Part shown: positions 1-39,929 of the stretch, piece by piece | Numbering within the stretch: the stretch's first letter is position 1 | Layout of the letters: each line of letters begins with the position of its first letter | DNA from: a virus | Reading direction: 5' to 3' (one strand) | IMG/VR virus record: IMGVR_UViG_3300030419_007734 | Span: 817 to 40,745 of that record | Length of the DNA stretch: 39,929 bases | Position numbers and translations under genes: made by a program | Notes under the pieces: model-generated | What the model saw: the letters and a program-made list of their open reading frames with translations, nothing else | Databases searched by the model: none | Told to the model about the DNA's origin: nothing

Positions 1-669
1 AAAGATCTCATGTTCAAGGAACGTCCAACATGGTTTGGTTTAGAAAAAGTAGAAGACGTCGAATCTATTTCCAAAGGTCAAAATCTTTTATACAGCCTTT
101 CGGAATGTCATCGTATTAATTCTGAAGCAGGATTTCAGCCACACAAAAATAGCGAATATTCTTTGATGGTGGATTATGTGGACTCGCGCGGCGGAAGACT
201 AAATCTTCGGCAGATTTGTCATTTGCCAATCAGCAGGGTTGTACTAATCGGCGCCCTAGGGATATCAAACAATCCACTAACCAAACAAATGATAAAAACT
301 TGGAAAGAGAATATACTCCAAGAAAGAGAAGATCCGGAGCGATTTTTCACTTCTTTTAAAGTTGAGAACACAATGCGGCATCGAGTCGACTATAACCAGA
401 ATCTTAAAATAGTTGGGCCTGTTATTGGGGATACCCGAGAGGATGATTCTTTTGTTAGGGCTTACATTGAAACTAACTTAAACCAGCAAAGACTTTATTA
501 TGGTAGAAAACTAGTAAAAGAGACTAATTTCTGGGATGGGGATTTTACCGATACTTCTTGCACTAGCGACAAGATATGGTTCGGAAAAGGCTCGGCAAGA
601 AATGGCGGAGGAAAAGCTGGCAAAGGCAAAAGGTATTTGGAAAAATTGAATTTTTTTGTTGGAGATTAA
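1..669 (+). CDS. Unrecognised protein, probably 5'-truncated by the window edge
   Basis: The frame is open from base 1. The first ATG is at 10 but has no Shine-Dalgarno sequence before it, so the true start probably lies outside the window. About 219 residues are visible. The middle (around ISRVVLIGALG, then charged segments such as WKENILQEREDPERFF) reads like an ordinary soluble protein, but I do not recognise a family. The last 35 residues are rich in Gly and Lys and look unlike the rest. A second frame over the same bases (536-649) encodes a more natural helical peptide, so the annotated C-terminus may be wrong or frameshifted. It sits directly upstream of a sialyltransferase-like gene, whose ribosome binding site (GGAG at 661-664) overlaps the end of this one, so it may belong to the same sugar operon. 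No function is assigned. Confidence 0.6.
   Translation, partial: KDLMFKERPTWFGLEKVEDVESISKGQNLLYSLSECHRINSEAGFQPHKNSEYSLMVDYVDSRGGRLNLRQICHLPISRVVLIGALGISNNPLTKQMIKTWKENILQEREDPERFFTSFKVENTMRHRVDYNQNLKIVGPVIGDTREDDSFVRAYIETNLNQQRLYYGRKLVKETNFWDGDFTDTSCTSDKIWFGKGSARNGGGKAGKGKRYLEKLNFFVGD
536..649 (+). CDS. Possible 37-aa overlapping ORF or frameshifted C-terminus
   Basis: In the +2 frame, ATG at 536 opens a 37-residue peptide with a hydrophobic start (MGILPILLALATRYG) followed by an Ala/Glu/Lys helix (EKARQEMAEEKLAKAKGIW). It ends with TGA at 647-649. The Gly/Lys-rich tail of the overlapping upstream gene is what a neighbouring-frame reading of such a helix would look like. The frame is closed by TAG TAA near 515-520, so it cannot extend far upstream. 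There is no good ribosome binding site. It may be a nested small gene, the true end of the upstream protein after a frameshift, or chance. Confidence 0.2.
   Translation: MGILPILLALATRYGSEKARQEMAEEKLAKAKGIWKN
661..664 (+). promoter_or_regulatory. Ribosome binding site fixing a GTG start at 672
   Basis: GGAG at 661-664 lies seven bases before GTG at 672, inside the last codons of the preceding gene. It decides the start of the sialyltransferase-like gene. The in-frame ATG at 576 would add 32 basic, low-quality residues and overlap the previous gene by nearly 100 bases. Confidence 0.6.
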
Positions 670-671
670 AA

Positions 672-1373
672 GTGTATTTTCCTGAAGATTTAAATAGTTT
701 TGGTATTGTACTGAAGGGATCAAGTGTTAAAAGCATACCTGACTATGCTGACAAATTTGATCATTGTTTTATGGTTAACAATTTCGATAGAAATATTGAT
801 AACAAAAATTCTGAGTGGGAAACAGTATCGCCCCATTTAAAGGGTAAAAATATCGTGCATTTTGTCAACAGGCTAACAACTGCCCCTTTACTAAAAGAAC
901 ATTATGAAGAGTTGAACATAAAACATATTCAACTGTCGAAAATGAAGATGGATGATGCGCTAAGAATAGTTGTGCCTTATTACGAAGATGAATGTGGTTT
1001 AGAATGTCACTTCTTACCAGAGCAGGCATTAAAATATAACGATTATTTCGACGATAAATTTTATATGAAGCCTGGTGATTCAAATTATAGAGCTAAGCAC
1101 CCCAACACTGGGGTCCTGTCCGTGGTTTTTGCCGCTGAGTTGTTAAAACCAAAAGATTTGTGGGTTATTGGACTTGACTTTTATCAAAGTGATTACCTGT
1201 TTCGTAGGCCATGGCAAGCACCATTAGACAATCAACAACTCAAAATGAGAAACACAGATATGGTTGGCCACTTTGTCGACGTTGTTAAAAGAAATCCAGA
1301 TGTTAATTTTCACTTGGTTACAAAAGCAACAAACGTGCCCGAAATGGACAATTTGGAAATTTTTAAGGTTTAA
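672..1373 (+). CDS. Sialyltransferase-like glycosyltransferase (GT29/GT42-like)
   Basis: With the GTG start at 672 the protein is 233 aa. The N-terminus has a nucleotide-sugar binding pattern, FGIVLKGSS near residues 10-18, followed by CFMVNNFDRN, as in sialyltransferases where a Gly-Ser loop precedes a VNNF-type strand. Near residues 143-170 is PNTGVLSVVFAAELL followed by DLWVIGLDFY. This matches the second conserved block (TG...GxDFY) that I associate with the GT42 and GT29 sialyltransferase folds. Such enzymes move a CMP-linked nonulosonic acid onto an acceptor glycan. The next genes are NeuA-like and NeuB-like enzymes that would make exactly that donor, which strengthens the reading. There is no signal peptide or membrane segment, so it should act in the cytoplasm. 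A non-catalytic relative of the fold is the main alternative. Confidence 0.6.
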   Translation: MYFPEDLNSFGIVLKGSSVKSIPDYADKFDHCFMVNNFDRNIDNKNSEWETVSPHLKGKNIVHFVNRLTTAPLLKEHYEELNIKHIQLSKMKMDDALRIVVPYYEDECGLECHFLPEQALKYNDYFDDKFYMKPGDSNYRAKHPNTGVLSVVFAAELLKPKDLWVIGLDFYQSDYLFRRPWQAPLDNQQLKMRNTDMVGHFVDVVKRNPDVNFHLVTKATNVPEMDNLEIFKV

Positions 1374-1375
1374 AA

Positions 1376-2071
1376 ATGTTAGGAAAGAAAAAAGTCCTGT
1401 GTGTCACGCTAGCTCGTGGCGGTTCAAAAAGAGTACCAAAAAAGAACATAGCGCTTATTAATAAAAAGCCATTATTATGGTATACTTTTAAAGAAGCTGC
1501 GAAAAGCAAGTACATTGATAAATATGTGGTTTCAACCGAATGTCAGGAAACAATGAACGTCTGTGAAAAATATGGAGTGGAAATCTTTGAGCGCCCACAA
1601 GATCTAGCAAGAGATAACACAACCTCTGCCGCAGCTTTAATAAATGTCGCTGAGAAATACAAAGATTATGATATAGTTGTTGAACTCATGGCTACAAATC
1701 CGTTGAAAGAGGTCCAAGATATAGATTCTGTATTGGAAAAACTTGACAAAACTAAGGCAGATTCAGTCGTTTCAGTTGTGAGAATATGGGACCACCACCC
1801 ATCTAGAGTAAAAAGTATTAAAGATGATAGAATGGTAGACTTCTTTCCAGAAATTCCAGAGTCTAGACGACAAGACCTCAGACCAGAAGCGTATGTGAGA
1901 AATGGAAGCGTTTATGCGACAACGATGAATTCTTTGATGGAAAATAAAGTTCGTCTCGGACCTGATACCCGGCCATATATTATGCCAGAAAACCGCACAG
2001 TTAATATAGACGAGCCAATTGATTTGGAATTAGCAAGACTTCTAATAGAGCAAAAAGAATCACAGAGATGA
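1376..2071 (+). CDS. neuA: CMP-nonulosonic acid cytidylyltransferase (NeuA-like)
   Basis: This 231-aa protein has the diagnostic N-terminal P-loop-like motif of the CMP-NeuAc synthetase family, ARGGSKRVPKKNI at residues 13-25. It is followed by KPLLWYTFKEA, a strand VVSTE and the RPQDLARDNTTS block. It would use CTP to activate a sialic-type acid to its CMP donor with release of pyrophosphate. The length fits single-domain bacterial NeuA enzymes (about 220-230 aa), so there is no fused esterase domain. It starts two bases after the sialyltransferase-like gene and overlaps the next gene by four bases (ATGA), indicating one translationally coupled unit. The sugar could be sialic, legionaminic, pseudaminic or Kdo-like; the sequence alone does not say which. 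Confidence 0.85.
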   Translation: MLGKKKVLCVTLARGGSKRVPKKNIALINKKPLLWYTFKEAAKSKYIDKYVVSTECQETMNVCEKYGVEIFERPQDLARDNTTSAAALINVAEKYKDYDIVVELMATNPLKEVQDIDSVLEKLDKTKADSVVSVVRIWDHHPSRVKSIKDDRMVDFFPEIPESRRQDLRPEAYVRNGSVYATTMNSLMENKVRLGPDTRPYIMPENRTVNIDEPIDLELARLLIEQKESQR

Positions 2072-3009
2072 ACACAATATGTATAACTAAGTTAGATGAA
2101 CCTCTTCTTGCACGTCTGATCAGAACTTGTCCGGAGGTCACATATCTGCCAAATATAGAAAAGCAGCTTTTGCGCTTAAGGTTGCGTAAGTTAGAATATA
2201 AATGCCTTTTTACGAATCCCAACAATCAGAATTTTATGATCGATAAAGAACTGCTGGAGGGAACTCAAATAACAACAATATGTACAGCATCAACTGGCAC
2301 CAATCACATAGATATGGAATATTGTAAGCGACAAGGTATAAAAGTGTTGTCCATAACTAAAGACTTAAAATTGCTAGAGAAAATTAGCTCAACAGCTGAA
2401 CATGCCTTTACATTAATGTTGTCGCTGATAAGAAATGTACCAAGATCTTTTGATTCTGTTAAAGAGCACAAGTGGGATTGGCAGCCTTTTGTTGGCAGAC
2501 AAATAGATTCTTTAAATATTGGAGTCGTCGGCTTTGGAAGGCTTGGTAAAATGATGTCTAAGTATTGCCATGCCTTTGGCGCAAGAGTTTATGTTTATGA
2601 TCCTTATGTCGAGATAGACAGCGGCTATTTCAAATGTGAATCATTAGAACAACTTTTACAACTCTGTGATGTCGTTTCACTACATGTGCACGTTAACGAA
2701 GAAACAAAATATATGATTAATAAACAAGTCTTAAATAAAGCCAACCCCTTTTTTCTTGTTAACACATCTAGAGGGGAAATTGTAAAAGAAGAAGATGTCG
2801 TAGAATCTTTAGAGTCAGGGAAAGTGATCGGATATGCCACAGATGTTATAGAGTCTGAGTTTGATTCTATAGCAGAGAGCCCGTTGATACAAAAAATGGA
2901 TGATTTAAATGTTATAATAACACCTCATATTGGAGGAATGACCGCAGAGGCTAGAAATTTAGCCTACAGCGCAGCAATTGATAAATTAGCAGGAGAAATT
3001 AATGATTAA
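2068..3009 (+). CDS. D-isomer-specific 2-hydroxyacid dehydrogenase
   Basis: The 313-aa protein shows the standard family layout. The NAD-binding Rossmann motif GVVGFGRLGKMMS lies near residues 152-164, with an acidic residue at the end of the next strand (VYVYDPY). The catalytic Arg is in NTSRGEIV near 232-239 and the catalytic His in ITPHIGG near 284-290. The family (SerA, lactate and glycerate dehydrogenases) interconverts 2-keto and 2-hydroxy acids with NAD(P)H. The length matches single-domain members lacking the ACT domain of full SerA. It lies between neuA-like and neuB-like genes, overlapping both by a few bases, which suggests it works on a precursor or product of the nonulosonic acid route. 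That role is inferred; the substrate is unknown. Confidence 0.85.
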   Translation: MNTICITKLDEPLLARLIRTCPEVTYLPNIEKQLLRLRLRKLEYKCLFTNPNNQNFMIDKELLEGTQITTICTASTGTNHIDMEYCKRQGIKVLSITKDLKLLEKISSTAEHAFTLMLSLIRNVPRSFDSVKEHKWDWQPFVGRQIDSLNIGVVGFGRLGKMMSKYCHAFGARVYVYDPYVEIDSGYFKCESLEQLLQLCDVVSLHVHVNEETKYMINKQVLNKANPFFLVNTSRGEIVKEEDVVESLESGKVIGYATDVIESEFDSIAESPLIQKMDDLNVIITPHIGGMTAEARNLAYSAAIDKLAGEIND

Positions 3010-3802
3010 AATAATTGCAGAAATTGGCTGGAATCACATGGGTGATATGAATATTGCTCAAAAAATGATTGAAGCAGCCGCACAAAATGGAGCAGATTAT
3101 GCAAAATTCCAAACATGGTCTGTTGATAGACTAAAAGCAGGCGAGTGGGACCAAGACGGCCGCCGCCAAATTTATGAAAAAGCAGAATTAAACCGAGAAG
3201 ATCACATAACTTTGATGGAAATGTGTTCAGCTAACCAAATCGAGTTTTTATCCTCTGTTTTTAGTATTAAGGATGCTGAACTTTTGAGGTCTTTGGGAGT
3301 TAGAGAAGTAAAAATCCCAAGTTTTGAATGCCGAAACAGTGAGTTGATCTCATATTGCGATGAGAATTTTGACAAAATATATATGTCAACGGGAACATCA
3401 ACCTGGCCAGAAATAGAAAAATCTTCTATATTGGTTAACAACTCCTCTTTGACTTTGCTGCATTGTGTTTCATCGTACCCTGGAAACCCAGAACAGGCAA
3501 ATATAACAAAAATAAAACATTTAAAGGAGCTTTGCAGTAGTGTCGGCTATAGTGACCATATCGTGGGAGTGGAATCTGCCAAAGTTGCTCTAGCGTACGG
3601 GGTCGACGTCATTGAAAAGCACTTCACAATCGACCATAATCTGCCCGGTAGAGATAATAAATTCGCAATACTCCCAGAAGAGTTAAAAAATCTTAAAGAT
3701 TATGTTAAACTATATATGCAAATGCATAAATGGCATGGCTTAGATTATCTAGAATCTGAAAAAGCATCTAGAGAATCTTATACTGGAAGGTTTAATGGAT
3801 AA
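3002..3802 (+). CDS. neuB: Nonulosonic acid synthase, NeuB-like, short form without SAF domain
   Basis: The 266-aa protein opens with MIKIIAEIGWNHMGDMNIAQ, the start of the NeuB TIM barrel, followed by ADYAKFQTW. Later come KIPSFECRNSELI, MSTGTSTWPEIE, LLHCVSSYPGNPEQANI and VGYSDHIVGVESAKVA. The barrel ends with VDVIEKHFTIDHNLPGRDN, the conserved metal and phosphoenolpyruvate region. The family condenses PEP with an N-acyl-hexosamine (or its phosphate) to give a nine-carbon 2-keto acid. Typical members are about 340-350 aa because of a C-terminal antifreeze-like SAF domain; this one ends just after the barrel and lacks it. A strong ribosome binding site (AGGAGA at about 2990) precedes the ATG. 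It overlaps the genes on both sides. Confidence 0.85.
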   Translation: MIKIIAEIGWNHMGDMNIAQKMIEAAAQNGADYAKFQTWSVDRLKAGEWDQDGRRQIYEKAELNREDHITLMEMCSANQIEFLSSVFSIKDAELLRSLGVREVKIPSFECRNSELISYCDENFDKIYMSTGTSTWPEIEKSSILVNNSSLTLLHCVSSYPGNPEQANITKIKHLKELCSSVGYSDHIVGVESAKVALAYGVDVIEKHFTIDHNLPGRDNKFAILPEELKNLKDYVKLYMQMHKWHGLDYLESEKASRESYTGRFNG

Positions 3803-4436
3803 GGTTTCAATTATTATCAGGAACAGAAACGAGGAAAGATGGATTGGTCACGCAATTCAGTCTTGCTTGGATACGTTTGAGGATCCTGAAATTATTATTG
3901 TTGATAATAAATCCTCAGATGCTTCGCTACAAATTGTTAGCGAGTTCTGCTTTTCTGACATTAAGCTTTATGAAATAGACAGTTATACCCCTGGCAAGGC
4001 GTTGAATTTGGGGGTTTCTAAAGCCAAAAATGATACTGTATTAATATTGTCTGCACATGCCGAGATAGAAAAAATGATATCACTTGAAGAAATAAACAAA
4101 TATCTTAATGATAATGTTGCAGTTTTTGGCAAGCAAGTGCCAATATATCGTGGGAGAAAAATTTCCAAAAGGTATGTATGGACACATTTTGGTGATGAAT
4201 TTCAGTCAAACATGTGGTCTGATAACGAAAATAGGCATTTTTTACACAATGCTTTTTGTTTTTATAGAAAAGATACTTTATTAGAAAACCCATTTGATGA
4301 AAAATATCCTGCAAAAGAGGAGAGATATTGGGCCGCAGACATGGTAAAAAAGGGGAAGACATACATGTACGTACCAACAATAGAATGCAAACACCATTGG
4401 ACTCCTAATGGTGCAACCTGGAAGGGGATAGGATAA
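3795..4436 (+). CDS. Family-2 glycosyltransferase
   Basis: The 213-aa protein begins with the GT-A nucleotide-binding strand VSIIIRNRNEERWIGHAIQS, followed by IIIVDNKSSDAS, the classic GT2 first block. The next conserved region, GKALNLGVSKAKNDTVLILS, normally leads into a DxD metal site. Here the residues are SAHAEIE instead, a variant I also associate with some rhamnosyl-type GT2 enzymes. A later block, EKYPAKEERYWAADMVKKG, carries a plausible acidic catalytic-base region. No membrane helix is visible. It would transfer an activated sugar in the cytoplasm, probably one made by the neighbouring genes. Its start overlaps the NeuB-like gene by eight bases and its stop forms a TAATG junction with the epimerase. 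Confidence 0.8.
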   Translation: MDKVSIIIRNRNEERWIGHAIQSCLDTFEDPEIIIVDNKSSDASLQIVSEFCFSDIKLYEIDSYTPGKALNLGVSKAKNDTVLILSAHAEIEKMISLEEINKYLNDNVAVFGKQVPIYRGRKISKRYVWTHFGDEFQSNMWSDNENRHFLHNAFCFYRKDTLLENPFDEKYPAKEERYWAADMVKKGKTYMYVPTIECKHHWTPNGATWKGIG

Positions 4437-5323
4437 TGGCTAGGTGTTTAGTAACAGGACATAAAGGCTACATTGGAAGCCACCTTTATAGGGAACTAGA
4501 AAATCAAGGACACGAGGTCATGGGTGTTGATATAAAAGCGACGCCACGCGAAAATATAATTTATCGCTCCTCCGGGCTAAGAGATACCCTGGCCGTAACG
4601 CCAAAATTTGTAGACTTTGCGCCCGAGTATATTTTTCACTTGGCATGCAAGCCACGCGTGGCGTATAGTGTGGAATACCCGGTGCAGACAATGGAGAACA
4701 ATGTTTTAGCTGGCAGTGTTATATTGGATTTTGCTCGAAGAGTTGGAACTAGGCGTGTAATTTACTCTAGTTCCTCTTCGGTGGTCGGCAACGGGTCAGG
4801 CCCCGCGAGTCCATATGGCCTCCAAAAATTGGTTACAGAAATGGAGTGCAAATTATATGCAGATCTCTACGGTGTTGACACTGTTAGTTTGAGATATTTT
4901 AATGTATATTCTGAAGATCAAGAGGTCGACGGCCCTTATGCTACAGCCGTGGCAAATTGGATGCACTCTATCAGGCAAGGCAAAACCCCTTTTATTACCG
5001 GCACAGGAGAACAAAGAAGAGATATGTTGTATGTGCACGACGCTGTTGCAGCAAACATATTTTGTATGAATCACGATGATGATTTTAATGGAAATCATTA
5101 TGATGTCGGCACCGGAGAGAACATCTCACTAAATGAGATGAGAGATATAGTAAACAAGCACAACTCAGCTGTGGAATTCGAGTACCACCCAGAGCGCCCA
5201 GGAGATGTGCTGTACACAAAAGCGGATACACAACCCCTGGCCGACTTGGGTTGGAAAGTGGAAGTTAAAATAAATGAAGGACTTAATAGGTGCTTTGAAG
5301 GAGTAAAAAATGACCAGATATAA
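4436..5323 (+). CDS. NAD-dependent sugar epimerase/dehydratase (extended SDR)
   Basis: The 295-aa protein has the extended short-chain dehydrogenase signature. The NAD-binding motif CLVTGHKGYIGSHL is at residues 4-17, with an Asp at the end of strand 2 (VMGVDI). A Ser-rich catalytic strand (VIYSSSSSVVG) is followed by the YGLQK active-site Tyr/Lys pair. Then come the substrate-binding segments LRYFNVYSEDQ and TGTGEQRRDMLYVHDA, typical of GalE/WbpP/RmlB-like enzymes acting on nucleotide-linked sugars. The substrate might be UDP-glucose, UDP-GlcNAc or a uronic acid. A UDP-sugar 6-dehydrogenase follows with a 14-base overlap, so a UDP-linked substrate is a reasonable inference. Its TAATG start junction suggests translational coupling to the glycosyltransferase. 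Confidence 0.85.
   Translation: MARCLVTGHKGYIGSHLYRELENQGHEVMGVDIKATPRENIIYRSSGLRDTLAVTPKFVDFAPEYIFHLACKPRVAYSVEYPVQTMENNVLAGSVILDFARRVGTRRVIYSSSSSVVGNGSGPASPYGLQKLVTEMECKLYADLYGVDTVSLRYFNVYSEDQEVDGPYATAVANWMHSIRQGKTPFITGTGEQRRDMLYVHDAVAANIFCMNHDDDFNGNHYDVGTGENISLNEMRDIVNKHNSAVEFEYHPERPGDVLYTKADTQPLADLGWKVEVKINEGLNRCFEGVKNDQI
5297..5303 (+). promoter_or_regulatory. Strong ribosome binding site of the UDP-sugar dehydrogenase gene
   Basis: GAAGGAG at 5297-5303 sits six bases before ATG 5310, within the end of the epimerase gene. It supports the overlapping start rather than a later in-frame ATG. Confidence 0.6.
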
Positions 5324-6164
5324 CGTGGGTGTGATAGGTGCAGGGTTCGTTGGCCAGGCCGTTGCATGCGGGTTTAGCCCCGTAGCTAAAATTAGAATTT
5401 ATGATGTCGATCCTGACAAATGCACAGATACGCTTAAGGAAACCGTAAACAGATCTGATATACTTTTTGTTTCTGTCCCGACCCCTATGAATCCAGACGG
5501 GTCCATAAATTTAGACATTGTGCACAATGTATGTAAAAACATAGATGAGGCCAGCGAGCGCAAAGACAACGTGGTTGTTATTAAATCGACAGTTGTCCCA
5601 GGCACAACCAATCTTTTGAAGGAACAATACCCATCTTTAAACTTTGTATACAATCCAGAGTTCTTGACAGAAAAGAATCCTAGATTTGACTTTATTAACC
5701 AATCAAGGATTGTTTTAGGTGGTGATTATAGGTTGGTGCAGAGGTTGACTGGTCTCTATGTTAAAAGATTTAATCACTGCAACTTTATAAAAACAGACTG
5801 CACAACAGCAGAATTTATTAAATATTTAGGAAATACGTTTCTAGCATTAAAAGTTTCGTTTGCAAATGAAATGAGGCTTTTAGCAGAAGCAACAGGCGTT
5901 AATTGGCAAGAGGCACTAAGCGGCTTTGTAGCAGATGGTAGAGTGGCAGATTCGCATCTACAAGTGCCAGGTCCAGACGGGAAATTAGGTTTCGGGGGCA
6001 GCTGCTTCCCGAAAGATTTAAATGCTTTGATAGCTTTGGCTGACAAAGCTGGGGTTAATGTTAATACGCTTAAAGCCGCCTGGCAAACAAATTTAGAAGT
6101 TCGCCCTGAAAAGGATTGGGAAAAACTTGAAGGTCGAGCAGTAACAACAAAAAAGGAGTTTTAA
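5310..6164 (+). CDS. UDP-sugar 6-dehydrogenase, short form
   Basis: The 284-aa protein starts with the NAD-binding motif NVGVIGAGFVGQAVACGF. It contains FVSVPTPMNPDGSINLD, VVIKSTVVPGTTN and VYNPEFLTEKNP, all hallmarks of the UDP-glucose/GDP-mannose dehydrogenase family. The central-domain helix TTAEFIKYLGNTFLALKVSF carries the conserved Lys/Asn. The catalytic Cys lies in GFGGSCFPKDLNALI. The family oxidises the C6 hydroxyl of a UDP-hexose to a carboxylate in two NAD steps. Usual lengths are about 390-450 aa; the C-terminal UDP-binding domain is largely absent here, since the protein ends about 50 residues after the catalytic Cys. Either a compact phage version retains function through another partner, or it is a reduced enzyme. 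It closes the sugar cassette. Confidence 0.85.
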   Translation: MTRYNVGVIGAGFVGQAVACGFSPVAKIRIYDVDPDKCTDTLKETVNRSDILFVSVPTPMNPDGSINLDIVHNVCKNIDEASERKDNVVVIKSTVVPGTTNLLKEQYPSLNFVYNPEFLTEKNPRFDFINQSRIVLGGDYRLVQRLTGLYVKRFNHCNFIKTDCTTAEFIKYLGNTFLALKVSFANEMRLLAEATGVNWQEALSGFVADGRVADSHLQVPGPDGKLGFGGSCFPKDLNALIALADKAGVNVNTLKAAWQTNLEVRPEKDWEKLEGRAVTTKKEF

Positions 6165-6165
6165 T

Positions 6166-6417
6166 ATGAGTGATACTAATCTAAATGAACTACACCTTTC
6201 GGATCAAGCTTTAGGAGCCGTGATGATGGCACTACAAAAGAGTCTACTGGAGCAGAGCGACATTGTACCTGTTTTAAAAAGTTTTAAACTTGTAGACGAT
6301 GGTGCTGGCAATTTAGTTGTGACAAACCCCCCATTAGTGAAGGTTTCTCATGATGATGTGGACACTTTGTCAACCGCTGCTGAAGAGCCTATTATGCCCC
6401 GTGAAGAAGATTTTTAA
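6166..6417 (+). CDS. Small protein of unknown function (83 aa)
   Basis: An AAGGAG ribosome binding site just upstream of ATG 6166 and tight packing between two genes make this a credible gene. The N-terminal half reads as one amphipathic helix (LSDQALGAVMMALQKSLLEQS), followed by a short strand-rich part (FKLVDDGAGNLVVTNPP) and an acidic tail. No family is recognised. It starts two bases after the UDP-sugar dehydrogenase stop and ends in a TAATG junction with the zinc-ribbon gene. It may therefore be either the last gene of the sugar unit or the first of the small-gene block. Confidence 0.7.
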   Translation: MSDTNLNELHLSDQALGAVMMALQKSLLEQSDIVPVLKSFKLVDDGAGNLVVTNPPLVKVSHDDVDTLSTAAEEPIMPREEDF

Positions 6418-6686
6418 TGCCTAGGTATTCTTACGTCTGCGAAAAGTGTAAACAAACGTTTTCTATTACCCACTCTATGAGTGAAAAAATAGAAACCTAC
6501 GAGCACGACGAATGCCCAGATGGTGGAAAACTAAGGAAGGTGCCATCAGTTTTTTGCAAGCAAATTGTAAAAGAAAAAAAAACTGGACAAATCGTTAAAA
6601 AATATATCGAAGACGCAAAACGGGAAGTTAAAGAAGAAAAACAGGCTTTAAAGAAAAAGGAATACAAAGAGGACAACCCTCGATGA
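6417..6686 (+). CDS. FmdB-like zinc-ribbon protein
   Basis: The 89-aa protein begins MPRYSYVCEKCKQTFSITHS, closely matching the start of FmdB-type zinc ribbons (P-x-Y-x-Y-x-C-x-x-C). Cys8 and Cys11 form the first knuckle. The expected second CxxC is degenerate: Cys33 in DECPDGG is alone, with His30 nearby and Cys47 further on. It could therefore bind zinc with a mixed Cys/His set. The C-terminal third is highly charged (KKKEYKEDN). FmdB-like proteins are common in phages of this kind but their role is not established; nucleic acid or protein binding is a guess. TAATG and ATGA junctions tie it to both neighbours. Confidence 0.7.
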   Translation: MPRYSYVCEKCKQTFSITHSMSEKIETYEHDECPDGGKLRKVPSVFCKQIVKEKKTGQIVKKYIEDAKREVKEEKQALKKKEYKEDNPR

Positions 6687-6997
6687 CTTTAATTATATTT
6701 TTTATACTATCATTGTTTATAAACATTCTGCTGGTTTGGTATCTTAGAAAGGTATTGTACAAATTGTTGTTTGTTTCAGATAATATTGATGATTTACTAG
6801 CTCGCATGGAAGAATTTTCAAATCACGTTGAAAGAATTTATGGTATGGAAACTTATTATGGAGACGAGGTTTTGCAAGGTCTAGTCGAGCATTCAAAGGA
6901 AATAGTTGAAGCTATACAAGAATATGAAGGAGTTTATACCGTTACTAGGTATCTAGAGCAAAAGGAATACTATGGCGAGGAAGAGGAAGAAGAATAA
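6683..6997 (+). CDS. Small single-pass membrane protein
   Basis: The 104-aa protein starts with a clear hydrophobic segment, LIIFFILSLFINILLVWYL at about residues 3-21. This is followed by a basic residue and a mostly helical, acidic domain (NIDDLLARMEEFSNHVERIYG) and a tail of six Glu. The layout suggests an N-terminal membrane anchor with a cytoplasmic coiled-coil-like domain, but it has no recognised family. Its ATGA overlap with the zinc-ribbon gene and 26-base overlap with the sigma-like gene place it firmly in the same transcript. Confidence 0.75.
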   Translation: MTLIIFFILSLFINILLVWYLRKVLYKLLFVSDNIDDLLARMEEFSNHVERIYGMETYYGDEVLQGLVEHSKEIVEAIQEYEGVYTVTRYLEQKEYYGEEEEEE

Positions 6998-7661
6998 CAG
7001 ATATTATTTTACTAAAGATCATGAGGAAGCTGTCGTAAAATACGCAAAAAGCAACAGCAGAGAGGAAAAATCAGAACTTTACGTTGTAATGATACAACCA
7101 GCTTTCAGTGAGATGGTGGATAAAATTGTATATACTTATAAATTTTCCACTCTACCAAACATTGATATTTTAAGAGATGAGTGCAAAATATGGCTTACAA
7201 CTATCTTAGATAAGTACGATCCCGACAAGGGGTCAAAAGCTTTTTCTTATTTCAGTGTCATCACAAAAAACTGGTTTATCCACAAAGTTAAAAAAGATTC
7301 TCAAAAGAAACGGAGAGAGATTCAGTTCCAAGATTTATCAAAAACTCTAGAACAAAATTATCTGTCGGTTGATAACAACTATGATCACATGAGAGAACTT
7401 CAGGAGTTTTGGGAGAAGCTGTGGGATGAAATACAGTCATGGGATACAGGTGACTTGAAACCAAACGAAAAGAAAGTCTTAGAGGCGATTAAGATTTTAT
7501 TGGAGAATTCTGATAAAATAGAGATTTTTAATAAAAAAGCCGTATATTTATATCTCCGAGAGTTAACCGGCTTAAACACGAAACAGGTTGTTAACAGTCT
7601 AAATAAAATGAGAACCCGCTATAGACAGTTTAAAGACGATTGGAATGAAGGAAAAATATAA
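6972..7661 (+). CDS. Sigma-factor-like protein, possible T4 gp55-type late sigma
   Basis: The 229-aa protein has a region resembling sigma region 2. DECKIWLTTILDKYDPDKGS is followed by KAFSYFSVITKNWFIHKVKK, the pattern (hydrophobic helix, then KYDP..G..FSYFS.I..N) seen in T4 gp55 and cyanophage late sigma factors. The C-terminal half contains another helical domain (KAVYLYLRELTGLNTKQVVN) with a helix-turn-helix-like spacing. Such proteins direct host RNA polymerase to late promoters together with a sliding clamp. Placement immediately before the structural genes fits. An AAGGA ribosome binding site near 6960-6964 supports the start. The family match is by motif only. Confidence 0.65.
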   Translation: MARKRKKNNRYYFTKDHEEAVVKYAKSNSREEKSELYVVMIQPAFSEMVDKIVYTYKFSTLPNIDILRDECKIWLTTILDKYDPDKGSKAFSYFSVITKNWFIHKVKKDSQKKRREIQFQDLSKTLEQNYLSVDNNYDHMRELQEFWEKLWDEIQSWDTGDLKPNEKKVLEAIKILLENSDKIEIFNKKAVYLYLRELTGLNTKQVVNSLNKMRTRYRQFKDDWNEGKI

Positions 7662-7685
7662 TAATTTTCTATTTATTGTATAAAT

Positions 7686-7690
7686 GAAGG
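7686..7690 (+). promoter_or_regulatory. Ribosome binding site choosing ATG 7699 over ATG 7684
   Basis: GAAGG at 7686-7690 is eight bases before ATG 7699, whereas the in-frame ATG at 7684 overlaps this motif and has no site of its own. The start at 7699 is therefore preferred. Confidence 0.6.
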
Positions 7691-7698
7691 TTATAACT

Positions 7699-7998
7699 AT
7701 GAAGAAGAAAGAACTTGACAAATATTTAAACGAGGCGATCAACAATATACATGAAGATCGCCAGGTTACAAAAGATCTGTTGAAAGATGTAATGAGGTTT
7801 CTAGCAGTTGAAGAAACAGCACACTCGAAAGTAGGTCCAGTTGCTGCAAAATATGTTGAGACATTACAACGCTCCAATGAGCAGTTAGTTAAAATCGTTG
7901 CCTTACTACAGAAGAGAGAGACCGGCTCTGAAAAGTTATCTACAGAAGATAAACAAGAGTTGTTCGATATAATTCAGGGCGACGGAACAGATGGCTAG
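7699..7998 (+). CDS. Small helical protein of unknown function (99 aa)
   Basis: From ATG 7699 the protein is 99 aa and almost entirely predicted helix (ELDKYLNEAINNIHEDRQVT, then KYVETLQRSNEQLVKIVALL). It has an acidic tail and no Cys. The helix-loop-helix arrangement is similar in style to small packaging or scaffold-associated phage proteins, but I cannot name a family. It overlaps the following hub-like gene by eight bases, so translation is probably coupled to the structural genes. The 37-base gap upstream (7662-7698) is one of the few breaks in the operon. Confidence 0.7.
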   Translation: MKKKELDKYLNEAINNIHEDRQVTKDLLKDVMRFLAVEETAHSKVGPVAAKYVETLQRSNEQLVKIVALLQKRETGSEKLSTEDKQELFDIIQGDGTDG

Positions 7999-9769
7999 TA
8001 AAAGCCGACAAAAGCGGCTAGCTGAACAAGTTGCAGATTTAACCCATGGTCAGTTAAACTCAGCTGAAACAAGTGAGCTTGGCCAAAAAATAAGTAATGA
8101 TAGTACGTTCTTTGGAGCGGTCATGAACACTATCACTTCTGCTAACCGTGCCGACGTTGTTAAAGGGCTGGGGCACCCAATAAAAGCTGTTGTTCTTTAT
8201 GCGTGGAAGGCGAGAGTTGAATTACATGGTGGTGAAACCGCAGAGAGACTTCACGTAAAAGCGAGAATACCAGAAATCGATATTGTGCCACTCCCTACTG
8301 CTTTGCCAATTGATAATAACCCGAACGACGAGTTTGCAGACTGGAGCACCATAAACCTCCACACAACTTTCATAGCTCAGGATGGCAATTTAAACATACC
8401 AAAACCAGGAGATATTGTTGGCGTTGATTTTGGGAACAGGGACCACCTGTACAATCCAATTTATTATAAAATAATTACTCGAAACGCCGGCCCCCCGGCT
8501 GATCCCTCTGCGAGAAATGCTTTTGCGTCTGGGAACAAGCAATGTACCGATGATTCCGTATCCAAATCCTTTCCTTCTGATCCGCAAACCACCCCACCAA
8601 CACCTCAATCCGCCCCACCAACACCTCAACCCACCCCGACTCCGCCTGAGTCTACTTACTCACCACCTGATAACCCTCCTGAAGTTGGGTTTTATATAGG
8701 TCCAAGTAACTATTTGTCGCCCCATGTAAAAAATAAAACTTATCCTAAGGATTGCTCTGGTAAACCAAAATACACTCTCGGTCCAGGCGTCTTTCAAAAA
8801 AATAAAGGTTATAGTTGGCTAACTCGATTGGTTGAGTCTGGGGTTAATTTTTTAAGTTATCGAATTAATGGGGCCGCCGCGACAAGGGGCAGCCTTGGTA
8901 AAACTGCGGCTCAAAGAGGGAACCCAAGCGCTCTTTATACAAGATATACAAAAGAAATGACAGGCGGCAGAACGGTAACGCAGGAAATGTTATATGTGCA
9001 AAAGCTAGGACAAGAGATCAATCCAGACTTTAAAGTTCACGCCTGGGGATCCTCCGGTGTTTATGGATATGGCTCAGGGCCTCCCCTCGGATCCGGACGA
9101 TTAGCTAATTATGACACACCGGCGACATTGCAGGAAGCGCTAACTAACGCTGAAACGGAAGCAAAAACTATTGCTGATGTATTTAAGCAATTTCAAGGTG
9201 AGATAATTGATTATCATTGGAATCCCGAAGTTGAAGCACTTAAGGGTGGTACCACAGGTTGGAGATCTAAGAACCGCAATAGCAAGAAAAATATAGAGTG
9301 GAATGACACAGTGTTTAAACACTTTGTAGCGACCTTAAGGGCTAGTGTGCCAAATCTAAAATTATGGTATAATGGGTGGTTTAGCGGTATCTCCCGCGAG
9401 GTCCTCGATCTTTTTGATTATCAAGAGCCTCAGTGCTGGGGCGCCCCAACTCAGGTTTTTAAATATAAGTATGATATTGTGCCTAATCGAGGCGGCCCAT
9501 GGTTTATCGCAGGCAAGCCGATTAGTTGGTGTATACCGACAGGTGGTATGATGGGTGGATGTGGTTGGACTTCTAACGCTTCACGCATACAAGAATTGGA
9601 CGATTTGATCGTGCAATACAAGCCAGAGGTTCTTCATTTTTTTGTATTGGATAGTTTTATGTGGCAGGGTTATAATGAAGTACCAAGTACTTTAGAAAGA
9701 ATTAAAGCAATAAGAGATAGATACAAATCAGGTACTGCAATGGCAACTGGGAACAATCCCCTAGAATAA
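7991..9769 (+). CDS. Baseplate hub/spike-like protein with C-terminal hydrolase-like domain
   Basis: The 592-aa protein has three parts. Residues 1 to about 190 are strand-rich, with a segment IPKPGDIVGVDFGNRDHLYN that resembles the OB-fold of gp5/VgrG-type hub proteins. Residues about 195-230 form a Pro/Thr/Gln-rich hinge (repeats of TPPTPQ). Residues about 232-592 look like an alpha/beta barrel: FLSYRING, DFKVHAWGSSG, EIIDYHWNPEVEAL, LKLWYNGW and EVLHFFVLDSFMWQ read as successive strands with polar ends. The NPE in WNPEVE near residue 409 is a candidate acid/base. T4 gp5 carries a lysozyme in the comparable place, so a wall- or capsule-degrading enzyme is a reasonable inference. No named hydrolase family is identified. 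It has an eight-base overlap with the upstream gene. Confidence 0.55.
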   Translation: MASKSRQKRLAEQVADLTHGQLNSAETSELGQKISNDSTFFGAVMNTITSANRADVVKGLGHPIKAVVLYAWKARVELHGGETAERLHVKARIPEIDIVPLPTALPIDNNPNDEFADWSTINLHTTFIAQDGNLNIPKPGDIVGVDFGNRDHLYNPIYYKIITRNAGPPADPSARNAFASGNKQCTDDSVSKSFPSDPQTTPPTPQSAPPTPQPTPTPPESTYSPPDNPPEVGFYIGPSNYLSPHVKNKTYPKDCSGKPKYTLGPGVFQKNKGYSWLTRLVESGVNFLSYRINGAAATRGSLGKTAAQRGNPSALYTRYTKEMTGGRTVTQEMLYVQKLGQEINPDFKVHAWGSSGVYGYGSGPPLGSGRLANYDTPATLQEALTNAETEAKTIADVFKQFQGEIIDYHWNPEVEALKGGTTGWRSKNRNSKKNIEWNDTVFKHFVATLRASVPNLKLWYNGWFSGISREVLDLFDYQEPQCWGAPTQVFKYKYDIVPNRGGPWFIAGKPISWCIPTGGMMGGCGWTSNASRIQELDDLIVQYKPEVLHFFVLDSFMWQGYNEVPSTLERIKAIRDRYKSGTAMATGNNPLE

Positions 9770-9815
9770 TTTATAAAATCAGAGTACTTATATATAATGA
9801 AGGGAACAAACTCAA

Positions 9816-10739
9816 ATGAGTGAAAAAAAGCCAGCGGTAGATAACTCGGGACTTGACGTCGGCGCTAGAGAGCGCCTCGACTCTAAAATAGATAATTTCG
9901 GTACGTTTAATTCTAGATTGGTTGAAGCGATACCAAATTTTAAACAATCAGATTCGGAGTTTGTATATAGTAATCCCAATAATTCTTGGTTGGTCCTCGG
10001 CCGCGACCGTCCGGGCCCTCTCCAAAGCGGTTACGGCGGCCGTGGGGATACACAAGCCGCAGCGATTGATATTTGCTGTGGTCGCATGTCTTACAATCCC
10101 TCTTCTAAAGCATGGGTCGACCCTGATTTTAAAGTCGACGCAGCCAGGATTTATATTAGTCAAAAAACAGACGTCGATGCAAACTTTGGTATAAGTGAAG
10201 GTATGGTTGGGTCATTCTTACCGTTTGAACGGCCCGGATCCGCAGTTGCGATGAAAGCAGACGCAGTAAGGGTCATGGCCCGCGACGGAGGAATAAAATT
10301 AGTAACAGGTATGGATAGAATAAACTCTCAAGGCGGACAAACATCTGGTGGCAATTATATTGGTATTGATTTAATAGCTGGAAATGATGATTCAGATATG
10401 CAACCGCTTGTTAGGGGTGATAATATGTCAAAATGCATAAAAGAATTAAATAGCGACCTCCAGGAATTAGCAGGCATCGTACAAAATCTAGCACTCGAAG
10501 TTCAATCTTTGGCGAATGCTGTAACTGGCCACTATCACATATCACCAACATACGGCGGCCCAACTAGTAATGATTTTATATTAGATGCCTGGGCCTCATT
10601 TACTTCTGCAAAAATACAGTCTTTAGTTGCTACAAATTTGCACACATTCACTCTAAATCGTGGCACATTTAGACACAAATATCTTAATAAAGCTACAGGT
10701 AAATTTTATATTAATAGTGAACACAATCACACTAATTAA
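9816..10739 (+). CDS. Virion structural protein, probably baseplate/spike associated
   Basis: The 307-aa protein contains SWLVLGRDRPGPLQSGYGG, TQAAAIDICCGRMS, AARIYISQKTDVDANFG and GIKLVTGMDRINSQGG. I associate this set with a conserved structural protein of marine phages encoded near baseplate genes. The middle is strand-rich and Gly-rich, while residues about 205-240 form a helix (IKELNSDLQELAGIVQNLAL). The C-terminus has several His (GHYHISP, FRHKYL, EHNHTN), which might bind metal as in spike-tip proteins. A GAAGGG ribosome binding site near 9800 precedes the ATG. It lies between the hub-like gene and the 2808-aa LysM gene. A spike or plug role is inference. Confidence 0.6.
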   Translation: MSEKKPAVDNSGLDVGARERLDSKIDNFGTFNSRLVEAIPNFKQSDSEFVYSNPNNSWLVLGRDRPGPLQSGYGGRGDTQAAAIDICCGRMSYNPSSKAWVDPDFKVDAARIYISQKTDVDANFGISEGMVGSFLPFERPGSAVAMKADAVRVMARDGGIKLVTGMDRINSQGGQTSGGNYIGIDLIAGNDDSDMQPLVRGDNMSKCIKELNSDLQELAGIVQNLALEVQSLANAVTGHYHISPTYGGPTSNDFILDAWASFTSAKIQSLVATNLHTFTLNRGTFRHKYLNKATGKFYINSEHNHTN

Positions 10740-10747
10740 GGAAAACG

Positions 10748-13700
10748 ATGGCAACAAATTGGACAACAAAAAAACCTTTTAAACCATTTGAGGAAACGAA
10801 AAACGGCACTGTATATAAATGTATAGTTGTATTAAGAGAATATAACCCCGCATCTGATTTAGAGCCAGGCCCCGCGTCCCCGAACGTCTTCAATAACCGA
10901 GATTATATGGTTACAAATCAGGATAGTGTTTTTAAAGAAGGTCTAACTAAAATTCTGGATGTATATGGTAAAGAATATTCACTTGAAGAATTTGATAAAT
11001 TTTGGCAATCAGAAAATATTGACGGGTCTCCAACCAGCACCGGTGTTCTTTATACCGGCCCCGACGAAACTCCGGCCGGCCGCGTTGGCAAAGAAGAAAT
11101 AGCCAGGTATGGCACGGGAATCCAGGCTGAAACTCGCGCACTGCTAGGTTCATTTGGTATCGCCCACGCAAAGTTTAAAGCTGGCACCAGCGGTTATGAC
11201 ATCCAGGGCCCCTTTTACCCACCTCGCCCAGGTATCAATTATGTTTTGTATAAGGTTATGGTTAATAATGATATTTTTAACACATACCAAACAAAAGCAT
11301 ATGCAAGTAGAACTACTAAAATTTTAAGCAGGGGAAATAATTTCTATAAAGAAATTGAATTTGCTAATTTTGAAGAATTATCAACACACATAGCCGAAGT
11401 TTCTGCAGTTTTAAAAGAATACGAAACAGAACATCAAAAGCTTCAAACCAGAAACAAGGACCCCAAAATGTTTTTTGGCCCTATTGAATTAAACGTACCT
11501 AGGTTTCCATACTCAGCTACTGGAGTCCGACCACAACTTTATGGGAAATTGGACTTAATTGAAGAAGGCGAAAAATTAGATGAATTAAACTTTAGACTAA
11601 AAGACTTCTTCAGAAATAATAATTTTGATTTAACAAGTGATAAAATAGCGGTTGGGTTTTATGCTACACCAAAAAACTTAGACCCATCCACCTCCTCGGA
11701 CCAAACTGAAACTGCGGACGCGGAGGTAGCGCCGTCCACTGAGACTGCCCAAGAGAGCACCGGAGACACCGAGACTTCAGAGACAGAAATAACTTTACCA
11801 GAAATAACAACTAGTCAAACTGATCCCACTTCATATACAAACAAATACCGTGTCTCATCTGGGGATAGTTTATGGAAGATTACAGCTTTTTATCTGGGCG
11901 CCGGCCCTCGTTGGAAACAATTAAGAGAATTAAATAGCTCAAATTCAAAATTCAGAAAGAGAGGGTGGAAATCAGATAAACAAATAAAAGGTCTGGAAGA
12001 ACAACTAGCAAACACGGAAGAAGTAATACTTCAGTCAGAAACATATGATCTTGAAGGAGAGCCACCAACTCAATCATTAACGTACATCACAAACCCAAAA
12101 TACGAAGCGATATACGAGAAACTCAGAAAAGCAAAGTCCCCATTAATTCACCCTGGAGACATTCTTGAGATTCCAAGTGTTTGGTTAGACGAAATTGCTT
12201 CGAAAAATTCGTGGCCTTCTAGACAAAAGGACGAACTTACCTATATTACTTTCGACCCGGCCCTGATAAATCCACCGCCGCCAACCGGCCCAACTCCAAT
12301 TTCAGATGATGGCCCATCGCACGTAATGCAAGCGCCCACCGAAGACCCCGGAGCCCCAGGAACACTGATTGATCCATGGGAGATGTATGATTTGGACAGT
12401 CTTGCAGCCACTGGTATCGGGGTCAGTAATATTGCTTACATTAAGAGATATACCAAGAAGTATGAAAAAGCTGTGGAGGCTTATAAAAGCTCAAAAACGA
12501 ATTATGATATTTCTCCTCCAAATGTTGATAAAACAACCCTGGAAACAAGACTTGCAGCATCCAAAGCCGTATTAGAAGAAAATATAATAAACGAGAGGAT
12601 CTATGTTTGGGCAGATTTTCTCGGACTGGTATACTCAGATGAGTATCATGAAAAATACAGAACAACTCGCTTTTTATCTAACTTAGAAGTTCTTATAGCA
12701 GAACCAGGCGTCAAAGGGGCCCTGACTAGGTTTTGCAGTCCTAGTAAAAAGCCACCCAAAAAAGCAAAGAAAATAACCGCGTTTGTTAAAAAATATATTT
12801 ATGATCCCCCAAGTTTAAGGGATGTTGAGCTAAGTAGCGATGACGAAGCATTGTACGCTGCATATCTAGCGAAAAGAACCCCGCCCTTTCATACCCCCCA
12901 GACTGAAGAACAAAAAAACGCTTGGAATACGATTATAAAAAGCCCTGCAATGAAATTCGCTGTCTCCAATCGCACACAAAAATTCTCCAATAAAGTTGGG
13001 GATGCAGTCTTTGCCGCCTTACCAAGATCCGTCAATAGAATCGATGATTTAGACGATCTGCATCGATACGTTTTATCCAGGCTAAGTATACCACAAATGG
13101 CTGAGGAACTCATGAGGTGTCTAGGTTTAACAATGTCTCTAGACGATGTAATTGAGGCTTTGTGTGATGGGTTTTTAAAGAAGATCGGCGCCGACCCAGA
13201 TAAAATAGACGAGTTTTTTGTTAAGTTGAAGTCCGGAGAATTTAACCCAACAGCCGGCGGAGTCGAATTTCTCGATACTGCTGAAATGGCACAGGATTTA
13301 CAAAGATATCTTTCTGAGGCAGTCGCCGCCGGCGTCGACGATCCTTTTTATAGCAGTGTTATAAAACAAAATATCAACAACGCGCAAGGCAAAAGACTCA
13401 TTTGTGAACTAGTGCTAGGAGCAATGTTTGCACTGGCGGATATGCTGGCTAACCTAGAGACAAACCCTAACCCCTATGACCAGGCTGACGATTCAATCCC
13501 GCCCGTGCCAAAGTGCTCTACACGATTTTCCTTCCCTAGAATACCAGCGTTTGGTAGCTTGTTGGATCCGATATTAAAACAGATAGAACAGAAAATATAT
13601 GATTACCTGAACAAGGTTATCACCAATGTTGCAAAAGAAATAATAGAGGCAATAATCGAAGCCTGCGCAGAACCAGAGCCAGAATTTGGGCCTCCTCTTC

Positions 13701-16700
13701 CGCCTGTTACCGATGAGCAAGGCCTTAAACAAGCTTTTGCTCCCCTCACGGGCGCGGACCCAAGAGACTTCTTATCTCACTTGCTTTCTATTTTAACAGC
13801 TAATGAGCTTTGTCAATTAGTCAACGGATCCGCAGGGAAGCCATTGTTGTTACAGGTCAGAAAGTTTATGAAGCTTAATTATCCTGAATACTTCAATCAG
13901 TTTTCCACAAATTATAAAATATTTTCATTTTTTAAAAATTTGCAAGGCATTTTAGATCTCAGCGCATGCGCCCTGCCCGCACCTGAACCTAAATTCAGTT
14001 TGGATAATTTATGTAAAGACGGCATGACTCCCAGAGAAGAAGCTTTGAGAAGAACCCTGCTAGCTAAAGGCTTGACGGAAGAAGAGGTACAAGAACAGCT
14101 AGCTATAGACAAAGAAATCAAAAAAGACATTGTTAGTGATCTTGTTAAAGCAATGTACCCAGAAGACCAGGCAAACAACGCCGATCAAGCTTTGGATATT
14201 AATAGTGTTATAGCACAATCCAAAGCAATGGAAAAAGGAAACGATCTTACTATTGGTGCCACTTTTAAGTCGCTGCAGAACTCAATGTATAGCGAGGTTG
14301 GCGCATTCATACCCACTATTTTTAGTGAGATTAATAAGCTGGAAAAAGAAGGGAACTACACGTTTACTAATCTTCCTATTTTTGATAGTTTAATGCAATT
14401 TGCATATGCAGACTGGGCCAATAAGGTTACCGGGTTTTCTTCATCAGATCCAAACGTGTTTACACTTGAGGTGCCACAAATAAAGTATCAACCTGGCCAG
14501 ACAGTAGAGGAGCAAATAGCAGCCTTAGGCCCTGCCGTCACTCCAACCACCACAGCCGGCCTAAAAGATATTCCCGGGACTTATAGTGTTGTATTGGAAG
14601 ACACAAAAAGAATTGTATATGACATGGCGTCATACAACAATCCGCTAAATGATAGCCCCAAATATGACGATATGTTTTTCTTCAGTGTAAAGGGTAAGTA
14701 TGGAAACAATTTATTTAGCTCTGAGAGAAGCGCCGACGGTTTAGAAATAAAAGACGAAATTGTAAAACAAAAATTGTCAAAATACCCAGTTGATGATGAC
14801 AGCCTACCAAGGCAAATTGATGTTTTTAACCAATTTCTAGCCAACAAAGTCAGGCAAGTTTATCAAAGCGTTAAGTCAGGCCTCTCGGCCGAAGGGCAAG
14901 AATCGATTGACAACTCCTTAGACAACCTAGGTGATTGGTACGGAATCAATAACATAAAAAGAGACCTAGTGCCAAATTATTCCACAAAATGGTCGTTGGG
15001 AGAATATATTTACGACACAGCCTTTATTTCTATTATTGACAGAATCACAAGAATTATTACAACTTCCGAATATCTCAGCTTAGAAAACAACTCCCCTTTA
15101 CAGAATCTTGATTTATTGGCGCATAGACTTGGTGATCTAGAGGATGTTAAAAAAGAAACCAAACAAAGAGTTAATTCTCTCATGGGTTCTCATGATTTTT
15201 CAACGGGAGAACCACCAACCTTCTTGGGAAATTCTCTTTTTGAAGGCGCAATAAAAACTATAATAAAGGCTGAATTAATTCAAAATCTGTTAAGAACTAC
15301 TTTCGTGTTCTCGAAATTTAAAATATCAGACGCATTCTCAGACGCTATCTTACAAGAGTATATGATTTCATCGATTAAGACAATGAAGGAGGGTGAGGTT
15401 TATGACCTGTATCGAAAATATATTCTAGAACAAGAGAGAGAGCTTAGGAACAAGTTAACTAGTCAAGGCCCCCGCTCGAAACCACCAGGCCCAGTTTTGT
15501 CAGATCAGCAAATAGAAAGCGAAGTAAAAAAGCAAATATATGCCGATAAAGCTACGAATGCTGATGAGTATATCATGTCTTTTGTACAAACAACGTCTGA
15601 GGCTTTAAAGGATAAGATTATTCGTGTTTTTGGGAACATGCAGAAAGCCGTTGATGAGCGAGTTGATTTAGCAGAGAAAGGTTTAACTCAAAATGTTAAT
15701 AAATTGGCACTACAGGGCGAAACTTCTAAAATTATGGGACATGTGCACACTTATGAAATAGACGAGAATGGTAATGGAATCGCTTCTGCAGCCTACCATC
15801 CCGATTTTCCCGAGATTTTTCATGAACATACAATTCAAAATTTCATTGTACAGGATGCTGAAAATGAATACGCCCCAGGCCACAATCATCAACTTCAGCT
15901 GAAAGATTATCCAAGCCCAGTTATCAATACTATTACAGCCTTAGATTCGGACCTTAACAGCCAAAACTGGGCGAATTCAACCACATCAAATGATATAATC
16001 GGTGGCAGTTCTTCCACATGTATGCAAGAGTGTTTTTGGGACGAACGAAAACATTTAGCTGAAGTCCCCGCTGGAACCATTTTGCCCCCCGGTACAAATT
16101 GGGATGCATCTGAGGCCATTTTTGCTACCTTAGAAGAACCAGTAATTAAGGAAATTGGCTGGGCCACCACCGGTGAGTATGAGTATAAGAAAATTGGGTT
16201 CGGCATACCGCCGGTGACCATGGTACCCGTGGATGCAGACGGCGCCCGCGAAGAGTTACACGATGTTGTAAAAGCCGGCCGTAAATATTTTGAGGATCAT
16301 TTCGAGGGCTTTTATAATCCTGTTGCCCACACAGTGAAAGATTATGATTCTGGCATCTGGAGCGACCTTCTTTTTGGCAGCATAGGCGACCAGCCAGAGA
16401 CGAGTTGGAACCAACAAAATCCTTTTTCTCCATATTACGGAGTCGAATACTACTGGGAAGCATCTTCAGGCCCGTTTGTGTCAGGCATCGACAAGACCGG
16501 CGCCTCTGGTTATAAATTAATTGCCAAAAAAACGCACAGTTATCAAACTAGGCCACCCCGCACCACATCAGAATGGTCTTCATACTCTAGTGGGCAATTT
16601 ATCCAAGATGGAGTTCACAGCACACTAATAGGTGGCGGTACTGCAGAGGGCGGCAATTTCTTTTTTGGACAAAATGTTGCTCCTACTGAAAAACTTATAT

Positions 16701-19174
16701 TATATGATGAGGGTCGAGAATTCCCGTTAATACGCTTAAGTGTACCTACGCGAGGATCAAGCGATATAAATATTCATCATGTTACCAAGATCAACCTTCA
16801 GGTGAGTGGTGAAAATCTGCACCCAAACGCAAGAGCTATGTTGGTTGGGCAAAATTTTGGATTTTCTTATGACGTCACTGTGAATTCCGCCCCAGATGCA
16901 GACCAAGACACTGGTCAAGGTGAGATTTCATACGCTAACACTTTGGATCTCACAATCCCGGTCGTATGCTTTGCTGGTAAACATTCGCATGATGAATATG
17001 GCGTTGAAAACAATGATGAATGGGGCGATAACGGCGAACATAATGCCACAAATTCGGAAAGGCTAAAGGGCGGCCATGGCCATATTGATGAGATTAGTGG
17101 AAAAACAGTTGTTGACGACGTTTATGTTCTTCAAATCTTAAACCCAGATTCAGGTAAACTCGCAGCTGCACCTGTTTATTTTCATACTTTTAGAGCATAT
17201 GGAAGAAATTGGAAGACAAATTATAACTCTGCTGAGAATAAAAGTTGGCGCGATCACTACACCAAACCCGGCCCAGAAGGTACAGAATTTTTTGTTGATT
17301 ATCTGATGCCTTCCTGGAACCAAAAGGGGATGGAATGGCCACAAGGCAAGCCAGAAACTAAAATGCCGTTTAGAATAGGTCCAAAACCAGATGAAGGTTT
17401 AAATCAGTTTTTTGCTTTGACAACTTATGGTGACGACGATCAAGCTTGGGATATTTTTGATGTTGCCGATGTGACCGGTATAAAACAGGATAATGTGCAG
17501 ACTAGTGAGCAAGGATATGTTGAAAGAAAATCAGTTGTCTGCGCCCCTCGGCTGACAAGAAAAGAGTCTGTTGAAAAACTTCGTAATGGCGGTTTTATTT
17601 TAGAAAAATATATTAAAATTAAGTTTAAAGCCTACCCTGAAATCGCTCTCAAAGATAAAGACCTGGCCAACAGAATATATGCCGGCACCGCTGCAGAAGG
17701 ATTTATTAATGATGAAGCTTCCCAACTAGGACAACCAGCACAAGAAAGCATATATGACAAATTAACCGTTGATTTAGACCCAGAAAAAATGGACAAAATA
17801 GCTGCCTTGATTTCACAAAACATAACTGGTTTTGTAGGGCAAGGTGAGATAGAAGCAAATGAAAAAATTGAAGCAGATATTTTTCGGTTTGCTAAATTCG
17901 ATCAAGTTCCAGGTATGGTGGCCGCCGCAACAAATCCGCAAATCTTGTCATACAACGCTTTCTCAAGACTACAACAAGCCTTGTTGGGCCTCCCGGATGA
18001 GTATGACCCGGCCACGGGCGCCCCTGAGGGCTTAAGTGAATTTTCTACCGAGGTTTCCCCTTATTTAGATCAATTTCACTTTACTGAAATTGTAGAAGAT
18101 TTTAGTTATGGATTGAGGGTTTGTTATGTTGCTCCTTTTGTACCCTTTGAAAACGCGTCAACAATAATGTTAAACATGTTCTCACCAAACCCGGTTGGCA
18201 ACGAATATCAGGGACTCACGCCTATCAACTTCGATTCACCATCGGGAAGATTTGTAGAACACCTAACAAAAGCAAAAGCACAAAATAAATTGTTTCACTT
18301 AGTTGAATACGATGGTTACATACCAGGCATGTATAAGCTTCCACCCGGGTCAATAATAGAGGGCACCGCCGACATAGATTTTGCAGAAACCAGCTACAGC
18401 GAAGGGGTAGTTGATTCAGATATTAATAATATTAAAATAAAAGGCCCCGCCTCTCAAGTTGCAGAATCACTTTTGGGCAAATTTGAAGAAGAGGAGGTTA
18501 TTCACACAAAAGTTATGAAGAACGTTTTTATCTTCCCTATTGCAAAAACAGAAATTTCATATACAGATAATCGATTTCCATCCTCAACAGTAAAGACATT
18601 TCAAGATCTTCTTTCTGCTTACCCGACAGAGAATCCAACAGAATTAATCCCCCTTGGAAAAGAAATTTACGATAATCTTTATGTAAAACTAAAAACAAGT
18701 TCAGATTTTAAATTAGCATTTGATTATTTACTGCCGGCAAAGCGAGCCCTCGCGATGACAACAATCTACAACATGCTAGCCTTTGATTCCGTATTCCCAG
18801 ATCCTTGCAAATTTCAAAATTTATTTGCTCTTACCAAGAATACCGCATTTGCTTTAGCGGAGATGACAATTAAAGACCCTACAACAACATCCGATATGAA
18901 GCCACCCTACAATAGTGACACTGACATAGTGAACCTGTTACGTCAGGCCAACGGGTTTACGAACTCCTGCCCAATGCCAGCATTCAATCCAGACATTCTT
19001 AATTCAATACTTGGGTCCGAAAGCGCGAATATAATAGGCAACCTCTTCGTAGGGCAGCAAGACATTGTGAACACGCTCCAACAACCTCCGGTGGATGGAC
19101 TCGAATTGCCGACTTTGATTTCGCCTTCACCCTCGCCTTCACCCTCGCCTTCACCCTCGCCAGAAGAACAGTAA
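10748..19174 (+). CDS. Giant virion structural protein with LysM domain (2808 aa)
   Basis: An AAGGA site lies just before ATG 10748. Residues about 320-360 are an acidic Thr/Glu/Ser linker. Residues about 366-470 form a LysM-like domain: YRVSSGDSLWKITAFYLG at its start and LIHPGDILEIPSVW at its end, with a roughly 60-residue insertion between. LysM binds peptidoglycan or chitin-type glycans. The long central part is mixed helix, without long coiled coil. Two His-rich clusters, GHVHTYEIDENG..PGHNHQ (about 1665-1711) and KHSHDEYG..GGHGHIDE (about 2078-2113), suggest metal sites. The C-terminus is seven Ser-Pro pairs then EEQ. Position between the hub-like genes and gp25/gp6 points to a baseplate or tail-tip component. 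A tape measure is less likely given the missing coiled coils and membrane segments. Confidence 0.65.
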   Translation: MATNWTTKKPFKPFEETKNGTVYKCIVVLREYNPASDLEPGPASPNVFNNRDYMVTNQDSVFKEGLTKILDVYGKEYSLEEFDKFWQSENIDGSPTSTGVLYTGPDETPAGRVGKEEIARYGTGIQAETRALLGSFGIAHAKFKAGTSGYDIQGPFYPPRPGINYVLYKVMVNNDIFNTYQTKAYASRTTKILSRGNNFYKEIEFANFEELSTHIAEVSAVLKEYETEHQKLQTRNKDPKMFFGPIELNVPRFPYSATGVRPQLYGKLDLIEEGEKLDELNFRLKDFFRNNNFDLTSDKIAVGFYATPKNLDPSTSSDQTETADAEVAPSTETAQESTGDTETSETEITLPEITTSQTDPTSYTNKYRVSSGDSLWKITAFYLGAGPRWKQLRELNSSNSKFRKRGWKSDKQIKGLEEQLANTEEVILQSETYDLEGEPPTQSLTYITNPKYEAIYEKLRKAKSPLIHPGDILEIPSVWLDEIASKNSWPSRQKDELTYITFDPALINPPPPTGPTPISDDGPSHVMQAPTEDPGAPGTLIDPWEMYDLDSLAATGIGVSNIAYIKRYTKKYEKAVEAYKSSKTNYDISPPNVDKTTLETRLAASKAVLEENIINERIYVWADFLGLVYSDEYHEKYRTTRFLSNLEVLIAEPGVKGALTRFCSPSKKPPKKAKKITAFVKKYIYDPPSLRDVELSSDDEALYAAYLAKRTPPFHTPQTEEQKNAWNTIIKSPAMKFAVSNRTQKFSNKVGDAVFAALPRSVNRIDDLDDLHRYVLSRLSIPQMAEELMRCLGLTMSLDDVIEALCDGFLKKIGADPDKIDEFFVKLKSGEFNPTAGGVEFLDTAEMAQDLQRYLSEAVAAGVDDPFYSSVIKQNINNAQGKRLICELVLGAMFALADMLANLETNPNPYDQADDSIPPVPKCSTRFSFPRIPAFGSLLDPILKQIEQKIYDYLNKVITNVAKEIIEAIIEACAEPEPEFGPPLPPVTDEQGLKQAFAPLTGADPRDFLSHLLSILTANELCQLVNGSAGKPLLLQVRKFMKLNYPEYFNQFSTNYKIFSFFKNLQGILDLSACALPAPEPKFSLDNLCKDGMTPREEALRRTLLAKGLTEEEVQEQLAIDKEIKKDIVSDLVKAMYPEDQANNADQALDINSVIAQSKAMEKGNDLTIGATFKSLQNSMYSEVGAFIPTIFSEINKLEKEGNYTFTNLPIFDSLMQFAYADWANKVTGFSSSDPNVFTLEVPQIKYQPGQTVEEQIAALGPAVTPTTTAGLKDIPGTYSVVLEDTKRIVYDMASYNNPLNDSPKYDDMFFFSVKGKYGNNLFSSERSADGLEIKDEIVKQKLSKYPVDDDSLPRQIDVFNQFLANKVRQVYQSVKSGLSAEGQESIDNSLDNLGDWYGINNIKRDLVPNYSTKWSLGEYIYDTAFISIIDRITRIITTSEYLSLENNSPLQNLDLLAHRLGDLEDVKKETKQRVNSLMGSHDFSTGEPPTFLGNSLFEGAIKTIIKAELIQNLLRTTFVFSKFKISDAFSDAILQEYMISSIKTMKEGEVYDLYRKYILEQERELRNKLTSQGPRSKPPGPVLSDQQIESEVKKQIYADKATNADEYIMSFVQTTSEALKDKIIRVFGNMQKAVDERVDLAEKGLTQNVNKLALQGETSKIMGHVHTYEIDENGNGIASAAYHPDFPEIFHEHTIQNFIVQDAENEYAPGHNHQLQLKDYPSPVINTITALDSDLNSQNWANSTTSNDIIGGSSSTCMQECFWDERKHLAEVPAGTILPPGTNWDASEAIFATLEEPVIKEIGWATTGEYEYKKIGFGIPPVTMVPVDADGAREELHDVVKAGRKYFEDHFEGFYNPVAHTVKDYDSGIWSDLLFGSIGDQPETSWNQQNPFSPYYGVEYYWEASSGPFVSGIDKTGASGYKLIAKKTHSYQTRPPRTTSEWSSYSSGQFIQDGVHSTLIGGGTAEGGNFFFGQNVAPTEKLILYDEGREFPLIRLSVPTRGSSDINIHHVTKINLQVSGENLHPNARAMLVGQNFGFSYDVTVNSAPDADQDTGQGEISYANTLDLTIPVVCFAGKHSHDEYGVENNDEWGDNGEHNATNSERLKGGHGHIDEISGKTVVDDVYVLQILNPDSGKLAAAPVYFHTFRAYGRNWKTNYNSAENKSWRDHYTKPGPEGTEFFVDYLMPSWNQKGMEWPQGKPETKMPFRIGPKPDEGLNQFFALTTYGDDDQAWDIFDVADVTGIKQDNVQTSEQGYVERKSVVCAPRLTRKESVEKLRNGGFILEKYIKIKFKAYPEIALKDKDLANRIYAGTAAEGFINDEASQLGQPAQESIYDKLTVDLDPEKMDKIAALISQNITGFVGQGEIEANEKIEADIFRFAKFDQVPGMVAAATNPQILSYNAFSRLQQALLGLPDEYDPATGAPEGLSEFSTEVSPYLDQFHFTEIVEDFSYGLRVCYVAPFVPFENASTIMLNMFSPNPVGNEYQGLTPINFDSPSGRFVEHLTKAKAQNKLFHLVEYDGYIPGMYKLPPGSIIEGTADIDFAETSYSEGVVDSDINNIKIKGPASQVAESLLGKFEEEEVIHTKVMKNVFIFPIAKTEISYTDNRFPSSTVKTFQDLLSAYPTENPTELIPLGKEIYDNLYVKLKTSSDFKLAFDYLLPAKRALAMTTIYNMLAFDSVFPDPCKFQNLFALTKNTAFALAEMTIKDPTTTSDMKPPYNSDTDIVNLLRQANGFTNSCPMPAFNPDILNSILGSESANIIGNLFVGQQDIVNTLQQPPVDGLELPTLISPSPSPSPSPSPSPEEQ
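19121..19161 (+). repeat. 12-bp tandem repeat encoding (Ser-Pro)n
   Basis: The 12-mer TCGCCTTCACCC repeats about 3.4 times at the end of the 2808-aa gene, giving the Ser-Pro tail that ends in EEQ. A related, longer tract lies at 39305-39382 in a different gene. Confidence 0.9.
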
Positions 19175-19204
19175 ACTAAAAAGCTAAAATTAATTTATTA
19201 GGAT

Positions 19205-19726
19205 ATGAAAATAAAATATGGAAATATTGAAACCGATATAAATTGGAGATGGCCAACTATAGAAACGTTTAACAGTTGGAAAGAAGATTTTTTTAAGTTG
19301 GAGGAGGTTAGATACTTTGAAATTTACGTCGTCGGGCGTTTTGTTAATACGCTACTTCTCGGAGAAAAAAACGGCACACAAGATGTTGACATAATTTTGA
19401 TTGGTGATAAAGATATAAAAAAAATTGAGAGATTAATTTATGAAGGAACAAGGTTAGGTTTGGAAAAATATCAAACTTTTTTTGATGTCTTATGGTTTGA
19501 TAGGCTGCCTATTTATACAGAAATGAAACAAGGCGAGACCATGGAGGTGGATATGTGTATCTTGTCAGACAAGTGGATCGTCGATGGCAAAGTACAAAAG
19601 CAGTATAATAACACGGTACAACTAAGTGAAAATTTATGGAATATGAAAACGCACTACCCCACATATAAACAAAAAAGAAGAATTGATGAAGGTTATTCTT
19701 ACTTAGAACCTTTAAGATTACTATAA
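19205..19726 (+). CDS. Nucleotidyltransferase-fold candidate (173 aa)
   Basis: The protein has the outline of a nucleotidyltransferase core. A strand ending in Gly (YVVGRFVNTLL, Gly44) is followed by DVDIILIG, in which Asp60 and Asp62 form a Dx[DE] pair. A later strand carries a third carboxylate, either Asp94 (TFFDVLWF) or Asp116 (MEVDMCIL). In active enzymes the Gly is usually followed by Ser; here it is Arg, so activity is uncertain. This fold includes tRNA, antibiotic and protein nucleotidyltransferases and toxin-like members. The gene sits between the 2808-aa protein and gp25 on the same strand, with 30- and 44-base gaps. The only upstream signal is AGGA one base before the ATG, so translation may be weak. 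Confidence 0.5.
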   Translation: MKIKYGNIETDINWRWPTIETFNSWKEDFFKLEEVRYFEIYVVGRFVNTLLLGEKNGTQDVDIILIGDKDIKKIERLIYEGTRLGLEKYQTFFDVLWFDRLPIYTEMKQGETMEVDMCILSDKWIVDGKVQKQYNNTVQLSENLWNMKTHYPTYKQKRRIDEGYSYLEPLRLL

Positions 19727-19770
19727 TAAACTAAAATCGGTCATATTTATTACAAACAAGGAAAAACAAA

Positions 19771-20157
19771 ATGTCAGGAATATCAGTTAAACTACCGCTT
19801 AACCCGAGTGATGACGATGGGCACTACGGATTAAATAAAACATTTATGGACGTTGTAAAGCAGAATTTCAAAAATCTGATTCTCACAATTCCCGGCGAAA
19901 GGGTGATGGACCCGTCTTTCGGATGCGGGCTAGCCCAACTTTTATTCGAACAAGACACTCAGGACGTAAGAGATCAGATAAGTTCTCGGATATTCAACCA
20001 GGTTAAAATCTATATGCCTCACATCATTATAGAAGAAATTTCTTTTTCTGATATAGAAAAAAATATAGAGATTGGTTCAAATACGCTGCTGGTGGTTGTC
20101 AAGTATAGGGTAACTCCTTTTAATGAATCGGATATATTAGATATAAAAATAGGTTAA
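19771..20157 (+). CDS. 25: Baseplate wedge protein, gp25-like
   Basis: The 128-aa protein contains ILTIPGERVMDPSFGCGLAQ near residues 37-56, the signature of the gp25-like (W protein) family, and ends with VVVKYRVTPFNESDIL, a typical final strand pair. T4 gp25 sits in the baseplate wedge and starts tail sheath polymerisation. Homologues do the same in contractile phages, R-type pyocins and type VI secretion. The length is normal for the family. An AAGGA site precedes the ATG, and the gp6-like gene follows 25 bases later, the usual order in T4-like and marine myophages. Confidence 0.9.
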   Translation: MSGISVKLPLNPSDDDGHYGLNKTFMDVVKQNFKNLILTIPGERVMDPSFGCGLAQLLFEQDTQDVRDQISSRIFNQVKIYMPHIIIEEISFSDIEKNIEIGSNTLLVVVKYRVTPFNESDILDIKIG

Positions 20158-20182
20158 AACTATTTAGAAAGAGGACAAAACA

Positions 20183-21970
20183 ATGCCAAAGAAAACTCCG
20201 CCAATAAAATACACTAGTCGAGATTTTGATTCAATCAAGAAAGACTTAATCGAGCACGCCAAAAGATATTATTCCGACACATACAAAGATTTCAGTGAGG
20301 CATCTTTTGGTTCTATGATGGTCGACATGACGGCATATGTTGGAGACATTTTGTCTTTCTACTTGGATTATAGTGTAAATGAGAGTTTTATAGATACAGC
20401 CACAGAATATGATAATGTGGTGAAAATGGCAAAGCAATTTGGTTATAAGTTTAAATCAACCGCTGTTTCACACGGTATTTTGTCCTTATATATAACAGTA
20501 CCGTCGAATAATTCTGGCCTTCCAGACACCAGATATATGCCTGTTTTAAAGAAAGGAACTCAGTTCGCTAGCTCTGGCGAAGCGACATTCGTGTTAATAG
20601 AAGACGTAGATTTTTCAGATTCCGATAATGAGGTTGTTGTTTCAACGACGAACGAGTTTGGAAACCCAACTTATTATGCAATAAGGTCATACGGAAGAGT
20701 TATCTCTGGTAAGGTAACTTCGGAGACCGCGACGGTTGGTGAGTTCCAAAAGTTTAGAAGACTTGAATTAAATTCAAAAAACATTTCAGAAATTATTTCT
20801 GTTACAGATACAGAAGGGCATGAATATTTTGAGGTAGAGAATTTATCGCAAAATGTAGTTTATTTGCCCGTTAAGAATAGGCAGAGCGACAAGGAAAAGG
20901 TACCAGAGCTTATAAAACCACTAGTGGTACCACGAAGGTTCACAGTTGACAACACAAGGCTGACTACAGCGCTTCAATTTGGATACGGATCAACTTCTGA
21001 ATTAACAAATGAATCTTTTGCTGACCCGGCACAAGTTGTGTTAGATATCCATGGCAGAACACATGTTACAGACACATCGTTTGATCCGGCAAAATTAACA
21101 TCTAGTGACAAATTCGGAGTCGCTCCCGTAGATACGACCTTAAATATAGTTTATAGAGTGAACGATAAAAACAACGTCAATGCTGCTACGGACTCCGTAA
21201 CATCAGTAACTTCCCCTGTTCTACAATTTTCAACGCCGGCAGAGTTAAACCCCGCAAGTGTATCAATTGTAGAAGCTAGCTTGGAGTGCACAAATGAAGA
21301 GCCCATTATTGGAGACACTTCCATACCAGACGTTAATGAATTGAAGCACAGAATTAAAAGTCATTTCTTTGCTCAAAATCGTGCTGTTACACGACAAGAC
21401 TATCAATCTCTTGTTTATACAATGCCAAGTAAATTTGGTATGGTTGAGAGATGCCAGGCTATGCAAGATAAAAATTCTTTTAGAAGAAACTTAAATTTGT
21501 ATGTTATTTCTAAAGACTCGGATGACAGATTAACAAAATCAACCAGTTCTTTGAAAGACAATATAAAGACTTGGCTGTCTGGTTATAAGATGATAAATGA
21601 TACTATTGACATTTTAGACGCCAGAATATTAAATCTTGGCATTGAATATGATATAAAGGTAGAAGAAGCATTCAACAAATATAATGTTTTATCAGCGTGC
21701 AATGCTGTAGTTAGAAATTATTATAGCAGGACGCGAGAGATAGGAGAACCACTTTATATAACAGACGTGTACAAAATATTAAATTCTGTCCCCGGAGTGA
21801 TTGATGCTGTTGATGTAAGAATTGTTAATAAAATCGGTACCAACTATTCAGATATTTATATCGATATCGATGAGAATTTGTCTTCCGATGCCCGAGTTTT
21901 ATACATACCAAAGGACCACATAATTGAATTTAAATTTCCAGCACAAGATATCAAAGGGGCGGCAAAATAA
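20183..21970 (+). CDS. 6: Baseplate wedge protein, gp6-like
   Basis: The 595-aa protein begins KYTSRDFDSIKKDLIEHAKR and continues SEASFGSMMVDMTAYVGDIL then FYLDYSVNESFIDTA, matching the N-terminus of T4-like gp6 homologues in cyanophages and related viruses. gp6 dimers form the inner ring that joins the wedges of the baseplate. The C-terminal half contains RAVTRQDYQSLVYTMPSKFG, the conserved region shared with J-type baseplate proteins, then a strand-rich end. A GAGGA site lies before ATG 20183. The stop and the next start form a TAATG junction. Confidence 0.9.
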   Translation: MPKKTPPIKYTSRDFDSIKKDLIEHAKRYYSDTYKDFSEASFGSMMVDMTAYVGDILSFYLDYSVNESFIDTATEYDNVVKMAKQFGYKFKSTAVSHGILSLYITVPSNNSGLPDTRYMPVLKKGTQFASSGEATFVLIEDVDFSDSDNEVVVSTTNEFGNPTYYAIRSYGRVISGKVTSETATVGEFQKFRRLELNSKNISEIISVTDTEGHEYFEVENLSQNVVYLPVKNRQSDKEKVPELIKPLVVPRRFTVDNTRLTTALQFGYGSTSELTNESFADPAQVVLDIHGRTHVTDTSFDPAKLTSSDKFGVAPVDTTLNIVYRVNDKNNVNAATDSVTSVTSPVLQFSTPAELNPASVSIVEASLECTNEEPIIGDTSIPDVNELKHRIKSHFFAQNRAVTRQDYQSLVYTMPSKFGMVERCQAMQDKNSFRRNLNLYVISKDSDDRLTKSTSSLKDNIKTWLSGYKMINDTIDILDARILNLGIEYDIKVEEAFNKYNVLSACNAVVRNYYSRTREIGEPLYITDVYKILNSVPGVIDAVDVRIVNKIGTNYSDIYIDIDENLSSDARVLYIPKDHIIEFKFPAQDIKGAAK

Positions 21971-23532
21971 TGGCGATTAAAAAATATACGGCAAACGCCG
22001 ACACAACAATTACCAACGCTTTCAACTCTAATCTAACAACTCGTGGAACCGGCTCCAACATGGGAGCATCAGATGTTTTGGAAGTTTTCTCCATTTATGG
22101 CCAACAAGCCTCGTCTTCTGCAGAGCTTTCAAGAATTTTGGTTAAATTTCCAACCGCAGACATTAGTACAGATAGAACTAATGGAGACATTCCTGCTAGC
22201 GGAAGCGTTAGCTTTTACCTACGTATGTATAATTGCAAGCATGCCTTCACTCTACCAAGAAATATGAAGCTTGTTATAACGCCTTTAAATGCTGACTGGG
22301 AAGAGGGAATTGGCCTTGATATGGAAGACTACTCTGACGAGACAAAAGACTCGATAGAGGGCGCTAACTGGATGATGCGAAGCCAAGGAACAGCATGGAC
22401 TGTCCCTGGCGCCGTAGCGAGGAATCAACAAGATTTATACGGACTAAGTGAGACAGAGACTTTTCACACAGGCTCAGAAGACCTAGAAATTGATGTTTCT
22501 AGACAGGTCGAAGACTGGATAGCAGGCACGTATTCGAATAATGGATTTATTATTAGTGTCACCAGTAGCCAGGAGGCATATGTCCAGAGATCCGCAGATG
22601 ATTCCGTTACATATGCTAACACCACAGGTTCTCAAACTTCGTATTATACCAAGAAATTCTTTTCTAGAACGTCAGAATTCTTTTTTAAACGCCCTTGTAT
22701 TGAAGCTCGTTGGGATTCATCCACACAAGATGACAGAGGAAATTGTTATTTCAGTAGTTCGTTGGCCTCACAAGCTAACAACCTTAACACAATTTATTTA
22801 TATAACTACGTTAGAGGGCAACTTCAGAACATACCAGACGATTCCACTGGTTTAATTTTCGTTAATATATTTTCAGGAAACCTTGCCAATACTCTGCCAG
22901 GTACGTCCTCTATAGTATTGCCGCAGGGTGGCGGAGTCCCAACAGCTGGAAATCTCTGTATTACTGGTGGTTATGTATCAACAGGTATTTATTCTGCTTC
23001 CTTTGCTATTACAGGTTCCAGATCTTCACTAACAACGATTTATGATGTGTGGAGCAACACCGGGGACAGGACACAATCCGGCTACACACAATATCACACG
23101 GGTTCGATTGAAGTAAAAGATCTGGTTGGGTCCAATACCAACCCCAACACAACGCACACTACCAAGATTACGAATTTAAAAGCTGTGTACGACAGAGATG
23201 AAAACGCAAGATTTAGACTATTTGTGAGAGAAAAAGGTTGGAACCCCAACATATATTCAAAAGCTTCAACACAAATAGAGAACACCATTGTTGATAGTGC
23301 TTATTATAAAATTTATAGAACAATTGACAATTATGATGTAATACCTTATGGAACAGGATCCACAAATCATACAAAAATTTCATACGATGTTTCTGGTAGT
23401 TATTTTGATTTGGACATGAACTTACTTGAAAAAGGATATTCATATGGAATCAAATTAGCATATTATTTAAATGGAAAATATGTAGAACAACCAGACACTT
23501 TTAAATTTAGGGTAGATGAGCATGAGCGTTAA
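21970..23532 (+). CDS. DNRLRE-like tail/adhesin structural protein
   Basis: The first roughly 210 residues of this 520-aa protein resemble a DNRLRE (CBM-like jelly-roll) domain. ADTTITNAFN is followed by SRILVKFPTADIS, then SFYLRMYNCKHAF, an ADWEEG turn and LEIDVSRQVEDWIAGTYSNN with GFIIS. Such domains occur in surface and adhesin proteins and in phage structural proteins. The remainder is strand-rich and Ser/Thr/Gly-rich with fibre-like character and no recognised enzymatic motif. It lies between the gp6-like gene and the giant LamG protein, overlapping the latter by up to 17 bases. A gp7- or gp8-like wedge-periphery or fibre-attachment role is inferred from position. Confidence 0.65.
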   Translation: MAIKKYTANADTTITNAFNSNLTTRGTGSNMGASDVLEVFSIYGQQASSSAELSRILVKFPTADISTDRTNGDIPASGSVSFYLRMYNCKHAFTLPRNMKLVITPLNADWEEGIGLDMEDYSDETKDSIEGANWMMRSQGTAWTVPGAVARNQQDLYGLSETETFHTGSEDLEIDVSRQVEDWIAGTYSNNGFIISVTSSQEAYVQRSADDSVTYANTTGSQTSYYTKKFFSRTSEFFFKRPCIEARWDSSTQDDRGNCYFSSSLASQANNLNTIYLYNYVRGQLQNIPDDSTGLIFVNIFSGNLANTLPGTSSIVLPQGGGVPTAGNLCITGGYVSTGIYSASFAITGSRSSLTTIYDVWSNTGDRTQSGYTQYHTGSIEVKDLVGSNTNPNTTHTTKITNLKAVYDRDENARFRLFVREKGWNPNIYSKASTQIENTIVDSAYYKIYRTIDNYDVIPYGTGSTNHTKISYDVSGSYFDLDMNLLEKGYSYGIKLAYYLNGKYVEQPDTFKFRVDEHER

Positions 23533-26500
23533 AGACTTATTCAAAGACAACAAATCTAAAAAAGTTTTACCTATTTCAAGTACAGAGGATATGGGTAAAA
23601 AAGCTGAATCTAAACGTTATGTGGAAGAATATGCCAAAAAACGAGATAGAGTACACCCTAGGGTAGATTTTACGACAGCTAGTAATTTTGCGAGATTCGG
23701 CTCTGCGGAAGAATATTATGTTCAATCAATTAGAAGAATTCACAATACTTATCCCTATGATGGGTCATTATACGAGAAAATTGCGTGGGAGAATAGTTCG
23801 TCTTATCTTGATCTAGACTTTTTCAAGAATAGATATCCTAGAACAAATGGACACGCCATTTTCTCACCTGGTTCCGATTGGGGTACCCAGGCTGCAGCCG
23901 TCGACGGGGTTGGAATTCCAACTGCAACTTCAGACATACAATATATCACTTTTCAAGGCGGCCCAAATCAGGATGCAGACAATAGTGAAATAAAAAAGAT
24001 ATTCCCAGATATAAAGCATAGAATATCTGGTTCTAAAGGCGCGAATATTTATGATGCAGATAAACGCCGTCAAAACAACTTAAAATATGATCCCTCGGAG
24101 GGTGTTACTATTGAGTTTTGGTTGAAAAAAGAAGCCTTGGTTGCTGCAGCAAAAACAAAGCAAGAGTGTATCTTCGATCTTTGGAATGGCAGTGCGTCAG
24201 GGTCTAGTGATTATGGCCGCCTATCAGTTAGGTTAATGACAACTGATACAGGCGCCAGCGCTACACCGTTAGAATTAGTGTTTTTCTCCGGATCCGAAGG
24301 CGATAGAATTACTTACAGTTCGGTGACAAATTCAGAGATTATTGACAACAAGTGGCACCATTACGCACTGACTCTCAAGAACAATGGAACAACCATGGAA
24401 TCTGAGCTGTATCTTGATGGGGCATTTAGAGAATTAAAGTCCCTTACTGGACGCTCAATAAACGAAGTTATTCCCCCACAAAGTTCAGACTCTGGTTCGT
24501 TGACGGCTAACCTTGGTGCATACAGAACAATTTCTGGATCCCAAGAAGCCGGTTATGGCAAACTTTCTGGCTCAATGGACGAATTTAGATATTGGAAAAC
24601 AAAAAGAAATGCAGAACAAATTGGTAGATTTTATCGTGATCAAGTTGGCGGCGGAACAAACGTCGATGATGCAAATCTAGATTTAGGAGTCTATTTTAAA
24701 TTTAATGAAGGCATAACACAAACATCTAGTGTCGACGCCCGAGTTTTAGATTATTCTGGTCGATTATCAAATGGGTTTTGGACAGGATACAATTCAAATT
24801 GCAGAAATACGGAATCCGCAATCGTTGAATCAAATGCTGCCACACAAGAGTTTAAAGATCCAATTATCTATTCTTTCCACCCATCAGTTAAGGCTTTAAC
24901 TGAAGAGTATGAAAAGATCGGCCAGGAACATGATCACACAAATAACGGATCCATTTATCGAAGCCTTCCGGAGTGGATAACTTCTGAAGATAAGGCCGGT
25001 GAAGGTCATTTATTAAAATTGACACAAGTTATGGCTAGCTATTTTGACACTTTGGCGTTACAGATACAAAACATGTCAACGATTAAAAATCCTGAATATG
25101 TCAGCAGCAGCTATGAACCGTTACCTTTTTCTCACAAACTTTTAGAAAACAACGGCTTGGTTGTTCCTGAACTTTTTGTGAATGCTAGTGTCATGGAACA
25201 GTTCTTGGAGCGTGATGAGAAGAAAGTGTTTTCAAACTCACTACACAAGACAAAAAATCTAATATATCAAAACATTTACAATAATCTCAACTACATCGCA
25301 AAATCAAAAGGCACAGAAAAATCATTCAGGAATTTGATTAGGTGCTTTGGAGTCGATGATGAGTTAATTAATCTTAACATTTATGGTAATAATTCGGTTT
25401 ATAATTTTGATGATGAGGCCGTACGTTATACTTCCACAAAGAAAAAATACATTGATTTTAACCACCCAACAAGAAACAATTCCGTTGTATATCAACAAAC
25501 TGGTAGCGGTATTACAAACTCAATTGGGTATATTTCTGGTTCCGATGGTACGGGCGATAATGCAACATCACCCGGGACTCCTTTTGCCGAAAGAGGACTG
25601 AGTTTAACTTTTGAGTGCGACACTATTTTTCCAAAAAAGTTAAAAACAAGCGCGGCGGGCTACTATGCATATACAGATATAACATCTTCCATCGCTGGCA
25701 TGCACAGTGTTAAAAGACCCCAAGCCATGGACGGAAGCACTTTTGTAGGTACCGAAGATACAGGCTGGTCTGAAGATGATATAAATAACTTTCAGATTGT
25801 AGCAGCTAGAGACCAAAAGGAATCTCCAAATGTCAAGTTCATATTGACCGGCTCCACTGGTGGTCGAATCCCTGAGCTTTCTTCTTCTCTGTATTATGAT
25901 GTGTATGACAACGAAAAATGGAACTTTGCAGTTCGAATCGTACCTGCAAATTACCCATGGGCCACAGGTGTCTCTGGTAGTTATTTAGATTCGGCGCCCG
26001 CATCTGGTGAACAACCAAAATACAATGTTGAATTTTACGGTGTCAACATGGTTGGCGACATAAAACAAAATTCGTTTTATTTGACTGGGACTCTCAATGA
26101 ATCATATGGTGACACCTATATTAAAAGACCAAAGAGAATTTTCGTCGGCGCCCACAGAACCGATACCACAGGTTCTACATTGCAGAAATCTGATGTTAAA
26201 ATAGGGTTTGCAAGAGTTTGGTTGGATAATATACCCAACGACATTATTGACGCCCACGCAAGGGACGTTTCTAATTTTGGTACAAAAAACCCGTATGAAA
26301 GCGCCTATCTTTTCGAAGGCGGTACCGCTGGCGGCGAAGGCGCGCCGGGGGATTTTGCAATGACAAGTTCTTTCGGGTTTATACCGCAATTATCTACCTT
26401 GGCTTTAAATTGGGATTTTCAACAAGTCACAGGCTCTGATGATACAGGAGAGTTCGTTGTTTTGGATCATTCATCTGGATCTACACATTTTACGAACTCA

Positions 26501-29500
26501 GAAGGCACTGTGAAAAAACAGAACATTTATGGAACTGTGGGAGATATTGTAGGTTATAGACACACCGGCATTGGCCGTGGTTTTCCAGCTAGTAGTTCGG
26601 CTGTTGTTGATGTAGAATACCTTAGTACAGCAAGACAATTATTGCCAGAAATGCTCAATAATTCTAGCATGGTCAAGGTTCTTACTCGCGACGACGAACA
26701 TTTTGAAGCAGATACACGTCCAGAGGGCTTCTTTTTTGCTTTAGAAAAAAGCATGTATAGAACAATATCAGAGGAGATCTTAAATTATTTTGCTACAATT
26801 AAAGATTTTAACAATTTAATAGGAGAACCTGTTAATAGATACCGCCAATCTTACAAGAGGATGGAAAAATTAAGGCATGTGATTTTTAACAATTTTAAAA
26901 ACACTCCTGATTTAGACAAATATATTGAGTACTACAGATGGATTGATGAATCTATTAACGATATCATTGAACAATTGTTCCCAATTTCAGCAGCACACTC
27001 AGATAAAATAAGAACAGTTGTAGAGAGCCACATACTTGAAAGAAACAAATATGTTAGCAAATTTCCGACAACAGAAGAAAGATATATTCCTCGTGGAAGA
27101 GGCTTGCCAAGCGCCCGCATTGATGCAACACCAAAATCAATCTCAATTGGTAACGGGTTGAGTCAAGCAGTCGGTCAGCAAAGTTCTTCCCCGCCACGTA
27201 CTGAGAATCTGTCTATAAAAAATCAACTTGCACCAGCTGTAACTGGCAAGGGAAACACTCAAGATAACAATCCTGCTTGGTGGGCCCGCCAGACTAGTGA
27301 TTCAATCCACCTGAAAACCTCTGGGGGCTCTGCTGCAGACCTCGCGCGCGAAAAAATAGTGGCAGCTATTATTGAAAAGCCCACACGAATTACAAGAAAG
27401 TATGAAGAAACCATTACTCGCACTGTGGCCAAAGATACAATACCGGCAACCCTGAGCGTGGCTATTGATAGCGGAGAAAACATCCCCGGCTCCACCGCTG
27501 ACGAAAACATCCCCCTTATCCGTGCCACAGCAGATACCAGTCAAGCTATAACTTTGGAAGGGGGGAGTTTAAATGTGAGAGAGGAAGATAAACCCCAAGC
27601 CGGCGACGCCCCTCGGTTAGATACCGCCACCGGCCTCATGAGACCTGGATATAAAACAAGATCAAACCCTAATGCCGCGCTAAGACTTCCGACTCCAGAC
27701 CAGCCAGAATCCGAGCGTTCCACTCTCAGTCTCAGGAACGTAGCTAGTTTTTATACTGACGATCAAGACTCAACGTACGTCACAAATCATCATCACGACA
27801 GCCCCGTGCGAGGAATCCAAAGCTCGTTCACCCGTGCGACAGTAGGCGGCTTTGGCCACCGCGATAATCTCAATTTACCTGGCCGCGCCGACACTTTTCC
27901 AGCAACAATAACTGACAGACCAGAGAAATTCAGATTTTCAGGAGACCCCAGTGCCCTAAAAGAGCCCAAGGTTGCAGCCACAGCGACATTCACATTGTCG
28001 GACAAGCCAGACGAAGTTTCGACTATCACACTTGTGGATAGCGATGGTACAAGTGTTACATTTGAAATTGATAATGAAAACGACGGCGTTTCTGGCACCA
28101 ACGTGGCGATTAATAATATTTATGCGAACGGCGGAGGGAGCCAGGGCACTATTATAGATCTTGTTGCAAAAATTAATGCTCAATCAAGTCTAGATATTTC
28201 TGCCAAGAATATCTCCACCGCCGCCACCGCGACTTTTACCCTTTCTGATAAACCAAACGAAACTTCTACTATAAAGATTATAGATAGCGACGGTACAGCT
28301 GTTACCTTTGAAATAGATAATGAGGGCGATGGTGTAACAAGTGGGAATGTGGCTGTTAATGCCATATATGCCGCCGGCGGAGGCGCCACAGGCACAGCAG
28401 CCGACTTGGTTGCAAAAATTAACGCTCAGTCAAGTTTGGATGTTGTTGCAACTAATCCCTCCGCTGGCAAAGTGCTTTTAACGCAAGGCACAAAGGGAAC
28501 CAAGGGTCACACGACAATTACTACTGCAGACCCCCCAGCTACAGCAACTTTTACTTTCTCTGATAAACCAAATGAAACCTCGACTATAACCATCGTGGAT
28601 AGCGATGGTACAAGTGTTACATTTGAAATTGATAATGAAAACGACGGCGTTTCTGGCACCAACGTGGCGATTAATAATATTTATGCGAACGGCGGAGGAG
28701 CCACCGGTACAGCAGCTGATTTAGTTGCAAAAATTAACGCCCAATCAAGCTTGGATGTCGTCGCGACCAATCCTTCTACTGGAAAAGTTTTGTTAACACA
28801 AGGCCTCGGCGGCGCCGCAGGTAATACAACGATCACTGTTAATAATGCGTCCCATTGGAATAGTGTTTGTTCTGTCAATGTTCCTTCAGCTTTCACAGGA
28901 GGAGGCCGCACACATTGGGACAGCGTGAGTACCGTTAACGTTCCTACAGCTTTCACCGGCGCCGAAGACAAAATCAGCTTGAAACAAAAGACAAAAGGCA
29001 GTGCTGGAAATACGACGATTACCGTCGCATCAGATGCGGCAACAGCAACTTTTACTTTTTCTGATAAACCAAATGAAACATCAACTATCACTCTCACGGA
29101 TAGCGACGGAACCAGCGTAGTTTTTGAAATTGATAATGAAAACGATGGAGCCTCAGGTACAAATGTGGCTGTTAATAATATTTATGCGAACGGCGGCGGA
29201 GCAGCCGGTACAGCCGCTGACTTGGTGGCAAAAATCAATGCACAGTCAAGCCTAGATATTGTTGCAACAAATCCTTCCACTGGCAAAGTTGTGTTGACAC
29301 AAGGCACGGTAGGAACGGGGGGGAATACAACGATCACTGTTAATGACTCTTCCCATTGGAATGGTGTTTGCTCTGTTAATGTCCCCTCTGCCTTTTCCGG
29401 CGGCGGCCGCAGTAATTGGGACAGTGTAAGCACAGTTAATGTACCTACGGCCTTCACCAATGGTTCCGGCGCCGACTTCAAAATTTATGCGCCCGATATT

Positions 29501-32500
29501 GATCATCGCGATGGAACTTTGAATCTAGATCTGCCAAGAACAAATTATAATCAAGGCCCCCGCCGACCTGTTAATATCAAAAATATTCAAGCTACAACTG
29601 AGTCCCTGAGCACAGCAATCGGAAATTATAATAAGAATTACGACGTGCTTAATATTTCAGGACGTACAGCAAATAACAAATGGTTTAAGGATAATTATGA
29701 AACAGTCCAAACATCTTCTGAAACGCCGTGGATAACACACCCTTCAGGCACTGACATCGGCAGACTTTTAGGAGACATCGCTGCAGGCGATCCAAGAATA
29801 GGAAGTATGAGAAACATAGATTATTTGCTTCCAACCCGACCACGACACGAATCAGTTATTACAGAAAGATTCTCCTCACCAGGTGACTTTTTGACAATGA
29901 CAAGAGGATTTTTGGATCCTATGGCAGAGGAGTATAGTGTATACAATGCTCTGCCATGGAGATATTATTATCAACTTAACAGTAGTGGCTCAGTTACTGA
30001 TCAAGGTCAGACCGGATCGGTTGCTTTGGGCACCAAAGGGGCCCTAGGCATCCTAGGAGAGGATTACTTGACTAGGACAGGGGTACACATGGCACAGCAC
30101 ACTACAAGCTCTGTGCATGTAAATGAGGAGTTCTCAGGCCTAAATGTATTACTATCTCGACACCAAGGACAGTTTGGTATCGATAATCCAATTGGAGAAA
30201 TCATCGAAGAAAATTATGACTCGAAAGCTCATTATCATAAGATTCATAGAAATCGCCGGAAAAGGCTTGAACATACTACGACAAATTATGGCGAACAATA
30301 TACGGTTACCACTGGCTCAACATACGATAACTGGCATGTACAACACGCAATTCCAAGAAGCGATCTTCAATATGCCTGGATCACTGCATCTGCGTTCCCG
30401 AGAAGAGCAACTCTAGGACACACCTCGACAAGGCCTGGGTATGACGGAAGAGTAAAGAAATCCTTGAACTTAGGAAGTGTGGACGATCCGTATATTGACG
30501 CTATTACCTTTATTAGTCGAAGCGAAGTTTGCAGTTTTGTGTCGAATACTACAAGTTTACGTTATTGGCCACAACCATGGTACCAAACAGGTGAAAGAGA
30601 GGGTTCCGTCGGTGGATCAAACTATATTGAAAGAATACCTGTCGATTTTGCAGGAATGAATACTAATATCTATGAGCCCATCACGGCTAGTACCAACACT
30701 CTTGGGTACCCGTCCATGGTGTTTGAATTAAACCCTTCTTATCCAAACATACGTACTGGACAATTTGGAGATGTAAATTATCTAAATTCCAACATGAATC
30801 ATGATCGCGATCAGCACATGCACTGGGCCATCTGGCCATTATACCGTGCGTTCAATCCAACTTTATCTGGTATCTCCTCTATTTTAAACGGTATTCTACT
30901 TCACCGTAATGGCCCTTATGGATATCCAACCTGGAAACAAATAAGAACTGGAAACCACCCGGTTGCAAGACACCACAAGAAAAACAACACAATTCAATAT
31001 ATTGATTATGAACAGGCTTCTGCACAAATAAAAGGCCAAACTGGCGTTGGCAAGTCCTATTATATCAACCCGTTTCTTAGTAAAGAAGAATTGCTCAAAA
31101 ATCAACCAGCCCCAAGATTCAAAAAAACAATCAAATCCTTTACTGTGTCTCCTATTACAAATAAATATAGTCCAATGTACCACGATATTGTTGACGACGA
31201 GGGCAACAATATTGTTCTCAAGCATGCGTATGGAAATAACCTAAACTTCATGCCTCAAGAAAAATTAAATGCCAACATGAAGTCCGTCGGAGAATCAGAT
31301 GATGAACAAATTTATGATGTGTTGACAGAGGAGATCAGAAATAACGAAACCCTTGGTTTAAATAAAATTGTTTATAGAGAAAAAATCTTTCCAAAAGACG
31401 AGTTTACTTATTTAAACATAGCACGCTCTAGATCGGATTATAACCAAACAAAGCATCAACGTTCTACAGGAACTTTGGGCACCCAGAGGACATTCTGGCA
31501 TTCTTCGGGAAACCTTAGATCTAGAAACGCGACCTCGCCAAATTCAATGGGGATCCCCATGGACTATAATGTAGGATCTTCAAGCGACGACAGCGCGAAT
31601 TCCGGCGATGTATCAACACGAATAGCAACTGCTCAACAAAATCCTTATGCAATAAGCCTTTGGCCTTTAGACGGACTGCAGGTCGACAGGGCCCAAGTTC
31701 GCACTTTGCAAACTCAACCATTTGTCGCCGGCGAACTAGCAATACCTTCATCAATCACAATGATGGCATCATCTCCATCCGGGATAACTGGAGACTATAG
31801 CGGGTTCTATCAACAAAGCTCCGGCCACGCCGATGCACCAGAGAAGGCCCTCTTCGCACCCGCCACCGCCTCACAACAATATATATATCCTAATGGGTTC
31901 CTCTCCATGGTTAATGAGACCTACAATAGTTATCAGTTACATAACAATGGCTGGATGTATGACACTTATAAGTTATTCCGGACAACCGACATATCTGGTA
32001 AAGCACCTTGGTATGATTCTTATGAAGATTATCAAGCAAACATGAGGCACTTGACTCAAGATTATACAATCCTGCCAGAATTTAGGATATCAGAACATAT
32101 GGAGCACTATATTGATAACGGATTTAATTTTGAAAACAACAGATTTTTGACTCTTGATGGAGCCCAAGTAGGCGTTTCAGCTAGCGCGCCAAGCACATCT
32201 GGTTCGTATAATGACAGTTTCTTTAAAACATATTCTCATACTGATTTTATGAAATACTTTGGTACCATCTCCGAAGATTATGAAGGTTTAGCTGAACCAA
32301 CAAAAATGAGCTTAAAATGTTCCGGCGTAAAAAAATTGTTGCCTTATAATGGCTTTTACCCGGTTCTTAGAGCTATGCAATTGGGCTCGTTATTATCATC
32401 TTCTTATGCTCCTTATTTGAGCGGATCCTCTATAGCAAAACAAGGCCACAATCACACTCATTGGTTACAATCTTTATTACAGCCATTTTATGCACCCGGA

Positions 32501-34723
32501 ATCATGTACAACACGGTGAAAGGAGGAGTCGCTGTAGATTTCCCAATATTCACAGGTTCTGTTCCAGCAGCCGGCGGAACCTTTGCTATGAGCTATGTTG
32601 CGAATAATAAATTTGACTTCAGGTTGCCGTTTGAGGCGATAATTGAACCACACGCTTATATACCTCTTTCAGGATCCGACGGCGAAAATGGCTTACCTAG
32701 AACAATGAGGTATGTGTACCCGCACACATCTTCCGCGCATTATGTAAATGCCATGCCGGATATATTTTGTGATTGGGCAGGAGTCTATGACACAAAATAT
32801 ACCATGGCGGCAAACAACTGGTTTGGCGAGGTACCTAGGTTTTTTCTTAAAGATTCTAACTTGAACACTTATACTTCTTCACCAGAAAGTAAATTTAAAC
32901 CTATGCGTTCTGGTTCTTCCTACTTCATGGATGTTCGAATGTATAAAAGTGAAGAGTTCGTAATGTCTCATGGGATAGAACAAATTATGTTACACAATGG
33001 TAATGGCGATGGGGTCATGGCCTCCCGCCGAGGCGCACCCTATGGGTACCCATGTGAAGTTTATGGCGGCAACGACCGCCCATTTAAAACAAGAGGTGCC
33101 GGCGGCACACCATTGGACCATGGTCGCGACGCTATGGGCCTCCCTGGCTACGACCAACACGGAGTAACAGACGGAACCTACGGATCCAATTGGCTGATGG
33201 GTACTCATGATCCTGCTTATGCACCTTTTACACCGCCATATCTTTATGGCCAATCTACAGCACGTATCGTTTTTAGCCCTCATCAACATATAGAATTACT
33301 AGAGGGTGAATCTAGGCAATTTTCATTAGATGAAATTCTCGCCGGTTGCCGAATCGAAACAATATTAACTTCCAGCAACACTTTGCTTCACTGGTCAAAA
33401 GAGAATGGCTTCCTCGCCGGCCGTGAGGCAATGACAATAACTTCTTCGATGAACTTGTTTGGGAAATCTCGTCTCAAAGCAGTGGAATATGAAACCATAA
33501 CAGGAGACACGTTAACCAATGAATTTAAAGCGACAACAGCAAGAGACTCAGGGGATACCTCTTTTGATGTGTGGACAATTAGTACCAAGTTTGAAACCCC
33601 AATATTAAACTTTAGTGGAAGCAAAACTTATTCAGTTGAGGAGATGCGAGACACTTGGGGCCTCTCCAACGGGGCTACCACCAATTTGCCTGGCTACTCA
33701 TCTTCCGTCGGTGCAAGGATGATGTGGCAGGGTTACGGTGTAATGCCTAGTGGTTCTGATGGAATATTTTTAGATATGAAGGAAAGTTTCCCAATTGAGA
33801 TCTTGGGCAACAACGAAAAAACTGGATCATTAATTGATGTTTGTGGTTTCCGCCCGGGCCAGAAACGCCTCGGAGAACTAGCTGAAGAAAAGTTGATTTC
33901 CGAAGCAGTATTGGCAATACCTTTTGTTGAAAAGCAAGGAAAACGAGAATTCTTTACTATTCCCAAAACACTTTTTACAGCGGCACAAACCAAAATAATT
34001 GAACAAGGTCAGTCAAGACCTGGTAGTTCAATTGTAAATATGGTTGATAAATTGAAAAATTATTACCTGCCGCCTCATATGGATTTCATGACCAACAACA
34101 ATATAGATCCTTTTGCAATTTATGTTTTTGAGTTTACTCATATACTTGATAGGCAAGAATTGGCGGATATCTGGCAAAATGTAATGCCAGATATCGCTAG
34201 AAGCCCGGAGACACAAGAAGTTGTCTTTTGTCATGATTTAGAAGAAAACGAATTTTTTGGCGGAAACAAAATACCACCAGAAACGCAATGGATGGTATTC
34301 AAGGTCAAAAGAAGAGCAGAACAAAGTTATTGGAATGTTACAGCAGACACTGAAGACGATACACGTTTTGCATTTCAATTTGAAATCGGCGGAAGAAAAT
34401 CCGCCCCAGAGTATAATTATAATTGGCCGTATGATTACTTTTCTTTGGTCGAGCTAGCTAAACTTGAAGCTGAGGTTGAATTTACACCTTCAAGATCGAA
34501 ATCTGTAACTAGGAAGCCGGCCCCAAGAACTGGAGATGGAAGAGTGTTTGATAATGATAAAGATAGCGGAAGGCCAAAGAAACAAAGCCTGAGGAAGAGC
34601 GTTTCACCTACCCCTACGCGTACAACGCCTACAGCACCGACCAGAGCCACCCGTACAACGCCCACGGCACCAACCCCAGCTCGTGATCCTGGAGGGGGTA
34701 ATAGAGGCGGAGGTCGTTATTAA
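23516..34723 (+). CDS. Giant virion adhesin with LamG-like domains and internal repeats (about 3735 aa)
   Basis: ATG 23516 or ATG 23522 may be used; AGGG at 23509-23512 is spaced better for 23522. Residues about 190-380 form a laminin-G-like domain: VTIEFWLKKE, IDNKWHHYALTLKNNG, ELYLDGAF, SGSMDEFRYWKTKRN. A second LamG-like stretch lies near 690-920 (LSLTFECDTIF to KIGFARVWLDNIPNDII). Residues about 1485-1985 carry four copies of a beta domain with the core SDGTSVTFEIDNENDG. The rest is aromatic-rich structural sequence (for example YNALPWRYYYQL). The C-terminus has a Thr/Pro/Arg tandem repeat and ends GGGNRGGGRY. LamG domains commonly bind glycans, so the protein is probably a peripheral tail fibre or decorated baseplate protein for host contact. 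It shares TAATG with the next gene. Confidence 0.7.
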   Translation: MSMSVKDLFKDNKSKKVLPISSTEDMGKKAESKRYVEEYAKKRDRVHPRVDFTTASNFARFGSAEEYYVQSIRRIHNTYPYDGSLYEKIAWENSSSYLDLDFFKNRYPRTNGHAIFSPGSDWGTQAAAVDGVGIPTATSDIQYITFQGGPNQDADNSEIKKIFPDIKHRISGSKGANIYDADKRRQNNLKYDPSEGVTIEFWLKKEALVAAAKTKQECIFDLWNGSASGSSDYGRLSVRLMTTDTGASATPLELVFFSGSEGDRITYSSVTNSEIIDNKWHHYALTLKNNGTTMESELYLDGAFRELKSLTGRSINEVIPPQSSDSGSLTANLGAYRTISGSQEAGYGKLSGSMDEFRYWKTKRNAEQIGRFYRDQVGGGTNVDDANLDLGVYFKFNEGITQTSSVDARVLDYSGRLSNGFWTGYNSNCRNTESAIVESNAATQEFKDPIIYSFHPSVKALTEEYEKIGQEHDHTNNGSIYRSLPEWITSEDKAGEGHLLKLTQVMASYFDTLALQIQNMSTIKNPEYVSSSYEPLPFSHKLLENNGLVVPELFVNASVMEQFLERDEKKVFSNSLHKTKNLIYQNIYNNLNYIAKSKGTEKSFRNLIRCFGVDDELINLNIYGNNSVYNFDDEAVRYTSTKKKYIDFNHPTRNNSVVYQQTGSGITNSIGYISGSDGTGDNATSPGTPFAERGLSLTFECDTIFPKKLKTSAAGYYAYTDITSSIAGMHSVKRPQAMDGSTFVGTEDTGWSEDDINNFQIVAARDQKESPNVKFILTGSTGGRIPELSSSLYYDVYDNEKWNFAVRIVPANYPWATGVSGSYLDSAPASGEQPKYNVEFYGVNMVGDIKQNSFYLTGTLNESYGDTYIKRPKRIFVGAHRTDTTGSTLQKSDVKIGFARVWLDNIPNDIIDAHARDVSNFGTKNPYESAYLFEGGTAGGEGAPGDFAMTSSFGFIPQLSTLALNWDFQQVTGSDDTGEFVVLDHSSGSTHFTNSEGTVKKQNIYGTVGDIVGYRHTGIGRGFPASSSAVVDVEYLSTARQLLPEMLNNSSMVKVLTRDDEHFEADTRPEGFFFALEKSMYRTISEEILNYFATIKDFNNLIGEPVNRYRQSYKRMEKLRHVIFNNFKNTPDLDKYIEYYRWIDESINDIIEQLFPISAAHSDKIRTVVESHILERNKYVSKFPTTEERYIPRGRGLPSARIDATPKSISIGNGLSQAVGQQSSSPPRTENLSIKNQLAPAVTGKGNTQDNNPAWWARQTSDSIHLKTSGGSAADLAREKIVAAIIEKPTRITRKYEETITRTVAKDTIPATLSVAIDSGENIPGSTADENIPLIRATADTSQAITLEGGSLNVREEDKPQAGDAPRLDTATGLMRPGYKTRSNPNAALRLPTPDQPESERSTLSLRNVASFYTDDQDSTYVTNHHHDSPVRGIQSSFTRATVGGFGHRDNLNLPGRADTFPATITDRPEKFRFSGDPSALKEPKVAATATFTLSDKPDEVSTITLVDSDGTSVTFEIDNENDGVSGTNVAINNIYANGGGSQGTIIDLVAKINAQSSLDISAKNISTAATATFTLSDKPNETSTIKIIDSDGTAVTFEIDNEGDGVTSGNVAVNAIYAAGGGATGTAADLVAKINAQSSLDVVATNPSAGKVLLTQGTKGTKGHTTITTADPPATATFTFSDKPNETSTITIVDSDGTSVTFEIDNENDGVSGTNVAINNIYANGGGATGTAADLVAKINAQSSLDVVATNPSTGKVLLTQGLGGAAGNTTITVNNASHWNSVCSVNVPSAFTGGGRTHWDSVSTVNVPTAFTGAEDKISLKQKTKGSAGNTTITVASDAATATFTFSDKPNETSTITLTDSDGTSVVFEIDNENDGASGTNVAVNNIYANGGGAAGTAADLVAKINAQSSLDIVATNPSTGKVVLTQGTVGTGGNTTITVNDSSHWNGVCSVNVPSAFSGGGRSNWDSVSTVNVPTAFTNGSGADFKIYAPDIDHRDGTLNLDLPRTNYNQGPRRPVNIKNIQATTESLSTAIGNYNKNYDVLNISGRTANNKWFKDNYETVQTSSETPWITHPSGTDIGRLLGDIAAGDPRIGSMRNIDYLLPTRPRHESVITERFSSPGDFLTMTRGFLDPMAEEYSVYNALPWRYYYQLNSSGSVTDQGQTGSVALGTKGALGILGEDYLTRTGVHMAQHTTSSVHVNEEFSGLNVLLSRHQGQFGIDNPIGEIIEENYDSKAHYHKIHRNRRKRLEHTTTNYGEQYTVTTGSTYDNWHVQHAIPRSDLQYAWITASAFPRRATLGHTSTRPGYDGRVKKSLNLGSVDDPYIDAITFISRSEVCSFVSNTTSLRYWPQPWYQTGEREGSVGGSNYIERIPVDFAGMNTNIYEPITASTNTLGYPSMVFELNPSYPNIRTGQFGDVNYLNSNMNHDRDQHMHWAIWPLYRAFNPTLSGISSILNGILLHRNGPYGYPTWKQIRTGNHPVARHHKKNNTIQYIDYEQASAQIKGQTGVGKSYYINPFLSKEELLKNQPAPRFKKTIKSFTVSPITNKYSPMYHDIVDDEGNNIVLKHAYGNNLNFMPQEKLNANMKSVGESDDEQIYDVLTEEIRNNETLGLNKIVYREKIFPKDEFTYLNIARSRSDYNQTKHQRSTGTLGTQRTFWHSSGNLRSRNATSPNSMGIPMDYNVGSSSDDSANSGDVSTRIATAQQNPYAISLWPLDGLQVDRAQVRTLQTQPFVAGELAIPSSITMMASSPSGITGDYSGFYQQSSGHADAPEKALFAPATASQQYIYPNGFLSMVNETYNSYQLHNNGWMYDTYKLFRTTDISGKAPWYDSYEDYQANMRHLTQDYTILPEFRISEHMEHYIDNGFNFENNRFLTLDGAQVGVSASAPSTSGSYNDSFFKTYSHTDFMKYFGTISEDYEGLAEPTKMSLKCSGVKKLLPYNGFYPVLRAMQLGSLLSSSYAPYLSGSSIAKQGHNHTHWLQSLLQPFYAPGIMYNTVKGGVAVDFPIFTGSVPAAGGTFAMSYVANNKFDFRLPFEAIIEPHAYIPLSGSDGENGLPRTMRYVYPHTSSAHYVNAMPDIFCDWAGVYDTKYTMAANNWFGEVPRFFLKDSNLNTYTSSPESKFKPMRSGSSYFMDVRMYKSEEFVMSHGIEQIMLHNGNGDGVMASRRGAPYGYPCEVYGGNDRPFKTRGAGGTPLDHGRDAMGLPGYDQHGVTDGTYGSNWLMGTHDPAYAPFTPPYLYGQSTARIVFSPHQHIELLEGESRQFSLDEILAGCRIETILTSSNTLLHWSKENGFLAGREAMTITSSMNLFGKSRLKAVEYETITGDTLTNEFKATTARDSGDTSFDVWTISTKFETPILNFSGSKTYSVEEMRDTWGLSNGATTNLPGYSSSVGARMMWQGYGVMPSGSDGIFLDMKESFPIEILGNNEKTGSLIDVCGFRPGQKRLGELAEEKLISEAVLAIPFVEKQGKREFFTIPKTLFTAAQTKIIEQGQSRPGSSIVNMVDKLKNYYLPPHMDFMTNNNIDPFAIYVFEFTHILDRQELADIWQNVMPDIARSPETQEVVFCHDLEENEFFGGNKIPPETQWMVFKVKRRAEQSYWNVTADTEDDTRFAFQFEIGGRKSAPEYNYNWPYDYFSLVELAKLEAEVEFTPSRSKSVTRKPAPRTGDGRVFDNDKDSGRPKKQSLRKSVSPTPTRTTPTAPTRATRTTPTAPTPARDPGGGNRGGGRY
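28034..28137 (+). repeat. 104-bp perfect direct repeat, copy 1
   Basis: This stretch is base-for-base identical, by eye, to 28595-28698. It encodes the core of domain copy 1 in the giant adhesin. The offset is 561 bases, an exact multiple of three. Confidence 0.9.
28595..28698 (+). repeat. 104-bp perfect direct repeat, copy 2
   Basis: Identical to 28034-28137, including third codon positions, and in the same frame. The surrounding domain copies differ at many synonymous sites, so this pair looks like a recent duplication or gene conversion. Confidence 0.9.
34616..34675 (+). repeat. 33-bp tandem repeat encoding a Thr/Pro/Arg-rich tail
   Basis: Two 27-base units starting at 34616 and 34649 differ at four positions and encode TRTTPTAPT twice, separated by Arg-Ala. 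They lie just before the terminal Gly/Arg tail of the giant adhesin. Confidence 0.8.
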
Positions 34724-35751
34724 TGGCATTTTTTAATCCAAAAGAAGAAGTTATCGATGTTGAATTGACTCAATATGGAAAAAATTTATTAACAAGAGGT
34801 AAATTCAAACCAACTTTTTATGCATTTTTTGATGATGATATTATCTACGATTCAACCTATGCCGGCTTTGCTGAAATTCAAAATAATATAGAGGAGAGGA
34901 TTCAAAATCAAACTCCTCGTGCCCACACACAGTATGTTTATTCTGGTATTGAAGAAAATATTACCAACTTAACACCATCTGAAAGTGATAAAACAGCAAC
35001 TTTTGGCTTCGAAGCTTTTGCAATTGATCCGACCGTTGAAAATGAATACGCTCTAGGAGTACCCCTAGGTAACTCAAGCTTAAACTCCGACTACGCACCA
35101 GCATGGAATGTGGACTTCTTATATGGAAAAATAGACGATTATAAAAACTATATAACAGGATCCGCGATTACAGCCCGGCAAATACCTCAATTAGAAGCAA
35201 CTGTTGAATATGAATCTTACGTGACAAAGATTAATCCAAATACAGGTGATATAACAAAAGATTATATTCCCGATAATTTAAAGACAATTCTACAAGCAGG
35301 TTCAGATCCAAAAGAGTTAGGTATTTTTATACAAGAATATGGGAATCTTGAAAACAATGATTTAAAAGTTATGCAAATAAAACCAGATTTTCTACTTTTA
35401 GAAATATTAGAAGAGAACACGGATTATCAAGCAGATAACTTTGATATAGAAGTTTTCGTAATAGAGGAGAACGAAGATAAAAAAAACAACAAAACAGTGA
35501 GACATCAGAGACAGTTGTTTTTTTATGATCCAAAAAATGGTGAGGACTTAAATACAAATCATGTGGAGTATTATTTCGATTTGGATGTTGATAGAGAAAT
35601 CCCTTCAGATTATTTCTGTGCAGCTGATATACAAAAAGCCAAAAGAAAAAGTATTTTAGCCGACGGAGTTACCAATTTTGATTGCCCTGACGTCAGCGAT
35701 ACTAGAAATATATATGCTAAAAAACTTGAAGATATAGAGGAGCCCTGCTAA
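34723..35751 (+). CDS. Conserved phage structural protein of unknown role (342 aa)
   Basis: The N-terminus is distinctive: EVIDVELTQYGKNLLTRGKF followed by FYAFFDDDIIYDS. I associate this with a protein recurring in large marine phages near baseplate and fibre genes. The body is acidic and strand-rich, with an NN-rich region, and a late segment HVEYYFDLDVDREIP. Three Cys lie near the C-terminus (DYFCAADI, FDCPDV and the final Cys). No enzyme motif is visible. TAATG junctions on both sides indicate translational coupling to the two large structural proteins, so it is probably an assembly partner. That role is inferred. Confidence 0.6.
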   Translation: MAFFNPKEEVIDVELTQYGKNLLTRGKFKPTFYAFFDDDIIYDSTYAGFAEIQNNIEERIQNQTPRAHTQYVYSGIEENITNLTPSESDKTATFGFEAFAIDPTVENEYALGVPLGNSSLNSDYAPAWNVDFLYGKIDDYKNYITGSAITARQIPQLEATVEYESYVTKINPNTGDITKDYIPDNLKTILQAGSDPKELGIFIQEYGNLENNDLKVMQIKPDFLLLEILEENTDYQADNFDIEVFVIEENEDKKNNKTVRHQRQLFFYDPKNGEDLNTNHVEYYFDLDVDREIPSDYFCAADIQKAKRKSILADGVTNFDCPDVSDTRNIYAKKLEDIEEPC

Positions 35752-38700
35752 TGTCTAAAACCCGAAGAACAGGCCGGCCGCAAACAAGCCGAAGCAAAAG
35801 AAATGTTCGTGTGCCAACTCCAAAAGGTGTACAACGTGCTGCTTTGCCGAAGGTCAACGTTAGAAGGGTGTCTTTATTTGGCGACGGCGATGGCGCAACC
35901 GTCAATATTAATTTCTTTATAGAGTTACCAAATCTTGGAAATAGCATCCCAGAGAACCTTTTTAAAAATTTTCATATTATAGTAGTCCAATGTACAAGCC
36001 AAAAGCAATCTGACAGCCTCAAACGCCTGACCGCTGAGATGCTGTCTAAAACAGTGTATGATAGTTTTCGCACAGGCTTTGGCTCGCAAAGAATATTCTC
36101 AATCGACCAAAAACAACTAAGAAATTTAAAAGACCCTGCAGTCTCTGAAAAGAAAATGCTAAGTTTTAGTCTAGACGAAGAAGGTCCTTTCAAACTGAAG
36201 ACAAGAAAACATACACATTTAAGCTATATTTTTGTTCCGTTTCTCAATAACCAAGGACAGATACAGTTTGGCACACCAACAATTGAAGTTGTGTTTAATA
36301 ATGGTCGCAAAATTACAAGAGGTCATGCACTGGTGGACAAAAACACCGGGCGCCCCCACACAGGGCACGCAACAACGACTCGTCCGTCACAGAGTGCGGC
36401 CGTCGCAGCCCGAAGAAGATCGGACTCTGCCGGCCCTGCTGCCGAACGTCCAGCTACTCGCCCCATTTACGCGCAGGAAACGGACTCTAGAGGCGTGGCC
36501 ACCGGTGAAGTCAAAGAACTCGAAGTGGTGGAAGTACCGAATATCACAATTCAAGATAATACAATTTGGACAAAATTAAAAATTGATAATTCGAGTTTTC
36601 AAGCTCAAGCAGTATCAACTATAAGAGACAACCCTGCTCCTACCGCTTATGACCCCATAAAAAGTGTTTCTACAATATCAGATGATAAGAAAGCTTACTT
36701 TAGCGACCTTTCATTTTCTAAAAGCGACGATCAGTATCAAAGCAACAAAATCATGCTCAGCATAAACTTTAAAAAAATGGCTACCGATGCAGCTTTATAC
36801 CCATGGCTTATACAAAACTCAGATCAAGCCGAACAAATTATAAAACTTACAAAAATTAAATCCTTAAAGGTTATTAGAAGATGTACGAAGTGTGTAGAAA
36901 CCTCAACACCACTTGGTATGGCAACGCACAAGGGCACTGAGCCGACTGAAGAGAAAGTTCATATAGTTGCACAAAGTGCAGACGAGTCTGGGCGCCTCAA
37001 AACAAAAACAACTGAGACTTCTTCAAACAATCAAACAGAGTCGACTGTTCTTGCCGGTTCGATTTCTGAAATAAAACTTATCTCAGATACAGAAGAAATT
37101 AGGAGTTTCGCCATAACAGACAATCAAGTTAATTCAATGGGCGGAAAACACCAGTATGGTATAGAAGTCGAGATCGAGGAAGCGACAAAGCTTTATTTAA
37201 ACCAAAGACTCAGGCAACTACAGGATGCGATTGGAATAATCAGTCTTTATATGTATGCTGCGAATCGCATTGATACAAAAGCAAGAAGACCTTATTGGGA
37301 TGAAAAGCAGAACAAATTTACAAGTACGTTCGAATCTCAATTACAGCCACCACATCACAGAATCGGTCTTCTGAACGCAATAACGACTTATTTAACAACT
37401 TTGTCGGACTTAACATCAAAAATTATCAACGTTGATATAGTAGCCAGAGAGTTGTTCAATTTAATAGCACCAGAAAATGGGACTATGGATAATATATTAC
37501 GTCTTGTAGAAGAAATGAGAAACCTGCAACAAAAAATACACGATATGGCCACCGGCAAAAAAAGAGATACAGTTTCAAAAGGAGAGGTCCAGTCAATGAG
37601 GCACAAGGCGCCAGACGCTGGTCAAAGTTTGTATAAAACATGGTTCGATGACCTATATAATTCTTCTGCAGACATAAAAAATGGCGGAAAAGTTGGTTAC
37701 AAATTTTTACCAATAGACGAAGAAGATCCAGGTGCAACCTCTCCGGGCCCCCCAATTGTAGCTCAAAGAGTGTATGAGGAAATGATACAACAGCAACATA
37801 ATAGAATATTCAAGGTAGAAGGAAATATTTCCATAACAGAAGATATTCAGGCAGACATTTCCTCAACAAAACCGACCTATTTATCTCCGGTGTCAGTTAG
37901 GACCGAGGAGTCGGAAATTCAATATAATCCTCGCGACATCGCTTCAAGACGTACAATGTTTCACGATGTCGATAAATATAGTGAAATTACTACGGACGCT
38001 CTAAAACACAACATGGGTATCGGCATAGAAAATAGGTCTACGCGACCTCAAAAATCCGCAAGAACATATCAGGCCGTTCCAGATAAGCAAAGGGGCCTAA
38101 GATTAATTGATAATTTAATTGATCTTTATTCAAGCAAAGGTTGCACGGTTGAGGGTATAAGCAGTTTTTCTTCACAAAATTGTGAGGAAGATTCCTCTTT
38201 GTTCTCTAGAAGAGCCCCCGCGACCACAAAAAATGTAATCGACAAGCGTCGCGCCCCAAAAGATAAAGGTACCCTGGACAAAGAAGCGATTTCTATGGCA
38301 GAAAATAACAATCTAAACCCAAAGAAGGCACTAATGACTCTCGCTGGTTCTCTTACACCAAAAAACAATTCCTCTTGGCGAAAGCGCGGCATAAAAAATA
38401 GTGATCTTAATCTGAAACTAGATCGAAGTAAGTTAAAATCCATGCCTACGGAAAAAATAAATGATTTACCAAACCAAATCAATGCACTAATGGCCATGGC
38501 CACTAGCCAAGAAAATGAAAAGGCCTTAACTGTCGACACCAACAAATTAAACCCAGTTGATAAGGACAATAATGATTTTTATCAAGAAAACTTCGCAAAT
38601 TTAAGGCAGGTTAACATGTTAGTTGGATTCGAAACAGTCAATGGAGAATCTCAGATGAAAAAACCAATTTACAAGAAGTTAAAGCAAGAAGATATTAATT

Positions 38701-39161
38701 CTTTACCAGCTGGTCAAATGGCTTTTTGTAAAACCACCATATATGAAAATGTTGAAGTTGGCATTGAGCGAAATCGCGAACTCGAATTGCCAGTATACAA
38801 TGAGGCTTTTGTCTTAAAGAGTGATAGGACTTCTGAAACAATAAATTCTCCTCGAAGATCTGAAGTGAGCAGAAAAACAAAAGAAAGAAGAGAAGTAAAA
38901 AACCCAGAGCGCGCCACAGCAATAAAAATTGACCCAGCAAGCATATACACCGATGGTGAATTTATTGGAACAAACCCAGACAACTCTGCACCCAAAATTA
39001 AAAGGTTAACCCCTCGTCCAAAACGAGGAAGGCCCCCGAAAGAAAGACGGACAGCTGCTAGCAGCCCTACTGCTCCTACATCGCCAAGTACCAGGCCAAC
39101 TAGGCCTCGCCCAGGCGGTCCAATGACTGGCGGATCCGGTGGAACTGGAGGGGGATATTAA
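35751..39161 (+). CDS. Large structural protein, basic N-terminus and Gly-rich C-terminus (1136 aa)
   Basis: The N-terminal 40 residues are strongly basic (KTRRTGRPQTSRSKRNVRV). Then comes a strand-rich domain of about 160 residues (VRRVSLFGDGDGATVNINFF; HLSYIFVPFLNNQGQIQFG). Residues about 200-245 are an Arg/Ala/Thr/Pro low-complexity linker. A helical stretch follows near 475-610 (KLYLNQRLRQLQDAIGIISL). A single CTKC pair occurs near residue 380. The C-terminus is Pro/Thr/Arg-rich and ends GGSGGTGGGY, similar in style to the end of the 3735-aa protein. No family is recognised. Gene order and size suggest a tail-fibre or baseplate-peripheral component made with the giant adhesin. Confidence 0.6.
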   Translation: MSKTRRTGRPQTSRSKRNVRVPTPKGVQRAALPKVNVRRVSLFGDGDGATVNINFFIELPNLGNSIPENLFKNFHIIVVQCTSQKQSDSLKRLTAEMLSKTVYDSFRTGFGSQRIFSIDQKQLRNLKDPAVSEKKMLSFSLDEEGPFKLKTRKHTHLSYIFVPFLNNQGQIQFGTPTIEVVFNNGRKITRGHALVDKNTGRPHTGHATTTRPSQSAAVAARRRSDSAGPAAERPATRPIYAQETDSRGVATGEVKELEVVEVPNITIQDNTIWTKLKIDNSSFQAQAVSTIRDNPAPTAYDPIKSVSTISDDKKAYFSDLSFSKSDDQYQSNKIMLSINFKKMATDAALYPWLIQNSDQAEQIIKLTKIKSLKVIRRCTKCVETSTPLGMATHKGTEPTEEKVHIVAQSADESGRLKTKTTETSSNNQTESTVLAGSISEIKLISDTEEIRSFAITDNQVNSMGGKHQYGIEVEIEEATKLYLNQRLRQLQDAIGIISLYMYAANRIDTKARRPYWDEKQNKFTSTFESQLQPPHHRIGLLNAITTYLTTLSDLTSKIINVDIVARELFNLIAPENGTMDNILRLVEEMRNLQQKIHDMATGKKRDTVSKGEVQSMRHKAPDAGQSLYKTWFDDLYNSSADIKNGGKVGYKFLPIDEEDPGATSPGPPIVAQRVYEEMIQQQHNRIFKVEGNISITEDIQADISSTKPTYLSPVSVRTEESEIQYNPRDIASRRTMFHDVDKYSEITTDALKHNMGIGIENRSTRPQKSARTYQAVPDKQRGLRLIDNLIDLYSSKGCTVEGISSFSSQNCEEDSSLFSRRAPATTKNVIDKRRAPKDKGTLDKEAISMAENNNLNPKKALMTLAGSLTPKNNSSWRKRGIKNSDLNLKLDRSKLKSMPTEKINDLPNQINALMAMATSQENEKALTVDTNKLNPVDKDNNDFYQENFANLRQVNMLVGFETVNGESQMKKPIYKKLKQEDINSLPAGQMAFCKTTIYENVEVGIERNRELELPVYNEAFVLKSDRTSETINSPRRSEVSRKTKERREVKNPERATAIKIDPASIYTDGEFIGTNPDNSAPKIKRLTPRPKRGRPPKERRTAASSPTAPTSPSTRPTRPRPGGPMTGGSGGTGGGY

Positions 39162-39929
39162 TGATCAATCTAAAACCAAAAAAAAAGGGCGCCATGGGTG
39201 GTAAAACCACCGGTGGTAAAAGTGGTACCACCAAGACAAATTCCAGTCACAAGACCGGTACCACCGGCACCGACTACACCGGAGACCAGAAATTCCAAGG
39301 CGCGCCTTCTCCCTCACCTTCGCCTTCTCCCTCGCCCTCGCCTTCTCCCTCACCTTCTCCCTCGCCTTCTCCCTCGCCTTCAGAAGAGTCACAACCATCT
39401 CCCGCACCCAAGGGTGTCATAAAATTCAGAGATACAACTGATGAGTCGGAAGCACCCGAGGAAGATGTAAACCCTACAGGCCTATTCGATGAAAATATCG
39501 AACCCAACCCAGAATATAACAATTCTGTGGCCAACCAAGGTGGAGACCCCGATGTTGGCATTGGGTCTCCTATTTTTTCAAGCAACTTCGATCAAGAACT
39601 GATGGAAACAATTCTTGTATCAGCCGAAGAACAGATACAGTCAGCTTACATTCCAGATTGGGTTGAAGTCGAGTGGAACTTGTTAAAAGAGGCCGGCGCC
39701 GTTGGAGAAGATATTTCACCAACACCGGCATGCCCCGCCCAAAGCGGCGTAGTTGGGAAATCTCACAATTACGTTTTTGATATGACAAGCGATTTTCATT
39801 CCTTGTTTATTGCTGCCCCGACTTTCCTAAGGGGGTTGGGTAATGATTTGGCCGCTAATACCGGTGGAACTGTCTCGCAATCGCAAAAGGAACGCTACGG
39901 TGCGCATGATGTAGTAAGAACTGTTCTAG
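39161..39929 (+). CDS. Incomplete structural protein with long Ser-Pro repeat, runs off the window
   Basis: ATG 39161 overlaps the previous stop (TAATG) and the frame stays open to the last base, giving 256 complete codons. The N-terminus is basic and Gly/Thr/Lys-rich (GGKTTGGKSGTTKT). Thirteen Pro-Ser pairs follow at about residues 49-74, then EESQPSPAPKGV and an acidic stretch. Next is a likely folded region with FDQELMETILVSAEEQIQSA, VEVEWNLLKEAGAVG and YVFDMTSDFHSLFIAAPTFL. No family is recognised. The Pro-Ser hinge probably separates an N-terminal attachment part from a distal domain lying mostly beyond the window. Confidence 0.65.
   Translation, partial: MINLKPKKKGAMGGKTTGGKSGTTKTNSSHKTGTTGTDYTGDQKFQGAPSPSPSPSPSPSPSPSPSPSPSPSPSEESQPSPAPKGVIKFRDTTDESEAPEEDVNPTGLFDENIEPNPEYNNSVANQGGDPDVGIGSPIFSSNFDQELMETILVSAEEQIQSAYIPDWVEVEWNLLKEAGAVGEDISPTPACPAQSGVVGKSHNYVFDMTSDFHSLFIAAPTFLRGLGNDLAANTGGTVSQSQKERYGAHDVVRTVL
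39305..39382 (+). repeat. Degenerate 12-bp repeat encoding (Pro-Ser)13
   Basis: Twenty-six codons alternate Pro (CCT/CCC) and Ser (TCT/TCG/TCA), built from CCTTCTCCCTCG-like units. The codons after it (Glu-Glu) echo the Glu-Glu after the similar tract at 19121-19161. Confidence 0.9.

Follow-up and report, generated by a model that had tools for sequence, protein, structure and literature searches.

Marine T4-like phages of the cyanophage type carry islands of sugar genes that encode glycosyltransferases, epimerases and UDP-glucose dehydrogenase, and to our knowledge none of these islands has been described with a set of NeuB, CMP-synthetase and GT42-like genes. Such sets are familiar from bacterial NeuB/NeuA(PseF) pathways with GT42/GT29 transferases; GT42 enzymes sialylate lipo-oligosaccharide. 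In the literature on phage-encoded sialic-acid synthesis we came across no enzymes other than ones that modify nonulosonic acids; EpaA/EpaB and Atr29/Atr30 are capsule modifiers encoded by Acinetobacter prophages that act on such residues (PMC12053666, PMC6586298). Whereas these alter residues made by the host, the phage described here carries a predicted synthase, an activating enzyme and a candidate transferase. Its locus shares the glycosyltransferase, epimerase and UDP-glucose dehydrogenase content of the cyanophage-type islands, likewise in a marine myovirus. As in the bacterial pathways, a synthase, a CMP-synthetase and a GT42/GT29-like protein are encoded in one unit with core active sites kept, but the phage set has a NeuB without the SAF domain, a constant hydroxyacid dehydrogenase (HDH) and a GT2 enzyme with an S-x-H motif, and lacks genes for precursor synthesis or export. 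SAF-less NeuB, HDH, CMP-synthetase and GT2 are also shared by surface-glycan loci of Pelagibacterales, Prochlorococcus, SAR86 and marine Bacteroidota, many of which hold polytopic exporter- or flippase-like proteins whereas the phage sets hold none.

The window analysed here is a stretch of 39,929 nt (positions 817 to 40,745) of a 40.7-kb IMG/VR viral contig (IMGVR_UViG_3300030419_007734) from a marine tailed phage. Seven ORFs lie at 672-6164, all on the + strand and with neighbours overlapping or spaced by -14 to +2 nt, the coupled unit that a sequence-only reading had described. Its assignment of NeuA, NeuB, hydroxyacid dehydrogenase, GT2, epimerase and UDP-sugar dehydrogenase genes was borne out by Pfam matches. 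The first ORF (672..1373, GTG start, 233 aa) encodes a putative GT42/GT29-like sialyl(ulosonyl)transferase, here called ST. It is followed by a NeuA/PseF-like cytidylyltransferase, the predicted CMP-ulosonate synthetase (1376..2071), an NAD-type D-2-hydroxyacid dehydrogenase, the HDH (2068..3009; 2-Hacid_dh_C, 148 bits), the SAF-less NeuB-family ulosonate synthase (3002..3802, 266 aa) and a small GT2 (3795..4436, 213 aa; Glycos_transf_2, 69 bits). The last two ORFs belong to a conserved flank and encode an SDR nucleotide-sugar epimerase (4436..5323; Epimerase, 160 bits) and a short UDP-sugar 6-dehydrogenase (5310..6164; UDPG_MGDP_dh N-terminal domain 85 bits, central domain 84 bits), in which the motif GFGGSCFPKD is present and the C-terminal UDP-binding domain was unmatched. 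Upstream, the 3' part of a glycan-island gene (10..669, +) had no match in Pfam, PHROG or NCBIfam.

The unit had been placed directly before tail genes. Baseplate wedge genes are found downstream in the virion module (19771..21970, +; gp25-like 19771-20157, gp6-like 20183-21970), and the baseplate wedge protein is 31% identical over 98% to its Immutovirus counterpart. What intervenes are three small ORFs (6166..6997, +), kept at the same site in relatives, and a gene with a weak match to gp55-like late sigma factors (6972..7661, +; phrog_234, E = 2.5e-4), which is 59-85% identical in relatives and forms the conserved right border of the locus. A glycan cassette beside tail genes is confirmed. 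The T4-type late promoter TATAAATA was considered as an operon marker and showed no clear enrichment, leaving the operon unmarked. Proximity to tail genes is by itself weak evidence on the target of a glycan cassette.

We propose that the SAF-less NeuB would join PEP and a host-supplied aldose to yield a sialic-acid-like (ulosonic) acid, a step well supported by its family and intact active site. We did not detect a precursor gene (PF02350) in this contig or in relatives of 185 and 172 kb. The HDH may carry out a redox step on precursor or product, and the cytidylyltransferase would give the CMP-activated sugar, which is likewise well supported. With moderate support, the putative transferase at 672-1373 would move this sugar to a glycan acceptor, which GT2 and the upstream glycosyltransferases may build. 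The overall reading, to which we give an even chance, is of a phage-maintained, replaceable, cytosolic glycan cassette that makes, activates and attaches a sialic-acid-like sugar. If active, it would provide phage or host with a negatively charged surface sugar, by which superinfection could be excluded, a receptor changed or the virion decorated; phages may in this way produce a sugar coat or disguise of their own.

Polytopic membrane proteins were absent from the phage cassettes (0/1046 in 61 phage loci) versus 20/364 in the bacterial counterparts. The 61 phage loci held no polytopic GtrA flippase or Gtr transferase, and no lipid-carrier starter (PF02397) was found in 50 records. Since the phage sets lack a membrane flippase or polymerase, a Gtr- or O-antigen-like exporter route is unlikely and, with the lipid-carrier starter also missing, the cytosol is the probable site of acceptor assembly. 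The sequence-only reading had pointed to the host surface or to Ser/Thr-rich giant adhesins. The giant tail proteins contain 13.8% and 18.1% S+T, which is not strikingly rich, and the idea of strikingly Ser/Thr-rich acceptors was dropped; no feature seen in the virion proteins directly identifies them as acceptors. The acceptor most likely sits on virion proteins encoded by the neighbouring tail module, at a probability a little short of even. The chief alternative, with perhaps one chance in three, is the host lipid A-core, to which cytosolic transferases would add the ulosonic acid and so mask receptors against superinfection or against progeny re-adsorbing to debris. The same gene set does occur in bacterial loci (L012 and others) that resemble those for surface polysaccharides, and the bacterial LOS sialyltransferases, with GT42 acting on lipo-oligosaccharide, offer a model. 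A further parallel is the modification of capsule nonulosonic acids by the Acinetobacter prophage enzymes (PMC12053666, PMC6586298). The missing flippase, polymerase and starter speak against O-antigen and Gtr routes to the envelope, but a core-LPS route requires none of these; the coupling of the cassette to late and tail genes also argues against a host target.

NeuB matched the Pfam NeuB profile with 199 bits (cut-off 22.1), and its best PDB match was 6ncs, a bacterial N-acetylneuraminic acid synthetase of 290 aa that by its length is likewise without a full SAF domain. The equivalents of E25, K53, Q55, K129, Y186, S213, H215, E234, H236 and D247 are identical in 77/77 relatives; overall, 12 of 14 active-site positions are identical in 76-77 of the 77, N184 is replaced by Ser, and R263 and a C-terminal tail E...GR[F/W] are conserved. 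Nearly all active-site residues are kept. The SAF/antifreeze domain of Neu5Ac synthase contributes an Arg by which the N-acyl group is recognised. We did not detect this domain (PF08666) at E<=1, the phage protein stopping after the barrel, and the score of 206 bits lies below the NeuB_NnaB equivalog cut-off of 400. By these profiles, the protein is a member of the sialic acid synthase family and falls outside Neu5Ac synthase proper.

The CMP-synthetase matched Pfam CTP_transf_3 (90 bits, cut-off 22.6; E = 2.5e-25) and CMP-NeuAc synthetases in the PDB, and its R-x-G-S-K motif and the equivalents of R165, N175 and D211 are present. Compared with Neisseria NeuA, the second Mg-ligand Asp (D209) is replaced by Asn and Gln104 by Met, as is usual among phage-type CMP-synthetases. 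The PseF profile gave E = 1.9e-38, yet remained under its equivalog cut-off (132 versus 206 bits). Catalytic residues are largely intact, and profile matches place the protein in the NeuA/PseF family; by the two changed residues it falls outside CMP-Neu5Ac synthetases proper. The earlier suggestion that the phage may make its own CMP-nonulosonic acid thus retains a predicted synthase and activation pair, whereas plain Neu5Ac as the product is argued against because NeuB lacks SAF and the cytidylyltransferase pocket is altered.

ST had been read as sialyltransferase-like. Its relatives start with MYFP..., and an upstream ATG at 576 is without support. ST gave no sialyltransferase match in Pfam, PHROG or NCBIfam and fell below the cut-offs of PF06002 (CST-I) and PF00777 (GT29), whereas comparison of its family profile with the PDB ranked the GT42 enzyme CstII first, with a weak E of 0.03. 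This weak match aligns D169, Y171, Y175 and H200 of ST with D154, Y156, Y162 and H188 of CstII; the His aligned to the catalytic base is kept only within the clade of this ST and is Tyr/Phe in distant homologues. A PF06002 search of 395 genomes from one phylum returned nothing over the cut-off for profile comparison. With a structure model built from 15 sequences (pLDDT 85.7), Foldseek matched ST8SiaIII (probability 0.99, TM 0.45) below unrelated barrels; with wrong folds on top, we do not claim a confident sialyltransferase fold. An earlier model (3 sequences, pLDDT 61) gave meaningless barrel matches and was discarded. When ST loci were searched independently of NeuB, 19/20 lay in NeuB-bearing records; true GT29 above the Pfam cut-off was present in 9/49 related phage records. 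Profile and fold evidence is no more than suggestive of a GT42/GT29-like putative transferase.

SAF-less NeuB, CMP-synthetase, HDH and a GT2 without DxD occurred together in 45/57 phage loci. The HDH, whose catalytic R235, E264 and H287 are kept, is linked to SAF-less NeuB (present in 21/34 versus 0/41 other bacterial NeuB loci; Fisher 4e-10). Its placement in a phosphonate or Kdo8N pathway was considered and dropped, as the partner genes are missing. The small GT2 has an invariant S-x-H where GT2 enzymes usually carry DxD, and comes after NeuB in phages and bacteria alike. SAF-less NeuB, HDH and this GT2 point to a marine ulosonic-acid pathway common to SAR11, Prochlorococcus and phages, on which we found no paper. 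It is improbable, though not negligibly so, that NeuB, HDH and CMP-synthetase make another CMP-compound (e.g. an octulosonate from an unsubstituted aldose) and that 672-1373 is a different glycosyltransferase. The missing SAF domain, the changes at NeuA Gln104 and one Mg-ligand Asp, the L006 island with its genes for a ribulose-phosphate epimerase and a SIS isomerase, and the HDH linkage would suit such a product, but the NeuB active site is otherwise intact and unrelated phages repeatedly have GT29/GT42-type genes next to NeuB.

The middle of the cassette is exchanged between phages while flanking genes remain alike. The left edge of the swapped block is the gene at 10..669 (56% identity to L005 6877-7995), and the epimerase lies outside it. 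The replacement is a same-function set, about 30% identical, rather than decay. Short repeat pairs at the cassette borders were at chance level only, and we therefore propose no recombination site; the GC profile showed no sharp step. Every gene is under purifying selection (pN 0.06-0.13 versus pS 0.73-0.85). The NeuB tree had 4 state changes versus 25 when shuffled, and the phage NeuBs form mainly their own, phage-centred lineage. Recently captured host genes carried as passive cargo without phage function are very improbable: phage glycan islands are variable and a distantly related Immutovirus is without the cassette at the same site, but strong purifying selection, the phage-centred NeuB lineage and replacement by a same-function set all speak against it. 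We consider it doubtful, but worth stating, that a widespread, phage-specific lineage of cytosolic cassettes decorates virions with an ulosonic, sialic-acid-like sugar of the phage's own making, through a new SAF-less NeuB/HDH pathway with a donor block swapped in a serotype-like manner.

NeuB, CMP-synthetase and the GT42/GT29-like protein stand as the candidate donor-to-transferase set in a tail module that had been noticed, and the set recurs in many phages under purifying selection. By tblastn against 50,697 reference phage records, relatives of NeuB were found in 3, of the CMP-synthetase in 1 and of the transferase in none. The pathway is thus nearly missing from reference phage records, yet dozens of other marine metagenomic phage contigs carry related sets, and almost no isolated phage has one. 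One Kyanoviridae record, AG-345-L05, has both an ST-like gene and a NeuB, the latter divergent.

The IMG/VR virus contig is 40.7 kb long, 39.9 kb of which is covered by the window. Seven genes on the + strand at 672–6164 overlap or abut, with spacings of −14 to +2 nt. As the sequence-only reading had proposed, profile searches placed six of the seven proteins over Pfam cut-offs: a cytidylyltransferase (1376–2071), a D-2-hydroxyacid dehydrogenase (HDH, 2068–3009), NeuB (3002–3802), a GT2 glycosyltransferase (3795–4436), an SDR epimerase (4436–5323), and a UDP-sugar dehydrogenase (5310–6164). The C-terminal UDP-binding domain of the last is unmatched, a feature common to related phages. Downstream of the cassette are three short ORFs, a gene weakly matching gp55-like sigma factors (6972–7661), two genes for giant proteins, and baseplate wedge genes resembling gp25 and gp6. 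One giant protein (10748–19174, 2808 aa) has an endolysin-like segment at aa 344–398 (phrog_380, E 8.8e-8); the other (23516–34723, 3735 aa) has no Pfam match, and its N-terminal part resembles a LamG/lectin-type domain by eye only. Among isolates, Immutovirus (Flavobacterium) and Microcystis phage Mel-JY01 come closest in their baseplate and sigma proteins, at ~30% identity, and no comparable cassette was found upstream of the sigma gene in Immutovirus.

The NeuA and NeuB identities proposed by the sequence-only reading are supported by largely intact active sites. At the positions matching E25, K53, Q55, K129, Y186, S213, H215, E234, H236, and D247 of meningococcal NeuB (1xuu), all 77 relatives carry the identical residue; N184 is replaced by Ser. 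The SAF domain (PF08666) was not found by profile search in the window contig and is also missing from 16 of 18 related phage records. Arg314 in this domain reads the N-acyl group. In its place, the family has a conserved C-terminal tail (E253 in 77/77, G262 in 74/77, R263 in 76/77), and R263 may stand in for Arg314. The HDH retains its catalytic Arg, Glu, and His. The cytidylyltransferase retains R-x-G-S-K and the equivalents of R165, N175, and D211; its substitutions, D209 to Asn and Gln104 to Met, are a hint that the enzyme activates a different sugar from Neu5Ac.

The remaining protein (ST, 672–1373), read initially as sialyltransferase-like, matched no sialyltransferase model in Pfam, PHROG, or NCBIfam, but GT42 sialyltransferases rank first, if weakly (E 0.03), when its family profile (15 homologues) is compared with the PDB. 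The likely start is the GTG at 672 rather than the ATG at 576, as relatives start MYFP. The weak alignment places D169, Y171, Y175, and H200 opposite D154, Y156, Y162, and H188 of CstII, which are catalytic there. The nine lineages closest to the window retain the aligned His, whereas more remote homologues have Tyr or Phe at this position. The predicted structure is good (pLDDT 85.7); its fold search was weak, with ST8SiaIII (probability 0.99, TM 0.45) ranked below unrelated barrels. Against a profile of phage GT29, the animal-type sialyltransferase family, only the motif-S region aligns (P 1.2e-4). GT29 genes themselves exceed the Pfam cut-off in 9 of 49 related phage records, for example in L092 (5625–6401, adjoining ST). 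GT29-family proteins are likewise encoded in the marine phage loci L007 (10379–11011) and L136 (5629–6363), whose family profile matches the alpha-2,3-sialyltransferase of PDB entry 2wml (E 2e-16). A gene in another locus, L194 (7253–7885), resembles them by eye. NeuB-bearing records hold 19 of the 20 viral ST loci, which were found independently of NeuB; the exception is a 20-kb fragment. In Kyanoviridae record AG-345-L05, a divergent NeuB adjoins an ST-like gene detected by profile and missed by tblastn. Linkage and motifs together suggest that the ST donor would be a CMP-ulosonate.

Among 57 viral loci retrieved with the NeuB alignment, near-copies included, 56 have an HDH of either type, 56 the CMP-synthetase, 45 GT2, and 45 all four. 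In bacteria, an HDH accompanies close SAF-less NeuBs in 21/34 loci and other NeuBs in 0/41 (Fisher 4e-10, uncorrected for relatedness). In GT2, S86-x-H88 is invariant in 65 sequences at the usual DxD position, and the enzyme is possibly metal-independent. The S-x-H GT2 gene lies mostly directly 3′ of the SAF-less NeuB (64 loci). Between L092 and a second related locus, L094, synonymous sites are near saturation and pN is 0.06–0.13, indicating purifying selection on every gene. Comparison with bacterial homologues, advocated earlier, gave a mainly separate phage grouping: across a 77-sequence NeuB tree, the label phage or cell switches 4 times versus 25 in shuffles, and the window clusters exclusively with phages. 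Judged from these sequences, the genes are therefore phage-maintained and not a recent capture. In locus L014, which is assigned to a Candidatus Pelagibacter MAG (contig NZIO01000013), short phage-like ORFs flank the cassette, so this contig may be of phage origin and have entered the bacterial MAG through binning.

Such genes are rare among 50,697 reference phage records searched by tblastn: NeuB relatives turn up in three, of which one carries a Moritella label and is probably bacterial; the CMP-synthetase occurs in one and ST in none. Prophage enzymes that alter host-made nonulosonic acids have been described (PMC12053666, PMC6586298), whereas we found no description of phage-encoded synthesis in the open-access literature. 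Phage-borne glycan modification is known; what is new here is a phage's own predicted activated ulosonic acid.

Polytopic membrane proteins (at least 150 aa with at least four membrane-like segments by a simple hydropathy threshold) numbered 0/1046 in 61 phage loci versus 20/364 in bacterial loci carrying the same NeuB (Fisher 1e-12 when counted by protein and 9e-9 by locus), and no PF02397 starters were found in 50 records searched. A cytosolic route is therefore probable in the phages. This would fit a cytosolic acceptor, virion proteins for example, or the inner-face lipid A-core; a Gtr-type or O-antigen-type exporter becomes less likely, unless the phages borrow exporters from the host. 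The neighbouring tail genes hint at the virion as a possible target.

The NeuC-type epimerase (PF02350) was not found in the window contig or its 185- and 172-kb relatives and is present in 5/19 records, so the acceptor aldose would have to come from the host or from genes not yet recognised. In L006, the island that holds the cassette also encodes a SIS isomerase, a ribulose-phosphate 3-epimerase, and a HAD-like protein (804–2410), a possible pentose-phosphate precursor route. Variant sets in L098 (6063–8008) and L014 (3972–6001) pair a dehydratase of the enolase superfamily with another type of HDH overlapping NeuB, and may reveal the role of the HDH. Given both gene sets, the product may be an eight-carbon acid. 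Between the window and related locus L005, the flanks (ST, SDR, UDP-sugar dehydrogenase, the small ORF from 6166, sigma) share 72–85% identity, whereas NeuB (30%), HDH (33%), and CMP-synthetase (45%) do not follow; against L092 the flanks share 52–63%, NeuB and CMP-synthetase 65% each, and HDH 58%. This contrast indicates exchange of the middle block for a set of the same function, a pattern that would be consistent with serotype-like variation. In a further related locus, L004, NeuB is fused to the cytidylyltransferase, as read from the sequence.
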